Of a stretch of 64,000 nucleotides of DNA, positions 1 through 64,000 are shown one piece after another. Numbering within the stretch: the stretch's first letter is position 1; each line of letters opens with the position of its first letter. Position numbers and translations under genes: made by a program. Origin of the DNA: Nitrospira sp. (GTDB taxonomy: Bacteria; Nitrospirota; Nitrospiria; Nitrospirales; Nitrospiraceae); assembly GCA_005116745.1 (NCBI GenBank), contig SWDS01000006.1, positions 545,222 through 609,221 of the forward strand, written 5' to 3'. The notes beneath the pieces are model-generated. The model was not told the DNA's origin. It saw only the letters and a list, made by a program, of their open reading frames with translations, and made no database searches.

Positions 1-83
1 ATGTGATCTGGAACAACGCACCCAAGGCCATTCTGGATCCGTTCCCCAGCCAGGTGAACCCTAACGCTAAGGCCGGGTACTAA
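1..83 (+). CDS. C-terminal end of an unidentified protein (partial)
   Basis: The window opens inside a reading frame that runs to a TAA at 81-83. The visible tail is 26 residues, beginning VIWNNAPKAI and ending in NAKAGY. The frame is followed within 40 bases by a strong intrinsic terminator, which supports it being the real 3' end of a gene. The family cannot be identified from this tail. Confidence 0.5.
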   Translation, partial: VIWNNAPKAILDPFPSQVNPNAKAGY

Positions 84-116
84 ACAGACGCTAAACCTTA
101 GCGTAGGGCTTGCAGT

Positions 117-158
117 CAGAGGGCTGGTTCGGATATCCGGACCAGCCCTCTGCTTTTT
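117..158 (+). terminator. Intrinsic terminator
   Basis: A nearly perfect inverted repeat occupies 117-152 (left arm beginning CAGAGGGCTGGT, right arm ending ACCAGCCCTCTG) and is followed by CTTTTT. It lies just downstream of the stop codon of the partial gene at the window start. A weaker inverted pair, CGCTAAGG and CCTTAGCG, precedes it. Confidence 0.85.
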
Positions 159-304
159 GGTAGAGCGAAGGCCAAACAAGCCCTGCCGGTGAAGGTGAGG
201 AGGCATATCGAGCAATGTAGAGGAGCCCTTGCTTCCGCCTCGTGGAGTCTGAAACAACCCGTGTGACTTGCGAAGGATCTCACCTAGTATTCTAGCGGAG
301 TCAA

Positions 305-667
305 TCAGTGTGCCAACTCATATCGGACGACGCTCAGCAGTTCCTCAATTCCAAAGGGTTTTCGCAACGTCTGTCGTGCGCCCAACAGTCTGGCCGTCTT
401 CTGTAGGCGTTCCTCACTGAATACTCCTGAGATGGCAATGACCTTGATGTCCAAGAATTCGCGGGTGAGCTCGATGATCGTATCGGACCCATTCAATTCA
501 GGCATCAGAAGATCCACGATAACCAAATCCGCTGGTCGCTGACGGTATAACTGTAGGCCTTCTCGTCCGTTTGCTGCTTCGACCACAGCATATCCTGCCG
601 ATTGGAGAGTCGTCGACAACAACGCACGAATGGGGGCTTCATCATCCATTACTAAGATGCTGGCCAT
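305..667 (-). CDS. Stand-alone response-regulator receiver protein (CheY-like)
   Basis: This is a 120-residue single receiver domain with no output domain. Acidic residues MDDE sit after the first beta strand, the phospho-acceptor Asp is in VIVDLLMP near residue 52, the conserved Ser/Thr is in AISG, and the switch Lys is in LRKPF near residue 103. An AAGGGG ribosome-binding site lies about four bases before the ATG. Such proteins relay phosphate or bind a partner such as a kinase or motor. No kinase gene is adjacent, so the partner is unknown. Length and motifs fit the family fully. Confidence 0.88.
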   Translation of the reverse strand: MASILVMDDEAPIRALLSTTLQSAGYAVVEAANGREGLQLYRQRPADLVIVDLLMPELNGSDTIIELTREFLDIKVIAISGVFSEERLQKTARLLGARQTLRKPFGIEELLSVVRYELAH

Positions 668-1224
668 ACAACCCCTTCAGTGAACATCTCTTTGAACAAT
701 GAGACTGTCGAAGTCTACGTGAAATGTGTCTAGTTACAATAAAAAGCTGAATCCTAAAGGGGAAGCGCCTGGGAAGCGAGGCGCCGCGCAGGTCACGGAG
801 GAAATGGAGGTGGCGGCTGGAAACGGTGTGCCGGAGAGATTCAAGCAGCGGGAGTGACAGTCTCACAGGTGCTAACCGATCGGTCACAGCCGGTGGCGAC
901 CAGATGCATGTGATCACAGTGTGAGACCTGACAGGCAGACGATATCTACACCATGCAGAAACTTGAACGGTAGAAAGCAGCTTCGATGGTCATGCGATAT
1001 ACACATCAGCATCCGGAGAGTTTACGCGCTGGCATCGGGATTCTTGATCGAGTTTCGGACGGAGTTAGCACAGTCGGCTAATTTCACTGTGTAGGAAACC
1101 GGGAGAGAATCGTTTGTAAGATGTTGAAAGAAAAGAGAGAGGGTTAGTTGCGGGGAGGCGATTCGGTCACGATTTAACCCCACGGTGAGGATTGCGTTAA
1201 CGGCGTGAATTCGTGCGGCGACCC
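668..1224. other. Gene-poor stretch, nothing recognised
   Basis: Open frames here are short and have the arginine- and serine-rich composition of non-coding shadows. No RNA gene, terminator or repeat could be made out. Confidence 0.5.
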
Positions 1225-1770
1225 TTACCCACGAAATGAATCCTTCATGTCAGATGTGAACTCCCCCCACATCGTCTCGGATGGGTATGTATCGCATTCC
1301 AGCTTCTTCATGTACCAGTCGATCATGCGCAGAAATAGCCCTTGCATGTCCCTGGTAAGGCGGGCGAATGTCCGTGCGCGTCCACTCTCCATATCAAAGA
1401 TTCCCAGGCCAGCTTTCTCATGGCTACGGGTAAGGCTGCCGTGGAAGCCGAGTCTGTGTCGCACAAGTTTCAGGTCTTCTTTGAAAGCATCAAGTCGTGT
1501 CGCATGCTCTTGTAAGTCTTTGGTGAATGGGTGGTCGAAACCCTGTCATAGGCGCACCAAGTTTATTGAGTCGGATCTTTCTTCGAACAGAGAAGGCAGA
1601 AAGCTTGCCATCTCAATGAGAAGGGTGCCAAATCGAGTAAGATGCAATGGCAAGACCGTGGTTGTTTTGTCCGAGCATTTAAATAGCATTTCGGCAAGCT
1701 GGCAAAAGCGCATCATTCTCTCGACGCTAATCGTAATGTCTTCGCGCGGCCATGGTTCTTCAACACTCAT
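1225..1770 (-). pseudogene. Unknown protein interrupted by an in-frame TGA
   Basis: Two minus-strand frames, 1770-1546 (74 residues, starting MSVEEPWPRE) and 1464-1225, lie in exactly the same frame. Reading through a single TGA at 1546-1548 gives one continuous protein of about 181 residues. The bridging sequence is helix-like (QGFDHPFTKD, then LQEHATRLDA) and has normal coding composition on both sides. The product is probably a small cytosolic alpha-helical protein; I do not recognise the family. The TGA is best explained as a nonsense mutation, perhaps of a Trp codon. A 224-residue frame on the other strand covers the same DNA but has shadow-like composition. Sequencing error is the main alternative. 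Confidence 0.6.
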
Positions 1771-1875
1771 GTGGGTACCAGATGCGATTTGTAAAAAACG
1801 GTTAATTATCTTAGTGCAAGCAGCAAAAATAAATAGCCCGCGACACTTACTTGGACCGCCGCGTGTGTTGCTGCG

Positions 1876-2064
1876 TTAGCCATTGGAGTAAGGCACTTGG
1901 CAGTGGGCCTGCGGCCAGTTGCTAGACATCGAGACCACCCCGACCACTCGCCCCTTGTCAGATAGAATCGGGGAGCCGGACGTCCCAGGCGTAATTCCGC
2001 CAACCGTGTCCTTTACTACCGGACTGCCGCGTTGCAACCTCAGTCTCAAGCGGAGGTGGGGGTT
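1876..2064 (-). pseudogene. C-terminal remnant of a trypsin-like serine protease
   Basis: A minus-strand frame without a start codon encodes about 62 residues. It includes GGITPGTSGSPILSDKGR followed by VVGVVS, the classical region around the catalytic serine of trypsin/HtrA-fold peptidases (GxSGSP, then a beta strand leading to VVGV). The His and Asp parts of the triad and the whole N-terminal barrel are missing. It ends at a TAA at 1876-1878. The fragment sits beside another broken gene, so the stretch appears to be decaying accessory DNA. The family call rests on one motif. Confidence 0.45.
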
Positions 2065-2150
2065 TACTTCTTCATGTCAGCCATCCCTTGGTAGAGTTCA
2101 AGATAGACGGGTACTATGTAAATAAATCAGTATCTTGAAACTTTCATAGT

Positions 2151-2180
2151 GCAATTATCGTATAATAGTAATTCGATATT
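2151..2180 (+). promoter_or_regulatory. Probable promoter and operator of the toxin-antitoxin operon
   Basis: A perfect TATAAT at 2161-2166 is bracketed by the inverted pair TATCG (2156-2160) and CGATA (2174-2178), extendable to an imperfect CAAT-ATCG / CGATATTG. A dyad around the -10 box 40-60 bases before a toxin start is typical for autorepression by the antitoxin. A TTGAAA at 2135-2140 is a possible -35 box, but its spacing (20 bases) is long. Confidence 0.55.
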
Positions 2181-2218
2181 GACGATTTACAAAAAGGAGA
2201 GTATATTTCGACCGTGTC

Positions 2219-2515
2219 ATGGAAATGCGATTCAAGGACGATGTGCTTGAACGTCTCGAATCTGACGCGCGATTCGATGGGGGATACCCTCCTCAAGTGG
2301 TCAAGAAATTTCGTCAGCGCATGCAGCAAATCCGAGCAGCCCAAGATGAAAGGGATTTGTATCAACTTCACTCTTTGCATTGTGAGAAGTTAAAAGGCGA
2401 TCGATCGCATCAGCATTCCCTACGACTGAATGACCAGTGGAGGCTCATATTTGAGCTTGAAGGCAAAGGAGCTGCTAAAGTCATCGCAATTGTTTCTATC
2501 GAAGATTATCACTAA
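2219..2515 (+). CDS. higB: HigB-type toxin (RelE/ParE superfamily)
   Basis: The 98-residue protein has the RelE/HigB layout: an N-terminal helical hairpin, then a beta-sheet with the features LHSLHCEKLKGDR, HSLRLNDQWRLIFE and a terminal IVSIEDYH. HigB toxins are ribosome-dependent mRNA endoribonucleases. The family features (Lys and Arg in KLKG and WRLIF, His near the end) are all visible, so it looks active. A stop codon just upstream leaves the ATG as the only usual start; an AGGAG lies rather far upstream. The toxin-first order, with the antitoxin right after, is the hallmark of hig operons. Confidence 0.88.
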   Translation: MEMRFKDDVLERLESDARFDGGYPPQVVKKFRQRMQQIRAAQDERDLYQLHSLHCEKLKGDRSHQHSLRLNDQWRLIFELEGKGAAKVIAIVSIEDYH

Positions 2516-2533
2516 GTGGTGAGGGCAAGCACC

Positions 2534-3673
2534 ATGATGGAAAAAACATTCGCAGAAGTATTTCCTCCAGGAGAGTTCCTCAAGGAAGAATTAGAGTCCC
2601 GTGGCTGGTCGCAGATCGAGTTCGCCGAAATCCTAGGGAAGACCCCTGCCCTTGTGAACGAACTCGTCATGGCAAGACGCGCCGTTACGCCTGAAACAGC
2701 CAAGGCTCTGGCGCGCGCCTTTGGTACAAGCGCACAGTACTGGCTTAATTTAGAAAGCGCCTACCAGCTTTGGAAAACCAAAGACGCGGATGAATCGATT
2801 TCACGACGAGCAAATCTCTATAGATTTGCCCCCATTAAGGAGATGGTGAAGCGCAATTGGGTTGAAGGATCAGAAAATATCGACGTTCTTGAATCGCAAG
2901 TGTTGAAGTTTTTCAAAATTAAATCATTGGATGAGTCAGAGCTAGAGCTTGCGCACGCTGCGAGAAAATCAACTCCGTATCATGAGGTAACACCCTCCCA
3001 ACGAGCATGGCTATCCCGTGCTCGAAGTCTTGGGAAGGCGGTAATAACCAAGCCTCTTTCGAAGCGCTCACTTGATGAAGGATTTGGGTCGTTGCGAAGT
3101 ATGCTTCATTCGATTGCCGAAATCAGGAAAGTCCCGCGTGTATTGGCTGATATGGGTGTTCGATTAGTTGTTGTCGAAGCCTTACCGCAGACTCGAATTG
3201 ATGGTGCTTGCCTGTGGCTCGATAAAGCTTCGCCTATCGTCGCCCTCTCGTTGAGATATGACAGAGTAGATGCTTTCTGGTTTACGCTGCTTCACGAATT
3301 GAATCATGTAGCCTCAGGCGATGGGGTGAGGAGCACCGTGCTGGACATCGATCTGGTAAAAGATTCCCCCACAGGTATGCAGCAGAACCAGCCGAGTGAG
3401 CATAAGGCAAATGTGTTTGCCAGCGAGTTCTTGATTCCAAAGAGCGAGATTGAAGACTTTATTGGACGCACGGCCCCGTTGTTCTCGCGCACAAAAATAG
3501 TGCGATTTGCGAATAGAATTAAGGTTCATCCAGGAATCGTCGTGGGCCAATTACAGTATCGAGGCCAACTCCCCTACTCTCAACATCGTAGACTATTAGA
3601 GAAAGTAAGGCATGTGATTATGCCCTCTGCTTTAACGGATGGCTGGGGATACATCGCCCCCGCAGTACTCTAG
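2534..3673 (+). CDS. higA: HigA-type antitoxin with C-terminal ImmA/IrrE metallopeptidase domain
   Basis: At 379 residues this is far longer than a plain HigA (about 100). The N-terminus is a HigA-type XRE helix-turn-helix (PGEFLKEELE, SQIEFAEILG, VNELVMARR, PETAKALARAFGTSAQYWLNLE). The C-terminal half is an ImmA/IrrE zinc-peptidase-like domain with LLHELNH (HExxH near residues 254-258) and the downstream EHKANVFASEFLIP that supplies the third ligand. ATG 2534 is chosen because GAGGG precedes it by about nine bases; a GTG at 2516 is in frame. The protein should neutralise HigB and repress the operon through the upstream dyad. The peptidase domain may trigger derepression, as ImmA does for ImmR; that part is inference. 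Confidence 0.85.
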   Translation: MMEKTFAEVFPPGEFLKEELESRGWSQIEFAEILGKTPALVNELVMARRAVTPETAKALARAFGTSAQYWLNLESAYQLWKTKDADESISRRANLYRFAPIKEMVKRNWVEGSENIDVLESQVLKFFKIKSLDESELELAHAARKSTPYHEVTPSQRAWLSRARSLGKAVITKPLSKRSLDEGFGSLRSMLHSIAEIRKVPRVLADMGVRLVVVEALPQTRIDGACLWLDKASPIVALSLRYDRVDAFWFTLLHELNHVASGDGVRSTVLDIDLVKDSPTGMQQNQPSEHKANVFASEFLIPKSEIEDFIGRTAPLFSRTKIVRFANRIKVHPGIVVGQLQYRGQLPYSQHRRLLEKVRHVIMPSALTDGWGYIAPAVL

Positions 3674-3686
3674 GAGGGGTCTCAAA

Positions 3687-4154
3687 ATGGCAACGTACAT
3701 GGAACAATTACAGCGTATTGTTCGGTCGTATTTGGATGACGGGCAACCGTGGCCAGCAACAACACGCCAGATAGCGGCGTGGGCCATCCGCAAGGGCGAA
3801 TGGGAACCACAACCATTTGCCTTAATAAACCAATGTGCGGATCAACTTGCTCGCGCCATGCGTGAGGAGCATTTTACGGATACGAATGGGCGTGCTATCC
3901 GCGCAAAGCATGTAGCAAGAATTGAGCGCGGAGGTGAGCAAATCGCTCTTTGGGCGGATATCCGTTCAGCTTCACGTGAACATATGCAGGTCGCTTTCCA
4001 GCAGCGGCGACAGCAAATAGTTGGAGACTGTAAACAATTGAAGACAGACTGCGACTACTATAACGAGAACAAAAATCATGGAGAACCAATTCAGGTCGTT
4101 TTTGACTTTAGGACTGACTTGGAGGAGTTGGAGCAAGAATTCGAGCCGGTGTGA
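3687..4154 (+). CDS. Unknown protein, possible third member of the hig operon
   Basis: A 155-residue soluble protein starts 13 bases after the antitoxin stop with a strong AGGAGG ribosome-binding site, so it is very likely co-transcribed with higBA. I do not recognise the family. The N-terminal half contains WPATTRQIAAWAI and INQCADQLARAMREEH, which could form a winged-helix-like fold. A middle AKHVARIERG stretch is followed by a charged, probably coiled-coil C-terminus. There is no signal peptide or membrane segment. It could be a regulator, chaperone or accessory antitoxin. It does not resemble the SecB-like chaperone of tripartite HigBAC systems. Confidence 0.7.
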   Translation: MATYMEQLQRIVRSYLDDGQPWPATTRQIAAWAIRKGEWEPQPFALINQCADQLARAMREEHFTDTNGRAIRAKHVARIERGGEQIALWADIRSASREHMQVAFQQRRQQIVGDCKQLKTDCDYYNENKNHGEPIQVVFDFRTDLEELEQEFEPV

Positions 4155-4440
4155 TCTCCCTCCTCACGTTGCGAGTACTATGTTTGCTAATTCCCCCGAC
4201 TTTTCACCCCCTTTTGCACACTCTATATTCTACGCTATAGCCCTCGCCGAGGCCGCTAGGGTCGCTCCCGATGAATCGGCTTTCTCCCCGGTTCGCGCGG
4301 CCTCAATATTTCCCCTCAGGAGAAGCGTCACGGAGAAAGGACGTACCCATGCCTTCCGATCAGTTTCGAACGGTCGCATTCTTTGGCTTTGCTTCAGCCG
4401 CTGTTGTTGAATCAGGATAAAAGAAAGAGGGGATGGGATT

Positions 4441-4517
<77 letters not shown>

Positions 4518-4604
4518 AACGAAGACTAACAAAGCATTGAATGACAAGTCAAGTTGAGGTGTCGCCTGATTGCATTCTCGGAATCACGATGTTAAAGCGA
4601 TAGC

Positions 4605-5546
4605 ATGCGGATTGTCTTTATGGGCACACCCGAATTCGCCGTGCCATCGCTTGAGGCGCTCCTTGGATCAGAGGATCAAGTGGTCGGAGTCGTCACGCAG
4701 CCGGATCGACCGAAGGGAAGAGGTCATCAGCTCGTCGCGCCGCCCGTGAAACTGGTTGCGGAGCGTGCTGGTATTCCTATTCTACAGCCGCTCAAAATTC
4801 GTACACCTGAGTTTTTGCAGGCCCTTTCTGCCTGGCAGCCAGATCTCATCGCGGTCACAGCCTTTGGACGGATTCTGCACACGCCGATTCTTCGGCTCCC
4901 ACCGATGGGCTGCGTGAATGTCCACGGGTCTCTGCTGCCGAAATATCGAGGCGCGGCGCCGGTCCAGTGGGTCGTCATCAATGGTGAGACCAAAACGGGT
5001 ATTACCACGATGCTCATGGATGAAGGAATGGATACCGGTCCCATGCTGCTCCAAGAGGAGTTGGATATCTCGCTTGATGATACGGCCGGGACATTGGCGC
5101 CTCGTATGGCAGAGCTAGGCGGGCAGCTACTCATCAAAACGATCGCTCAGCTGAAGGCGGGGACGTTGGTGTCGAAGAGGCAAGATGATGGACAGGCGAC
5201 CATGGCGCCGCTCTTGAAAAAAGAAGATGGCCTGATCGATTGGACAATGAACGCCACGTCGCTTGCCAATCGGGCACGAGGGCTTTCTCCCTGGCCTGGG
5301 GCCTATACGTTTTTCGGTGAGGAGCGTTGGAACATATGGAAAGCAGTCTCGATTATGGGTGCGACGACCGAGAGACCGGGAACGATCGTCACGGTGAATA
5401 AGCAGGCGATTTTGGTGGCGACAGGCGAGGGCATTCTTGAGATTCATGAAATCCAAACGGCCAATTCGAAACGCATGTCGGTAGTCCAATTCCTGGCTGG
5501 GCACCGAGTCACGGCCGGTATGCAATTGGGTTCACCGGCTGCGTAA
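4605..5546 (+). CDS. fmt: Methionyl-tRNA formyltransferase
   Basis: The 313-residue enzyme transfers a formyl group from 10-formyl-THF to Met-tRNA-fMet. Its N-terminal Rossmann-like domain begins MRIVFMGTPEFAVPSLEALL. The catalytic signature is NVHGSLLPKYRGAAPVQW (catalytic Asn, His and later Asp in the formyltransferase fold) with GITTMLMDEGMDTGPML after it. The C-terminal OB-like domain follows from about residue 205. Length is normal. The usual neighbour def is not in the window; the next gene, rsmB, starts 40 bases downstream, as in many fmt-rsmB pairs. Confidence 0.97.
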   Translation: MRIVFMGTPEFAVPSLEALLGSEDQVVGVVTQPDRPKGRGHQLVAPPVKLVAERAGIPILQPLKIRTPEFLQALSAWQPDLIAVTAFGRILHTPILRLPPMGCVNVHGSLLPKYRGAAPVQWVVINGETKTGITTMLMDEGMDTGPMLLQEELDISLDDTAGTLAPRMAELGGQLLIKTIAQLKAGTLVSKRQDDGQATMAPLLKKEDGLIDWTMNATSLANRARGLSPWPGAYTFFGEERWNIWKAVSIMGATTERPGTIVTVNKQAILVATGEGILEIHEIQTANSKRMSVVQFLAGHRVTAGMQLGSPAA

Positions 5547-5586
5547 CTCTTCTCTTCACAACAGCCGCCATCTCCTTGTTCCAACT

Positions 5587-7008
5587 ATGAGTGACGAAAG
5601 ACCGGTGGGTACTGATGTGCGGGGGCTCTCTCCACGATCTATTGCGCTCTCTATCCTCCTGTCCTGTCAACGAACTGATGACACACTCGATGAGCTGATC
5701 GAACAACGAGCCACATCAATTCCACAGCCCCGTGACCGCTCGCTGGTAATGGAACTGGTGTATGGGACCTTACGGCGACAGGAGACAATTGATTGGAGGC
5801 TTGATGCGGTTCTCGCCAAACCTCTCCACAGATTGCCAATAGTCGTTCAAATATTGCTGCGGCTTGGCGCCTACCAGCTCCTGTTTCTCGATCGTATCCC
5901 TGCTTCCGCAGCGGTGAACGAAACCGTCCTCTTGACGAAGTCCTACGCGAAACAAGTAGGCCGCGATTGGAGTGGGTTGGTGAACGGAGTCCTGCGCAAT
6001 CTTGTTCGTGTGCCGGCGCCACCTTTCCCAGACCCAGTAAGTTATCCGGCTCAATCGTTGTCTATTCGGTATGGAATCCCAATATGGCTGACAGAGCGGT
6101 GGCTCGGCCGAATGGGACTTGAAGAAGCAGAATTGGCTTGTCGAGCAAGCAGTACGGCCCCAGATGTCACTCTGCGAGTGAATGCCAATCGACTCACCAG
6201 GGAAGAGTTTTTGGAGAAGTTGAGGCATGCAGGTATTGCGGCACATCCGACCGCCGTTAGTCCTGTCGGGGTGGTGTTGGAAAAAGGCCAGACTGTCACG
6301 GCGTTGCCAGGGTTTCAGTCTGGCGATTTCTATGTGGAAGATGAAGCGGCTCAACTCATTCCTCGGATCCTTGATCCGCAACCTGGCGAAACCGTGCTGG
6401 ACGCCTGCGCCGCTCCAGGCGGCAAGGCAACGCACCTGGCCGAACTCATGGGTAATCGTGGAACGATTTATGCGGTTGATCGGAAGACTCTCCGCATGGA
6501 CCTCCTTCGACAAAATTGTGGACGGTTGGGCGCGCAGAGCGTCGTGCCGATCGTCGGCGATGTGAGAACACCATCCGAATGGGCCAGGGTGATCACCCGT
6601 GAGCCGAACCTCCACAAGGACCCGCCGCTATTCGATCGGATACTTGTGGATGCCCCGTGTAGTGGGTTGGGTGTGTTGCGCCGACACCCTGAAGCGAAAT
6701 GGCGGAAGGACAGTTCGACGTTCGCCAGGCATCAGGCACTTCAAGCTGAAATCCTTGCCTCAGTGGCTCCGTGCTTGCGACCCGGTGGGGTGCTGGTCTA
6801 TAGTACATGTTCAGCAGAAACCGAAGAAACTGAAGAGGTTGTGAGCAGCTTTTGCAAGGGCCATCACGACTGGACGCATGAATCCGTGGCCCCGTGGCTT
6901 CCTTCTACGGCGCTCCCCTTTGTGACCGTGAGCGGGGCGCTCTCCACCATGGGTAATGATTGTGGAATGGACGGATTTTACGCCGCTCGGTTAAGGAAAA
7001 AGGGGTAA
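5587..7008 (+). CDS. rsmB: 16S rRNA m5C967 methyltransferase RsmB
   Basis: A 473-residue RsmB/Sun protein. Residues about 15-140 are a NusB-like RNA-binding domain (DRSLVMELVYGTLRR, LRLGAYQLLFLDRIPASAAVNE). The C-terminal SAM-dependent domain carries DACAAPGGKATHL (motif I), VDAPCSGLGVLRRHPEAKW (catalytic Cys) and YSTCS (second Cys). It methylates C967 of 16S rRNA. Its stop overlaps the rpe start by one base (TAATG), indicating translational coupling. Confidence 0.96.
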   Translation: MSDERPVGTDVRGLSPRSIALSILLSCQRTDDTLDELIEQRATSIPQPRDRSLVMELVYGTLRRQETIDWRLDAVLAKPLHRLPIVVQILLRLGAYQLLFLDRIPASAAVNETVLLTKSYAKQVGRDWSGLVNGVLRNLVRVPAPPFPDPVSYPAQSLSIRYGIPIWLTERWLGRMGLEEAELACRASSTAPDVTLRVNANRLTREEFLEKLRHAGIAAHPTAVSPVGVVLEKGQTVTALPGFQSGDFYVEDEAAQLIPRILDPQPGETVLDACAAPGGKATHLAELMGNRGTIYAVDRKTLRMDLLRQNCGRLGAQSVVPIVGDVRTPSEWARVITREPNLHKDPPLFDRILVDAPCSGLGVLRRHPEAKWRKDSSTFARHQALQAEILASVAPCLRPGGVLVYSTCSAETEETEEVVSSFCKGHHDWTHESVAPWLPSTALPFVTVSGALSTMGNDCGMDGFYAARLRKKG

Positions 7009-7709
7009 TGGGGAAACCGTTGTACATCGCGCCCTCGATTCTGTCTGCAGATTTCGCACGGTTGGCTGACGAGGTCGCCGCCGTGGAGCGCGCGGGCGCC
7101 GATTTCCTTCACGTGGATGTGATGGACGGCCACTTCGTACCGAATCTGACGGTGGGGCCACCTATTGTGGCAAGCCTGAAGAAAGTCACCAAGTTGCCGC
7201 TTGATGTGCATTTGATGATCACCAACGCTGATGCCTTTATCCCTGAATTTGTGGATGCCGGCGCGGATTATCTCACCGTTCATGTCGAAGCCTGTCCGCA
7301 TCTTCACCGGACGATTCAGCTGATCAAGGAACGCAAGGTCAAAGCCGGTGTGACGCTGAATCCTGCCACGCCGATGTCACTGCTCGAAGAGATCTTGGGC
7401 GAGGTCGATCTCGTCTTAATTATGTCAGTCAATCCAGGCTTCGGTGGGCAGAAGTTTATCCCCTCGGTGCTCAAGAAAATTGCCCAAGCGCGAACCATGC
7501 TGGATCAGATCAACAGCCATGCGCTACTTGAAGTCGACGGCGGCATCAAGGCGGAGAATGCTCGAGAAGTGGTGGCTGCCGGTGCCACGGTCCTGGTGGC
7601 CGGGTCCGCCATTTTCTCTCAACGCGACTACACGGCCACGATCGCGGCTCTGCGAGCAGCCGGAGAAACAGTCGTCTCACCGGCGCGTCGCGCCGCGGGT
7701 CATCGATAG
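7008..7709 (+). CDS. rpe: Ribulose-phosphate 3-epimerase
   Basis: A 233-residue TIM-barrel enzyme that interconverts ribulose 5-phosphate and xylulose 5-phosphate in the pentose phosphate and Calvin routes. Metal and acid-base residues are in IAPSILSADFARL, HVDVMDGHFVPNLT, LDVHLMI and LLEVDGGI, and the phosphate grip is in MSVNPGFGGQ. The start is the ATG that overlaps the rsmB TAA (TAATG). The C-terminus is somewhat longer than usual, ending in an Ala/Arg-rich tail, and pheS begins 11 bases after it. Confidence 0.95.
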   Translation: MGKPLYIAPSILSADFARLADEVAAVERAGADFLHVDVMDGHFVPNLTVGPPIVASLKKVTKLPLDVHLMITNADAFIPEFVDAGADYLTVHVEACPHLHRTIQLIKERKVKAGVTLNPATPMSLLEEILGEVDLVLIMSVNPGFGGQKFIPSVLKKIAQARTMLDQINSHALLEVDGGIKAENAREVVAAGATVLVAGSAIFSQRDYTATIAALRAAGETVVSPARRAAGHR

Positions 7710-7719
7710 GTTATTTCGG

Positions 7720-9285
7720 GTGGATACCTCCGCACTCATCGACAGTCTGCACCCCCTGGAAATCAAAGTGCTCCTGGCCCTGGCCACGCGCCCGTCTGGA
7801 ACTGCTCTGGGCAGCGAACAGTTGGCCGACGCAGCTGAGTTGGAGACGTCTCAACTCAGCATGGCGGTCGAGTGGTTATTAGCCAAGTCGCTCATTGCTG
7901 TGCAGACGGAGACCGTGACACCCATTGTGTCACTGACGAAGGTCGGTGAAGAGTACTACCAGACGACCTCACCCATCGAGCGGGTGTTGGCGGCCGCTCG
8001 TGACGCGACCGGCACGGGAAAACGCTTGACCATTCCCGATTTGCAATCCCAAGACGGACTGGATCCGTCCGACGTCAGCAAGGCGGTGGGTCGACTCAAA
8101 AAAGAAGGCGTGCTCTTGATCATCCAAGGGGGCTGTATTGAAACAACCGGGCGACCAAGCCCGACGGCCGATGCGCTCAGAGCCCTCCTTGGACAGTTGC
8201 ATGAATCGTCGAAGGAACTGGACGGCTTCACGGGAGCCCATCGACAGGTCATCGAAGATTATGCGGTGAAACGTGGGAACGCCAAGGAACCCTTCCGTGT
8301 CGATGAGCGAGTGGCTCGGTCGTTTGTCCTGTCCCAGGACGGCGTGAGCGCGGCCTCACAGCTCCTGACGCAAGGAGTGACGGAGGAAGTCTCACAGTTG
8401 ACTCCCGACTTGTTGAAGGATGGGAGTTGGCGTCAGACGCGCTTGAGAAAGTACACCATCAGTCTGCGCCCGCCTCGTATTGGAACAGGAAAGAAACATC
8501 CCTATCGCGAATTTCTCGATACGGTCAAAACCAAACTTGTGAGCATGGGGTTCCAGGAAATGCGGGGGGCGCTGGTCGAAACCGAGTTCTGGGATATGGA
8601 TGCCCTGTTCATGCCGCAATTCCATCCAGCTCGGGATATTCACGACGTCTATTTCGTTAAGGAGCCCAGCCATGCCACTGCCGTGGACGAGCCGTTCTTG
8701 TCGCGTGTGGCCAAGGTGCATGAGAATGGCGCAGAGACTGGTTCCACAGGCTGGGGCTATTCGTTTGATGTGCATCGGGCTAAACGGTTGGTGTTGCGGA
8801 GCCAGGGCACGGCGGTGTCAGCTCGAAGGCTTGCCGCTTCGCCACAGATCCCCGGGAAGTATTTCTCGATTGCCCGGTGTTTTCGCTATGACCAAGTCGA
8901 CGCCACCCACGCCACGGATTTCTTCCAGGTGGAGGGGATCGTGCTCGGAGAAGACATCAACTTTCGGATGCTGTTGGGGCTCTTGAATTTGTTTGCCCGG
9001 GAAGTGGCGCAGGCGAAGGAAGTGAAGTTCTTGCCAGCCTATTTTCCGTTTACCGAACCGTCGGTCGAGATGCATGTGCGGCATCCACGCCTGGGATGGA
9101 TGGAGCTCGGCGGCGCGGGTCTCTTTCGTTCCGAAGTGACGCTGCCGCTTGGCGTGACGGTGCCGGTCATTGCCTGGGGGTTGGGGCTTGATCGTATGGC
9201 GATGGTGGCGTTGGGCATCCATGACATCCGCGAACTCTTCACCGACAATCTGGAATTGATCCGCACGACCAGAGGATTGTTCTAA
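7720..9285 (+). CDS. pheS: Phenylalanyl-tRNA synthetase alpha subunit, archaeal/eukaryal type
   Basis: About 521 residues with a GTG start chosen just after rpe. Bacterial PheS is usually about 330-350 residues with an N-terminal coiled coil. Here the first ~200 residues instead resemble the winged-helix modules of archaeal and eukaryotic PheS (LEIKVLLALATRPSG; SKAVGRLKKEGVLLI). The class II core shows FHPARDIHDVYFV, the motif around SARRLAASP, FRYDQVDATHATDFFQVEG, and motif 3 in GLGLDRMAMVALGIHDIRE. It forms a heterotetramer with PheT and charges tRNA-Phe. Transfer from archaea or a spirochaete-like donor is the likely origin. Confidence 0.93.
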   Translation: MDTSALIDSLHPLEIKVLLALATRPSGTALGSEQLADAAELETSQLSMAVEWLLAKSLIAVQTETVTPIVSLTKVGEEYYQTTSPIERVLAAARDATGTGKRLTIPDLQSQDGLDPSDVSKAVGRLKKEGVLLIIQGGCIETTGRPSPTADALRALLGQLHESSKELDGFTGAHRQVIEDYAVKRGNAKEPFRVDERVARSFVLSQDGVSAASQLLTQGVTEEVSQLTPDLLKDGSWRQTRLRKYTISLRPPRIGTGKKHPYREFLDTVKTKLVSMGFQEMRGALVETEFWDMDALFMPQFHPARDIHDVYFVKEPSHATAVDEPFLSRVAKVHENGAETGSTGWGYSFDVHRAKRLVLRSQGTAVSARRLAASPQIPGKYFSIARCFRYDQVDATHATDFFQVEGIVLGEDINFRMLLGLLNLFAREVAQAKEVKFLPAYFPFTEPSVEMHVRHPRLGWMELGGAGLFRSEVTLPLGVTVPVIAWGLGLDRMAMVALGIHDIRELFTDNLELIRTTRGLF

Positions 9286-9293
9286 CTCCACAT

Positions 9294-11006
9294 ATGCCTA
9301 CCATCACGATTTTCAAGGACGATTTAGAGTCGCTTCTGACGGGTGAGGACGGTATCGACCGTGGCATTCCGATGGCGCAGTTGGAAGAGTGGCTGATGCT
9401 CGTGAAAGGCGAGCTGAAGGGGCACAATCCGGAAACCGGAGAGTTGCGTATCGAATTGCAAGACAGTAATCGGCCGGATCTCTGGTGTTGCGAGGGGATT
9501 GCCCGACAAATTCGTATCAAGCAGCAAGGCCGGTTGAAGCCGTATGCCTTCTTCGCTGACACACCGACATCGCCGCATCATCTGATCGTGAAGCCTGGCA
9601 TGGAGCAGGTGCGCCCCTATGTGGCAGCTTGTACGGCCAAGGGATATCGGGTGACTGAGAAGGGGTTGGCTCAGCTGATTCAAACTCAGGAAAAGATCGC
9701 CGACATCTTTGGGCGGAAGCGCAAGACCGTCTCCATCGGAATCTACCAACTGCGCAAGATTACCTTTCCCGTGACCTATGAGCTGGTGAAACCGGACGAA
9801 GTGCGGTTTACCCCGCTGGGTATGGAAACGGCGATGACCCTATCGGAAATTCTCATGGTTCATCCCAAGGGGCTGGAGTATGGACCTATTTTGGCCGTCC
9901 AAAGTTTGCTCCCCATCCTTCGAGATGCGAAGGCTCAACCGTTGTCCTTTCCCCCGATTATCAATAGCCGGGAAATCGGAGAGGTACGGGTGGGTGATGA
10001 TGAGCTCTTCGTTGAAGTGACCGGAACAGACCTGCGCATGGTGATTCTGTCGTTGAACATCTTCGCGGCGAATTTGGCCGACCGTGGCGCAACCATCGAG
10101 CCGGTGGAAGTACGGTATCCAACGAGCACGGTGTTGGGCACACGGGTCAAAACGCCTCAAGATTTTGGGAAGCCAGCGACCATTCGGATGAAAGCAATTG
10201 AACAGGCATTGGGCCAGGAGCTCGGCGAGGCAATGGTGAAGCAGGCTCTTGAGGCCTATGGGTATGAGGTGTCGACAGAAAATGGATCAGTGAAGGCAAA
10301 GCTCCCGCCGTACCGCCATGATCTTATGCATACGATGGATGTGGTTGAAGACGTCGCCATGAGTCATGGGTATGCCGAGTTTACCCCTGTCATGCCGGCG
10401 CAATTTACAGTGGGAGGATTATCCGCCATTGAGCAGCTGTCTGATCGATCTCGAGAATTGATGGTGGGACTCGGCTTTCAGGAAATCATTTCGAACATTC
10501 TCGGCTCGCCGGATCAGTATTGCCGTGCTATGCGTCTGGAAGGAACGGAATGGGGGAGGACGGTCGAGGTCGATAACGTCATGTCGCTCAGCTTCTCCTG
10601 CCTCCGACAATGGATGCTGCCCTCACTGCTGCGTATCGAAGCCGCCTCGAGTCGGGCGTTCTACCCCCATCGCCTCTTCGAGGCCGGTGATGTGGCGATT
10701 CCCGACGGGACCCACGAGTTGGGGTCTCGAACGGAAACCATGATCGGCGCCTTGATCGCGCACGCCACCACCCATTTCTCAGAAATCCATTCCTGTCTGG
10801 ACGTGCTGTGTTACTACCTCGGCAAGGACTATAGCCTTGAGCCAGTGCAGCATCCATCTTTTCTGGAAGGGCGTGCCGGCCGCATTCTCGTTTCGGGCAA
10901 GCCGGTCGGCGTCATCGGCGAAGTCCATCCGGAAGTCCTCGAACGTTGGCAGATCTCCATGCCGGTGGTGGCATTCGATCTGAACCTCTCGCAGCTGCTT
11001 TCGTAA
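9294..11006 (+). CDS. pheT: Phenylalanyl-tRNA synthetase beta subunit, archaeal/eukaryal type
   Basis: At 570 residues it is much shorter than the ~800-residue bacterial PheT and lacks the N-terminal OB (EMAP-like) and C-terminal anticodon-binding ferredoxin-like modules. The opening MPTITIFKDDLESLL, the region ELQDSNRPDLWCCEGIARQIR, and a B3/B4 editing module followed by B5 (KAKLPPYRHDLMHTMDVVEDVAMSHG) are the archaeal layout. It follows pheS by eight bases. A second, truncated copy of its last 99 bases lies at 19156 with six mismatches. Confidence 0.93.
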   Translation: MPTITIFKDDLESLLTGEDGIDRGIPMAQLEEWLMLVKGELKGHNPETGELRIELQDSNRPDLWCCEGIARQIRIKQQGRLKPYAFFADTPTSPHHLIVKPGMEQVRPYVAACTAKGYRVTEKGLAQLIQTQEKIADIFGRKRKTVSIGIYQLRKITFPVTYELVKPDEVRFTPLGMETAMTLSEILMVHPKGLEYGPILAVQSLLPILRDAKAQPLSFPPIINSREIGEVRVGDDELFVEVTGTDLRMVILSLNIFAANLADRGATIEPVEVRYPTSTVLGTRVKTPQDFGKPATIRMKAIEQALGQELGEAMVKQALEAYGYEVSTENGSVKAKLPPYRHDLMHTMDVVEDVAMSHGYAEFTPVMPAQFTVGGLSAIEQLSDRSRELMVGLGFQEIISNILGSPDQYCRAMRLEGTEWGRTVEVDNVMSLSFSCLRQWMLPSLLRIEAASSRAFYPHRLFEAGDVAIPDGTHELGSRTETMIGALIAHATTHFSEIHSCLDVLCYYLGKDYSLEPVQHPSFLEGRAGRILVSGKPVGVIGEVHPEVLERWQISMPVVAFDLNLSQLLS

Positions 11007-11884
11007 GTTGGTCACAACTTATCACGTAAAATCGCTTGGCCTAGCCGTCGTACATCGAGTGCAAGAGGGGCTCTCGCTGAGACTCGGGCAACACTCTTCG
11101 TCACCGGTTGGTGTCTCAGGAGTTCCACAAGCAAACCAGCCTTGATACGGCTACCAGACTCTCTCACCTTACAATAGAGTCATCTTCTTGGATTGCACAA
11201 CGCTTGCAAGAGTGTCGAGCATATCGTGTAGCAGCCTCCACAGGGTGATACTGGTGGAACTACCGTTAGGTATCTGACAATCATCAATCTGCAACAGGCC
11301 GGAGCGATGATGTCTGTGAACCTGTGGCAGGAGTGGCAGGCACGAGGGCGCAGGGTACGGGGGAGTACACCTATGACAATGGGAGCTAAAGTGATGCGTC
11401 TGTTGACGCAGGTGAGTCACTTGCTGAAGGCAGGGAAAAGCAGTGCGGAGCGATTGCCCCTGAAATGAATCTGGCAATATGTCTGCGAGTGGAGCGCCAT
11501 ACGGGTCACCAGCTATAACTAGCCCACCACTCCGCCCTCTCGATCTCTGTCCAGAGTCACCCTAATCGACGAATTTATGTTCAACCACGACTTAAGCTGG
11601 TACTTCACCATACCGATATATAACGAGGGCGCCTGTACTTTGATGCCTAAGGGTTCCCTATGCCGTACATGACCATGACAGAGTGACCGAGTCGACAGCG
11701 ACATTGAGCCCTCCCATGTCATGCAAATGGCTCAGGGCTGGCTTAGTTCATAATCAAGCCGGCCGATGCAACATGCACGGGGTAACGATGGGCGCAGTAT
11801 CGATTCTGCCATACCCTGCATGTCAGTGAGGCCGGGCAAGACGTACGACAATTCTTTCACGACCTGTCTCATTGATTGGCATTC
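11007..11884. other. Long intergenic stretch, one weak small ORF
   Basis: No gene is convincing in these 880 bases. The best frame is 11307-11468 on the plus strand, 53 residues with a helical C-terminus (VMRLLTQVSHLLKAGK), but it lacks a good ribosome-binding site. The region may hold the promoter of the histidine kinase. Confidence 0.4.
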
Positions 11885-14374
11885 ATGAAGAACGATCAGG
11901 GGTTGTACAAGACACTTCTTTCTCGCAGCCATCTCGCATGGAAGCACAACCTCCGCTTCCGCATCACCGTTGGGCTCTCACTCCTTCTCGGAACCATTAT
12001 GGCCATCGCAGCCGGCATCCGGATCGCGGAGATCGAGCAGACTCTTAAGGATTCCACACACGCCCGTGCTTTGGCCATCAGCCGTACGTTTACGATCATC
12101 GGATCGGCCGCCGTCGTCGACAATCTGTATCGGATCCAAGAAGCACTCGGCACGTATCGTGAGGACCCGAATATTCTCCACATCGACATACTTGATCCTG
12201 ATTTCATGATCATTTCTTCAACCGATGCCACACGTATCGGCCGCACCCTTCACGACCCGTATCTAGACCAGGCGCAGCTCACCCGCAGGGAAGTCGCCAC
12301 TCAGACAACAGCACCAGATGGGACTCCCATGCTCGTTGCCATCGATCCCTTGCGCAATGGCTCTGAAATTTCCGCTTGGGTGCGAATCGAGTTCTCACTC
12401 GCTCGCCTGAACCAGGAGGTCGCCCACGAGCTTTACCAGGCGGTTTTTGTCACAGTGTTTCTGATCGGAGCCGGAGTGATCAGTATTCAGCTCAGCATCC
12501 GGAAAATGTCTTCGGTTTTCCAGGATACCGCCGGTGAACTTCAGGCGACATTGCATGTTCTGAGTCAAACCGATTCATCTTCTACCACCGACCCTGCCGC
12601 GTTGCCGCCGTCTGATCCCAGCTCTGCTCACGATTCCGGCGGGGAACTCGAACATCTGCTCAGTCTCATCAACCGCACGACTCACCTCGTCACTGCGCAA
12701 GCGCAGATCGTGGCAAGTCGTACCGCTGATCTTTCCACGACGGTTGAGGAACTCACCATCGCCAGAAACGATGCACAGGCCGCCAACCGATCCAAGTCAG
12801 AGTTTCTGGCGAACATGAGTCATGAAATTCGAACTCCGATGAACGGCGTGATGGGTATGACCGAACTCCTGCTTGCCACACAGCTCACTGAACGGCAACG
12901 GTACATGGCTGACACGATCCGTCGGTCCAGTACGGCCTTGCTCGACATCATCAATGACATTCTGGATTTTTCAAAAATCGAAGCCGGCAAGCTTAATTTG
13001 GAGCAGGTCGAGTTCAGTCTCCGGAAAACCGTTGAAGATGCTGTGGAGCTCTTTGCCGACCCCGTTGGCAAAAAGGAATTGGAGCTGACCAGCTTCGTGC
13101 CGGAGGAGATACCCGATGCCGTCATCGGTGATCCAACGCGATTTAAACAAGTGCTGGTGAATCTCCTCGGCAATGCCGTGAAATTTACCGAGCGAGGGGA
13201 CGTCTCTGTACAGGTGTCCTGTCTCGAGCAGGAGGGCGACCGGGTGATGGTGAAGTGCGAGGTGCGGGACACCGGCATCGGGATCGCTGAGGAGGCACAG
13301 AAGCGCTTGTTTACAGCGTTTTCTCAAGCAGATAGCTCAACCACCCGACGGTTCGGCGGTACAGGACTCGGTTTGGCCATTGTTCGACAACTGGTGTCCT
13401 TGATGGGCGGTGAGGTCGGGCTCAACAGCGTCCTTGGCCAAGGCTCCACGTTCTGGTTCACGGTGCAACTGGGATACGATCCCCAACATCAGTCACAGGA
13501 CACCACGGCTATAGGATCACTCGCGGGTACGCGAGTTCTCATCGTGGATGACAACGCCATCAATCGGTTTATTTTGGAAGCCCAGCTGCACATCTGGGGA
13601 GCCGATCCTATCAGTGTCGACAGTGCCAAAGCTGCCATGGATCGCCTGAAACAGACCGTGCGAGACGGTACGCCCATCGACCTGGCCATCCTTGATATCC
13701 AGATGCCGGACATGGATGGCATCATGCTCGCCCGAGCCCTGAAAGCTGACCCGGATCTCCGGACGATCCCCCTGCTGGCGCTCAGTTCCATTGAGCCACA
13801 GGGCGCTGCTGGCGTGACAGACGCCCCGATATTTTTCGCGTGGCTTCGAAAACCGGCTCGGCAGTCCCTGCTGCTAGAGTGTTTGTTGCACCAACGATAT
13901 GCCATGTCAGAGACCGCTCCACACCATGCATCCGCGCCATCCTCTTCCACACCATTCCGTGGGCGGATCTTGCTCGCCGAAGACAACCTGGTCAACCGAG
14001 AAGTAGCGATGGCGATGTTGGAATCCTTGGGCTGCTGCGTCGATCTAACGGAGAACGGGCGTCAAGCCGTTGAGGCTATGGCACAGCAGTCCTATGATCT
14101 TGTCTTGATGGATTGTCAGATGCCTGAGCTGGATGGATTTGCCGCGACGGCCGCGATCCGCCATCACGAAGCCTCCATTGCTGGCGGACATCATGTCCCC
14201 ATCATTGCCTTGACGGCCCATGCCATGGAAGGCGACCGGGAGAATTGCCTGGCAGCTGGCATGGACGACTATCTTTCGAAACCATTTACCAAGGAAGGCT
14301 TGTCCTCCGTCCTGCACCGGTGGCTGGTGGTGCAGCCGACCGAACGTCTGCCGGATAATTCCCGTCATCGATGA
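11885..14374 (+). CDS. Hybrid sensor histidine kinase with two receiver domains
   Basis: About 829 residues from ATG 11885; a TTG at 11876 is in frame. It has TM1 at about 27-45, a periplasmic sensor of about 140 residues, TM2 at about 186-206, then a coiled-coil signalling helix. HisKA contains [15 protein letters not shown] with phospho-His near 313. HATPase_c has the N box ([13 protein letters not shown]), DTGIGI and GGTGLGLAI. Two receivers follow: Asp near 604 ([13 protein letters not shown]) and Asp near 743 ([13 protein letters not shown], switch Lys in DYLSKPF). The layout is BarA/ArcB-like and normally ends in an HPt domain; here the frame stops at TGA and an HPt-like sequence continues in another frame. 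No cognate regulator is adjacent. The signal is unknown. Confidence 0.93.
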
Positions 14375-14717
14375 GTCGGCTTGGGAGAATCTGCCGGCTA
14401 TGGAGCAAGCAGACCATCCACACATCGTACAGAAGGCGTTTCCGCTCTACCTCTCGGATTCCAGGCAGTTGCCTAAAAGGATTCAGGAGGCCATTCACAT
14501 CGGCGATGCGATGGCACTTCATGCAGGAGTCCAGCAGGTGAAAACCGTCAGCGGTCAGGTTGGAGTGCTGACCTGCTTCTTTCAGCCTGGTGCAATTGCG
14601 CGACGTGCCGATCAACAGCGGTTGGATAAGGCGGCGAACCTGCTTGCTCCACCTGGGGAGAGCATAGAGCCGGCCTGTCGATGGCTCGAAGACAGGATTC
14701 GCCGGCACGCTACCTGA
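14355..14717 (+). pseudogene. Out-of-frame fossil of the kinase's HPt domain
   Basis: A frame overlapping the kinase stop encodes about 120 residues reading [59 protein letters not shown] and ACRWLEDRIRRHAT. This is the usual anatomy of an HPt module at the end of hybrid kinases. The expected phospho-acceptor motif AHxLKSSSAxVGA appears as VQQVKTVSGQVGV, with the His replaced by Gln, and the following helix is scrambled (TCFFQPGAIA). It has no start of its own, so it looks like a domain lost by frameshift and now decaying. Confidence 0.65.
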
Positions 14718-14928
14718 CTGTTTGCGCCAGGAGTACTGACGATTTCTCACGTACACCATTCGGCCTACGACCAGAAATCCAGTGCTCCAGAGGATGCTGA
14801 AGCGATGCTGGGGAAAGACTTCCCGTAAGGCTACCCTGGGTGACCGGCTGTTGTGTGTGTAGTCGGGATGCAGGGAGCGTGAACGATGTGAGAACGGCGC
14901 TGGGAAGCTGTTTGAATAGGGAGTGACG

Positions 14929-15846
14929 TTACTTAAACTCAAACTCCACAGTGACTGTTCCACGAACTGGAACCTGAATCTCTTTGTTCAGAATTCCTAC
15001 GGTCTCGTGCCAGACAGAGATCGTATGTTGTCCCGGGGGCAACCCCATTATTCGAAATTGTCCCGTCTCATTGGTCTGGTCAAACAATGGATGGTTGAAG
15101 ACATATCGATAAGCCCGCATGAACTTGTGGACATTGCACGTGACAAGATGCAGGCCTTCTCTCTTCAGTGGTTTCCGTATAGGGCTTCCTCCGGCCACCA
15201 ACGCAACATTCAACACCGTTCGGCTGTCGAGCGTGATGTTTGTATTGTGCAGGACCGGATCATCGTTCGTAATTTCCGCCGGCGCACCACTTCGTAATGC
15301 CGCCACGTGCGGATAGAACACGCAGCGCTTATTTTGCACAGTCGAACTGTGAGCAGGGCCGTCATCCACCTGTTCTATCCTTGAACTCACATGGACGATC
15401 GCGTCACGGAGGCCATGGGTCGTCGGATCAATCGTGAGTGGTGTCACGGTCACGACTTGACCGCATATGTCGCTGTCTCGAGCTACTTCCATTTGTATCG
15501 GTGGGGGAACAGACCCTCGATACGTAACACGCCCAACGACCACTGAATCAGTTGAAGACGTGTCCTCTTTTGCTGCAGATCTACTGTGTTGAACGGTCGT
15601 GAGTTCCGTAGACGTGGGGAATGGCCTCATCTGTGGAGTGTCGGCCGTCACATCATGTGTGCGTGGAGACACAGAGATCTGTTGATCGACCAAGGGAGAA
15701 ACAGGCTTGTCTCCATCGTGTCGAGACTGAGTTGAGCCTGTTGCCAGGGCACACTCGGTGGTACTTCCGATAAGCCAGACAACGAGACCGATAACCAGCA
15801 GACAGCGCCGATGAGAGCACGCTGGATTGGACTCGGGAATTACCAT
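14929..15846 (-). CDS. Secreted cupredoxin-like protein with C-terminal carboxypeptidase-regulatory-like fold
   Basis: A 305-residue exported protein with strong AAGGAG before the ATG. Residues about 15-35 form a signal peptide (CLLVIGLVVWLIG). A low-complexity linker runs to about 95. The rest resembles MauL-like cupredoxins: VVVGRVTYRG opens the domain, and type-1 copper ligands can be picked out as His in NDDPVLHNTNI and Cys, His and Met in TCNVHKFM. The end (GQFRIMGLPPGQHTISVWHE) is like a carboxypeptidase regulatory domain. A periplasmic electron carrier or metal-binding protein is plausible, given the divergent heme proteins next door. Function is inference; fold assignment is fairly firm. 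Confidence 0.72.
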   Translation of the reverse strand: MVIPESNPACSHRRCLLVIGLVVWLIGSTTECALATGSTQSRHDGDKPVSPLVDQQISVSPRTHDVTADTPQMRPFPTSTELTTVQHSRSAAKEDTSSTDSVVVGRVTYRGSVPPPIQMEVARDSDICGQVVTVTPLTIDPTTHGLRDAIVHVSSRIEQVDDGPAHSSTVQNKRCVFYPHVAALRSGAPAEITNDDPVLHNTNITLDSRTVLNVALVAGGSPIRKPLKREGLHLVTCNVHKFMRAYRYVFNHPLFDQTNETGQFRIMGLPPGQHTISVWHETVGILNKEIQVPVRGTVTVEFEFK

Positions 15847-16563
15847 CTCACACTCCTTGAGCTGTTGAGCACATTAGAAATGTGCTCAACAAGATTACAC
15901 ACACCATCCATTTTCCATTTAAGCGAATCGGCGAACGATGGGGTTGGAATTTCATCAAAAGGGGAAGGGTGAAGCATACTGCGCAATAACCTGGAGTGAC
16001 GGTTCTTGTCTTACTCGGATCAGTTCGACCATACCAAATAGGACCACAATCACAAGACATACGTACAAACTGAACCGTGATGATACACGGGTATGGAATG
16101 TGGACCCATGGTCAGGATATGCCACAGGGGGTGTGTCTCCTACATCTTCAACTTGTGTGTTTACCATGCTGGGAAGAGCAAAGCCGCCAAGATGGACGCG
16201 AGAAGGCTCACACTTAGGCGGTAAGACGATGCATGGCGTGCGATTCCGGACCTCATCTACTTCGGATTGCACGCTTGCTTGTCTGAGCATGGAACACGCT
16301 TCTGGGCTGTGGTGGGGCCACCTGAATTCACGATCAGTCCGAAGGACGCCCCGTCCCCGAATCCGGATGCCTTTCCGGTGGATGTCGTCCAGAAAGCGGC
16401 GCGCCGTCCACCACTCGCTGCATTTGTAAAAATACTTGTTAAGTAGAAGTAGTTTGCTACGGTACCTCTCAGGCTCAGGTCTGGTTGAGTGCACGACCAT
16501 CATGATTGAACAGACTGTGACCGACAAGTCGACTGCAGAGAGCCCGAGAGAAGGAGGAGCCTA
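15847..16563. other. Intergenic stretch with a possible short coding remnant
   Basis: The region separates the divergent cupredoxin and porin-cytochrome genes, so it should hold both promoters. A plus-strand frame at 16225-16446 lacks an ATG but encodes 73 residues of natural-looking composition (DLIYFGLHAC; VVGPPEFTIS; DAFPVDVVQKAARRPP), which may be a gene remnant. A 20-residue frame at 16502-16564 ends in TAATG overlapping the next start and could be a coupled leader. Both calls are weak. Confidence 0.35.
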
Positions 16564-18081
16564 ATGAGAGGAGGCTGGACGATTGGAATGGCCGCGATGC
16601 TCACTATCGTGGTGGGCGGGGGATTAGTAGGGTCGGTCGAGGAGGCTGGCGCCATTCCAGCGTTTGCTCGCAAGTACGAGGTGAATTGCAACGTATGCCA
16701 TGCACCGGTGCCGAGATTAAATCCGTACGGCGAGCGGTTCATGGAAAACGGGTATCAACTCCCTGGGACAGAAGACGGCGGCATTATCGGCAAGAAGAAG
16801 CTGGGTGACTTGACGATCAATGACGTCGGAAACTTTGTCGGATTCCGGGTGCGCGGGCAGTCGACGTTCCGAGTCGCCGATTACTCTGCTACTGGTTCAG
16901 CATCGGTCGGTAGTGCGGTGGTCGGGAAACCTCACGACAAAGCGGAATTCATTCGTCCCGATTTTCTGAGCATGTTCGTGGCGGGCACAGTCTATAAGAA
17001 TATCGGCTTCTATGTCGATCTCGACTCTATCGAATCATTGAATGGAGGGAATCTCTTCACGAATCGTATGTTCCTTACGTTCAACAACATTGGCAGCCAG
17101 TTGGGTGCCAAGAATTGGGCTCATATCCGAGTTGGCCGGTTCGATCCCTCTTCATTTTCATCCTTTCCCCTTTTACGTACCCAACTAGATGTGATCTTCA
17201 GTGATATGGCGCTCATCAACAATGGTGGACCGGTCGGTGCGCCCATCCCGTTCCAGGCTGCCCCTATCCTCAATCGGTTCGATCTTACCTCCTTTGCCCA
17301 TGTGCACAAGTTCTACGGGCTCTACAATCACAATGGGTTTCCCATCTCGCCATTCCTGCCGAGTGGGTATAACGGATTCGGGGATGGGATTGAAATCCAT
17401 GGACGTCCGTTTGGGGATTGGTTTTTCTACCAGGCCGGGGTGATCAACGGTTCGGGGGAAAATTTCAGGCTTGTTCCAGCGATGGGCGATACAAACCGTA
17501 TGAAAGATGCCTATGGCATGATCCGGTTTGACTTTGCCAGGGCGGATTATTTCAGCGCAAGCCTGTCGGGGTTTGGGTATTTTGGCAACAACAATTTGAT
17601 ACTCCCACTGGGGCCTGGGCAACTGGCGCAGGTTTCACAACGCCAGGTTGGCGTATCGGCGTACATTCGATATAAGATGATTGATCTCCATGCTGCTTAC
17701 TCGTTCGACAAGATATCGAACTTGCCAGTGCTTCCTCCCGGCTTCTTTGATGATACAGCGAGCGGCTACTCGGTTGCGTTGGACGTACGGGCTACTGAAC
17801 AATTGCTCCTCTCCACGCGGTATGACTTTCTAGATGGCGGAGGGGTTCAGAACCAAACCGTTCAAAATTTTATTCCTGCCACCGTGCCAATCTTGCTTCC
17901 ACTAACTACGATTCAGCGAACGACTACCTCGGTGGTTGGGGTTCAGCTCAAGTACTATATTCGACCCAATATGGCAGTAATGATCCGCAACGACTTTAAT
18001 GTCTTAGGCTCTCAGGGCGGAGTCATGCCGGAGCGAAATCTGCGCAATTTCTTTACTCTTGGCTTCGATCTCATTTTCTAA
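16564..18081 (+). CDS. Outer-membrane beta-barrel protein with N-terminal c-heme motif
   Basis: A 505-residue exported protein with a signal peptide over about residues 1-31 (TIGMAAMLTIVVGGGLVG, cleavage near AGA-IPAFA). A single heme c site CNVCH lies at residues 42-46, in the context YEVNCNVCHAPVPRLNPYGERF. The remaining ~430 residues alternate hydrophobic and aromatic strands (FSASLSGFGYFG, VGVSAYIRYKM, LLLSTRYDFLDGG) and end in phenylalanine (GFDLIF), the outer-membrane insertion signal. It may conduct electrons at the outer membrane with its diheme neighbour 26 bases downstream. The family is common in Nitrospirota genomes; substrates are not known. Confidence 0.82.
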   Translation: MRGGWTIGMAAMLTIVVGGGLVGSVEEAGAIPAFARKYEVNCNVCHAPVPRLNPYGERFMENGYQLPGTEDGGIIGKKKLGDLTINDVGNFVGFRVRGQSTFRVADYSATGSASVGSAVVGKPHDKAEFIRPDFLSMFVAGTVYKNIGFYVDLDSIESLNGGNLFTNRMFLTFNNIGSQLGAKNWAHIRVGRFDPSSFSSFPLLRTQLDVIFSDMALINNGGPVGAPIPFQAAPILNRFDLTSFAHVHKFYGLYNHNGFPISPFLPSGYNGFGDGIEIHGRPFGDWFFYQAGVINGSGENFRLVPAMGDTNRMKDAYGMIRFDFARADYFSASLSGFGYFGNNNLILPLGPGQLAQVSQRQVGVSAYIRYKMIDLHAAYSFDKISNLPVLPPGFFDDTASGYSVALDVRATEQLLLSTRYDFLDGGGVQNQTVQNFIPATVPILLPLTTIQRTTTSVVGVQLKYYIRPNMAVMIRNDFNVLGSQGGVMPERNLRNFFTLGFDLIF

Positions 18082-18107
18082 TTTAAATAGATGAGGGAGA
18101 CTTCTTC

Positions 18108-18881
18108 ATGGGATTGATGCGAGCGACCGTTCGAGTCTGTGTGGTAAGTCTCGTGGCGAGCAGTCTGTTCAGCGGTTCGGCGGAGGCATTGAAGCCCAAA
18201 GAAGCAACAGGACAGGGAAATAAGAAAGGGAAACAGATTTACGAGCAAAGTTGCCTGTTCTGCCATGGAGTCAATGGGAAGGGTGATGGGCCGGCGGCAT
18301 TCTTCAACGCGGCCTATATGGCGCCGAGACCGACGGATTTTACCGTCGGTAGCTTTAAGTTCCGATCGACTCCATCAGGCGAGCTGCCGATGGACCAGGA
18401 CCTGTTCCGTACCGTGACGCGGGGTGTGCCCGGCTACATGCCGTCGTTCCGCAGCCTGACCGAGCAGGAGCGGTGGAGTGTAATCAGCTACATCAAGACA
18501 TTCTATCCCGGGTTCCAGAAGGAAAAGCCGGAGTCGATTCCATTGACTGTGTCGCCTGTTCCGTCGACTCCGGAGAGCATCGAGCGCGGTCGCATGGCCT
18601 ATTTCGACTCCGGCTGCCAAGGGTGCCATGGGGATGATGCGGATGGAGAGGGGACCTTGGCTCGTGCGAAGGAATTGATGGATCAGAGCGGATTGCCGAT
18701 CAGGCCTGGAGATTTGACGAGTCGGTCCTCATTGAAAAACGGCTCGGCGCCACAAGATTTGTATCGTTCGATCATGACAGGCTTAGACGGAACTCCTCAT
18801 CCATCGTTCCTGGGTCAGTATGCTAATAAGGAAGAAGAAATCTGGCATCTTGTGAATTATCTTCTCTCTCTCTCCGAATAG
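18108..18881 (+). CDS. Periplasmic diheme cytochrome c
   Basis: A 257-residue exported protein with a signal peptide to about residue 27 (VCVVSLVASSLFSGSAEA). Two class I cytochrome c domains follow: CLFCH at 49-53 with a Met ligand candidate in YMPSF near 105, and CQGCH at 170-174 with HPSFLGQY downstream. Each domain ends in the usual helix (WSVISYIKTFY; WHLVNYLLSLSE). It lies directly behind the heme-bearing porin and probably shuttles electrons in the periplasm. It may act with that porin; the terminal partner is not in the window. Confidence 0.88.
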   Translation: MGLMRATVRVCVVSLVASSLFSGSAEALKPKEATGQGNKKGKQIYEQSCLFCHGVNGKGDGPAAFFNAAYMAPRPTDFTVGSFKFRSTPSGELPMDQDLFRTVTRGVPGYMPSFRSLTEQERWSVISYIKTFYPGFQKEKPESIPLTVSPVPSTPESIERGRMAYFDSGCQGCHGDDADGEGTLARAKELMDQSGLPIRPGDLTSRSSLKNGSAPQDLYRSIMTGLDGTPHPSFLGQYANKEEEIWHLVNYLLSLSE

Positions 18882-19026
18882 GTCGATTGTTGAGAAAGTT
18901 GGCTGGTATTAGCCGTATCTTGTGTGGCCAGTTTTGTTCCAATCAAGGCCAGATCTCCCTCCCGGTCTGAAGAGAGTCGTCTAACTAAGCCTCGCAACAG
19001 TCACCGCAGAGCAAAATGGGACAGCT

Positions 19027-19150
19027 TGAGCTAGCCCGGGTTCCGTGGACACCAAGTTAAGACTCACTGAGCCGTCGCTTGAACTCTAACGGGCTCAGAT
19101 AACCAAGGTTCTGATGGAGCCGGTGGCGATTATAGAACCCTATTCTCATC
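19027..19150 (-). mobile_element. Remnant of an IS3-family insertion sequence (3' end)
   Basis: On the minus strand 19140-19057 encodes the last 27 residues of an IS3-type transposase OrfB: GFYNRHRLHQNLGYLSPLEF, then KRRLSES and a stop. This is the conserved end of the integrase core. Just beyond it TGAGCTAGCCCGGG (from 19027) resembles the terminal inverted repeat of IS3 elements. The rest of the element is missing; the remnant ends abruptly where the pheT fragment begins. Confidence 0.8.
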
Positions 19151-19155
19151 GGTGG

Positions 19156-19269
19156 AAGCCGGTCGGCGTCATCGGCGAGGTCTATCCGGAAGTCCTCGAA
19201 CGTTGGCAGATCTCCATGCCGGTGGTGGCGTTCGACGTGAACCTGTCGCAGCTGATAGCGCTTGGGTAG
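19156..19269 (+). pseudogene. Duplicate 3' fragment of archaeal-type pheT
   Basis: Positions 19156-19254 match 10899-10997, the end of pheT, at 93 of 99 bases. The encoded peptide is KPVGVIGEVYPEVLERWQIS followed by MPVVAFDVNLSQL, after which it diverges to IALG and a TAG at 19267-19269. Most mismatches are synonymous third positions, so the fragment derives from a once-functional, slightly divergent pheT. It abuts an IS3 remnant and converges on rplT. Confidence 0.85.
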
Positions 19270-19294
19270 GGACTGCCCCTAGAGCGATGGGGCG

Positions 19295-19332
19295 TGAAAG
19301 GGGGAGACGACACGTTGTCGGCTCCCCTTTCA
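19295..19332 (-). terminator. Hairpin downstream of rplT
   Basis: The left arm TGAAAGGGGGAGACGACA and right arm TGTCGGCTCCCCTTTCA form a stem of about 17 pairs with one bulge and one mismatch. It lies just past the rplT stop. There is no U-run on either strand, so it may act as a bidirectional or factor-assisted terminator or an RNA 3'-end stabiliser. Confidence 0.5.
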
Positions 19333-19357
19333 AACGATATTCGACTAGAGCGTAGAG

Positions 19358-19726
19358 TTATGCGGCGACAGGAGTCAGGTGTTGCTTGGCGAGGCCGCAC
19401 AACTTTTCAAAGCCCGCCGAATCTTTGATCGCCATATCCGACAAAATCTTTCGATCCAACAACACATTCGCTTTCTTCAATGCGTTGATGAACCGGCCGT
19501 AGGTCAGCCCTTGAGCCCGAACGCCAGCGCTGATGCGGGCAATCCACAATTGCCGGAAGTCTCGCTTCCGATTCTTGCGGCCCGTATAGGCATATGTCTG
19601 CCCCTTGTCGACGCTTTCTGTCGCTGAACGGAAGAGCCGACTCTTTCCGCCGTACTGGCCTGATGCCAGCTTAATCCGCTTCTTTCTCCGTTGCCGAGTT
19701 TTTGGCCCACCCTTAGCGCGAGGCAT
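19358..19726 (-). CDS. rplT: 50S ribosomal protein L20
   Basis: A 122-residue basic protein beginning MPRAKGGPKTRQRRKKRIKL, with RKRDFRQLWIARISAGVRAQGLTYGRFINALKKA, in pieces the standard L20 core. It binds 23S rRNA early in 50S assembly and in many bacteria represses its own operon. It is the last gene of the minus-strand thrS-infC-rpmI-rplT run. The usual following pheS-pheT are absent here and lie at 7.7-11 kb in archaeal form. Confidence 0.97.
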   Translation of the reverse strand: MPRAKGGPKTRQRRKKRIKLASGQYGGKSRLFRSATESVDKGQTYAYTGRKNRKRDFRQLWIARISAGVRAQGLTYGRFINALKKANVLLDRKILSDMAIKDSAGFEKLCGLAKQHLTPVAA

Positions 19727-19779
19727 AATTCATTACTCCTTTAAGGTCCTGAGACTCCTGCCATGAAATCATTGTCGCT

Positions 19780-19974
19780 CTATGCGTACGGGATCAGCCG
19801 GTTCAACGACGTGGTGACTGTCGGATCGACGACCGTGGACCCGCTCAGGCGGCGCTTTCGGTCGTGCCGCTTGCTGGTCAGTATGTGCCGCTTACCCGCC
19901 TTGCGGCGGACAATTTTTCCGCTTCCGGTCTTGGCAAATCGCTTGCTTGTCCCTTTATGGGTTTTCATTTTCAT
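19780..19974 (-). CDS. rpmI: 50S ribosomal protein L35
   Basis: A 64-residue L35: [20 protein letters not shown] at the start and [13 protein letters not shown] in the middle. The start at ATG 19974 is chosen because family members begin there and AAAGGAA lies just upstream; the frame continues 14 codons further without support. It sits between infC and rplT in the standard order. Confidence 0.96.
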
Positions 19975-20016
19975 CGAGGATTCCTTTGGTTGATCGATCA
20001 CCGCATCGCGCGTCAA

Positions 20017-20523
20017 TTATTTGGGCGCCACAATCATAATCAAACTTCGTCCCTCCATGCGGGGGGCATACTCGATGGTGCCGGCTTGCGCCAATTGTTC
20101 AATGACGGAATTCATCACGGCCCGCCCCATTTCCTGATTGGCCATCTCCCGCCCGCGATATGTGAGGGTGACTTTGGTCTTATTGCCCTCTTCGAGGAAC
20201 GTTTTCATCTGCCGAACTTTAATTTCAAGGTCATGTTTATCGGTCCGTGGCCGTAACTTGATTTCCTTTACCTGCGTGGACTTTTGATGGCGCCGACTTT
20301 GATGGTCCTTTTTGCTCAACTCATACTTGTACTTCCCAAAGTCCATAATTCTACAGACCGGGGGGGTGGAGTTAGGAGCTACTTCCACCAAGTCATAGCC
20401 GCCTTCCTGAGCCTGTCGAAAGGCGTCCGGCGTCTGAAGGATGCCGAGTTGTTCTCCTTCCGGGCCAATGACACGAATTTCTCGGACTCGGATCTCACGA
20501 TTCACACGCAATTTGGGAACGAT
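20017..20523 (-). CDS. infC: Translation initiation factor IF-3, probable AUC start
   Basis: The protein (168 residues) has the IF-3 N-domain (LRVNREIRVREIRVIG, GYDLVEVAP, VCRIMDFGKYKYE) and C-domain (KLRPRTDKHDLEIKVRQM, TYRGREMANQEMG). IF-3 proofreads the start codon. No ATG or GTG lies in the right place. GAGGTGG is followed within a few bases by ATC GTT CCC AAA TTG, making ATC at 20523-20521 the best-placed start; TTG at 20511 would be about 18 bases from the ribosome-binding site. Rare AUU/AUC starts are known for infC and give autoregulation by IF-3 itself. thrS ends 15 bases upstream. Confidence 0.9.
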   Translation of the reverse strand: MVPKLRVNREIRVREIRVIGPEGEQLGILQTPDAFRQAQEGGYDLVEVAPNSTPPVCRIMDFGKYKYELSKKDHQSRRHQKSTQVKEIKLRPRTDKHDLEIKVRQMKTFLEEGNKTKVTLTYRGREMANQEMGRAVMNSVIEQLAQAGTIEYAPRMEGRSLIMIVAPK

Positions 20524-20538
20524 AGGCCACCTCTTTTT

Positions 20539-22467
20539 TTAATGTGCAGGTTGAAGTTCTCGCTGTGTGTGCGTGACCTCGGCTTGCAGAAGATCCAACA
20601 CTTCAGCCACTGTCTTGCTCCCTAAATTTGCCCCACTTCGGCCTCGTACCGAGAGAGTTCCATCCTGCATTTCACGATTCCCCGCGACCAACATGAATGG
20701 GACTTTCGCCTTTTCCGCTTCGCGAATCTTGAACCCGATCTTTTCGTTCCGGAGATCAGGCTCGACCCGAAAGCCAGCCGCCTTCAATTGCGCCACGACG
20801 GCCGCCACGTAGTCTTGCTGCTGATCGGTGATGTTCATGACGACGGCCTGTACCGGAGCCAGCCAGGTTGGGAACGCACCTCCGTAATGTTCAATCAGGA
20901 TACCGAAAAAACGCTCGATGGATCCCATCAAGGCGCGATGAATCATGATTGGGCGATGTGCTTTGCCGTCTTCTCCAATATAACTTAACTCAAATCGCTC
21001 TGGATTGTTGAAGTCCACCTGGACCGTGGAACATTGCCACGAGCGGCCCAATGCATCTTTGATCTTAATATCGATCTTCGGGCCGTAAAATGCCCCCCCG
21101 CCAGAATCAAGGTGGAAGGAGATGTTTCGACTCTTCAGGGCCGCTTCCAATGCGCTGGTGGCCAAGGTCCAATGTTCATCACCACCCACGGACTCTTTGG
21201 GCCGCGTGGACAAGAAGACGTCAAATTGGTGAAACCCGAATGTTTGCAAGACGAAAAATGTAAAGTCCAGGACCCGGCTGACCTCGTGTTCCATTTGATC
21301 CGGGCGGCAGAAGAGATGGGCATCATCCTGCGTGAATCCGCGTACCCGCATAAGCCCGTGCAGCACGCCGGTCCGTTCATAGCGGTAGACCGTTCCGAGT
21401 TCCCCATAGCGAATGGGGAGGTCTCGATAGCTGCGCAGGTGAGATTGGTAGATCATGATGTGGTACGGACAGTTCATCGGTTTCAGCTGGTACTCACTGC
21501 CTTCCAGCTTCATCGATGGGAACATGTTTTCCCGGTAGTAATCGAGGTGCCCGCTGGTTTTCCAGAGATCAAGGCGTGCGGTATGCGGTGAATAGACCAG
21601 CTGGTATCCGTCTCGAATATGTTGTTCTCGCCAGAAATTTTCAATCAACAGGCGGACTGTCGCACCTTTCGGGTGCCACAGGACCAGCCCGGGTCCAATT
21701 TCATCCTGAATGCTGATCAGATCCAAATCTTTTCCAACTTTTCTGTGGTCGCGCCGCTTAATTTCCTCAAGTCTGGCCATGTAGGCATCCACTTCCGCTT
21801 GTGTCGGAAAGGATGTTCCGTAGATCCGCTGTAACATCGGATTACGTTCATCGCCACGCCAATAGGCCCCACCCGTGGTGAGCAATTTTATGGCTCCGAT
21901 GACACCGGTAGTAGGAAGATGGGGGCCACGACAGAGATCCACGAAGTCACCCTGTGTGTAGGCGGTGATTGGCTCTCCATCGGGGAAGCCTTGAATTAGC
22001 TCGACCTTATAGTGCTCTCCACGGGACGTGAAGAAATCTATCGCATCCTGTTTTGAGAACTCCCGCCTTGTGATAGCGAGGTTACGCTTAATAATTTCAG
22101 CAGCGCGTTCTTCGATCCTCTGCAAGTCTTCTGGGGTAAAGGGGCGTTCGAAGGCGAAGTCGTAATAGAAACTATCTTCCAGGGCTGGGCCGATGGTCAG
22201 TTGTGCCGACGGAAAGAGTTCCTTGACTGCCTGGGCCATGAGGTGGGTGCTGCTGTGACGGTACACCTCACGGCCTTCTGCACTGTCGAACCGCAGTGCT
22301 TCGACGACTGAATTCCCAGACAGTGCGGACGATAAATCAACAACCGCTCCGTCTACTCTAGCTGCTAGAATATCTCTGCCAACGACACCTAGGTCAGACA
22401 GAGCACCACCCACTGTCACCCCGGTCTGAATGTCACCGCTTGGACCGTCTTTGACCGATATCTTCAT
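20539..22467 (-). CDS. thrS: Threonyl-tRNA synthetase
   Basis: A 642-residue class II enzyme. The order is TGS domain (1-63), the SAD editing domain (HSSTHLMAQAV; PHLPTTG), the catalytic core with zinc ligands in MNCPYHIMIYQSH and later His, motif 2 (RYERTGVLHGLMRVRGFTQDDAH), motif 3 (MIHRALMGSIERF), then the anticodon-binding domain (VVMNITDQQQDY; LRNEKIGFKIREAE). It charges tRNA-Thr and edits Ser-tRNA-Thr. It heads the ribosomal operon; a terminator hairpin separates it from tRNA-Val upstream. Confidence 0.98.
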   Translation of the reverse strand: MKISVKDGPSGDIQTGVTVGGALSDLGVVGRDILAARVDGAVVDLSSALSGNSVVEALRFDSAEGREVYRHSSTHLMAQAVKELFPSAQLTIGPALEDSFYYDFAFERPFTPEDLQRIEERAAEIIKRNLAITRREFSKQDAIDFFTSRGEHYKVELIQGFPDGEPITAYTQGDFVDLCRGPHLPTTGVIGAIKLLTTGGAYWRGDERNPMLQRIYGTSFPTQAEVDAYMARLEEIKRRDHRKVGKDLDLISIQDEIGPGLVLWHPKGATVRLLIENFWREQHIRDGYQLVYSPHTARLDLWKTSGHLDYYRENMFPSMKLEGSEYQLKPMNCPYHIMIYQSHLRSYRDLPIRYGELGTVYRYERTGVLHGLMRVRGFTQDDAHLFCRPDQMEHEVSRVLDFTFFVLQTFGFHQFDVFLSTRPKESVGGDEHWTLATSALEAALKSRNISFHLDSGGGAFYGPKIDIKIKDALGRSWQCSTVQVDFNNPERFELSYIGEDGKAHRPIMIHRALMGSIERFFGILIEHYGGAFPTWLAPVQAVVMNITDQQQDYVAAVVAQLKAAGFRVEPDLRNEKIGFKIREAEKAKVPFMLVAGNREMQDGTLSVRGRSGANLGSKTVAEVLDLLQAEVTHTQRELQPAH

Positions 22468-22497
22468 GACGTACGGACTTGATCCACTAGTGCAAAA

Positions 22498-22538
22498 ACA
22501 AAAAAGGCACCGAGCCTTTAAGAGGCAAACCAGTGCCT
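22498..22538 (-). terminator. Intrinsic terminator between tRNA-Val and thrS
   Basis: On the minus strand AGGCAC ... GTGCC encloses a second small hairpin (GCCT-CTTA-AGGC type) and is followed by a run of six T residues and another T-rich patch. It should terminate the tRNA transcript, or act as an attenuator for thrS if transcription reads through. Confidence 0.7.
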
Positions 22539-22547
22539 CAGCCAGAA

Positions 22548-22622
22548 TGGTAGGCGCGGACGGTCTTGAACCGTCGACCTCTACCGTGTCAAGGTAGCGC
22601 TCTCCCCCTGAGCTACGCGCCT
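22548..22622 (-). tRNA. tRNA-Val (GAC)
   Basis: A 75-base cloverleaf on the minus strand: acceptor AGGCGCG paired with CGCGCCT, D arm GCTC-GAGC, anticodon loop TTGACAC giving GAC, T arm GACGG-TTCAAGA-CCGTC, discriminator A and encoded CCA. It reads the GUC and GUU codons. Confidence 0.94.
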
Positions 22623-22768
22623 ATCAAGAGAGGGGGCATGCTAATATAGCCTCACTGACACTGTCAAGAAAACGAAAGAGCAAGCCTCATTCCCTCAGCT
22701 AGCTGAAAGACATTGGCCCGTCTCTTTCAATCATCTCTTGAGGCGGCCACCCTACTGCGTACGGACGG

Positions 22769-23041
22769 TTATTTCACGGCCGAGCGAAGCTCTTTCCCAG
22801 CTGAAAACTTCGGGACCTTCGCTGCAGGGATTCGGAGTGATTCGCCTGTCCGTGGATTTCTTCCCATTCGTGCTTTTCGTTTTGAAATCGTAAAGGTGCC
22901 GAAATTGACGAGCGAGACGCGCTTCCCTTTTTTTAATGAGGACGTCACCGCCCCGGTGAGTGCCTCAAGGGCGGTTCCGGCCGCGACCTTCGTAATCCCA
23001 GCTGAAGCCGCCATCTTTGCGATCAGCTCTTCCTTTGTCAT
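22769..23041 (-). CDS. hup: HU-family DNA-binding protein
   Basis: A 90-residue HU homolog: MTKEELIAKMAASAG, SLKKGKRVSLVNFGTFTISK, ARMGRNPRTGESLRIPA and VPKFSAGKELRSAV. The DNA-intercalating Pro lies in the NPRTG arm. It is a nucleoid protein that bends DNA without strict sequence preference. An AAGGAGGG ribosome-binding site precedes the ATG. A second paralogue is encoded at 48655. Confidence 0.95.
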   Translation of the reverse strand: MTKEELIAKMAASAGITKVAAGTALEALTGAVTSSLKKGKRVSLVNFGTFTISKRKARMGRNPRTGESLRIPAAKVPKFSAGKELRSAVK

Positions 23042-23122
23042 GATGTCCCTCCTTCATGAGTGGTGAGAGATGTATATGGGAAGTGAGCCCCGTAGCACGT
23101 CTGTGGCAGTCTTGTTCACTCA

Positions 23123-23704
23123 CTATTGAGTAGCTCTCGCTTTCGTCTGCTTGACGGGGATGTGAAGATTCACGATTTTTTTCCGCAAGGTATTACGGTT
23201 GAGACCGAGAAGTGCAGCAGCCTGTATTTGATTACCCTTGGTCTCACGCAGCGCTGAAGTAATGAGAGGGCGTTCTACGGCGGAAATCAGAATCGGGTGA
23301 AGGTTTTTAGCTGATCCGTTTCGCATCCCCTTGACGAATTCCCCCATTTTCACCTCTAGATAACTCTCCAGGGAGGTGTCGTGGGATTTGTTCTGCTGGG
23401 GGCTGTCTGGCTGATTCATCAGCTGGATTACCGTCAACGTTTTTTTTAAGACAGCCTTAGACCCGCTGATACAAAGAGTGCGAGTAGGGTCGACGTGGTC
23501 ATGAAGCGTCTCAATCTGTTCCTGCCCGCCATGCGATTCCACCACGACGGTATCAAACCGATGTCGCGACGACTCCTTTTGAAAGGTCACAACATCCCGA
23601 GCGATCATCACGGAAGCGCCCTTGAATACCTGTCCCACCAGGGCCTGTATGGTCGTATCGTTTGTGAATAACAGAATAGTAAATGAAGATGATGCCACAG
23701 GCAT
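23123..23704 (-). CDS. Regulator with degenerate receiver and C-terminal Fis-type helix-turn-helix
   Basis: About 193 residues from ATG 23704; a GTG at 23716 is also in frame. The N-terminal ~100 residues have a receiver-like alternation (FTILLFTNDTTIQALVGQVF; DTVVVESHG; TRTLCISGS), but the acidic pocket and phospho-Asp are not evident. The C-terminus is a Fis/NtrC-type DNA-binding helix-turn-helix (LITSALRETKGNQIQAAALLGLNRN in part, TLRKKI). There is no AAA+ domain, so it resembles Fis or orphan NtrC tails. The target is unknown; it could be a nucleoid-type regulator, as it neighbours HU. Confidence 0.7.
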   Translation of the reverse strand: MPVASSSFTILLFTNDTTIQALVGQVFKGASVMIARDVVTFQKESSRHRFDTVVVESHGGQEQIETLHDHVDPTRTLCISGSKAVLKKTLTVIQLMNQPDSPQQNKSHDTSLESYLEVKMGEFVKGMRNGSAKNLHPILISAVERPLITSALRETKGNQIQAAALLGLNRNTLRKKIVNLHIPVKQTKARATQ

Positions 23705-24001
23705 GAAAGATACCACCCGAAGAAGAGGTCAGATTATTGCTTAGGGCGTACACGATGTCAATCTGATTTATAGATGCGATAGCCTTCCGTCCTGCTTCCT
23801 GTGTGGCTTTGCAGGCATGAAATGAATAGTAAAGATATGGACTTATGGTGCGCTCTCGATGTTCATGACTCCACTAACAAATAGCTTTGAATACTAAATG
23901 TCAGGATATGTGTAGACCTTCATTAAGGAAGTTTCTGGTGCCTTGACAGGTCAAGATGGGAGACGGTATATGTAACTCAATTCCGACAGGAATAATAAAG
24001 A

Positions 24002-24451
24002 ATGAAAGTGTCTATGCGTGCCACATACGGAATTATGGTAGCCGTTGATCTTGCCACATATGCAAAAGAAGCCCCAATTCAAGCGCGGGCTATCGCGAGG
24101 CGTCATGGGATTCCAGCTCGTTTTCTCGAACAGATTCTCCATGCGATGAAGAAGGCCGGGTTAGTCGAAAGCCAACGGGGTGCTCAAGGAGGCTATCTCC
24201 TCACGCATGAACCAGCAGCGATGTCGATCGCCGATATTTTCGAGGCATTGGAAGGGCCGGTCTTTCATCGGTCTTTTGTCGGTCAGCGAACACGTGATCG
24301 TCAAGCGACCAAGCCTGAACTGCTGCTCGGTGACGTCTGGGAGCAGGTTCAGCAGGCAGAGCGAAAAGTTCTCGAAAACGTGACGGTCGAACATTTGGCA
24401 ATGCGGTTACGAACGATCGATGCCCAGCGCAGTCCGATGTACCACATCTGA
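24002..24451 (+). CDS. Rrf2-family transcriptional regulator lacking cysteines
   Basis: A 149-residue winged-helix protein: MKVSMRATYGIMVAVDLA, IPARFLEQILHAMKKAGLV and RGAQGGYLL. Rrf2 members such as IscR and NsrR bind Fe-S clusters through three Cys; this protein contains none, like the cysteine-metabolism regulator CymR of Firmicutes. It lies 43 bases upstream of the sulfite reductase gene and a dyad lies between them, so it probably controls the sulfate-assimilation operon in response to sulfur supply. The ligand is inference. Confidence 0.85.
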   Translation: MKVSMRATYGIMVAVDLATYAKEAPIQARAIARRHGIPARFLEQILHAMKKAGLVESQRGAQGGYLLTHEPAAMSIADIFEALEGPVFHRSFVGQRTRDRQATKPELLLGDVWEQVQQAERKVLENVTVEHLAMRLRTIDAQRSPMYHI

Positions 24452-24455
24452 CTTA

Positions 24456-24476
24456 GGAGGCTCCTCTCCAGAGGAG
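24456..24476 (+). promoter_or_regulatory. Inverted repeat before sulfite reductase
   Basis: CTCCTCT-CC-AGAGGAG (24461-24476) forms a perfect 7-bp dyad, with AGGAG just upstream able to pair alternatively with CTCCT. It could be the operator of the Rrf2 protein, or an RNA hairpin acting on translation of the next gene, whose own ribosome-binding site AGGAG follows at about 24481. Confidence 0.4.
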
Positions 24477-24494
24477 ATATAGGAGAGCGGTATT

Positions 24495-27005
24495 ATGAAC
24501 CACATTGAAGCCCTCACGAGCCCTCACATTGTCACGAGTCCGATTCCTCCCGCCATCCTAGAGGAAATAGAAACCTTTGAGGCCGAAGCGCTGCGAACAG
24601 TGGCTGGGGAGATTTCTTCTGATCTCTTCAGACCTTTCCGCCTGCAGTATGGCATTTATGGGCAGCGCCAATCTGGTGTGCAGATGGTGCGGATCAAGAT
24701 TCCGTTCGGTGGGTTCAATGCGAATCAGCTGCGACGTGTGGCGGAGCTCACCGACCGCTATGCGACCGGGGTGGGTCATGTCACGACGAGACAGGATATC
24801 CAGCTGCACTTCGTGGAATTGAAGGATGTGCCAACCCTCATGCGTGGATTGGCCGAAGTTGGGCTCACCACCAGAGAGGCCTGCGCGAATACCGTGCGGA
24901 ATGTGACGGCGTGTCACCTCGCCGGCGTGTGCCAAGGCGAAGTCTTCGATGTGACGCCTTATGCGAAGACCGTCGCGTATCACCTATTACGGAACCCCTT
25001 GAACCAAAGTCTGCCGCGGAAGTTCAAAATTGCGTTTTCTGGCTGCAAACATGATTGTGCGCTGACCCCGATTCACGATATCGGCCTACTGGCCGTCAAG
25101 CGAGCTGACGGAGTCGTCGGTTTTCGAATGGTGGCAGGTGGCGGCTTGGGCTCTGCTCCACGGATTGCCCAACTGCTCCGTGAGTTCACACCGATGGAGG
25201 AACTGATTCCCAGTATCGAAGCCGTGATTAAAGTCTTCGATACCCTCGGCAATCGAAAAAATAGAAACAAGGCCCGGATGAAGTTCGTGATCGACAAGCT
25301 GGGTTTTGAGGAATTCAAACGGCGATGGGAAGCCGCCTATGTCGGCATGGGACACACGCTTCCCAAGAACGGACCGTTGACCCTGCTTCAGTATCAGGAT
25401 GAGCCCCCTCCGCTCCTCATGCCCACGAAAAATGGTCTGGTATATGGAAACGGGAACGGTCATGGCAATGGGGCCAGCACAATCGGTCATGAGACGCCGT
25501 TTGAGATGTGGAAACGGACCAATGTTGTGAAACAGAAGCAGGAGGGCTACGTCACAGCCGCCATCAAGCTGTTCATGGGGGATCTTACGGCTGAACAGAT
25601 GCTCTTCGTTGCTGATCTGGCCGAGCGTTATTCAAACGGAAATCTCCGTACCACCATCAATCAAAATATGGTGATTCGGTGGATTCCTGGCGATCGGATT
25701 GCCGATCTGTACGAGGATTTGGCATCTCGCGGGTTGGCGGATCCCGGCGCTGAACTGGTCGAAGACATTATTGCGTGCCCCGGCACTGACACCTGCGGGC
25801 TCGGGATTACGTCGTCCAAGGGACTTGCGAGGGCGTTGGCTGAAGTGTTTTCACCCGGTCGTGTGCCGGAAGATCTGGCAGGCGTCGATATCAAAATCAG
25901 CGGCTGCCATAACTCCTGCGCGCAGCACCACATTTCCACGATCGGGTTGCATGGGGTTGGAAAACGCCTTGGCGAGCATGTCGCGCCGCACTATGAATTG
26001 CATCTCGGTGGTTCGGTGAACGGCACGGCCAAGATCGGGCAGATGACCGTGAAGCTGCCGGCGAAATCCGTCCCTGCAGCGATCTCTCATTTGATCGACG
26101 TGTACCGGCGTGATCGCCAACCAGATGAGAATTTACCGAAGTTCATTACCCGTATGGGTAAGAGTAAGTTGAAGGATGAGCTGATTCCGTACACGATCGT
26201 TCCCTCCTTCAAGGAGGATTCCACCTTCTACTATGATTGGGAGGGGGAGGACGAATTTATCCTTGAAGATCTTGGCCCCGGAGAATGTGCCGGCGGCGCG
26301 CTGGAGATGATCGAGAATGGTATTCTGGAGGCCGATCAAGAACTGTATCAAGCTAAGTTGCTGGTCGAGAACCATCAATATTCCGTGTCGGTGAACAAAT
26401 CCTATCGCGCGGTGTTGGCCGCGGCGAAGGCGATGTTGGTGACCGAAGGGCTTGAGCCGTCGACCGACTCGGAAACGTTCATTGAATTTGACAGCCGGAT
26501 TGCGCAGAAAGGGGTCATCCCTGCGCAATATCGAGAGCTCAATAAGAAGGTCGGCGATCTCGGCCCAAAGGAGACGACCGCCGAGTCGGCGCGTGAAAAG
26601 ATGGTGTTTGCGAAGGGCTTCGTTGAGGCCTGCCGAGCTGCAACAGAACAGATGGGGAAAGATTTGAAGCTTGCTCCGGTCCAAGAGGCGGCCGCTCCAG
26701 TGAGGGATATTGCAGCGCAGGTCACGCCGGTCGTCACCGAGGTGAAACCTTTGGCTCCGGCTCCGACCGGTGCACGGGTCTACGATCTCCGTGGCGTCGC
26801 CTGCCCCATGAACTATGTGAAGACCAAGTTGAAGCTGGAAATGATGGATGCAGGTGAGAAGCTGGAAGTGTGGCTCGATGCGGGCGAGCCGATTAAGAAC
26901 GTGCCGATGAGCCTCAAGAACGACGGGCATAAGGTGCTGATCCAAGAGGCCTTGGAGCCGGAAGCATCGCATTATCGGATTCTGGTGGAAAAGGTCGAAG
27001 GGTAA
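24495..27005 (+). CDS. Siroheme sulfite/nitrite reductase fused to a TusA sulfur-carrier domain
   Basis: An 836-residue fusion. Residues 1-560 are a duplicated NiR/SiR hemoprotein of the ferredoxin type; the siroheme-[4Fe-4S] ligands are C428/C434 (CPGTDTC) and C471/C475 (CHNSC). Unusually, the first half also has a C-x5-C (C140/C146) and C-x3-C (C184/C188) pattern. A helical linker at about 610-740 (SYRAVLAAAKAML; REKMVFAKGFVEAC) may be HEPN-like. Residues 760-836 are a TusA-like domain (YDLRGVACPMNYVK, active Cys 770). It follows an Rrf2 regulator and precedes APS reductase, so sulfite is the likely substrate. The TusA tail suggests sulfur transfer or delivery. Nitrite reduction is an alternative. 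Confidence 0.88.
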   Translation: MNHIEALTSPHIVTSPIPPAILEEIETFEAEALRTVAGEISSDLFRPFRLQYGIYGQRQSGVQMVRIKIPFGGFNANQLRRVAELTDRYATGVGHVTTRQDIQLHFVELKDVPTLMRGLAEVGLTTREACANTVRNVTACHLAGVCQGEVFDVTPYAKTVAYHLLRNPLNQSLPRKFKIAFSGCKHDCALTPIHDIGLLAVKRADGVVGFRMVAGGGLGSAPRIAQLLREFTPMEELIPSIEAVIKVFDTLGNRKNRNKARMKFVIDKLGFEEFKRRWEAAYVGMGHTLPKNGPLTLLQYQDEPPPLLMPTKNGLVYGNGNGHGNGASTIGHETPFEMWKRTNVVKQKQEGYVTAAIKLFMGDLTAEQMLFVADLAERYSNGNLRTTINQNMVIRWIPGDRIADLYEDLASRGLADPGAELVEDIIACPGTDTCGLGITSSKGLARALAEVFSPGRVPEDLAGVDIKISGCHNSCAQHHISTIGLHGVGKRLGEHVAPHYELHLGGSVNGTAKIGQMTVKLPAKSVPAAISHLIDVYRRDRQPDENLPKFITRMGKSKLKDELIPYTIVPSFKEDSTFYYDWEGEDEFILEDLGPGECAGGALEMIENGILEADQELYQAKLLVENHQYSVSVNKSYRAVLAAAKAMLVTEGLEPSTDSETFIEFDSRIAQKGVIPAQYRELNKKVGDLGPKETTAESAREKMVFAKGFVEACRAATEQMGKDLKLAPVQEAAAPVRDIAAQVTPVVTEVKPLAPAPTGARVYDLRGVACPMNYVKTKLKLEMMDAGEKLEVWLDAGEPIKNVPMSLKNDGHKVLIQEALEPEASHYRILVEKVEG

Positions 27006-27019
27006 AGGGGCGGATTGCC

Positions 27020-27736
27020 ATGACCGTCACTGGCCGTTCTGAACTGGTCCAAGAGCTCAAAGCCTGGAGCGCATCTTTTGAGACGAAGATGCCTCAAGAT
27101 GTGCTGGCGGCTGCTATCGAGCGATACGGGCAGAAGATGGTTCTCGCCTGTAGCTTTGGGGCGGAGGACGTGGTTCTCGTCGATATGGTGCATCGCATCG
27201 ATCCCGCAGTACCGTTGTTTTATCTCGATACCGATTTTTTGTTTCCCGAGACGTATGCCACGCGGGATCGGATCATCGAAAGGTACCAGCTGAAACCAGC
27301 GCAAGTGATCCAAGTGAAGTCATTGCTGACACCACAGCAACAAGCAGAGTCCCATGGTGACGCCCTGTGGGCCAGCCATCCAGATCAGTGCTGTCAATTG
27401 CGGAAGGTCGAGCCACTGACTCGCGTCCTGAAAGGTTATGATGCCTGGATCACGGGCATTAGGCGGGATCAAGCACCGTCCCGTGCGAATGCCGGTTTGA
27501 TCGAGTGGGACGAGAAATTTACATTGATCAAGGTGAACCCACTGGCTCGATGGACGTGGGCCGATGTGTGGAGCTACATCACGGTCTACGAAGTTCCCTA
27601 CAATCCGCTCCACGATCACAACTATCCCAGTATTGGGTGCACGTACTGCACAGCACCCGTGGCGCCTGGCGATGATCCGCGCGCCGGGCGCTGGAAGAAC
27701 TTTACCAAAACCGAGTGTGGATTACATAAGGCGTAA
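27020..27736 (+). CDS. cysH: Adenylyl-sulfate (APS) reductase, Fe-S type
   Basis: A 238-residue PP-loop-type reductase: CSFGAEDVVLVDM (SFGAED loop), FYLDTDFLFPETY, TGIRRDQAPSRA. The C124-C125 pair (DQCCQLRK) and C207-x2-C210 (GCTYC) bind a [4Fe-4S] cluster, the mark of APS rather than PAPS reductase, and the catalytic Cys is in KTECGLH near residue 233. It reduces APS to sulfite using thioredoxin or similar, so a PAPS step is not needed. The gene follows the sulfite reductase by 14 bases. Confidence 0.94.
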   Translation: MTVTGRSELVQELKAWSASFETKMPQDVLAAAIERYGQKMVLACSFGAEDVVLVDMVHRIDPAVPLFYLDTDFLFPETYATRDRIIERYQLKPAQVIQVKSLLTPQQQAESHGDALWASHPDQCCQLRKVEPLTRVLKGYDAWITGIRRDQAPSRANAGLIEWDEKFTLIKVNPLARWTWADVWSYITVYEVPYNPLHDHNYPSIGCTYCTAPVAPGDDPRAGRWKNFTKTECGLHKA

Positions 27737-27737
27737 C

Positions 27738-28778
27738 ATGCCGATTCAAGAGATCCTTGCCAAGATCGCCAAAGGGCCAAAAGCTTCCAAAGACCTGACA
27801 TGGGATGAGTGTAAGCAGGCGATGAAGGCGTTGATTGAAGGGGAAGCCACGCCGGCACAGGTCGGAGCTTTTCTCATCGCTATGCGGTTTAAGTCAGAGT
27901 CAGTCACTGAACTTGCGGCATTGACGGCTGCGGCACGTCAGTATGTGCCAGCCCTTGCAGTGTCGAAAGATTTAGCACTCGTTGATGTGCCGAGTTATGC
28001 CGGGAAGCAGGATACATTTCATGCCATCGTTGCTGCCTCGATCGTTGCGGTTTCAGCTGGAGCCGCAGTGTTGATGCATGGGTACGACGGCATTCCTGGG
28101 CGTCCAGGTACTGCTGGGGTACTGAAGGCCTTAGGGATTTCGGTGGATGCAGACCCTAAGCGGGTGAGTGAACAAGTACACAGGAACGGTTTCGCCTATC
28201 TCGATATCGGACTCTATCATCCACCTGTGTACCGATTCTTGGAGATGCGCCAAGAGCTCGGTGTCAGGAACGTGTTTCATCCGATTGCCAGGTTGTTGAA
28301 CCCTGCTCGGGCTAAAGCGCAGGTGGTGGGATTGTCGCATCCACCGCACTTCGAGAAAACGGCTGAAGCGCTAGGAATGCTCGGGTGTCCGCGGGGGATG
28401 GTGATTCGTGGCGTCGAGGGCGATCCGGAGTTGTCTGCCTCCATGGCGACGAGAGTTCTGGAGCTTCGCGATGAACGCATCAGACCGCTGGAGATCACTC
28501 CGAAAGATTTTGGACTGACCTTTATTCCATCGCGCGAGATGGCCGGGTTTCCCCCCGATCAGCGAGAAAAGGAGGCGGATCTGCTCCGCCATATTCTTCA
28601 GAATCGGGTGCAGGGCGGGCCAAAAGAGTGGGTCCTCATGAACGCCGCGATGTTACTGTACGCAGCGGGGAAAGGGACGTCGTTTTCGACCTGCTTCCCG
28701 GCGGCGCGCGAAGCCATTGAGAGTGGCGCGGCGGTGCGTAAGCTTGATGACTTGGTGCGACAGCAGGTCGCAGTGTAG
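27738..28778 (+). CDS. TrpD2-like protein (anthranilate phosphoribosyltransferase family)
   Basis: 346 residues from the ATG one base after the cysH stop. It has the two-domain phosphoribosyltransferase fold: helical N-domain ([31 protein letters not shown], in parts), then [17 protein letters not shown] in place of the TrpD glycine-rich PRPP loop, and [16 protein letters not shown] for the usual NRSVSS-type segment. These replacements mark the TrpD2/YbiB branch, whose E. coli member binds nucleic acid and is not a tryptophan enzyme. Its place within the sulfate operon suggests a sulfur- or nucleotide-linked role. No catalytic call is made. Confidence 0.85.
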
Positions 28779-28803
28779 GACGAAAGGCGGAAGGATTTGG
28801 GGT

Positions 28804-29601
28804 ATGAAACACCTGCGGCAACTGGAAGATCAAAGCGTCTATATTCTCCGAGAAGCCTACAAACATTTCAATAATCTCGCCATGCTCTGGTCCATGGGGA
28901 AGGACTCGACGGTGCTCTTGTGGCTGGCCCGCAAGGCCTTTTTCGGGCATGTCCCGTTTCCGCTCCTGCATGTCGATACCAGTTACAAAATTCCGGCAAT
29001 GATTGAATATCGCGACCGTCTCGCTCGAGAATGGCGATTGGATTTGGTCGTTGGCCAGAACAAAGAGGCCCTGGCGGCGGGTATGAACCACACGATGGGC
29101 CGCGTCGTCTGTTGCACCGCCTTAAAAACGAACGGTCTCAAGCAACTCTTGGAGCACAAGGGATACACCGGCGTCATCCTCGGTGTCCGCGCAGACGAAG
29201 AGGGCACAAGGGCCAAGGAGCGATACTTTTCCCCGCGCGATAAGCACGGAGATTGGGACTTTCGGGATCAGCCGCCTGAGCTCTGGGACCAGTATAAGAC
29301 CACATTTCCGCCCGGTACGCACATTCGGATTCATCCGCTTTTGGACTGGACTGAAATCAATATTTGGGAATACATCAAGCTCGAAAATATTCCCTTCATC
29401 GACTTGTACCTCGATAAAGGTGAGGGGATACGTTACCGCAGCCTTGGGTGTGCTCCCTGCACCACACCAATCAAGTCTACGGCCAAGACGGTGGACGAGA
29501 TCATCGAAGAACTTCGCCACACCACCGTGGCCGAGCGGTCAGGCCGAGCGCAGGACGAAGGTCGGGGGATGGAGCTGCTCCGCAAAGATGGATACATGTA
29601 A
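28804..29601 (+). CDS. cysD: Sulfate adenylyltransferase subunit 2
   Basis: 265 residues, start at ATG 28804 matching the family opening ([17 protein letters not shown]). PP-loop signature [19 protein letters not shown], substrate region [36 protein letters not shown] and the C-terminal [21 protein letters not shown]. With CysN it makes APS from sulfate and ATP. About 140 bases with two hairpins separate it from cysN, which is unusual for this pair. Confidence 0.97.
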
Positions 29602-29655
29602 GCAGAATGCTGAAACGAGCATCCAGCTTCGTTCTCGGATCGAAACAATCCTCAA

Positions 29656-29722
29656 CGTACCCAAGAGGGTACGCCTCCGGTTGTTTCTCACCTGCGGCCT
29701 CGCTGGTCTGCCCGTTTGGGCA
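29656..29722 (+). repeat. Hairpin-rich intergenic element between cysD and cysN
   Basis: Two perfect small inverted repeats occur: CGTACCC-AAGA-GGGTACG (29656-29673) and TGCCC-GTTT-GGGCA (29709-29722), with a GC-rich CTCACCTGCGGCCTCGCTGG between. The block looks like a dispersed REP/MITE-type element, but no second copy was found in this window. Confidence 0.4.
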
Positions 29723-29738
29723 TTCTGAAGAATAAATT

Positions 29739-31577
29739 ATGACAACTACCAAGCCGTCTGAAAATTTGAATATCGTGATCGTCGGCCATGTGGATCATGG
29801 CAAGTCCACGTTGCTCGGCCGACTGTATGCCGATACCGGCTCTCTCCCTGACGGGAAGTTGGAGAAAGTGCAGGCTATCTGCAAGCAACAGGGGAAGGAC
29901 TTCGAATATGCCTTCCTCTTCGACGCCTTTCTCGAAGAGCAGGAGCAAGGGATTACGATCGATACGGCTCGCACGTTTTTCATGTGGAAGGGTCGGCAAT
30001 ACATCATCATTGATGCGCCCGGGCACAAAGAATTTCTCAAGAACATGATTTCCGGCGCAGCGCGGGCCGAGGCGGCACTGTTGCTCATTGATGCGTTGGA
30101 AGGCGTGAAAGAGCAGTCCAAGAAGCACGGCTATCTCTTGTCGTTGCTGGGCGTCCGACAGTTTGCGGTGGTGGTCAATAAGATGGATTTGGTGGGCTAT
30201 CGGCAAGACGTGTTCGAGGGGATTGAAAAAGAGTATCGTGAATTTCTGGGGCAGTTCAAAGCGGTGCCGTTGCAGTTCATTCCAGTGAGTGCCAAGCTCG
30301 GCGACAACATCGCCAATCGCAGCGAGCAGATGCCCTGGTATACCGGCGCGACCGTCCTGGAAACGCTCGGTGGGTTCCAGAAAGAAGCGGCCCGTTCGGA
30401 ACAACCTCTCCGAATGCCGGTACAGGACGTCTATAAGTTTGATGCGCGCCGGATCATCACGGGTCGTATTGCCGCCGGGCAGTTAAAAGTCGGCGATCAT
30501 CTCGTGTTCTCGCCCTCGAACAAACGCGCCAATATCCGGACGGTGGAGGCTTTCAATATTGAGCCGCAACCGACAGTGGGCCAGGCAGGGCAATCGATCG
30601 GTGTGACGCTCGATGACCAGATCTTTGTGGAGCGTGGGGAGATCGCCTCGCACCAGGAGCACCTTCCGTCCGTCTCCACGGCCTTTCGGGCTAATCTGTT
30701 TTGGCTCGGCAAGAGGCCGCTGGAAAAAGAGCGCAAATATCTCTTGCGCGTGGCGACGAAAGAAGTGGACTGCGAGGTGGCGTCGATCCATCGGATTATC
30801 GATACGATGGACTTGGCTCAGCAACAGGGCAGCAATACGGTGAATAAGAATCAGGTAGCGGAATTGACCTTGCGCACTAAAACGCCGGTGGCGTTTGACC
30901 TCTCGGCGTCGTTCGAGGCTACGGGCCGGTTTGTGTTGGTCGACGAATACGATATTGCGGGCGGGGGCATCATTACCGAACTGGTCCATGACGATCAGGA
31001 ATTTCTCCGCGAAGAAGCCAGGCGGCGCGATTTTGCGTGGGTCAAGGGCGAGGTCACAGTTGAAGACCGAGCACAACAGTATGGCCATCGAGCCGCAGTG
31101 GTCCTGATTACCGGGGGACGACATACTGGCAAATCATTCCTGGCCAGAAAGCTTGAAGGCCGTCTCGTCGCGGACGGACGCCATGCCTACCTATTGGACG
31201 GAGAAAATCTGCGTCGTGGGTTGGATGCGGATCTGAACGAGGAAGAGCGGGGACAGACAACGGAAATGGCTCGACGCTATGGCGAAGTGGCGCGTCTCCT
31301 CACCGACACGGGCCTCATCGTGGTGTCCACCACCAATCCCTTCGGCCTCGCCTACCAAGAAGCTGCACAGGCGATTAGGACACTCGTCCACCCCGCACCG
31401 GTCATTGCCGTCCACATGAGTAAGACAGAAGAAGAGCCTCCGCCAAATACCGACGTCGTCCTCTCAGGCCCTACCGATTTCGATGGCGCCACCGCTCGCA
31501 TCATCGATGAATTGAAACGCCGAGGCGTCCTGGCTCAGGCGATCGGGGCGAAGCCGGTCTTTCAATATTCGATTTAG
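29739..31577 (+). CDS. cysN: Sulfate adenylyltransferase subunit 1 with degenerate C-terminal APS-kinase domain
   Basis: A 612-residue NodQ-like fusion. Residues 1-~430 are the CysN GTPase: [22 protein letters not shown] and NKMD, followed by two beta-barrel domains. GTP hydrolysis drives APS formation by CysD. Residues ~455-612 resemble APS kinase: Walker [31 protein letters not shown]. But the domain is short and lacks the FTGIDxPYExP lid that contacts APS. Because APS reductase is encoded nearby, PAPS is dispensable and the tail may be relict or regulatory. Confidence 0.92.
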
Positions 31578-31700
31578 CCAGCCCATCAGTTCGAACCCCT
31601 CGAAGACGATGGCGCAAGACCCACCCCTTGACGGCTTTCCCTATTCAGCCATATTCTGCTGCGGCGTGCTAGGTTGCTCTCCTTAGCGAAGGTGATTGTC

Positions 31701-32267
31701 ATGCAGGGCAAGGACCCGTACTTGGCGCTCCTCGGGTTATTCATCCTTGGCACCGTGTTCCTCTTCTGTGGCGAAGGTTCAGTCACGTCGCCTCCACCGG
31801 TTGCATTGGAAAACCCGGCTGAAATTCCTCCACCGATTCCGAAAATCATCGAGCCACGGCCATCACCAGTACCACCGGTACCAGCATCAGCCGTGCTCAA
31901 AAAGAAGATTGATGAGCTGCTGATGGGGACAACGATGATGTTCCGAATCAACAGCGCCACGCTGCTGCCGGAGGGGAAAGCTGTCCTGAATGGTGTGGCC
32001 ACGATTTTACAAGAAGATCCCACGGCTGCCTTTGAAGTTGGCGGGCATACAGACAACGTCGGACCGGAGGCCACGAATCGGATCCTCTCGGAACAGCGGG
32101 CCAAGGCCGTCGTCGACTATCTGATCTCAAAGGGGATCGTTGCTGATCGTCTGGCTCCCAAAGGATATGGAGCGTCACGACCGATCATCGAGAATTCTAC
32201 CGAGGAGGGGCGCCAGCAAAACCGACAGATCGAATTCTCCATCGGACCCAAGGGAGAGCAGTCGTGA
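31701..32267 (+). CDS. OmpA-family peptidoglycan-binding envelope protein
   Basis: 188 residues from ATG 31701, which has GAAGG eight bases upstream. An N-terminal membrane segment (YLALLGLFILGTVFLFCG) could be a lipoprotein or anchor signal. A Pro-rich linker (PPPIPK; SPVPPVPAS) spans the periplasm. The OmpA C-terminal domain runs from about 80 with FEVGGHTDNVGPEATNR, LSEQRAKAVVDYLISKG and KGYGASRPI; the Asp and Arg that bind diaminopimelate are present. It probably anchors the envelope. It precedes the helix-hairpin-helix gene with no gap. Confidence 0.88.
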   Translation: MQGKDPYLALLGLFILGTVFLFCGEGSVTSPPPVALENPAEIPPPIPKIIEPRPSPVPPVPASAVLKKKIDELLMGTTMMFRINSATLLPEGKAVLNGVATILQEDPTAAFEVGGHTDNVGPEATNRILSEQRAKAVVDYLISKGIVADRLAPKGYGASRPIIENSTEEGRQQNRQIEFSIGPKGEQS

Positions 32268-33422
32268 TGTTTGCGCACTGGACATGCTGGCTTTGGACGA
32301 TGGTGGGGGCTGGTTTCCTGGGCTGTGATCACCGATCTTCGTGCGCAGATGACTGAGCTCCGGGCCTCGGTGTTGGAGGCCTGTGAAGGGGTTGTCGGGA
32401 AGCGGATCGTGACTCCCACGGAACAGAATGGGGAGGTGCCGCTCGACAATCCAGAGAAGCTAGTCCGGATCAAGGCCGTAGAAAGCGAAGTGGCCGTGAT
32501 CGCGGAACTTCGTGCACAGATTGCTGAACTCCTGGCCCTGTCTGCACAGGGCAGTGAGCAGGTTGTCGAGAAGCAGGTGGAGACTCCCGCTGAACAGATG
32601 GTCGTGCAGAATGGAGACGTGCCGGTTGAAATGATCAGCGCACACACCGGGGATCTGGTCCAGGCCGGTGCTATTGAGCCGTCGGATGAGGGACAAGCGG
32701 TCGGCGAGTCGCCCGATGACCTGAAACACATCCGTGGGGTCGGGCCGGCGTTAGAACGGTTCCTGCACAAGCGGGGCGTCTTCTGGTTCAGCCAGGTGGC
32801 GACCTGGAACCAAGCAGACATCGACAAATTCGAGTTTCTCTTACCCAACTTTGGGGGACGCATCCAACGAGAGAGCTGGGTGCGCAGCGCACAGGTCGAG
32901 TACTACAAGAAATATAAGCAGTGGCTGGGCGACGGCGAGCCCCCGAGTGAGAGCCCCGATGTTCGGGCGCAGATGGCTGAGCTTCCAGTTGTGTCTTCAC
33001 AGGTTGGTGAGAAGGTTGTCGAGATGCGGGTCGAGACTCCCGCTGAACAGATTGTCGTGCAGAATGGAGATGTGTCGGTTGAAACGATCAGCGCATATAC
33101 CGGGGATCTGGACCAGGTCGGGGTCATGGAGCCGTCGGAGGAGGGGCAAGCGGTCGGCGAGTCGCCCGATGACCTGAAACACATCCGCGGGGTCGGGCCG
33201 GCGTTAGAACGGTTTCTGCACAAGCGGGGCGTCTTCTGGTTCAGCCAGGTGGCAACCTGGAGTCACGCGGACATCGACAAATTCGAGTTCCTCTTGCCCA
33301 ACTTTGGTGGGCGCATCCAGCGAGAGAACTGGGTGCGCAGTGCCAGGGTCGAGCATTACAAGAAGTATAAGCAGTGGCTAGGCGACGATGGACCCACAAG
33401 TACGGCGCCGGATGCACACTAA
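32268..33422 (+). CDS. Membrane-anchored protein with tandem helix-hairpin-helix repeats, probable frameshift
   Basis: ATG 32268 opens MFAHWTCWLWTMVGAGFLG, a membrane segment, but this frame stops at 32360. From about 32325 the rest continues in another frame as a hydrophilic protein of about 360 residues. A one-base indel in a G run would join them (GFLG-WAVITDL). The body has two nearly identical units of 151 residues, each with a coiled-coil/acidic stretch (VETPAEQ, VQNGDV) and a flap-endonuclease-like helix-hairpin-helix domain (DDLKHIRGVGPALERFL; FLLPNFGGRIQRE), plus a partial third at the start. Such HhH domains occur at the tails of NuoE and other proteins. The function is unknown. Confidence 0.7.
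   Translation, partial: CLRTGHAGFGRWWGLVSWAVITDLRAQMTELRASVLEACEGVVGKRIVTPTEQNGEVPLDNPEKLVRIKAVESEVAVIAELRAQIAELLALSAQGSEQVVEKQVETPAEQMVVQNGDVPVEMISAHTGDLVQAGAIEPSDEGQAVGESPDDLKHIRGVGPALERFLHKRGVFWFSQVATWNQADIDKFEFLLPNFGGRIQRESWVRSAQVEYYKKYKQWLGDGEPPSESPDVRAQMAELPVVSSQVGEKVVEMRVETPAEQIVVQNGDVSVETISAYTGDLDQVGVMEPSEEGQAVGESPDDLKHIRGVGPALERFLHKRGVFWFSQVATWSHADIDKFEFLLPNFGGRIQRENWVRSARVEHYKKYKQWLGDDGPTSTAPDAH
32562..33387 (+). repeat. Tandem coding repeat, two units of 453-bp period
   Basis: 32562-32934 and 33015-33387 align without gaps at roughly nine bases in ten, offset by 453 bases (151 codons). Similarity continues weakly upstream of each unit, and 32334-32450 is a partial, more diverged copy. 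The high identity implies recent duplication or gene conversion. Confidence 0.85.
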
Positions 33423-33721
33423 GATGGCTGTTCATTGCGAAAGCCATTGGAGGAGGCTGGGCCTCCGTACCCTGCGGATTCGCCCCTCCCATATTGGAAT
33501 CCAGCATTGCCTGCATAACAAGCCATTGCAGCCGACCGCCCAGAGTACGAGCGTTGTGGGTCTCTTCCATTGCTTCACTCCTCCGGTGTCAGCTGAGCGG
33601 TGGCGTTAGCCATCGGAATCTGTGCCATCTGGTGGGCTGGATGTGTGAGTTTGACTCACCAGAAATCCATGTGTTACGGTCAACCTCTGTCAATTCGCAC
33701 AGTTAGCAATGGATTCCCTTT

Positions 33722-34642
33722 ATGGCGGTTGAAAAAGATCTGAAGGCCATTCTTCGCAATTTGAAGTATTCAGACGACGCCAAAGTGCGCGCACAGATTT
33801 CAGAAAATACCAAACTGGTCCATGATCGCATGGCCGGCATCACGCACAAGCTGGTGGTCATGAGCGGAAAAGGCGGCGTGGGCAAGAGCATGACCACGGT
33901 CAACTTGGCGTTGGCCTTTGCGCGGCAAGGCGCGAAGGTCGGACTGTTGGACGTGGATCTGAACGGGCCTTGTGTGCCTCGCATGTTGGGATTGCACGGT
34001 CGATCATTGACGATGACGCCTGAGGGGGCGATTCCCCCGGTCGGGCCGCTCGGGGTGAAAGTCGCATCGATGGACTTCTTCTTGGATGATGCATCGCCGG
34101 TTCGTTGGAAAGGGCCGATGGATGTCAGCCCGGTCTGGTTAGGGTTGATGGAAATGAATGTCATTCGAGAGTTTCTGGCCGATGTCGTCTGGGGTGAGCT
34201 CGATTATCTACTGGTCGATCTCCCTCCGGGGGCCGCAGCGGACAAACCGCCGGTCATTGCCGGGTTTATTCCTGACCTGGCAGGAGCGATTGTCGTGACG
34301 ACACCATCAGAAGTGGCATCGGATGTGGTGCAGAAGTCGGTGACCTATGCTCGCGACATAGGTATCAAGGTCATGGGCATTGTCGAGAATATGAGTGAGT
34401 ATCGCTGCCCGTCTTGTGGGGAAGTGAACGAGTTGTTCGAAGGCAATACTGAGGCGATGTGTGAGATGCTGGATTTGCCGCTGCTCGGACGCATTCCCTT
34501 CGACCGGACCCTCGCCCGTACTTTCGACAAGGGGGAGCCGTTGCTTGACGAAACCTATCCGACCATTCAACGGTACCAGGAAATAGCTGGGCGCATCAGG
34601 ACGCTCATCGATTACAAGAAAGTGTTGGCCGAACAACTGTAA
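33722..34642 (+). CDS. Mrp/NBP35-type Fe-S cluster carrier ATPase
   Basis: 306 residues. The deviant Walker A is VMSGKGGVGKSMTTVNLALA, switch I is LLDVDLNGPCVPRMLGL, switch II is LLVDLPPGAAADKP, and the cluster-binding CxxC is in YRCPSCGE near residue 225. The N-terminal DUF59 domain of longer Mrp proteins is missing; instead there is a 40-residue helical lead. Homologs hold and deliver [4Fe-4S] clusters. It is followed after 24 bases by a zinc-ribbon PCP_red protein, a likely partner. ATG 33722 opens MAVEKDLKAILRN. Confidence 0.92.
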   Translation: MAVEKDLKAILRNLKYSDDAKVRAQISENTKLVHDRMAGITHKLVVMSGKGGVGKSMTTVNLALAFARQGAKVGLLDVDLNGPCVPRMLGLHGRSLTMTPEGAIPPVGPLGVKVASMDFFLDDASPVRWKGPMDVSPVWLGLMEMNVIREFLADVVWGELDYLLVDLPPGAAADKPPVIAGFIPDLAGAIVVTTPSEVASDVVQKSVTYARDIGIKVMGIVENMSEYRCPSCGEVNELFEGNTEAMCEMLDLPLLGRIPFDRTLARTFDKGEPLLDETYPTIQRYQEIAGRIRTLIDYKKVLAEQL

Positions 34643-34666
34643 CACGATGCACTGAAGAGGAGACCC

Positions 34667-35410
34667 ATGAAATTCGTATGCCTCAACTGTGAAACTTATA
34701 TGAACTTCGAAAAGGTGGAAAAACCAGGGGAGGGCACGCTGGGCGTGTTTTTTGGCTGTCCGTCTTGCAATGCCAAGTTCTCCATGGTGACGAATCCTGG
34801 TGAAACCCAGATGGTCAGTTCCCTCGGAGTAAAGTTGGGGGGGCGCACTGTTGAGGCCGAGCCATTTGAGATGACGAAGGGTACGTTGAAGACCGAAGCC
34901 ACCCCACCCCTTGGGCAGATGGCGGCCTATTTGAATGAGAAAATTCAAGGAGGTCAGCCGGCTGTTTCTGCCGCTGCTGCGTCGCCTGCCAAGGCGCCTG
35001 AAAAAGCGAGTGGCTGTCCATTCTCCGCCATGGTTGCGGAAATGGGCCTGACGAACTCCGGCAAGCCTGCGAACGGTGCATCTGAGTTTACGTGGACTGC
35101 CGATGCCAAAGAGAAACTCGACCGGCTTCCGGCCTTTGTGAAACCGATGGTTCAGGGCAGCGTGGAGACCTACGCGCGCAAACAAGGATTCAAGACTATC
35201 ACGCTGCAAGTGATGGACGATTCAAAGAATGATTCGCCTGACGGGATGACGTGGTCGCGCGAAGCGGAGCAGCGGCTGGAAAATATTCCAGACTTCATCC
35301 GCCCTATGGCTCGCAAAGAAGTGGAGCGTGTGGCCAAGGAACGTGGATTATCGTCCATTACCGCGCAAGTGATGGACGAGACCAAAGAGAAGTTCATGAA
35401 GTTTATGTAG
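34667..35410 (+). CDS. Zinc-ribbon protein with two PCP_red domains
   Basis: 247 residues. The N-terminus is a rubredoxin-like metal knuckle with C5-x2-C8 and C31-x2-C34 (FVCLNCETY; FGCPSCNAKF). Two copies of the ~45-residue PCP_red helical domain follow: WTADAKEKLDRLPAFVKPMV ... and WSREAEQRLENIPDFIRPMA, each ending in a GL-x-x-IT-x-Q-VMD motif. That domain is known from the C-terminus of BchB/ChlB, where it helps cluster or substrate binding, but no chlorophyll genes are here. It directly follows an Mrp ATPase with an SD-led ATG and precedes a terminator, so the pair likely forms one operon. The function is unknown. Confidence 0.8.
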   Translation: MKFVCLNCETYMNFEKVEKPGEGTLGVFFGCPSCNAKFSMVTNPGETQMVSSLGVKLGGRTVEAEPFEMTKGTLKTEATPPLGQMAAYLNEKIQGGQPAVSAAAASPAKAPEKASGCPFSAMVAEMGLTNSGKPANGASEFTWTADAKEKLDRLPAFVKPMVQGSVETYARKQGFKTITLQVMDDSKNDSPDGMTWSREAEQRLENIPDFIRPMARKEVERVAKERGLSSITAQVMDETKEKFMKFM

Positions 35411-35437
35411 TGGGAGCCGCATGAGTCTGGTGTCGTG

Positions 35438-35469
35438 AGGCCCATCCAGTCGACTGGATGGGCCTTTCC
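35438..35469 (+). terminator. Terminator after the Mrp-PCP_red pair
   Basis: A perfect palindrome at 35438-35465 (AGGCCCATCCAGT on the left, ACTGGATGGGCCT on the right, separated by CG) followed by TTCC. It is a very stable hairpin with only a short U tract. Confidence 0.65.
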
Positions 35470-35503
35470 ATTATCGACCCGCATTCATGTTACGGCTGTT
35501 ACG

Positions 35504-35855
35504 ATGAAGTGGTGTGTTTCTCTGCTATTTGTTCTGCTGCTGGTGCCGATTCTCTAGCGCTCCAACCTGACTGCACAGGTATCTTCAGAACATCATCAAG
35601 TCTCCCTTACCACGGGCATCACGCAAGGTTCCCACGGCGAGCCTGACGGAGGAGGTTGGGAAGAGTCCGCCCAAGGGGTGGCCTATTGAACTTCACCATG
35701 CTCTTCTAGGAAGTCTTGGCGTTGGGGCTGCCTTGTCCAGTGCGATGGTGTCGTGGAGATCTGGGGCGTCGAGCCATTCAGTGAAAAAGTGGGACCTGGC
35801 CTGGGCGGTATTCGTGATCCTCATAGGTATTCAGCTGCTTCTGTATTTCGAATAG
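35504..35855 (+). pseudogene. Decayed gene for a small exported membrane protein
   Basis: ATG 35504 opens MKWCVSLLFVLLLVPIL, a clear signal peptide, then meets an in-frame TAG at about 35555. Reading on gives a natural-looking stretch (TAQVSSEHHQVSLTTGITQG), and a second frame then continues with KGWPIELHHALLGSLGVGA and ends in a transmembrane helix (WDLAWAVFVILIGIQLLLYF) at TAG 35853. So one nonsense codon and at least one frameshift separate what was probably one protein of about 115 residues. The family is not recognised. Confidence 0.5.
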
Positions 35856-35993
35856 CCACTTCACTTGGTGGTTGCGTCATAATTGACACCTTTCTGAGGC
35901 CTGTGTTACGTCTAGCCTTTAATGAGGTGGTAGTGTCTTCGTACGCACCTCAAACCAGCTCACAAAGTTCGGGCCGGCGTAGAGGAGGATCAC

Positions 35994-36752
35994 ATGGGTG
36001 GACATAGTCACTGGTCCACGATCAAACGGCACAAGGGCGCCCAGGATGCGAAGCGCGGGAAGATCTTCACGCGAATCATCCGGGAGATGACCATTGCGGC
36101 TCGATCCGGTGGTGACCCTGAGGCTAATCCCCGACTGCGCCTGGCGATCGCCAAGGCGAAGGAAGCCAACATGCCTGGCGATACGATGAAGAAGGCCGTT
36201 CAGCGAGGGACGGGGGAATTGCCTGGTGTGATGTACGAGGAATTTCAGTTGGAAGGATATGGCCCCGGAGGGACCGCCGTACTTCTCGAGATTACGAGCG
36301 ACAACCGGAACCGGACCGTCGCGGAAATTCGTAGTCTCCTGACGAAAAATCATGGCAATATGTCGGAAGCGGGTGCCGTCGCCTGGCAGTTTCATAAGAA
36401 GGGGCTCGTGGCAATTGAGAAGGGGAAGGTTGAGGAGGATACGCTACTTTCGTTGGCCCTCGACGCCGGGGCGGAAGACGTGAAAGTCGGTGAGAAAAGT
36501 TATGAGGTACTCACCACCCCCCACGATTTTGAAGCCGTGAAGAAGGCACTGGTCGATGCCAAGATCGACGCAGCCCTAGCCGAAATCACCTTTATTCCGC
36601 AGAACACGATCCGTTTGGACGAAAAGTCAGCCGAACAAATGCTCAAGTTGATGGAGATCTTGGACGAGCATGATGACGTGCAGAAGGTTCACGCGAATTT
36701 TGATATCCCGGACGAAATCATGGAGAAAGTGGCCGCGACCGCAGCAGGATAA
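35994..36752 (+). CDS. yebC: YebC/PmpR-family translation or transcription factor
   Basis: 252 residues with the standard start MGGHSHWSTIKRHKGAQDAKRGKIF and three-domain fold: IREMTIAARSGGDPEANPRLRLAI in parts, NMPGDTMKKAVQRGTG, YGPGGTAVLLEITSDNRNRT. Homologs regulate transcription or relieve ribosome stalling. The family often lies in front of ruvC-ruvA-ruvB; here ruvA follows after 48 bases with no ruvC between. Confidence 0.96.
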   Translation: MGGHSHWSTIKRHKGAQDAKRGKIFTRIIREMTIAARSGGDPEANPRLRLAIAKAKEANMPGDTMKKAVQRGTGELPGVMYEEFQLEGYGPGGTAVLLEITSDNRNRTVAEIRSLLTKNHGNMSEAGAVAWQFHKKGLVAIEKGKVEEDTLLSLALDAGAEDVKVGEKSYEVLTTPHDFEAVKKALVDAKIDAALAEITFIPQNTIRLDEKSAEQMLKLMEILDEHDDVQKVHANFDIPDEIMEKVAATAAG

Positions 36753-36800
36753 CAAGGTCGGCCAACCAACACCGTCATGGCACTCGGATAACCAGACGAC

Positions 36801-37409
36801 ATGATCGCCTTTCTCACGGGGCGGTTGGCATTCAAGGCACCTACCCACCTCACGCTCGATGTGCAGGGGGTCGGGTACGAAGTTCATATTCCACTCAGCA
36901 CCTATTACGCCCTTCCGAATCTTGACGAAGTTACCGCGCTGAATATTCACACGCATCTCCGGGAAGATGCGATCCAGCTCTTCGGCTTTCTGTCGCAAAG
37001 CGAGAAGGAATCGTTTTTGCTGCTGACTAGCGTGTCGGGAATCGGACCGAAGCTGGCGCTGAGCGTGCTCTCGAGTTTGCCGATCACGGACCTGATCCAT
37101 GCGATCCAAACCGAGGATGTCGAGAAGCTGGCGACCGTTCCAGGCATCGGCAAAAAATCGGCGGGCCGCATTGTGCTTGAACTGAAAGATAAGATTGGCA
37201 AAATCCAGGGCGGTTCGTCTCGGCTTGCGACCACTGACACCTCCGCCGTGGATGGCCCGTATGAGGACGCCCTCTCCGCTCTGATAAACTTGGGCTATCG
37301 TGCCCAGGATGCCAAGGAAGCCTTAAAGCGGGCCACAAAGGCTGCGACAGGCTCGTTGGCGTTGAAGGAGCTCATTCGTGAAGGGCTCAAGGAGCTTGGA
37401 AGGGGGTAA
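36801..37409 (+). CDS. ruvA: Holliday junction branch-migration protein RuvA
   Basis: 202 residues. Domain I is an OB fold (MIAFLTGRLAFKAPTHLTLD, VQGVGYEVHIPLSTY), domain II has two HhH motifs (TSVSGIGPKLALSVLSSLP; ATVPGIGKKSAGRIVLELKDK), and domain III, which contacts RuvB, is at 150-202. It forms a tetramer that holds the four-way junction while RuvB pumps DNA. The gene and ruvB are split by an unrelated secreted protein gene, and ruvC is not in the window. Confidence 0.97.
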   Translation: MIAFLTGRLAFKAPTHLTLDVQGVGYEVHIPLSTYYALPNLDEVTALNIHTHLREDAIQLFGFLSQSEKESFLLLTSVSGIGPKLALSVLSSLPITDLIHAIQTEDVEKLATVPGIGKKSAGRIVLELKDKIGKIQGGSSRLATTDTSAVDGPYEDALSALINLGYRAQDAKEALKRATKAATGSLALKELIREGLKELGRG

Positions 37410-37413
37410 GCAG

Positions 37414-37902
37414 ATGTCATTCTACGCGAAGAATGGTGCGAAACTGTTCCTGCGTAACGGCTTAATGGGGATTGCACTCGTGGTCATGGTGCCATCCGTA
37501 GGGCTTGCAGAAGAGGTTCAAGAGCCCAAGAGCATCAGAATGACCTGTGGAAGCTGTCCCGATGGGTATGCGACGACCGGTGTCACCCAAGCTCCGGAAA
37601 TCTGCAAAGACGGCGATCCGACGCTCGTTCAATGTGTGCCGTTGGGAGCCAATATGCTGGGTGTGTGCGGATCCTGTCCTGAGGGGTATGCCGAAATTGG
37701 TGGTTCCTCAGTGCCCGCTCGGTGCGGGACCAAGGATGGTGGCAGGCTGTCGCAATGCCAGTTGAGGAAAATGGAGCAGAATTTTCCGGACTCGACCCAG
37801 GGTTTTAAGAGGTGTCCTCCTGACTGCGGCAGTGCGGCTCAGCCTGGTCAAGGGACGCTTTCGTCCCCGCCGAAGTATCAACAGATGCCGGAGGGCAAGT
37901 AG
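37414..37902 (+). CDS. Secreted cysteine-rich protein inserted between ruvA and ruvB
   Basis: 162 residues from ATG 37414, four bases after the ruvA stop and with GGAAGGGGG upstream. Residues 1-32 look like a signal peptide ([17 protein letters not shown]). Two copies of a Cys motif follow, [12 protein letters not shown] ... C ... C and [12 protein letters not shown] ... C ... C, each with four Cys that could form disulfides. A short tail carries two more Cys (RCPPDCG). The family is not recognised. It is tightly packed in the operon, so it is probably co-expressed, though a DNA-repair role is unlikely for an exported protein. Confidence 0.75.
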
Positions 37903-37918
37903 GGATGGGTGTCGTATC

Positions 37919-38923
37919 ATGACCGAGCGGGTCGTGACCAATCGCGCCACGGACGAAGAACGAGGTCAGGAGAACGTCCTTCGACCTCAGACACTGGATG
38001 AGTACGTTGGCCAAGAGAAAATGAAGGAGTCGCTGCGAGTCTGTATCGAAGCGGCCAAGCAGCGGGGTGAGGCGCTTGACCACGCTATCTTCTACGGACC
38101 GCCCGGTCTCGGGAAGACGACCATCGCACATATTATCGCGAAAGAAATGGGCGCGGCTTTGCGGTCAACGTCAGGCTTGGTCTTAGCCCATGCCGGTGAC
38201 TTGGCGGCGATTCTAACCAATCTTCAGGAATATGATGTGCTCTTTATCGATGAGATTCATCGCCTACCCGCGTCTGTTGAAGAGGCGCTCTATCCGGCGA
38301 TGGAGGACTTTCAGCTTGATCTGGTCATCGGACAGGGGCCTGCCACGAGGACCGTCAAGCTTGATCTGCCGCCCTTTACGCTCGTGGGCGCGACGACCAG
38401 GGCCGGTTCCCTTACCTCCCCACTGCGGGACCGATTCGGCTTAGTCTATCGGCTGGAGTTCTATGGGCCGTCCGAGCTAGAGGCGATTGTGACGCGCTCA
38501 GCCGGAGTCTTAGGGGTTGGGATTGACCGGGCAGGCGCTGCGGAAATATCACGCCGAGCCCGTGGAACACCACGAATTGTGAATCGGCTGATTAAGCGCA
38601 TCAGAGACTATGCCCAAATTAAGGCGGACGGGCATATTACCGAACAGGTGGCCAAGGAGGGGTTAGCCTGGGTCGGGGTCGATGAGGCGGGTTTCGACGA
38701 TATGGATCGCAAAATCCTTCTCACGATCATCGAAAAGTTCAATGGAGGACCGGTCGGGGTGGAGTCCTTGGCTGCCGCTGTTCAGGAAGACAAGGGCACG
38801 ATCGAGGATGTGTATGAGCCCTACCTGATCCAAGCTGGCTTTCTGGATCGTACCGGTCGTGGCCGGCAAGTGACTCGTTTGGCCTACGATCACTTTAAGC
38901 GTCCGTCTCAATTGCTGATGTAA
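37919..38923 (+). CDS. ruvB: Holliday junction helicase RuvB
   Basis: 334 residues; ATG 37919 fits the family length. AAA+ features: [18 protein letters not shown], Walker [12 protein letters not shown], Walker [10 protein letters not shown], sensor 1 (VGATTRAG), arginine finger in SPLRDRFG, and the winged-helix C-domain with [13 protein letters not shown] and [15 protein letters not shown]. It drives branch migration with RuvA. It follows the Cys-rich gene by 16 bases. Confidence 0.97.
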
Positions 38924-39084
38924 ACCTCGGGCCTTCCAACGTTTCAAGCTCCTGATATCCAAGCGCTATCCTTGCAATAGATTCAATCGTTCCTGTAGAA
39001 TTCCTGACTTGTTTCCATGATCTACTATCCCTGACGGGGATGGGAAATCCCTCATGCAAGTAGGTGTCCGAGGCGAGACTCAGC

Positions 39085-40161
39085 ATGCCCAAAGATATGT
39101 CTGAATATCGTAAGGAAATCGATCGGATTGATGACGAAATCATTCGACTGCTCAATGAGCGGTCGAAGAGCGTCATCGAAATTGGAAGAATCAAGAAAGA
39201 AAAAAATGCTGATGCCAACCTCCATACTGCTGGGCGGGAGGCTGAGATCATCGAACGACTCACGAAACTCAACAGCGGCCCTTTCCCCAGCGAGGCCATC
39301 CGATCAGTCTATCGAGAAATCATGTCGGCTTCCTTGTCGCTTGAGTCTCCCCAGAAGGTCGCATATTTGGGACCACGAGCCACCTTTACGCACATGGCCT
39401 GCATGCAGAAATTCGGGTCGTCCGTCCAGTATGTGCCTGTCTACAGTATTAAAGAGGTCTTCAGCGAGGTTGAGCGAGGCCGGGCCAATTTCGGTGTAGT
39501 GCCAATCGAAAACACCACGGAGGGTGTCGTGAATCACACCCTCGACATGTTTATGGATTCCAACTTGCTGATCTATGGAGAGATTCTTCAGGAGGTCTCA
39601 CACCACCTCCTCTCGAAATCTGGTCTTATCGAGGATGTGAAAAAAATCAATTCTCATCCACATGCCCTTGCGCAATGCCGAAACTGGCTCGAAACCAATC
39701 TTCCGCATGTGCCAGCGGTTGAAGTGGCAAGCACGGCGCGGGCTGCCGAGCTGTGTATCGATGAGCCCGCCTCGGCCGCTATTGCATCGGAATTGGCTAG
39801 CCAGCTTTATGGGCTGAAAGTCATTAAGGCCCGTATTGAGGATAACCTCAATAATGTCACCCGCTTTCTTATCCTGTCGCAGAGGCCGTCAGAGCGAACA
39901 GGGAAAGATAAGACGTCGGTGATGTTATCGGTGAAGGATAAAGTTGGCGCGCTCTATGATCTGCTCCGCCCGTTCGCTTCCCACGGCCTCAATATGACCA
40001 AGATAGAATCCCGTCCCTCCCAGCGCAAAGCGTGGGAGTATATTTTCTTTGTGGATGTTGAGGGACATAGAAGTGAGGAGCGCGTGAATAGAGCGATTGA
40101 AGAGGTGAAGGCCCGCTGCCTCTTTATGAAGATTTTAGGATCCTACCCGGTTCACGACTGA
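39085..40161 (+). CDS. pheA: Bifunctional chorismate mutase / prephenate dehydratase
   Basis: About 358 residues from ATG 39085; a GTG at 39064 is in frame. Residues 1-85 are an AroQ chorismate mutase (YRKEIDRIDDEIIRLLNERS, IGRIKKEKN). The dehydratase follows (VAYLGPRATFTHMA; VVPIENTTEGVVNHTLD; NNVTRFLILS with the catalytic Thr). The ACT domain near the end has the Phe-sensing ESRPS motif, so feedback inhibition by phenylalanine is expected. It opens an aromatic operon and ends two bases before the aminotransferase start. Confidence 0.96.
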   Translation: MPKDMSEYRKEIDRIDDEIIRLLNERSKSVIEIGRIKKEKNADANLHTAGREAEIIERLTKLNSGPFPSEAIRSVYREIMSASLSLESPQKVAYLGPRATFTHMACMQKFGSSVQYVPVYSIKEVFSEVERGRANFGVVPIENTTEGVVNHTLDMFMDSNLLIYGEILQEVSHHLLSKSGLIEDVKKINSHPHALAQCRNWLETNLPHVPAVEVASTARAAELCIDEPASAAIASELASQLYGLKVIKARIEDNLNNVTRFLILSQRPSERTGKDKTSVMLSVKDKVGALYDLLRPFASHGLNMTKIESRPSQRKAWEYIFFVDVEGHRSEERVNRAIEEVKARCLFMKILGSYPVHD

Positions 40162-40163
40162 CC

Positions 40164-41261
40164 ATGACACTGCACGTCCATCCCGATATCCAATCTCTGA
40201 GCCCGTACGTTCCTGGCAAACCAATCGATGAGCTTCAGCGTGAGCTTGGGCTCACCCGCGTGATCAAACTTGCTTCCAATGAGAACCCGCTCGGCCCTTC
40301 ACCGAAGGCCTTGGCCGCGTTGACCGGTGCGCAGGATATGCTGCATCGATATCCGGACGGTGGTGCCTATCAGCTTCGGCAGGGCCTTGCTGATCGGTGG
40401 AAAGTGGGACGTGAGCAAGTCATTTTGGGCAATGGCTCGGACGAGATCCTTGGGTTGTTGGCGAGAACGTTCTTGACGCCTGGCGATGAAGCCATCATGG
40501 CCGATCACACGTTCGTGATCTATAAGATGGAGGTCACCGCTGTCCACGGCAAACCGGTGGTCGTGCCTCTTGCCAATTGGACTCATGACCTTGCGTCGAT
40601 GGTACGGGCTGTGACGCCGCGGACTCGATTGCTCTTTCTCTGCAATCCCAATAATCCCACCGGGACAATGGTCTCGGCGGACGCGGTCGATCGCCTCATG
40701 GCCAACGTGCCTAAGGATGTCATCGTAGTATTCGACGAAGCCTATTTCGAGTATGTCCGCAATCCGCAATTCCCCGATGCGCTGGCGTATGTGAAGCAGG
40801 GGAGGAACGCGATTATCTTGCGGACCTTCTCCAAGATCTATGGACTGGCGGGGCTACGAATTGGATACGGCATCAGCACACCCGAGGTGATCGACTTCCT
40901 GAATAGGATTCGGCCGCCATTCAATGCCAACAGTCTGGCTCAGAAGGCCGCGCTGGCTGCCTTGGGCGATGACGCGCATGTGGCCAAGAGCCGGGCCGTC
41001 AACGAGGCTGGGATGGCGCAGATGGAACAAGGGCTGCGCGCGCTCGGAATAACTTCGATCCCGAGTGAGGCAAACTTTCTCTACTTTGATGCGAAGCAGG
41101 ATGGGCGACTGGTGTTCGACGCACTGCTGCGAAAGGGGATTATTGTGCGGCATATCGAAGGAGCGATGATTCGCGTCACCATCGGTCAACCGGACGAAAA
41201 TGTTGCCTTCCTCCAAGCTCTCAAGAACATCTTGGATGGAGGCAGGGAAGAAATAGAGTGA
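40164..41261 (+). CDS. hisC: Histidinol-phosphate/aromatic aminotransferase
   Basis: 365 residues of fold-type I PLP enzyme: KLASNENPLGPSPKALAAL, LGNGSDEILGLLARTFL, CNPNNPTGTMV, FDEAYFEY, and the PLP Lys in RTFSKIYGLAGLRIGYG. Sequence says HisC family. The position between pheA and aroF makes phenylpyruvate or prephenate transamination the probable job, perhaps with histidinol phosphate as a second substrate; no other his gene is in the window. Confidence 0.93.
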   Translation: MTLHVHPDIQSLSPYVPGKPIDELQRELGLTRVIKLASNENPLGPSPKALAALTGAQDMLHRYPDGGAYQLRQGLADRWKVGREQVILGNGSDEILGLLARTFLTPGDEAIMADHTFVIYKMEVTAVHGKPVVVPLANWTHDLASMVRAVTPRTRLLFLCNPNNPTGTMVSADAVDRLMANVPKDVIVVFDEAYFEYVRNPQFPDALAYVKQGRNAIILRTFSKIYGLAGLRIGYGISTPEVIDFLNRIRPPFNANSLAQKAALAALGDDAHVAKSRAVNEAGMAQMEQGLRALGITSIPSEANFLYFDAKQDGRLVFDALLRKGIIVRHIEGAMIRVTIGQPDENVAFLQALKNILDGGREEIE

Positions 41262-41268
41262 GGGAATT

Positions 41269-42282
41269 ATGATCATCGTCTTGAAACCAGAAGCTTCGGA
41301 AAGTGAAGTTGACCACATTATCGACCGACTGCGGGATCTGGGCTTAAAATCGCAAATCTCCACGGGCCAGGAACGCACCATTATCGGTGTCATCGGTGAT
41401 GACCGAATCCTGCACAATCAGCCCTTAACGGCGCTCCCTGGGGTAGAAAGTGTTCTGCCGATCTTAGCACCGTGGAAACTGGTCAGCCGTGAGTTTAAGA
41501 AGGAAGCGACGATCATCGATGTCGGTGGTGTCAAAATCGGCGCCAAACAACTTGTCATTATGGCGGGACCCTGCGCAGTCGAGCGACTGGAGCTCACGGT
41601 TGGAATCGCACATGAAGTGAAGGCTTCTGGGGCCACGATTCTTCGTGGTGGAGCCTATAAGCCCAGAACGTCACCGTATTCCTTTCAAGGGTTGGGTCGT
41701 GAAGGGCTCGACTATTTGGTTGAAGCCAAGAAGCAAACGGGGTTGCCGGTTGTCAGTGAGATTCTTGATACCAGGGACATCGAGCTCTTTCTCGAGAAGG
41801 CGGACATTATTCAGATTGGCGCGCGGAACATGCAGAACTTCGAGCTCCTCAAGGAGGTCGGCGCGTACGACAAGCCGGTGCTCTTAAAGCGGGGCCTGTC
41901 GGCGACCATCAAGGAGTTTCTGCTGTCGGCCGAATACATCATGTCCCGCGGTAACCAGAACGTGATGTTATGCGAACGGGGCATCCGTACATTCGAAACG
42001 CAATATCGCAATACACTGGATCTCGCGGCTATTCCAACATTAAAAGAGCTCTCGCATCTCCCGGTCATCGTTGACCCCAGCCATGCTACGGGAAAGTGGG
42101 ATCTCGTGGCTCCGATGTCAAAAGCGGCGGTCGCGGCCGGTGCTGATGGCCTGCTCATCGAAGTTCACTCGAACCCTGAGTGTGCGCTGTGTGATGGTGA
42201 AGAATCCATCAAGCCCTCGAAGTTCAAAGCCTTGATGGCTGATCTCAGGAAAATCGCGAAAGCTGTAGACAGAGAGCTGTAA
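41269..42282 (+). CDS. aroF: DAHP synthase, type I-beta with regulatory N-terminal domain
   Basis: 337 residues. An N-terminal ferredoxin-like domain of about 70 residues ([29 protein letters not shown]) precedes the barrel: [63 protein letters not shown]. It condenses PEP and erythrose 4-phosphate, the first shikimate step. The N-domain is where Tyr/Phe bind in Thermotoga-type homologs, so feedback control is likely. Confidence 0.96.
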
Positions 42283-42289
42283 CGCCAGT

Positions 42290-43183
42290 ATGGCCGTTCA
42301 TTTCAAGCAGGTTGCCATCATTGGTGTGGGGTTGATCGGTGGATCACTCGGGATGATCCTCCGGAGGAAGGCCTTGGCTGATCACGTCGTCGGCGTCGGC
42401 CGGCGTGTCGAAAATCTCAAGACTGCGGTTGCGTTAGGTGCGATCGATCGATACGTGGCTGATCCTCAAGAGGGTGTGCGTGGAGCGGATTTAGTGGTGC
42501 TTGCGACACCGGTCGATACGTATGAGCGACATCTCCATGAATGGGCCCATTGCCTTGCTCCTACTGCGATCGTTAGTGATGTGGGCAGTGTGAAAGGCAC
42601 CTTGGTTGAACAGTCAGAAGCGGCGATGCCGGCAGGCGTGCACTTTGTCGGGGCCCATCCCATCGCGGGAAAAGAAAAGACGGGAGTCGCGGCCGGGTCC
42701 GATCAACTGTTCACGGGCGCACGCTGTATTCTGACGCCAACAACACGAACCGATCCGGCGGCACTTGATCGGGTGAGGCAGCTGTGGGAAGAAGCCGGTT
42801 CGATTGTCTTAACGATGGATCCGCATCTGCACGACCAAATCCTGGGAGCCGTCAGTCATCTGCCCCATGTGGCCGCCTTTGCACTGATGAATGCCCTAGC
42901 CGAGCTTCGCGATCAGCAGGTCCCCTCATTGGATCTTGCCGGCCACTCCGGAGGAGGCTTACGGGATACGACCAGGATCGCCGCGAGTTCTCCGGAAATG
43001 TGGCGAGACATTTTCTTGTGGAATCCGGATAATGTCGTGTCCTATATCGACAGATATGTACGGGCCCTGGAAAACGTGAAGCAACTGATTAAAGATAGGG
43101 ATGCTGCTGGAATCGAAAAGTTGCTCGAACGGGCCAAAGGCGAACGTGAGAAGTTGAATCGTCCCTCTCGGGGCCACTCATGA
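42290..43183 (+). CDS. tyrA: Prephenate dehydrogenase
   Basis: 297 residues. NAD(P)-binding IIGVGLIGGSLGMIL, then VVLATPVDTYERHL, SDVGSVKG, GAHPIAGKEKTGV and the dimerisation helical domain (AVSHLPHVAAFALMNAL, GGLRDTTRIAASSPEMW). It oxidatively decarboxylates prephenate toward tyrosine. No fused mutase or ACT domain. The last four bases overlap the aroA start. Confidence 0.95.
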   Translation: MAVHFKQVAIIGVGLIGGSLGMILRRKALADHVVGVGRRVENLKTAVALGAIDRYVADPQEGVRGADLVVLATPVDTYERHLHEWAHCLAPTAIVSDVGSVKGTLVEQSEAAMPAGVHFVGAHPIAGKEKTGVAAGSDQLFTGARCILTPTTRTDPAALDRVRQLWEEAGSIVLTMDPHLHDQILGAVSHLPHVAAFALMNALAELRDQQVPSLDLAGHSGGGLRDTTRIAASSPEMWRDIFLWNPDNVVSYIDRYVRALENVKQLIKDRDAAGIEKLLERAKGEREKLNRPSRGHS

Positions 43184-44502
43184 CATCATTGACGATCACC
43201 CCGGGCCGGCCACTGAAGGGAACAACCACCGTTCCTGGTGACAAGTCGCTCACCCATCGGGCGATCATCCTCACCGCACTGGGAGAAGGGACGAGCACGG
43301 TTACGGGCTATTGCCAGGGAGAGGATTGTCTGAACACGATGAGGGCTCTTCAGGGAATGGGGATTCCTATTACCCAGACTCCGAGCGAATTGACCGTCTG
43401 TGGGAAGGGGTTTTGGGGGCTCTCTGAACCAACTGGCCCGATCGATTGCGGCAACTCTGGGACCGGCATCCGTCTGCTTACGGGCCTTCTGGCCGGACAA
43501 GATTTTTTCTCGATCCTCACGGGCGATGAATCGATCAGACGGCGTCCTATGGGCCGGGTCGTCAAGCCGCTGCGTGAGATGGGGGCGGCTATTGGAGGCC
43601 GTAAGGGAGGAGAGCTGGCGCCATTGGCGATTACAGGGACAGGCCTCCACGCCATTGAGTACACCTCCCCCGTGGCCAGCGCACAGATTAAGTCGTCGAT
43701 CCTGCTCGCGGGCCTCTTTGCTCAAGGGGCGACCCGGTATCGGGAACCACGTCTCTCGCGAGACCATACTGAGCGGATGTTTCAGTTCTTCGGCATCCCT
43801 CTTGCCCGAGAAGACGGTGTGCTGGTCTTGCATGGACGACCATCGGTCGGATGGCGAGGCGTTCATGTGACCATTCCTGGTGATTTCTCGGCAGCCGCAT
43901 TTCTCATCGTCGGCGCGACGATTGTACAGGGGTCTGATATCACCATTTACAATGTCGGCATGAATCCAACCAGAACCGGTCTCATTGATGTCATGAGGAA
44001 GATGGGAGCCGACATTCAGGTTCTGGGTTTGCGAGAAGCGGCTGGCGAACCGGTTGCGGATCTCCGCGTGAAGTCATCCGCGCTGAAAGGCGTGACCATC
44101 GGTCATGATCTTATCCCGAAGACGATCGATGAATTTCCCGTGCTGTGTGTGGCTGCTTCTGTGGCGGAGGGGGACACGGTGATTTCCGGAGCCGAGGAAC
44201 TACGGGTCAAAGAGAGCGACCGAATTGCGACCATGAGTCGCGAGTTGCAGGCTATGGGAGCGCTTATCGAAGAACGGCCTGACGGGATGATCATCCGCGG
44301 ATTAGGCCAAGGAGGAGAGAACGGCAGGCTGAACGCGGCGGGCAAGGCCCAAAGCCATGGAGACCATCGTGTGGCCATGTCTCTCGCCATCGGTGGGCTG
44401 ACGGCGGAGCAGAGTATGACGATTGCTGATACGAGCTGCGTGGATACGTCATTTCCAAACTTTGAAAAGACACTCACCGATCTGTTGACCCAACCTGGGT
44501 GA
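43180..44502 (+). CDS. aroA: EPSP synthase (3-phosphoshikimate 1-carboxyvinyltransferase)
   Basis: 440 residues with twin inside-out barrels: PGDKSLTHRAIILTALGEG (phosphate-binding), IDCGNSGTGIRLLTGLLAG, RRRPMGRVVKPLREMGA, VKESDRIATMSRELQAMGA, and HGDHRVAMSLAIGGL. It joins shikimate 3-phosphate and PEP. GNSGTGIRLL has Gly followed by Thr-Gly rather than Thr-Ala, a class II-like variation. Its ATG overlaps tyrA (ATGA). Confidence 0.97.
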   Translation: MTSLTITPGRPLKGTTTVPGDKSLTHRAIILTALGEGTSTVTGYCQGEDCLNTMRALQGMGIPITQTPSELTVCGKGFWGLSEPTGPIDCGNSGTGIRLLTGLLAGQDFFSILTGDESIRRRPMGRVVKPLREMGAAIGGRKGGELAPLAITGTGLHAIEYTSPVASAQIKSSILLAGLFAQGATRYREPRLSRDHTERMFQFFGIPLAREDGVLVLHGRPSVGWRGVHVTIPGDFSAAAFLIVGATIVQGSDITIYNVGMNPTRTGLIDVMRKMGADIQVLGLREAAGEPVADLRVKSSALKGVTIGHDLIPKTIDEFPVLCVAASVAEGDTVISGAEELRVKESDRIATMSRELQAMGALIEERPDGMIIRGLGQGGENGRLNAAGKAQSHGDHRVAMSLAIGGLTAEQSMTIADTSCVDTSFPNFEKTLTDLLTQPG

Positions 44503-44546
44503 GAGTGGTGGGACAAACGATACGGTTCGAGAAGTAAGGGGACTGA

Positions 44547-45206
44547 GTGATTATCGCGATTGATGGACCAGCAGGGGTGGGCAAGAGTACAGTAGCCAAA
44601 TTATTGGCGGCTCGTCTTGGCTACCTCTACCTTGATACAGGGGCACTGTACCGAGCCCTCGCATGGAAAGCCTTGCAGTTGAGAATCCGTCCGACTGATC
44701 AGGTGCAGGTGACGACACTTCTCCCAGTCACCTCGATTCACATGCAGTTTCAACAGGGCCTGGTGCAGGTCTTGGTCGATGGCTTGGACGTGACAAGGGA
44801 TCTTCGTACGCCCGAAGTCACGACGGCAGCTTCTATTGTGTCTGCTATCCCCGCCGTCCGTGAATGGCTGTTACCGATCCAGCGTCAGATCAGCCAACGA
44901 GGGTCAGTGGTTGCGGAGGGACGGGATATCGGCACAAAGGTGTTTCCCTCTGCACCGTTCAAGTTTTTCTTAGAGGCAGATGCGACGGTACGAGTCGCGC
45001 GACGACACCGTGAATTGGTTGCCGTGGGTCGTGGGGAGACGGTTGAAGCCACGTCTCAAGATCTGTCGGACCGAGACCAGCGCGATCGGACCCGTTCGAT
45101 CGATCCATTGGTTCCAGCAGATGACGCACGATTCATCGATACGTCTACCCTGAGCCCTGATCAAGTAGTGGAGCAGATGATCGCGGCTATGTCGACCGGG
45201 TCGTGA
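44547..45206 (+). CDS. cmk: Cytidylate kinase
   Basis: 219 residues with a GTG start (the usual family opening is IIAIDGPAGVGKSTVAKLLA). The CMP-binding insert is present (LDVTRDLRTPEVTTAASIVSA), then VVAEGRDIGTKVFP and the lid (RDQRDRTRSIDPL). It phosphorylates CMP and dCMP. Its order aroA-cmk-plsC-rpsA is ancient and shared with many bacteria. Confidence 0.97.
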   Translation: MIIAIDGPAGVGKSTVAKLLAARLGYLYLDTGALYRALAWKALQLRIRPTDQVQVTTLLPVTSIHMQFQQGLVQVLVDGLDVTRDLRTPEVTTAASIVSAIPAVREWLLPIQRQISQRGSVVAEGRDIGTKVFPSAPFKFFLEADATVRVARRHRELVAVGRGETVEATSQDLSDRDQRDRTRSIDPLVPADDARFIDTSTLSPDQVVEQMIAAMSTGS

Positions 45207-45895
45207 GTGGGGTTCTCTACGGATGTCTGTGGGTGTTGGCGCGCGCCGTCAGCTGGATGTGCTTTCGGTATCGTGTCGAAGGTCAGGTTCCTCAGACCGG
45301 AGGGATGCTGATCGCGGCAAACCATGCCAGCTACCTCGATATTCCACTATTGGGCTGTGGGATGCGTCGGAGGGCCTGGTACTTGGGACGAAACGACTTG
45401 TTTCCGGTCCCGGTGTTGAACGGTCTGTTGCAGGCGTTGGGCTGGATACCGGTGAGGCTGGGACGTCTCGACCGAGAGGCGTTTGGGAAAGCGATCAACC
45501 TGATTCGAGCAGGGCATGTGGTGGTCATTTTTCCGGAAGGCGGTCGCAGCCATGATGGCCACCTCCGGCCTCCGAAAGCAGGTATCGGAGTGATTGTGTC
45601 CCAGACCGGGTGCCCAGTCGTTCCAGCCTATTTGAAAGGAACCTTTGACGTGCTGCCCATCGGGGCTCGCTGGCCTCGGTTGCGTCAGGTTACAGTACGA
45701 TTTGGGGAACCCATTCAGTTCGAACCAGGAAAACAAAAAGAGAGGGCAGAAGCGAAACAGTTCTATCAACAGGTCAGCCGTACGGTGATCGAGCACATTG
45801 CAGCCTTAGGTCAAGTTCTTGCTCCAAAGGAGAAGGACGACCTGGCTCCCGACACACCCAACAGGCCAACCACCGACGCTCACAACGCTGAGTGA
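45203..45895 (+). CDS. plsC: 1-acyl-sn-glycerol-3-phosphate acyltransferase
   Basis: 230 residues with a GTG start that overlaps the cmk stop (GTGA). Acyltransferase boxes: NHASYLDIPLL (HX4D), FPEGGRSHDG, and PVVPAYLKG. An N-terminal hydrophobic stretch (LYGCLWVLARAVSWMC) anchors it to the inner membrane. It makes phosphatidic acid. The C-terminal tail is hydrophilic and variable. Confidence 0.93.
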   Translation: MSGVLYGCLWVLARAVSWMCFRYRVEGQVPQTGGMLIAANHASYLDIPLLGCGMRRRAWYLGRNDLFPVPVLNGLLQALGWIPVRLGRLDREAFGKAINLIRAGHVVVIFPEGGRSHDGHLRPPKAGIGVIVSQTGCPVVPAYLKGTFDVLPIGARWPRLRQVTVRFGEPIQFEPGKQKERAEAKQFYQQVSRTVIEHIAALGQVLAPKEKDDLAPDTPNRPTTDAHNAE

Positions 45896-45951
45896 GCCCG
45901 GTGACTTCACCATCAGCACCCGACAATAGTCGGAAGAGGTAGGACGTTCAT

Positions 45952-47667
45952 ATGAGTACGGTATCCAACAGCAGTGACGCTCAGTTAGACCGCGATGCAT
46001 TAGCCGCGTTATACGAAGAAACTTTTCGGAACCTTGAAGAAGGCACGATTACCGAGGGTCGGGTCGTGGCCCTGACCAAGGACAAGGTCGTCATCGATAT
46101 CGGGTACAAATCAGAAGGTATGATTCCGACTGATCAGTTCTCTTCCGAGGAGCTTCAGAATCTTAAGATCAGTGACCGGGTCCAAGTCTATATCGAAGAA
46201 TGTGAAGACGCAGACGGCAATCTTGTCCTTTCCAAGGAAAAAGCCGACAAGATGAAAATTTGGGAGGAACTCGAGACTCTCCACAAGGAAGAGAAGAGCA
46301 TAGAAGGGAAGATTGTCTCACGCATCAAAGGCGGCATGATGGTCGATATTGGTGTCAAAGCGTTCTTGCCCGGCTCGCAAATCGATCTTCATCCAGTTCG
46401 TGATCTGGATGGGCTCGTTGGAAAGACCTTCCCCCTGAAGATCATCAAGATCAACCACCGGCGAGGGAATGTGGTCGTGTCAAGGCGTGTGTTGTTGGAA
46501 GAAACCAGGGATAAAAAGCGGCAGACAACGCTGGCTACGCTCAAGGAAGGACAACTCATCCAGGGGACCGTCAAAAACATCACCGACTACGGATCGTTCA
46601 TTGATCTCGGCGGGATTGACGGGTTGTTGCACATCACCGACATGTCGTGGGGGCGAGTTGGACACCCATCGGAACTGTTTACGGTGGGAGATAAAGCCGA
46701 AGTCACCGTTCTGAAGTACGATCGCGAAACCGGTCGCATTTCTCTCGGGCTCAAGCAGAAGAGTGCGGATCCCTGGACCAATGTAGCCGGTAAGTATCCG
46801 ATTGGCACCAGAGTCCGTGGTCGTGTGGTCAGTCTGACCGATTACGGAGCGTTCGTAGAGCTCGAGCCGGGTGTCGAGGGATTAGTGCACGTTTCCGAGA
46901 TGTCGTGGACGCACGAAGTCCGACACCCATCGAGAGTCGTCGCGGTTGGTGATCAAGTGGAAGCCGCGGTGCTCAATGTCGACCCCGCGAGCCGCAAGAT
47001 CTCATTAGGCATGAAACAAACGGCGCCCAATCCCTGGGACATGATCGAAGGCAAATATCCGGTCGGGACTCGTATTGAGGGAAAGGTAAAGAGCCTGACT
47101 GATTTCGGTGCCTTCATTGGACTTGAAGAGGGGATTGACGGGCTCATTCATATTTCCGACATGTCGTGGACGAAGCACATCAAGCATCCCTCTGAGTTGT
47201 TCAAAAAAGGACAAAAAGTGGAAGCGATTGTGTTACGTATCGACAAAGAAAAAGAACGGCTCTCGTTGGGCTATAAACAGTTGGCGCGTGATCCGTGGGA
47301 TGAGGCGATTCCAGCGCGCTATCACATCGGGGATTCAGTGACCGGCAAGGTGTCGAAAGTCGCTGATTTTGGAATCTTTATCGAGTTGGACGCTGGGGTG
47401 GAAGGCTTAATCCATGTCAGCGAATCTGGTCTTGAACCCTCTGCGAAGCTCGAAGAAAAGTTTAAGTTGCAGGATGACGTGACGGCGAAGATAATCAAGG
47501 TCGATCGAGAGGAACGCAAAATCGCACTCAGTCTTCGGGACCATCAACAGGATTGGGAGCGTAAGCAGGTTGACGACTATCACTCAACACAAGGTGTGCT
47601 GGACCAGAGTCTGGGGCGGGCGGCCAAACAGAGCCGGAAGCGGTCGCAACCGGACGACCAAAACTAA
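45952..47667 (+). CDS. rpsA: 30S ribosomal protein S1
   Basis: 571 residues with six S1 (OB) domains, recognisable by repeats such as GRVVALTKDKVVIDIGYKS, GTVKNITDYGSFIDLGGIDG, GRVVSLTDYGAFVELEPGVEG, GKVKSLTDFGAFIGLEEGID and GKVSKVADFGIFIELDAG. It brings mRNA to the ribosome. The ATG at 45952 has GAGGTAGG about ten bases upstream. It sits between plsC and sppA, as in many genomes. Confidence 0.98.
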   Translation: MSTVSNSSDAQLDRDALAALYEETFRNLEEGTITEGRVVALTKDKVVIDIGYKSEGMIPTDQFSSEELQNLKISDRVQVYIEECEDADGNLVLSKEKADKMKIWEELETLHKEEKSIEGKIVSRIKGGMMVDIGVKAFLPGSQIDLHPVRDLDGLVGKTFPLKIIKINHRRGNVVVSRRVLLEETRDKKRQTTLATLKEGQLIQGTVKNITDYGSFIDLGGIDGLLHITDMSWGRVGHPSELFTVGDKAEVTVLKYDRETGRISLGLKQKSADPWTNVAGKYPIGTRVRGRVVSLTDYGAFVELEPGVEGLVHVSEMSWTHEVRHPSRVVAVGDQVEAAVLNVDPASRKISLGMKQTAPNPWDMIEGKYPVGTRIEGKVKSLTDFGAFIGLEEGIDGLIHISDMSWTKHIKHPSELFKKGQKVEAIVLRIDKEKERLSLGYKQLARDPWDEAIPARYHIGDSVTGKVSKVADFGIFIELDAGVEGLIHVSESGLEPSAKLEEKFKLQDDVTAKIIKVDREERKIALSLRDHQQDWERKQVDDYHSTQGVLDQSLGRAAKQSRKRSQPDDQN

Positions 47668-47703
47668 GTCGATCGGTTTTGTGAACGATGTGGGATATGG
47701 TCA

Positions 47704-48606
47704 ATGGCGGATGAAGTGACACCAGCGGAACAGCCTCCCAAACGCCATCTACTGCGGAAAGCCTTTTGGCTTTTCGCAGTAGGGCTGGGGGTCCTGATTC
47801 TGATCAATCTCTTGTTCCCCGACCTCGATTTATCCACTGAGGACCGCATCGCTCTGATTCGAGTTGAGGGAGTCATTTTGGACTCTCAGACGACCATTGG
47901 GGAGCTGAAGCGATTCAGCGAAAATCCTTCCATCAAGGCCATCGTCATTAGAATTGATAGTCCTGGAGGCGGCGTTGTGCCATCACAAGAGATTTATAAT
48001 GCCGTCAAGCGGGTCAGAAGTAAGCACAACAAGGCGGTGATCGCGTCAATGGGAAGTGTCGCCGCATCGGGAGGATATTACATCGCTGCCGCAACGGATC
48101 GGATTGTGGCTAATCCTGGGACTCTGACCGGTAGTATCGGCGTCATCATGGAAACGGCCAATGTGGAAGGGTTACTCCAGAAGATCGGTGTGGAGGGGGT
48201 CGTCATTAAGAGCGGAAAGTATAAGGATGTCGGTTCTCCACTTCGTAAGATGAGTGCGGATGAAAGAGGCTTGTTGCAGGGCGTGATGGATGATGTCCAT
48301 AAGCAGTTTATCGAGGCGGTAGCGGAAGGCCGTTCACTCGAACTCCGGGCTGCTCAAGCGCTGGCCGACGGTCGAATCTTTACCGGACGTCAGGCTAAGG
48401 AAGCCAAGCTGGTCGACGAACTCGGCGACTTGGAAGATGCCATTCAACTGGCTGCGGAAGTCGTCGGGATCGAAGGGGAACCGAAGGTCATCGAGCCTCG
48501 CCGTCGCTTTTCCCTTCGTGAAATTCTGGACTCGAAACTCAGCATGCTGTTCCCTAAGTTGGATGTTCAGCCGGGTGTGAATTTGAAGTATCTTATGGCC
48601 TTCTAG
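47704..48606 (+). CDS. sppA: Signal peptide peptidase SppA
   Basis: 300 residues, the short single-domain type. A TM helix lies at about 21-38 (AFWLFAVGLGVLILINLLF). The ClpP-like protease fold has DSPGGGVVPSQEIYNAV, catalytic Ser in MGSVAASGGYYIAAA, and the Lys in KSGKYKDVGSPLR. It clears signal peptides from the membrane. A hairpin-like sequence (AAGCCTTTTGGCTTTT) falls inside its coding start region and is not a terminator. Confidence 0.95.
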   Translation: MADEVTPAEQPPKRHLLRKAFWLFAVGLGVLILINLLFPDLDLSTEDRIALIRVEGVILDSQTTIGELKRFSENPSIKAIVIRIDSPGGGVVPSQEIYNAVKRVRSKHNKAVIASMGSVAASGGYYIAAATDRIVANPGTLTGSIGVIMETANVEGLLQKIGVEGVVIKSGKYKDVGSPLRKMSADERGLLQGVMDDVHKQFIEAVAEGRSLELRAAQALADGRIFTGRQAKEAKLVDELGDLEDAIQLAAEVVGIEGEPKVIEPRRRFSLREILDSKLSMLFPKLDVQPGVNLKYLMAF

Positions 48607-48654
48607 CTGTGGCCATGAAGGTGTGGCGGTTATCGCGGCGAAGGGAGGGTGGAG

Positions 48655-48936
48655 ATGACCAAGGCGCAGATCATTGAGAAAGTTTCTGAGCAAGTCACCA
48701 CGCTGACGAAGCGACAGGCCGAAGTAGTGATCAACACCATTTTCGATTGTGTCAGGGATTCGCTGAAAAATGGCGATAAAACTGAGATCCGTGGCTTCGG
48801 CAGCTTTCGTCTGCGGGCTCGTCGAATGAAAGAAGGGCGCAATCCAAAGACCGGAGAGACGGTTGCGGTACCGGCCAAGCGAGTCCCATTTTTCAAGGCC
48901 GGCAAAGAGCTGAAGGAATTGCTCAACCAACAGTAG
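48655..48936 (+). CDS. IHF/HU-family DNA-binding protein
   Basis: 93 residues from ATG 48655, which follows GGGAGGG. Core motifs: MTKAQIIEKVSEQV, LKNGDKTEIRGFGSFRLR, RRMKEGRNPKTGE, VPFFKAGKELKELL. The position behind rpsA-sppA matches ihfB in Proteobacteria, though HU and IHF subunits cannot be told apart here. It is an architectural DNA-bending protein. Confidence 0.93.
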   Translation: MTKAQIIEKVSEQVTTLTKRQAEVVINTIFDCVRDSLKNGDKTEIRGFGSFRLRARRMKEGRNPKTGETVAVPAKRVPFFKAGKELKELLNQQ

Positions 48937-48962
48937 CGATTGTCTGGTTGAAAGGGGAATCC

Positions 48963-49964
48963 ATGTCGGTATCAGATTCTTCGCAGGCGAATACCACGGA
49001 CGTCCGCTGGACTGACGGTGCTCTCAAACGCATGGAGCGCGCCCCAATATTTCTGCGTGGCATGGTCCGTCGCTTGGCTGAAACAAAAGCGCGAGAATTG
49101 GGGTACGAGGAAATCACCGAGGAGATTCTTGAGCAGTTTAAAGGACAGATGATGGGACGCATGGGCGGTGAGGCCGGCATGGCCTCCGCTGTCGATGAGA
49201 TGGCTAATGGCCGCCTGCCATGGACTGCCGCCGCGAAGGAGCGGTTGGGTATGGTACCCGAGTTCATGCGCGCGATGATCAAGCAGATTGCGGAGGAAAT
49301 TGCGAAGGAGCGGGGGCATCTCGAAGTGAATGTCGAGCTGTTTGAAAAAGTGGAAGCGCTTGGTGACCTCCGCGAGGAGAGCGGCCCCCCGATGGAATGG
49401 ACCGAGGAAGCGGTGGCGCTACTGCAAGACAAGTTAAAGCACTCGCCGCCCATCGCAATGGACTTTGTGACGGATATGCTGAAACGAGATAGTGAGGATC
49501 TGGCCAGAGAACGGGGCCTCACCCGCATCGATGAACAGATCCTGCATGAACTCTGGGAAGCACCGCAGGAACGAATGGCATGGACGGATGAAGCCTGGAA
49601 GCGGCTTCAAACGTCTCCTGATTTTGTCCGTAGCGGTATCCGCAAAGCAGCCGAACGGCGTGCACGCAAGTTGGGGTTGAAAGAAGTTGACTCAGACCAT
49701 TTGACGACATTTCGGAATCAGGCGATGATGAAAGCCGTCAAGCGCATCCGCTCGTTCGGCTATCATGAATTGACGTTCGATGCCTTTGAAACCGCTCTCC
49801 AGAAAACCAAGCGTTTGCAGGGGAATGATCAGGCGGAGAAACGTCTTCAGGAAATCCGTGGACACTTTGCCGACCCGTCGACAAAGAAACCTGACGGCAG
49901 GACTCTGGGAGCCGATCTCATGGAGCGTTTCCGCAGCTATCTCAAAGGCGAGGGAACACTCTAA
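48963..49964 (+). CDS. Protein of four tandem PCP_red domains
   Basis: 333 residues from ATG 48963, with AAAGGGGAA upstream. Four copies of the PCP_red helical unit can be read: WTDGALKRMERAPIFLRGMV (about 13-60), WTAAAKERLGMVPEFMRAMI (about 84-130), WTEEAVALLQDKLKHSPPIA (about 145-190) and WTDEAWKRLQTSPDFVRSGI (about 207-255). Each has the starting W-T/S, the P-x-F-x-R and a closing ARE/AKERG. The C-terminus is a distinct ~70-residue helical tail. This domain is a cap of BchB/ChlB; no other part of that enzyme is here. With the 34667 gene it makes six copies in this window. Function is unknown; a cluster- or tetrapyrrole-linked role is inference. Confidence 0.78.
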   Translation: MSVSDSSQANTTDVRWTDGALKRMERAPIFLRGMVRRLAETKARELGYEEITEEILEQFKGQMMGRMGGEAGMASAVDEMANGRLPWTAAAKERLGMVPEFMRAMIKQIAEEIAKERGHLEVNVELFEKVEALGDLREESGPPMEWTEEAVALLQDKLKHSPPIAMDFVTDMLKRDSEDLARERGLTRIDEQILHELWEAPQERMAWTDEAWKRLQTSPDFVRSGIRKAAERRARKLGLKEVDSDHLTTFRNQAMMKAVKRIRSFGYHELTFDAFETALQKTKRLQGNDQAEKRLQEIRGHFADPSTKKPDGRTLGADLMERFRSYLKGEGTL

Positions 49965-50041
49965 TCAGACGAAGCTTCTCGTCCGTCAATTCCAACGTGT
50001 TCCCCGGAAATACACAACCAATTCGTATCGAAGATTCTCTT

Positions 50042-50362
50042 CTAATGGGCTCCCACCTGCTGGGGCCAAAACTTGTGCCGAATTTGCGGGAGCGGTTCGT
50101 TGTCTAAATTGGGAATGTCGTAGAGACAACGATCAATCATCGAAACTTCGTCTTCGGTTAAGGGTAGCGTCACCTTCTTCTTCCAGAACTGATCAAGCGT
50201 AAAATAATCCGCCGATTGCGGCTTCTCCGCCAACAGCTCCTGCATTTTTTTGAAGCCCAGGGTATCAACGCCAGGGATACGCCCCTTGTTTCGATCATGA
50301 CACCAGTTGAGAACTTCGGCAATCCCGTACATCGTGATATCAACGTTCACAATTTTGCTCAT
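50042..50362 (-). CDS. Conserved-looking small soluble protein, unknown
   Basis: 106 residues with AGGAGGAAGATT directly before the ATG, an excellent ribosome-binding site. It begins MSKIVNVDITMYGIAEVLNW and ends FWPQQVGAH. It is mixed alpha/beta and has neither signal peptide nor membrane segment; WCHDRNKGRIPGVDTLGFKK might bind a ligand or metal. It is monocistronic and opposite to both neighbours. The family is not recognised. Confidence 0.75.
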   Translation of the reverse strand: MSKIVNVDITMYGIAEVLNWCHDRNKGRIPGVDTLGFKKMQELLAEKPQSADYFTLDQFWKKKVTLPLTEDEVSMIDRCLYDIPNLDNEPLPQIRHKFWPQQVGAH

Positions 50363-50535
50363 AATCTTCCTCCTAAAAGTAACGTCGCATCATAACGTAA
50401 GCGGCAGGCAAAATTCAAAGGCTGATGACGGCTTGCTGAAGATTGCGAGTGGGAAGACCGCCTCTGTATACTGGGCCTTTTGATTCGACCATCATAGGCC
50501 CATTGGGCGAGCAGAGTTCGGGTATCGGAGACGAT

Positions 50536-51750
50536 GTGACGATTGATATCGAACGGAAACCCTATGCAGCCAGGCCGTTTCTTTCCCTGCTATGGCTGTT
50601 CCTTCTCATTGGGCATGTTCTGTGGGCCTGTTCCAAAAGCGATCCGTATAACCCACCTGATCCTTTTTATTATTTTGCCAGCTACAAGGTCGGTAAGAAT
50701 CCAACCACGATTGTCGCCGAGGACCTCAATCATGACTCGTTCACCGATCTGGTCACCACCAATATTGCGAGTAATACCCTCTCGATCCTGTTAGGGAATG
50801 GAGATGGGACATTCAGAGATCAGATCCAGCTGAATGTCTGTCAGGAACCACGTTCCCTCGTGATGGGCAACTTCAATCAGGACCGACATGCTGATGTGGC
50901 CTTGGCGTGCTCCGGTGGCGACGAAATCATGATCTTGCTCGGGCATGGAGATGGCAAGTTTGAAGAGGGACCACGTTATCCGGTCCATCGTGCACCCATT
51001 GCACTGGCCGCCAACGATATCAACCGCGACCATCATACGGATCTTGTCGTTGCTCTACGGAACGACAAAGTCAAAATTTTTCTAGGGAACGGGACCGGTG
51101 AATTTCGACACGGGGTTCAGTACGAACATGGAGATACTCCCACATCCGTTGCCCTCTCCGATCTTGATGCCGATGGGAAGCTAGACATGGTGGTGACGAA
51201 TGGAGGCCCGATGTCGAATGCCGTCTCCATTTGGCTCGGGAATGGCGACGGTTCTTTTCGGGAGCCCACAGACTATTCGACAGGCCGTCGACCTCTTGGC
51301 GTAAGTTTTGCCGACTTCAATAACGATCATCACAGAGATCTACTGGTCATCAACGGAGAGAAGGACAGCTTCACGACATTTCTTGGAAACGGCAACGCGA
51401 CATTCCGATCCGGTAAGGATTCCGGGGCTGATGCCGGTCCGAACTTTGGGTTGGCGAGAGATTTCAATGGCGATAGGATCGAGGATGTCGCGATCGTCAA
51501 TCTCCAGTCCAATGACTTGTCGATCTTATTCGGGAAAGGCGATGGGACCTTCCATTACCCACCGAGAAATTACCGCACGAAGTCCGGTCCGTTTGCTCTT
51601 TCGTCCTTTCATGTCATAACCTCTGCGCTGGAAGAACCGGGGCTGGCCATCGCCGATAACGGGAGTGGCAGCGTCTCGATCTTTCTTCACCGTGGACTCA
51701 AATCCGTTGCGACATCGAAGGCACGAGAGTCGGACGCGAGCAATCACTGA
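50536..51750 (+). CDS. FG-GAP/VCBS beta-propeller lipoprotein
   Basis: 404 residues from GTG 50536, which has GGAG seven bases upstream. The signal ends in a lipobox (LIGHVLWAC, Cys near residue 32), so it is probably a lipoprotein. Seven blade-like repeats follow, each with an Asp-rich calcium loop and a following strand (DLNHDSFTDLVT, DINRDHHTDLVV, DLDADGKLDMVVT, DFNNDHHRDLLV, DFNGDRIEDVAI) and the linker LGNGDGTF. This is the integrin-like propeller, used for binding. An in-frame start further upstream is possible but lacks a signal. Confidence 0.85.
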   Translation: MTIDIERKPYAARPFLSLLWLFLLIGHVLWACSKSDPYNPPDPFYYFASYKVGKNPTTIVAEDLNHDSFTDLVTTNIASNTLSILLGNGDGTFRDQIQLNVCQEPRSLVMGNFNQDRHADVALACSGGDEIMILLGHGDGKFEEGPRYPVHRAPIALAANDINRDHHTDLVVALRNDKVKIFLGNGTGEFRHGVQYEHGDTPTSVALSDLDADGKLDMVVTNGGPMSNAVSIWLGNGDGSFREPTDYSTGRRPLGVSFADFNNDHHRDLLVINGEKDSFTTFLGNGNATFRSGKDSGADAGPNFGLARDFNGDRIEDVAIVNLQSNDLSILFGKGDGTFHYPPRNYRTKSGPFALSSFHVITSALEEPGLAIADNGSGSVSIFLHRGLKSVATSKARESDASNH

Positions 51751-51825
51751 CTATTCTTGACAGCCAGGAGGGCCTTCGCTAGAGTTGCCGGTGAGGAAAA
51801 CTGCCCGCGATTATCAGGCATTACG

Positions 51826-52032
51826 ATGGCGTTTCGATCCTTTGCATGGTGGTTCATGATTGGGGCTCTCTTGACCCTTTCCGTCCTGATGGTGCAGGGT
51901 GGGGTTCGGGATTTGTGGGAAGGGACTCAACCGGCTGGGGGCACCAATGTCTTGGTGTACTTTGGCACGACGCTCCTGGGCGGTGGCTTGCTCGCCGGAT
52001 GCGTCGCGCTCATCATGAATCGCATTCGGTAA
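51826..52032 (+). CDS. Small two-helix membrane protein
   Basis: 68 residues from ATG 51826. Two hydrophobic segments, WWFMIGALLTLSVLMVQGGV and VYFGTTLLGGGLLAGCVAL, flank a short hydrophilic loop with DLWEG. No family is recognised. It lies directly before the 52053 zinc-ribbon gene and the carboxypeptidase gene on the same strand. The start could also be upstream at 51757, but that lead is not hydrophobic. Confidence 0.6.
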   Translation: MAFRSFAWWFMIGALLTLSVLMVQGGVRDLWEGTQPAGGTNVLVYFGTTLLGGGLLAGCVALIMNRIR

Positions 52033-52052
52033 TCGGAGAGAACGGGACATGT

Positions 52053-52241
52053 ATGGAGTGCCTCAAGTGCAAGGGATTTATGCTGGTGGAGCGTCATTAT
52101 ACCCTCGTCAATCGGCGGATATACGCGCGCTGTCTCAATTGCGGGTTTTGGATTGATCTGGCGGACCTGCTCCGGTTTTTCCATAAAGTGATTGATAGTG
52201 GACGGAAAGGTGATAAAGTGCGTGAATCCTTCATTTTCTAG
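52053..52241 (+). CDS. Small zinc-ribbon protein
   Basis: 62 residues from ATG 52053: MECLKCKGFMLVERHYTLVN then RRIYARCLNCGFWIDLADLL. Two CxxC knuckles (C3/C6 and C24/C27) suggest a single zinc site, 18 residues apart, as in zinc-ribbon regulators. The C-terminus is basic. It is tightly placed between the small membrane protein and dacA. The function is unknown. Confidence 0.7.
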   Translation: MECLKCKGFMLVERHYTLVNRRIYARCLNCGFWIDLADLLRFFHKVIDSGRKGDKVRESFIF

Positions 52242-52256
52242 AAGAGGCGGTCTTTT

Positions 52257-53186
52257 GTGGCTCAGCACGACCCTATCTCGCCCGACGATCATAGACAGAG
52301 TTGGGGTCTGATCCTTCCTCGCCTTGCACTAAGTTCGGTCGTTTTTCTTTCGTTGCTCATACTCACCATATGTCCGGCTTCAGGGATGGAGGACTATTCT
52401 AGGACGCGAGCCACGCATCCTGTCAGCTATGTTCCACAACCCCTCCCCTGGAAGCGAATTCCAGCGCACAGTATTCTCCTAAAGGAATTGCGATCGGGTC
52501 GCATCCTGTACGAGTACGAGGTGGGGAAACGTCTCTCGCCGGCCAGTCTCACCAAGATTATGTCGACGCTGATCATCCTTGAGAAAGGCCGCCTCAATGA
52601 TCTGGCCACCGTGAGCCGGAATGCGGCGAGGGCCCCCAAGACTCACTTGCGACTCAAGGTTGGAGAAGTCTTTCGCCTTGGGGATTTGCTCAAGGCGATG
52701 ATGATGGTCTCAGCCAATGACGCCTGCCTGGCGGCTGTCGAGCATGTCGGCGGCGATGAAGAGCAGTTTGTAAAATTGATGAATGCCAAGGCTGTGGCAC
52801 TTGGACTATCCGGCACGCATTTCAGCAACGGGTGCGGGTTCGACGGCCCAGATCATTACTCGACAGCTGAAGATCTGGCAGCACTCAGTGAAGTGGCGAT
52901 GCGAAACGCGGTGTTCCGAGACCTTGTCAGAGAGGAACGTGAAATTATCACACCGGTTAGTGGATATCGCGCCTACGTCCTGCATAACACAAATCGTTTA
53001 CTCGGCCGCATTCCCGGTGTGGTAGGGGTGAAGACCGGATTCACTTCCAAAGCCGGTCGATGCCTTATCGCGAAGGTTTCTCAAAATGGCAGCGATCTGC
53101 TTCTCGTGATCCTGAATTCCAATCGTCGGTGGAATACCGCAAAAAGCCTCATCGATTACGGGTTTCGTCTCACAACCCCTCAATAG
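52257..53186 (+). CDS. dacA: D-alanyl-D-alanine carboxypeptidase (peptidase S11)
   Basis: 309 residues with a GTG start. N-terminal signal/anchor at about 22-42 (LALSSVVFLSLLILTICPASG). Active-site motifs: SPASLTKIMS (SxxK), VSANDAC (SxN) and GVKTGFTSKAGRC (KTG). It trims peptidoglycan stem peptides in the periplasm. It is shorter than E. coli DacA because the C-terminal beta domain and amphipathic anchor are missing. Confidence 0.93.
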   Translation: MAQHDPISPDDHRQSWGLILPRLALSSVVFLSLLILTICPASGMEDYSRTRATHPVSYVPQPLPWKRIPAHSILLKELRSGRILYEYEVGKRLSPASLTKIMSTLIILEKGRLNDLATVSRNAARAPKTHLRLKVGEVFRLGDLLKAMMMVSANDACLAAVEHVGGDEEQFVKLMNAKAVALGLSGTHFSNGCGFDGPDHYSTAEDLAALSEVAMRNAVFRDLVREEREIITPVSGYRAYVLHNTNRLLGRIPGVVGVKTGFTSKAGRCLIAKVSQNGSDLLLVILNSNRRWNTAKSLIDYGFRLTTPQ

Positions 53187-53361
53187 CAGCCTCCAGCTCT
53201 CATTCTTGGCAGATCTACTCACCGAGTGAGCAGGGATAGCGGCTAGTACCATTCTGCTTGTCGGCCTGTGCTGGTGAGCCTGTTTCAGAGTGTGCAGGTG
53301 AGAACTCTTATCGATGATTCAAGATGGATTTCCCTAGACCTGACTCCATGTTTTGGCTGAA

Positions 53362-53874
53362 TTACCGTGGGGCAGCAAACTCGATGTTGATATCTTTCCC
53401 AAGGTAGTTCACTTGGAAACCCTGCTTATCGTAGGCCATGACGGCGCCCATGACGTTTTCATCACCATACTCCTCTTGGCCTAACACCTTTCTGATCTCT
53501 TCGGGGCTCTCACTATTGAGCACGTTACGAAAGATGCCTCTGGTCTTATACGTGAATCGATTATTGATGAACAGAAGATCAACTCTTCCGTCCTGAATAC
53601 GCACTCCAGCCATTGGACCGGTTGGCTTTCGTTGATCGAGCAGGAAGATGAACGCCGCTTCCTGCTCAACCTTGACTCCGGAAATCTTTTCAGTGACGAG
53701 CGTTTCAATGACTTTGGATTCTGAGTCTCCGAGTTTGACGCCGAACAGCGAGATCTCGGTGCTCGAAATGGCCTTTGGCTCCATAACATCGTTCTTGCTT
53801 AACTCGTACGGCTCGGCATGAGCTGAGCCAAGCACTACGAGGACGCTCGCCAGCAGAATGATAACTCTTCGCAT
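53362..53874 (-). CDS. Exported hypothetical protein
   Basis: About 170 residues from ATG 53874. A signal peptide (MRRVIILLASVLVVLGSAHA) is followed by FGVKLGDSESKVIETLV and a mostly beta mature region (GVRIQDGRVDLLFINNRF; GKDINIEFAAPR). Longer in-frame starts exist (54081) but would bury the signal. The family is not recognised. It could be a small periplasmic binding protein. Confidence 0.7.
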   Translation of the reverse strand: MRRVIILLASVLVVLGSAHAEPYELSKNDVMEPKAISSTEISLFGVKLGDSESKVIETLVTEKISGVKVEQEAAFIFLLDQRKPTGPMAGVRIQDGRVDLLFINNRFTYKTRGIFRNVLNSESPEEIRKVLGQEEYGDENVMGAVMAYDKQGFQVNYLGKDINIEFAAPR

Positions 53875-54064
53875 GACTCGCTCTTTCATCATTGGTGTTT
53901 GGCGTTTCTTCTCTATGTGGTCGTGATTGATCAGAATGGGTGAACCGGTAGAATCTGAAAAAGCATATGACACATTGTAGCCAAGAGCCTTCGGACCTGC
54001 AAGAAACAGGACACACGAGCCACCGTTGGATAGGGACTCGTCGGGTGGAGGCGATGCTCTTGCC

Positions 54065-54358
54065 TCATGATCGTGGCTCATCGCCCAGCAACATCGCGCC
54101 GAGTTCGCGAAGCCGGAAAAAGTAGATTTTGGATTCGCTATCCAATATCTCCGTCAGCTCATCGAGATCTCCCAAGCAGTCTTTCACGATGGCCACTCGC
54201 TGAGCGTCAAGGCCCTCGGCGGTATCGAGGTAGAAGACCACACAGCCACTGATAACTGTGTCGATCGTCATCAACTGTCCTTGGTGTGGGCTTGAAAACT
54301 GAGGCCAACCGGTGGCGCAATGCTGCTTCCACGCTGTTGCAATCTTGTTTCGATTCAT
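54065..54358 (-). CDS. Hypothetical protein
   Basis: 97 residues. A beta-strand stretch (VISGCVVFYLDTAEGL) and acidic helix (DCLGDLDELTEIL) then IYFFRLRELGAMLLG give a compact soluble alpha/beta protein. AGGAGGG lies about 13 bases before the ATG. It overlaps only non-coding DNA and opposes the 53362 gene by 190 bases. No family is recognised. Confidence 0.6.
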   Translation of the reverse strand: MNRNKIATAWKQHCATGWPQFSSPHQGQLMTIDTVISGCVVFYLDTAEGLDAQRVAIVKDCLGDLDELTEILDSESKIYFFRLRELGAMLLGDEPRS

Positions 54359-54473
54359 GAGGTATTTCTAACCCTCCTCTGCCACGAAAGCCAGCAGCCT
54401 AGCGCAGGCGCGTGCAGAGGAGCAAGTATACAGACACGAGGTCGCAATGGAACAGCGTGGAGAAATCCCAGGG

Positions 54474-55724
54474 TCAGGGGTATAGCCCACGCTGGAGATG
54501 TGCTTGGGCGACCTGGTCAATGCCACTCATGAGCGCGGCCATGCGCATGGACACTCGGCGTTCGCTCGAAAAATGAAGTGTGCGCTGAAAGGCGGACGTG
54601 ATGATATCTTGCAGCCGATTCTGGATATCTGTTGCGCTCCAGAAAAATCGCTGCAGGTCCTGCACCCATTCGAAGTACGAGACGATGACGCCGCCTGAGT
54701 TTGCGAGGATATCGGGGATCACGAAGATACCCTTGTCTGCGAGGATGCGGTCGGCTTCCAGAGTCGTCGGACCGTTTGCCCCTTCAGACAAGATTCGACA
54801 CCTCAGGGAATTCGCATTTTTAGCCGTGATCTGCTCGGATAGGGCGGCGGGCACGAGTATGGTGCAGTCTAATCGGAGTAATTCTTCACTCGTGATCGCG
54901 TCCCCAAGTTTGGTTTCATGCAGCGGCTGGCTGGGGTCGCGTCGAAGGAGCGCTGTGATATCCAATCCCTTGTTGCTGTAGAGACCTCCGTTGACGTCAC
55001 TGACAGCAATGATCCGTGCACCGTGCTCGTGCATGATGCGGGCCGTGTGTGAGCCGACATTTCCAAATCCTTGAATCGCCACGGTGGCACCGTCGATTGA
55101 CAACTTGAGGTGACGCAGCACCTCGTGCGTCACATAGACGACTCCGCGTCCCGTCGCTTCTTCACGGCCCAGGCTTCCCCCGATCGACAGCGGTTTGCCG
55201 GTCACGACGCCAGGAACAGCGTAGCCAACCTGCTGGCTGTATGTGTCCATCATCCATGCCATGATCTGGGCATCGGTCCCGACATCGGGGGCCGGGATAT
55301 CCTTGTCTGGACCGATCAGTGGGAAAATCTCCGCAGCATATCGTCGTGTCAGCCGCTGTAATTCAGCTGGGGACAGTTGTTTCGGGGCGACTGCGACTCC
55401 GCCTTTTGCGCCGCCGTACGGTAATCCGGCCAGCGCACATTTCCATGTCATCCACATTGCAAGAGCAGCCACTTCACCGAGGTTCACGTCGGGATGGTAA
55501 CGGACGCCACCTTTGGAGGGGCCGCGAGAAGAATCGTGTTGAACACGATAACCCGTAAAGACTTCGACCCGTCCGTCGTCCATCCGGACTGGGAGGCTGA
55601 CTACAAGGGAGCGTTGGGGTAGTTTCAGTCGTTCACGGAGGTTTGGGTCAAGCCCCATGGCCTCCGCCGCCTGATCGAACTGAGCCACCGCCAAGCGAAA
55701 CGTCGGGGTGTCGAGTTCCTGCAT
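54474..55724 (-). CDS. gdhA: Glutamate dehydrogenase (Glu/Leu/Phe/Val family)
   Basis: 416 residues. Substrate region GLPYGGAKGGVAVAPKQLS with the catalytic Lys, then PAPDVGTDAQIMAWMMDTYS, Rossmann motif GATVAIQGFGNVGSHTARIM, and LVPAALSEQITAKNA. It interconverts 2-oxoglutarate plus ammonium and glutamate, a link to ammonium assimilation. Coenzyme preference is not evident. The 416-residue length fits the hexameric class. lipB lies 15 bases upstream on the same strand. Confidence 0.95.
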   Translation of the reverse strand: MQELDTPTFRLAVAQFDQAAEAMGLDPNLRERLKLPQRSLVVSLPVRMDDGRVEVFTGYRVQHDSSRGPSKGGVRYHPDVNLGEVAALAMWMTWKCALAGLPYGGAKGGVAVAPKQLSPAELQRLTRRYAAEIFPLIGPDKDIPAPDVGTDAQIMAWMMDTYSQQVGYAVPGVVTGKPLSIGGSLGREEATGRGVVYVTHEVLRHLKLSIDGATVAIQGFGNVGSHTARIMHEHGARIIAVSDVNGGLYSNKGLDITALLRRDPSQPLHETKLGDAITSEELLRLDCTILVPAALSEQITAKNANSLRCRILSEGANGPTTLEADRILADKGIFVIPDILANSGGVIVSYFEWVQDLQRFFWSATDIQNRLQDIITSAFQRTLHFSSERRVSMRMAALMSGIDQVAQAHLQRGLYP

Positions 55725-55739
55725 CGTGGTCCCTCCTAG

Positions 55740-56480
55740 CTATCGGATGGATGTTTGTCTATCCGTGTCGAGTCCAGTAGGCCAATCGAGATGGAGCATC
55801 CTGCGACAGAGCTGCGCGAGCTCCTGTTTGACGGGATCAAGGGAGATCGCTTTTTGGCACACCGCTGCCATGGAGGTTATTCGGCAGTCGGAGAACCCAC
55901 AGGGATGGATTTGATGGAACGGTGTCACGTCCAGATCCACGTTGATCGCACACCCATGGAGCGTCACACCGTGCTCGATGCGGATGCCGATGAAAGCAAT
56001 TTTTTCAGGGGTTGGAGTCATGACCCAAATGCCGGGTTTACCAGGGATGCGATGGCCGGTGATGTTCCAGCAGCTCAGCAATTGAACGATGATTTCTTCA
56101 AGTAACCAGACCAATTGCCTTGGACCCGTGGCATGCCGATCAAGCTTGAGTACGGGGTAGACCACAATCTGTCCTGGGCCGTGAAACGTAATGGACCCCC
56201 CACGATTGACATGGTGGAGTTCTATCCCGTGTTCACATAAGAGCGAGGCATTGCCTCCCCAGTGCGATGCGGTGGTACTTCGCCCCAAGGTATAAACAGG
56301 GCGATGTTCAAGAATCAAGACGGTGTCCGGTACCTGATTACGGACCCGCTCCTCGTGCAAGCGAGACTGAAGCTCCCATGCATGAAGATAGGGAACTGGA
56401 TCTGAAAAGACTCGAACAGCCTCTGCGTATGGATAGGGAACATCCGGAGCTGGAGCGGTGATGGCATCGGGATAGTTCAC
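55740..56480 (-). CDS. lipB: Octanoyltransferase (lipoate biosynthesis)
   Basis: 246 residues. PVYTLGRSTTASHWGG, NRGGSITFHGPGQIVVYPVL and KPGIWVMTPTPEKIAFIGIRI are the LipB core; the catalytic Cys is in HPCGFSDCRITSM. It moves octanoyl from ACP to lipoyl domains. lipA is not in the window. It shares a strand with gdhA and may be co-transcribed with it. Confidence 0.93.
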   Translation of the reverse strand: MNYPDAITAPAPDVPYPYAEAVRVFSDPVPYLHAWELQSRLHEERVRNQVPDTVLILEHRPVYTLGRSTTASHWGGNASLLCEHGIELHHVNRGGSITFHGPGQIVVYPVLKLDRHATGPRQLVWLLEEIIVQLLSCWNITGHRIPGKPGIWVMTPTPEKIAFIGIRIEHGVTLHGCAINVDLDVTPFHQIHPCGFSDCRITSMAAVCQKAISLDPVKQELAQLCRRMLHLDWPTGLDTDRQTSIR

Positions 56481-56684
56481 TGGGGCACTCGGTGGAAGAG
56501 GTGAGTTGAGCTCTCGATGAGAAACGATTGCGTATCCCAGCGTCTGTTATTAAGGGGGGCAGCTGGACTAGGGAGAAGACATGTGTGCATGGGGTGCACA
56601 TTGTCGCATAACGACCCATGCAGTTGAAAGTTGCGTGTCGACGGTCATGAATCTGGCCGTCGACACGAGGAGAGTAAGCAGGCG

Positions 56685-57935
56685 CTATCTGATGGCGACG
56701 AAGAGTTCTTTAATCTCCGGGGTCTTCAGTTTCTTCAGCGCTTTGGCTTCAATTTGGCGGATACGCTCGCGTGTCACGGACAAACTTTGACCAACTTGCT
56801 CCAGGGTGCTGGCTTCATCGTAGCCGATCCCGAACCGGAGTCTGATGACGGTTTGCTCGCGGGGCGTCAAGGTGCTTAGGATTCGGTCGAGTTGATCGGT
56901 CAACTCCACCCGATGGACATGGGCATCGGGTGGAACGGCCTGCTGGTCTGGAATCATGTCGCCAAACTGTGTCTCTCCGTCACCAATGGGGGCCTCTAAG
57001 GCTATGGGTTCCTGAAACGCCTGCATGGTATCGCGGAGCCTTTCTGGCCTCATGCGCAGCACATGAGCAATCTCTTCTAACCGAGCGGGCCGCCCGAATT
57101 GCTGCCCAAGTTTCCGCGTGACGCGGAGGACTCGATGTGATGCTTCGGTCTGGTGCACTGGAATCCGAATCGTTCTCGATTGATCCGCAATTGCGCGGGT
57201 GATGCCTTGTCGAATCCACCACGTCGCGTAGGTGCTGAATTTGAATCCTTTCCGATACTGATATCGTTCGGCCGCTTTCATCAGGCCGATGTTGCCCTCC
57301 TGCACGAGATCCAGCAAGCTCAATCCCCGTCCGGTGTAATGCTTGGCAACATCGACGACCAAACGCAAGTTATGCCGTACGAGCTCATCCTTCCCTTGCT
57401 CTAGGATGATCCTGGCGGATCGGATTTCATCAAGCGATGCTTTCAGTTGCCTTATCGTCGTTGCGGCAGGTCTGAGATCTGGGTCTGACGGACTCAGGGC
57501 GGTGCCTAAAGCCTTCTCCGCATCGTCCAATGCGGTGGCTGAAAACCCGCTCAATCGTCTGACGACTTGAAGCATTTTTACGGTGTCTGTACAGATAGAC
57601 GTACGCTTGGACTTGAGAAGCACCTTCACCGCTTGCCGCAGCGTAGTCCGAATGCGTCGTGTCCCATGGTCTACACGCCTGGCAATCGTGACCTCTTCTT
57701 CTCGCGTCAAGAGTCTGCGTTCGCCGAATGACCGGAAGTACAACGATTCCAAGAAAAATGGGCTGGTCCCCGGGCTTGGACGCATAACCGGTTGGGGCTT
57801 CCCATCCGCTTCGGATTCCTCAGTTTCGACACGACCAATCATCCCCAATATGCCACTTGCATTCGCATCATCGGCATCGGGGGCGAACCTTGTCCGTATA
57901 TCTAGTCCCTCAGAGGATCGAAGCTCTTCTTTCAT
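56685..57935 (-). CDS. Sigma-70 family RNA polymerase sigma factor
   Basis: 416 residues with regions 1.2 (YFRSFGERRLLTREEEVTIARRVD in parts), 2 (LVRHNLRLVVDVAKHY, LDLVQEGNIGLMKAAERY, FSTYATWWIRQGITRAIADQSR), 3 (RIPVHQTEASHRVL) and 4 (LTPREQTVIRLRFGIGY, TLEQVGQSLSVTRERIRQIEAKALKKLK). Region 1.1 of the housekeeping factor is replaced by a ~50-residue acidic lead, so it is a group 2, RpoD/RpoS-like factor. No anti-sigma factor is adjacent. Which genes it serves cannot be told. Confidence 0.92.
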   Translation of the reverse strand: MKEELRSSEGLDIRTRFAPDADDANASGILGMIGRVETEESEADGKPQPVMRPSPGTSPFFLESLYFRSFGERRLLTREEEVTIARRVDHGTRRIRTTLRQAVKVLLKSKRTSICTDTVKMLQVVRRLSGFSATALDDAEKALGTALSPSDPDLRPAATTIRQLKASLDEIRSARIILEQGKDELVRHNLRLVVDVAKHYTGRGLSLLDLVQEGNIGLMKAAERYQYRKGFKFSTYATWWIRQGITRAIADQSRTIRIPVHQTEASHRVLRVTRKLGQQFGRPARLEEIAHVLRMRPERLRDTMQAFQEPIALEAPIGDGETQFGDMIPDQQAVPPDAHVHRVELTDQLDRILSTLTPREQTVIRLRFGIGYDEASTLEQVGQSLSVTRERIRQIEAKALKKLKTPEIKELFVAIR

Positions 57936-58176
57936 CGTGTCACCCCTTGCTCTGGTTGAATATCACTCACCATGGTTAGAGTCCTATTGAGCCAAGAAGA
58001 TTCACCGAATTATTCCCGGTGTATCCCTTCTACAAGGCAAAAGGGATGCCGAATCGAAGATGAGAACCTGTCGGTGTAATCAGCTCGAAAAATCAGAAAG
58101 ATTAGTGTTGGCTAATGAGAGAACGAAGGAACAAATGTCGCACTTATGCGGCATGTATGTAGAATTGGCACCACGA

Positions 58177-58728
58177 TCAGACTGAAATGCCACACCATTT
58201 CGGTAGCAATCTCTTTATAAACGGGGCAAGCGTATTGATTCGAATTTGAAAGATCGTAGGCGAGTTCTTCTCAGCCGCAATCTCGACGAGTGTCTGGAGA
58301 TATCGCAGCTGCAGTGCAGTAGGGTTTTGACTGATCGCATCCGCCAGTTTCTGCGCGGCTTGAAATTCCCCTTCCGCATAGATAATTTTGGCTCGACGTT
58401 TCCGCTCGGCTTCCTCTTGCCGGGCAATCGCACGTTGCATGTCTTGAGGAATATCCACATTCTTTACCTCGACAGCAGCAACCGTGACTCCTCATGGTTT
58501 GGTCTGTTGATCGATAATTCTCTGCAGCTCGGCATTGATGTCGTCGCGCTTCGACAGCAGATCGTCGAACTGGTTTTGCCCGAACATGAGCATCAGGTAC
58601 AGGGAGATGACGGCAACTCTCATCGCCGCGGCGAGAATCTGTCTGTGTAGAGCTCTATACAGAAACACGATGCCACGCATTGTGAACTCCATGCGCACAA
58701 GGCCTAAAATCGCCGAAGGGATGAACAA
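58177..58728 (-). pseudogene. Broken SPFH/stomatin-like gene with in-frame TGA
   Basis: Two minus-strand frames in register are split by TGA at 58492-58494. Before it: FDDLLSKRDDINAELQRIID, QQTKP; after it: [35 protein letters not shown] and [20 protein letters not shown]. Stomatins have TxPWGVxVxxVE here, so the stop replaces the conserved Trp. The N-terminal SPFH part is also missing or scrambled (CDS-like sequence only from about residue 55 of the frame). It is therefore a pseudogene, unless TGA readthrough occurs. Confidence 0.82.
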
Positions 58729-58817
58729 CGGGTAGATCGATAAATTCCACTTTCTTCTGTTGTCGTGAAATGGCCGTTGGTTGCAAACTCCGGAACGAAC
58801 CCCCTAGAATGCGCGGC

Positions 58818-59696
58818 ATGTCTCAATTATCAAGCGGCGAACGCATTCATCTTGTCGATCACAAAAGGCGCCAGTATGCCCTTACGTTGAAGGCGGGCGA
58901 AACCTATCAATTTAGTGGTCAGAAGATCGCTCACGACACGATTATCGGGCGGCCGGATGGGACCATTGTCGTTCTCTCGGGCGGGAAGAAGATGTTGGCT
59001 GTCCGGCCTACTTTTGGAGACTACGTGCTGAAAATGCCGCGGGGCGCTCAAGTGCTCTATCCGAAAGACCTCGCGCTGATTCCCATGTGGGCGGATGTCT
59101 ATCCGGGTGCACGGGTGTTCGAGTCCGGAACCGGTTCGGGCGCGCTGACCATGGCGCTGTTACGAGCGGTAGGGCCGCGAGGGTTAGTGGTAACCTATGA
59201 GATGCGGGAAGATTTTGCCCGCACTGCACTGCTGAACGTCGATCGCTATATGGGGCCCGTCCCCAACCTGACGGCATTGCGGAAGAATACCTATGAAGGT
59301 ATTGATCTACTTGACGATGGAATTCCCTTCGACCGTGTCGTGCTCGATTTACCTGAGCCCTGGCAGGTGGTCCCCCATGCAGCCACCGCGCTGCGATCTG
59401 GTGGGATCTATCTGAGTTTTGTCCCCACCGTACCCCAAGTCGTACAAACGGTTGAGGCGCTTGAACGGGCAACGGTATTCGGGATGATCGAAACGTTTGA
59501 AACGCTGCTCCGAACCTGGTCTGTGCAGGGCAGGAGCGTGCGGCCTGATCATCGCATGGTCGCCCATTCTGGATTCATCACCGTAGCCCGAAAAGTGGAG
59601 CCAGGGCTGCTCCGTTCGTTGGTTGGGAAAGAGGCTCCTCCAGACGGAGACCGGGAAGGTCTGTCCGATGAAGCAGAAGAGGAGCTGAACGCATGA
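58818..59696 (+). CDS. trmI: tRNA (adenine-N1)-methyltransferase TrmI
   Basis: About 292 residues from ATG 58818; ATGs at 58770 and 58809 are in frame. It has the TrmI N-terminal barrel (LVDHKRRQYALTLKAGETYQF), PKDLALIPMWADVYPGARVF and SAM motifs: ESGTGSGALTMALLRAVGPRG, VTYEMREDFA, and the catalytic region VVLDLPEPWQVV. It methylates A58 in the tRNA T-loop. The last bases overlap the start of the SDR gene. Confidence 0.92.
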   Translation: MSQLSSGERIHLVDHKRRQYALTLKAGETYQFSGQKIAHDTIIGRPDGTIVVLSGGKKMLAVRPTFGDYVLKMPRGAQVLYPKDLALIPMWADVYPGARVFESGTGSGALTMALLRAVGPRGLVVTYEMREDFARTALLNVDRYMGPVPNLTALRKNTYEGIDLLDDGIPFDRVVLDLPEPWQVVPHAATALRSGGIYLSFVPTVPQVVQTVEALERATVFGMIETFETLLRTWSVQGRSVRPDHRMVAHSGFITVARKVEPGLLRSLVGKEAPPDGDREGLSDEAEEELNA

Positions 59697-60454
59697 ATAG
59701 ATTGGAAGGCAAGGTAGCCGTGGTGACGGGAGGCAATGCTGGAATCGGCGAAGCGATCGCGAAACGTTTTGCCGAGGAGGGAGCATCGGTTGTCATTACG
59801 GGACGTCGGCAACAGGAAGTGGATCGTGTGGCCAGTGTGATTCGACATAACAAGGGAAAAGTACTCGGAGTTGCTGGTTCAGTAACGGACGAAACTCATG
59901 TACTGGATGTTGTCCGTCGAACGATCGATAGCTTTGGGCGGATCGACATTCTGGTCAACAACGCGGGGATCGGTGAGTTTGGGAAGCGGCTCCACGAAAC
60001 TGATGATGCCGTTTGGGCAAACGTACTGGATATCAACTTAACCGGGGTCTTCCGCATGACACGAGCCGTCATCCCCCACATGGTGAAACAAGGACGAGGC
60101 TCGATCGTGAATATCTCGTCCATTGCTAGCTTAGTCGGTCTCTCCGGCTTAGCTGCCTATACGGCATCCAAAGGGGCGCTTGACGCCTTGACGCGCGCAC
60201 TGGCTGTCGAATATGCGAAGGAAGGAATTCGTTGTAATGTGGTGAACCCTGGTCTCATCGATACGCCTATGGCGGCCCCCTTGATGGCTAATCCAGATAT
60301 GCTCCAGCCCATTCTGGCCCAATATGCGATACGTCGTCCTGGGACACCAGAAGAAGTGGCGAATCTGGTTCTGTATCTGGCCTCAGATGAAGCAGCCTGG
60401 ATGACTGGGGCGACCATTCCTATTGATGGGGGGATGACCGTCTATAAAGGGTAG
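59693..60454 (+). CDS. Short-chain dehydrogenase/reductase (FabG-like)
   Basis: 253 residues. TGGNAGIGEAIAKRFAEEG (cofactor loop), NNAGIGEFG, NISSIASLVGL (Ser), AAYTASKGALDAL (Tyr-x3-Lys), and a C-terminal MTGATIPIDGGMTV. It reduces a carbonyl with NAD(P)H; fatty-acid synthesis or sugar/steroid-like substrates are both possible. ATG 59693 overlaps trmI. Confidence 0.9.
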   Translation: MNRLEGKVAVVTGGNAGIGEAIAKRFAEEGASVVITGRRQQEVDRVASVIRHNKGKVLGVAGSVTDETHVLDVVRRTIDSFGRIDILVNNAGIGEFGKRLHETDDAVWANVLDINLTGVFRMTRAVIPHMVKQGRGSIVNISSIASLVGLSGLAAYTASKGALDALTRALAVEYAKEGIRCNVVNPGLIDTPMAAPLMANPDMLQPILAQYAIRRPGTPEEVANLVLYLASDEAAWMTGATIPIDGGMTVYKG

Positions 60455-60472
60455 TGGTTGCGGCAACGAGCG

Positions 60473-61354
60473 ATGGCGGTTTTCGTGCTAGATGAAGAAA
60501 TGGATATTGATACTCGGACACAGTTTTGCGGAGTGATTGGCAATCCGGTCGGGCATTCACTGTCGCCAGCTATCCACAATGCGGCGTTCCGCAAATTGGG
60601 GCTCAACTTTGTCTATCTCGCCTGGCACGTGGAAGCGATTGGTGAGGCCATCAAAGGGCTCCGTGCACTGGGAAACTTTCGCGGAGCGAGCGTCACGATT
60701 CCTCACAAAGTGGCAGCTATACCATTTCTTGATCATGTGGAGACGACGGCCCAAAAGATCGGTGCGATCAACACCATTGTAGCTGAAAAGGGCGAACTCA
60801 CTGGGTACAACACGGACGCGACAGGTGCTCTGAGGGCTTTGAAGATGGGCGGAGTTGCGCTAACGGGCAAACGCATCGTCGTTCTCGGTTCGGGAGGTGC
60901 CGCCCGAGCAATCGCCTTCGCACTGGCCGCTGAGTCCGGTGCAGAGAAATTGACCTTGCTGGGGATTGAGGATGCGGAGCGGACTCGCTTAGCTCAGGAT
61001 ATTCGTTCCACGACAGTGGTGACGGTAGAGGATTCGTATCTGGATGAGTCCACCCTTCGTCGGGTTCTTCCTGCTGCGCACATACTTATTCATTGTACTC
61101 CGGTCGGGATGTCTCCGAAAGTCGAGGCTACCTGTGTTCCTGCCTCGCTCCTCCATCCCGACCTGGCTGTCATGGATATTGTCTACAACCCACTCGAAAC
61201 CAGATTGCTCAAGGATGCGAAGCATGTAGGGTGTAAGACGATTCCGGGATTGGAAATGTTCCTTAATCAGGCAATTGCTCAATTTGAGCTATGGACTGAT
61301 CAGTCTGCTCCGGTTGACGTGATGCGCCAGGTCTTGGAGTCTCATTTTCGATGA
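60473..61354 (+). CDS. aroE: Shikimate 5-dehydrogenase
   Basis: About 293 residues from ATG 60473; an ATG at 60500 is possible. CGVIGNPVGHSLSPAIHNAAF is the substrate site, ASVTIPHKVAAIPFLDHV and INTIVAEKGELTGYNTDATG carry the catalytic Lys and Asp, VVLGSGGAARAIAFAL is the NADP loop. It reduces 3-dehydroshikimate. Its last four bases overlap aroK, so the two shikimate steps are coupled. Confidence 0.96.
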   Translation: MAVFVLDEEMDIDTRTQFCGVIGNPVGHSLSPAIHNAAFRKLGLNFVYLAWHVEAIGEAIKGLRALGNFRGASVTIPHKVAAIPFLDHVETTAQKIGAINTIVAEKGELTGYNTDATGALRALKMGGVALTGKRIVVLGSGGAARAIAFALAAESGAEKLTLLGIEDAERTRLAQDIRSTTVVTVEDSYLDESTLRRVLPAAHILIHCTPVGMSPKVEATCVPASLLHPDLAVMDIVYNPLETRLLKDAKHVGCKTIPGLEMFLNQAIAQFELWTDQSAPVDVMRQVLESHFR

Positions 61355-61851
61355 ATGTGGTGCTCATTGGCTATCGAGGTACGGGAAAGAGCACAGTTGG
61401 AAAGCTTGTGGCGGAGCGACTTGGACGTGTCCTAGTTTCGACCGATGCGGAGATTGTGAAATCGGCCGTCCAAAGCATTCCTGAGATCGTTGAACAGCAT
61501 GGGTGGGAGTACTTTCGTGATCTCGAAACAAAGATTTGCCAGGATCTAGCGGGCCGGGATGGGGTCGTGATCGATACTGGCGGGGGCGCGATCCTTCGAT
61601 CGCAAAATGTCGAGGGGCTGAAACGCACAGGGAAGCTGTTCTGGCTGACTGCCCCAGTTGAGACCATTGCCAGGCGAATTGGGGCGGATACACAAAGACC
61701 ATCTCTCACTGGAACGAAGTCGTTTCTTGACGAGATTCAAGATGTGCTTCGTGAACGGACGCCGAAGTATCAAGCTGCTGCTGATTACATCATTGAGACC
61801 GATGGAAAATCTGCCACGCAAGTTGCTGATGAGATTCTGGCACGACTCTAG
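61351..61851 (+). CDS. aroK: Shikimate kinase
   Basis: 166 residues. Walker A is GYRGTGKSTVGKLV, the shikimate Asp is in STDAEIV, EYFRDLETKI and DTGGGAILR give the substrate Arg and Gly, and RPSLT belongs to the lid. It phosphorylates shikimate before AroA. Its ATG overlaps the aroE stop. Confidence 0.95.
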   Translation: MNVVLIGYRGTGKSTVGKLVAERLGRVLVSTDAEIVKSAVQSIPEIVEQHGWEYFRDLETKICQDLAGRDGVVIDTGGGAILRSQNVEGLKRTGKLFWLTAPVETIARRIGADTQRPSLTGTKSFLDEIQDVLRERTPKYQAAADYIIETDGKSATQVADEILARL

Positions 61852-61915
61852 TTGCCTTGGTAGACTCTCTGAACCTTGACAAGTCTCGTCCTAACGTGAT
61901 TCATGTACTCCTGCT

Positions 61916-61992
<77 letters not shown>

Positions 61993-62447
61993 ATAATTCA
62001 ACAAGTTACCGGATCTTCCCGAGTTGCCCTGCCACGTTGATTGCACGGGGGCGGCAAGCCCCTAACCCAGAGTAAGGAGACTGATTCGTCGAGCCTGCCG
62101 ATATCATGATCGAGCTGTGCCCCTTCGCTTGCTTCCCGAAAACCAGGTTTGCTCTTTACTGAAGCAACGCACGAGCTAAGTGATGGTTGAGATCGATTTC
62201 TTATTGCCCAGTCTGGGTAAGACCATCCAAGCACTGAATGGAGTGCAGATCAGGTTCGGTCATGCTGAACATCGATTCTTGCAGAGCCTATTCTCTGTGA
62301 GCACGACTGCTGTATCGGACCTGGATGGAAGTTATTCCCCGCGTAAGCCGCATCTGCAGACGGGCGTTGGGAACTCATCTGAATATTGGTCAGATCAAGA
62401 GTAGATTCAAGATCGTATTTCGCGTCACAGTCTTGTGAGGTGGCAAC
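61993..62447. other. Intergenic region, nothing recognised
   Basis: Only short frames without good starts or ribosome-binding sites are present. No terminator with a U-run was seen after the tRNA. Confidence 0.45.
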
Positions 62448-63140
62448 ATGATGATGAAGTGCCAGGTTGGGAGGCTAGGTGTCTCTATCATCTTCGTCCT
62501 GATGACGAGTCTGCCGAGTGCATGGGCGATATCGAATGATGCACCCGGCACAGATGGACCCTCGTTGGAGGAGACGGTCGCATTTATCAAAGATACGTGG
62601 GAAGCATGTGGAACAATGCACAGTGGTTTGCAACGTATGATCGCTAAGGACGGATCCCTCTGGCATATGGATAGAATGGCGAAGGTCGATGTGGTAGTGA
62701 CACCTCCATCAGCTCTCAAAATTGTGACACGTTTCAATGAACACAGGAAGTTGAGCGGCATATTCGGGCTTCAATCACCCGTAGAAAGGATTCAGGAGTT
62801 TGACTTGAACGCATTGTCTCCAAGCGTGAGTTCCGAGCAGGAGGGTGAAACTGCGAACCTCTATGGAGTTCGATTGCGTTGTGCGCGGGGGGCCTGCATG
62901 AACGAATGGCTGGCGTCTCTCGCAATATCAGGCAAACCCGTACACGAACTAAAAACCGGAAAATTAGTCGTGACGAGTCTCGAGGAGCTTGTCTATGAGG
63001 ATCGCGCCCCTAAAGACAAACCTGGAGAAAGAAAGGGGGAAATTTACATTCCCGTCTGTGACATGGCATCTCTAGACAGCCTCTCCAAAGCCTTTCGCCA
63101 CGCCATCATCAAAGCTGGCGGGAAGAAGCCGCTGTTTTAG
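62448..63140 (+). CDS. Exported hypothetical protein
   Basis: 230 residues with a signal peptide (VSIIFVLMTSLPSAWA, cleavage near residue 27). The mature part is mixed alpha/beta: ETVAFIKDTWEACGTMHSGL, VDVVVTPPSALKIV, GVRLRCARGACMNEW and a helical end (SLSKAFRHAIIKAGGK). The Cys could pair in the oxidising periplasm (CGTM; CARGAC). The ATG triplet at the start is uncertain within three codons. The family is not recognised. Confidence 0.72.
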   Translation: MMMKCQVGRLGVSIIFVLMTSLPSAWAISNDAPGTDGPSLEETVAFIKDTWEACGTMHSGLQRMIAKDGSLWHMDRMAKVDVVVTPPSALKIVTRFNEHRKLSGIFGLQSPVERIQEFDLNALSPSVSSEQEGETANLYGVRLRCARGACMNEWLASLAISGKPVHELKTGKLVVTSLEELVYEDRAPKDKPGERKGEIYIPVCDMASLDSLSKAFRHAIIKAGGKKPLF

Positions 63141-63520
63141 GGTGTAGCGTGGACAAGATGGGGAAAGACGTGAATCGTTGAGGATTTAGAGGAGCATGTC
63201 TCCTGAGCAGAGTGCCGTCCTGATCGAAGCTGGATTACAAAGTTTTCCCGCCGTTCATTCCCGATAGCCGCAGGGGTGCGGCATTCCCGCCTTGCTGTTC
63301 ATTCATCCGTCTGTGAAGCCTTCCAAGTGAGTGCGATTTTGGTGGATGAATCGCCTCGGTAGGGCGTCGAGCCAGTAGGCTGTTGGCCCGATCCTTGCCG
63401 ACTTGGATGTCCTGTTTGATTTGATGTCTATGTCTATAATTTACAATGAGTTAGATGCATGTGAGGTCCGTCGGTCATTCCGCAAAAGCTGGATAGAACC
63501 GTGATGGAAGTTCATCTACT
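63141..63520. other. Intergenic region, nothing coding recognised
   Basis: A short hairpin GCCGCA-GGG-TGCGGC occurs near 63270. Otherwise only AT-leaning non-coding sequence is visible, including a possible promoter for the small genes downstream. Confidence 0.4.
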
Positions 63521-63718
63521 ATGACATCTATGCGTAAAAGAGGTTATCCCGGGCCGTGGTTTAGCCGATATAGAACGCGGGCAACGTTTGGAGCGGTATA
63601 CTCTGAACAGAAGAAGCGGTGTGCTTGGACCAGAGAATGCCCCTGTTGTAGAAGACCGCTTGAGAAGATGGACCCGGCGAGTCCCTGGGTTTGTGAATGT
63701 GGATGGCGCAGTCAATGA
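63521..63718 (+). CDS. Small zinc-ribbon-like protein
   Basis: 65 residues, or 62 from ATG 63530. A basic N-terminus (MRKRGYPGPWFSRYRT) precedes a cysteine cluster: C in KKRCAW, RECPCCRRPLEKM and PWVCECGWRS. The pattern C-x-CC ... C-x-C suggests a single zinc site. It lies just before the 63743 gene on the same strand. The function is unknown. Confidence 0.5.
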   Translation: MTSMRKRGYPGPWFSRYRTRATFGAVYSEQKKRCAWTRECPCCRRPLEKMDPASPWVCECGWRSQ

Positions 63719-63742
63719 ATCGAGCAAGCAGAGGGAGGTACT

Positions 63743-63883
63743 ATGATCCCCATTTTGCACGACATGAGAGCAGCATTTTTCCTCGTGATTGCACTAGCCA
63801 TGCTGGTGTTGATCGGTGCGATGGCTGGGTTAGGAGCAGTCTTGCAACCGATCCGTTGGTCTGATCGGAAAGGATCCCGCTGA
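63743..63883 (+). CDS. Small single-pass membrane protein
   Basis: 46 residues preceded by a strong GAGGGAGG ribosome-binding site seven bases before the ATG. One TM helix (AAFFLVIALAMLVLIGAMAG) is flanked by a short N-terminus and a basic C-terminus (RWSDRKGSR). It is too short for family recognition. Its neighbours are the 63521 zinc-ribbon gene and the window end. Confidence 0.6.
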   Translation: MIPILHDMRAAFFLVIALAMLVLIGAMAGLGAVLQPIRWSDRKGSR

Positions 63884-64000
63884 GCAAGAGAGGGGGCTGT
63901 CCGTTTAAGCTACCAGTGGTGCTTGATCGGCCTCTTTTTTCTCTCCTTCTCATGTTTCTCGGATTCTTGCTGGCCCAATTGTAGTTCTCTGTCTAGTCAG

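Follow-up and report, generated by a model that had tools for sequence, protein, structure and literature searches.

A displaced pheT 3′ end beside rplT in a Nitrospira genome, probably stranded by a homologous-plus-illegitimate insertion

Displaced gene ends and insertion hotspots in other bacteria

The original paper on icd/icdC at prophage e14 of Escherichia coli K-12 is said to be that of Hill et al. in 1989. In that arrangement the displaced end is 165 bp long and carries 12 nucleotide changes and two conservative amino acid changes (PMC11148124). The locus described here lies in a 64,000-nucleotide stretch of the 3.86 Mb genome of a Nitrospira sp. (contig SWDS01000006.1, positions 545,222 to 609,221; hereafter the window), and it is similar in that a housekeeping gene gains a new 3′ end together with an insert, with the displaced end, here 128 nt, persisting on the far side. 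It differs in that e14 is a prophage integrated at the site (PMC11148124), whereas here no integrase was found among the scanned cargo proteins, and the insert consists at its left end of DNA that relatives carry after pheT and at its right end of a broken insertion sequence (IS).

Other systems show partial likenesses. First, homology-facilitated illegitimate recombination has been proposed for the T6SS effector-immunity arrays of Vibrio cholerae, and is cited there for Rhs tips too (PMC5361080); a homologous anchor and a non-homologous join add DNA and push the old end downstream, as may have happened here, although the arrays hold whole immunity genes with possible use and our locus a dead scar of ~38 codons. 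Secondly, the C-terminal displacement of Rhs proteins (PMC2935791) likewise pairs variable 3′ tips with older tips left orphaned downstream. Thirdly, core defence hotspot 1 of Pseudomonas aeruginosa resembles the present locus in the acquisition of genes near pheS, pheT and rplT; ihfA and a proline tRNA also occur there (PMC10250203), whereas the hotspot in this genus lies between convergent pheT and rplT genes. The closest analogues are icd/icdC with prophage e14, and the end displacement of Rhs or T6SS genes. A literature search returned nothing on Nitrospira pheT/rplT, and nothing relevant by title on Nitrospira pheT.

The pheT relic and its native neighbours

A copy of the pheT end lies beside rplT, and we consider it probable that this relic is the resident's original 3′ end of pheT, left at its ancestral position when a homologous-plus-illegitimate insertion stranded it. 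The features that bear on this are as follows.

9294–11006, + strand: functional pheT, encoding a 570-aa PheRS beta of archaeal type (TIGR00471), with last codons LLS and stop ('B' type)
10793–10997, + strand: likely homologous crossover zone, the 5′ part of pheT being that of the compact lineages and the tail of B type (from the tree of pheT 1–1500 and segment identity)
11007–11198, no strand assigned: B segment, 192 nt, found directly after pheT (G017, G006) or after a pheT relic (G013) at 81–86%
11876–14374, + strand: cargo, hybrid histidine kinase carrying two receiver domains (Pfam)
14929–15846, − strand: cargo, 305-aa protein with a weak CarboxypepD_reg match under the curated cut-off
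16564–18081, + strand: cargo, 505-aa protein, by eye a possible porin, without Pfam or NCBIfam match
18108–18881, + strand: cargo, cytochrome c protein in which two stretches match cytochrome c (Pfam)
19023–19141, − strand: truncated IS3-family end (last ~27 orfB codons and the IS terminus), recognised from seven related copies and broken inside the IS at 19141
19142–19269, + strand: relic, the putative displaced original pheT 3′ end of compact ('A') type, starting at about codon 531 and closed by its own TAG stop
19270–19357, no strand assigned: native spacer between pheT and rplT, which matches compact relatives and contains a terminator-like inverted repeat
19358–19726, − strand: rplT, followed on the same strand by rpmI, infC and thrS (from translations); the unmoved flank

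The functional PheT scores 458 bits against TIGR00471 (cut-off 283) and pheS precedes its gene; we take the gene names, including rplT, rpmI, infC and thrS, from the translations. A repeat search of the window pairs 10899–10997 with 19156–19254 as a 99-nt direct repeat, with 93 identical bases (94%). Because a DNA search of the genome with 18882–19357 returned only itself and pheT (E = 3.2e-37), the resemblance is far above chance, and both searches confirm the match given in the preliminary description. Four of the six mismatches are synonymous and the rest are H545Y and L563V, which agrees with its statement that the changes are mostly synonymous and bears out its view of the relic as a pheT end once under coding constraint. 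Residue 545 is histidine in all 55 tallied PheT sequences and tyrosine in the relic; a further 16 sequences fell outside the motif filter through differences at other residues, and all 16 also have HPEV. L563V is a common natural variant, with valine in 33 of the 55 sequences. Elsewhere in the window (32498–33250) there are two 300-nt direct repeat copies, 87% alike, within a 383-aa open frame.

The relic is longer than the repeat. Homology to seven related IS copies (each from a different genome, 80–86%) stops at 19141 in all seven, and pheT of six relatives (G055, G030, G028, G029, G009 and G052) aligns to the window from 19142 on, so the relic was refined to 19142–19269, or 128 nt with its own TAG at the end. 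A small out-of-frame indel near 19148–19156 breaks the frame, and the relic is a non-functional scar of ~38 codons of an essential gene. Its best functional pheT end is a near-tie between G026 and G004 (108/121 each) and its own genome (107/121).

The preliminary description had proposed that the junction be compared in related genomes, and the comparison set comprised 79 genomes of the genus, our own included, with PheT in 74 and rplT in 73. At this site in relatives pheT adjoins rplT: the two genes are convergent and ~90 bp apart in four compact genomes (G059, G078, G016 and G026), whose junctions match the relic plus spacer at 89% over 197–202 nt. The relic thus retains its native downstream neighbour while the uninterrupted junction is present in these four relatives, as in an icdC-like scar. 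The earlier appeal to the frequent position of pheST next to rplT holds in part, in that the relatives' junctions place pheT once against rplT here, but the familiar bacterial order, with rplT and pheST co-directional, is absent, pheT being archaeal-type and convergent. Nor has pheST moved away, as was also suggested; pheT and rplT are parted by an insert of ~8.1 kb, and the functional gene was given a new 3′ tail.

The other suggestion made at that stage was a second pheT that decayed in place. A full copy, tandem or horizontally acquired, of which an IS-related deletion later left only the end, would account for the coding constraint in the relic and for the IS fragment that abuts it. However, a search with the whole PheT protein revealed no full copy beside rplT in any of the 79 genomes, only relics or single copies, and this reading was rejected; the relic, spacer and rplT correspond to the single-copy compact junction, and the IS is broken internally rather than at its terminus, from which a typical IS-adjacent deletion runs. 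We regard this history as quite improbable.

The insert, its two ends and its flanks

The insert that keeps pheT and rplT apart spans 11007–19141 (8135 nt). On its left, pheT ends in LLS and stop, compared to ..GLG and stop in three compact relatives and ..ALG and stop in G026. The change to the PheT tail is of a few residues only, unlike that of Rhs proteins, whose tips are toxin domains. Full-length matches to the functional pheT tail plus the next 192 nt occur only in G017, G006 and G013, which have the B region in common for ~620 nt, and the first bases of the B segment have shorter matches after pheT in G062, G058, G001, G021 and G015. We note that pheT of G017 is split over two contigs (L095 and L131, with codons 1–63 and 108–570 and an N run at one break), likely reflecting assembly trouble or a rearrangement. 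Relatives of the histidine kinase are present in many genomes, elsewhere than at pheT, and the cargo from 15000 to 18890 is rare, with matches, all partial, in nine other genomes of the 79. No donor carrying the complete insert was found, and there is no Rfam match at gathering score within 10800–19800.

The right end of the insert is the IS3-family fragment, which reaches 21.5 bits against Pfam rve_2 (PF13333), slightly under the cut-off of 22; the related copy in G064 (L205) has an orfA of 96 aa and an orfB of 251 aa and is of IS3 type by eye. The joint at 19141/19142 is non-homologous, its two sides sharing no more than one or two bases and so almost no microhomology, whereas a few such bases are commonly described at illegitimate joints. 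This junction is known from the assembly, and its exact sequence is absent from the searched genome contigs, a search that may not have covered our own genome, so we have weighed whether it is an assembly artefact. This is very improbable, as six of 99 bases distinguish the relic from the functional end, the relic runs on into the native spacer and rplT, the IS fragment occurs once in the genome, and there are similar scars in four other genomes.

The flanks of the insert are both of the compact lineage, because maximum-likelihood trees place both pheT 1–1500 and the rplT-thrS block with compact genomes. For pheT 1–1500 (G017 not in the tree) this genome (G000) groups with G078 (support 97), G059 (93) and G016 (80), and for the rplT-thrS block (G078 not in the tree) with G059 and G016 (support 100). 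The background region 37900–43100 places it with G059 and G078 (support 99), and the rplT-thrS clade of G000, G059 and G016, which sits on a long branch, conflicts with this; the block has clearly moved between species. That movement would fit a reversed history, in which the ancestor was expanded, a compact haplotype running from the pheT end to thrS came in from the rplT side and joined the IS illegitimately, and the relic is the foreign part. This is possible although unlikely, since pheT 1–1500 also groups with the compact genomes, and the distance between G000 and G059 in the block (~0.034) is near that of the background (~0.045), as expected under inheritance from a compact ancestor. Further to the left, the segment from fmt to pheS (window 4400–9290) is 97% like G078 and 81–90% like nine other relatives compared, for most of which background identity is 94–96%; judged by these identities it is a separate recombination tract, and the locus is generally mosaic.

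Under the history that we favour, with the relic as the stranded resident end, we infer that the cell received DNA from a strain whose region downstream of pheT was expanded, and that this DNA paired with pheT. A crossover within roughly the last 200 nt of the gene would have provided a foreign but functional tail, and the far end of the donor DNA, broken inside an IS3-family element, would have been joined without homology to the resident gene around codon 531, leaving the essential gene intact and the old end as a non-functional scar. The mechanism would be homology-facilitated illegitimate recombination, which is recognised by a first end in homologous sequence, here with resident flanks and an other-lineage tail and with the crossover point approximate, and by non-homologous joining at the other. 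Such a homologous crossover and non-homologous join would together explain why the flanks are compact, the tail foreign, the IS broken and the essential gene intact. What weighs against it are a crossover placed within a zone rather than at a point, the failure to find a donor and the near-absence of microhomology at the joint, and in a mosaic locus events may have followed a more complicated order.

Recurrent insertion between pheT and rplT

The gap between pheT and rplT is a recurrent insertion site in the genus. It was measurable on one contig in 65 genomes, and setting aside G029 (rplT in the same direction) and G024 (first part of pheT only) leaves 63 informative convergent genomes, of which 31, G059, G078, G016 and G026 among them, have gaps of 2–146 nt, eight of 221–379 nt and 24 of 448–8351 nt; it is these 24 with 0.45–8.4 kb, and the four more genomes with pheT-end relics, from which the recurrence is seen. 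The gap cargo (L094, L096, L099, L101, L097, L093 and others) includes Rhs-repeat proteins with DUF4279, an AAA/DUF4276 pair, a HEPN-like protein (weak, under cut-off), a CAAX protease and an alpha/beta hydrolase. G031 (L097) has a second partial rplT just after pheT, ~79% identical over 53 codons, which is possibly another gene-end scar at the hotspot.

A profile of the 3′ 600 nt of pheT, built from 69 sequences and searched against 49 intervals or contig-end stretches, detected pheT-end relics in G000, G013, G074, G008 and G015, with best E values per genome from 2e-31 to 4.5e-4. In G013, G074 and G008 the relic follows by ~10–25 nt a small module encoding a 76-aa protein, preceded in G013 and G008 by a 77-aa protein. 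Among functional pheT ends, the G074 and G008 relics are closest to that of their own host (58/67 and 56/70), and the G013 relic to that of G004 (85/92, own 83). Because the G013 relic is of B type and is followed by the B segment, this genome carries a newer insertion atop an older one. In G015, pheT is separated from a decayed relic of compact type, which has a terminator-like spacer, by a Rhs-type island resembling the one in G055, although the two halves are on different contigs.

The 76-aa protein beside three of the relics matches no family in Pfam or NCBIfam. Its homologues are present in 23 of the 79 genomes, and the genes for the 77-aa and 76-aa proteins are found as a pair at dispersed loci (L173–L185). 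Of its best 13 copies ten are away from pheT, and direct repeats flank three of those ten (L180, L182 and L183). General targeting of gene ends by the module finds no support at L180 and L182, whose ORF lists contain no recognisable duplicated gene end.

These relics also bear on whether an element used the pheT 3′ end as an attachment site and, like e14 in icd, restored the gene with its own copy, its integrase being lost afterwards. The architecture resembles icd/icdC (PMC11148124), and the relics of G013, G074 and G008 likewise fall inside the last ~150 nt of pheT, with the module stopping shortly before them. However, the resolvable relics (those other than G015), all of which start within that ~150 nt, do so at differing bases; the insert begins in DNA that other lineages carry after pheT and finishes in a broken IS; and neither the insert (no PF00589 match) nor the inspected cargo proteins encode an integrase. 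Because none of the 64 tyrosine-recombinase (PF00589) matches listed in eight genomes is at pheT/rplT, a tyrosine-integrase element is less likely than a homologous crossover with a non-homologous join, and we view site-specific integration as improbable.

More speculatively, the last ~150 nt of pheT might be a preferred breakage or recombination site in the genus, reused independently to add accessory genes and renewing the pheT end each time, either through an unrecognised recombinase acting in trans or because only such breaks spare the gene; we hold this general form to be rather unlikely. The junction in this genome is a recombination scar and a hotspot marker, not a new system, and it preserves the polarity and boundaries of one gene-acquisition event. 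The scars in four other genomes suggest that the end of an essential synthetase gene can be swapped repeatedly while the adjacent space gains accessory genes (Rhs, AAA/DUF4276, cytochrome, sensor), and the locus offers a natural example in which hotspot formation without an integrase can be tested.
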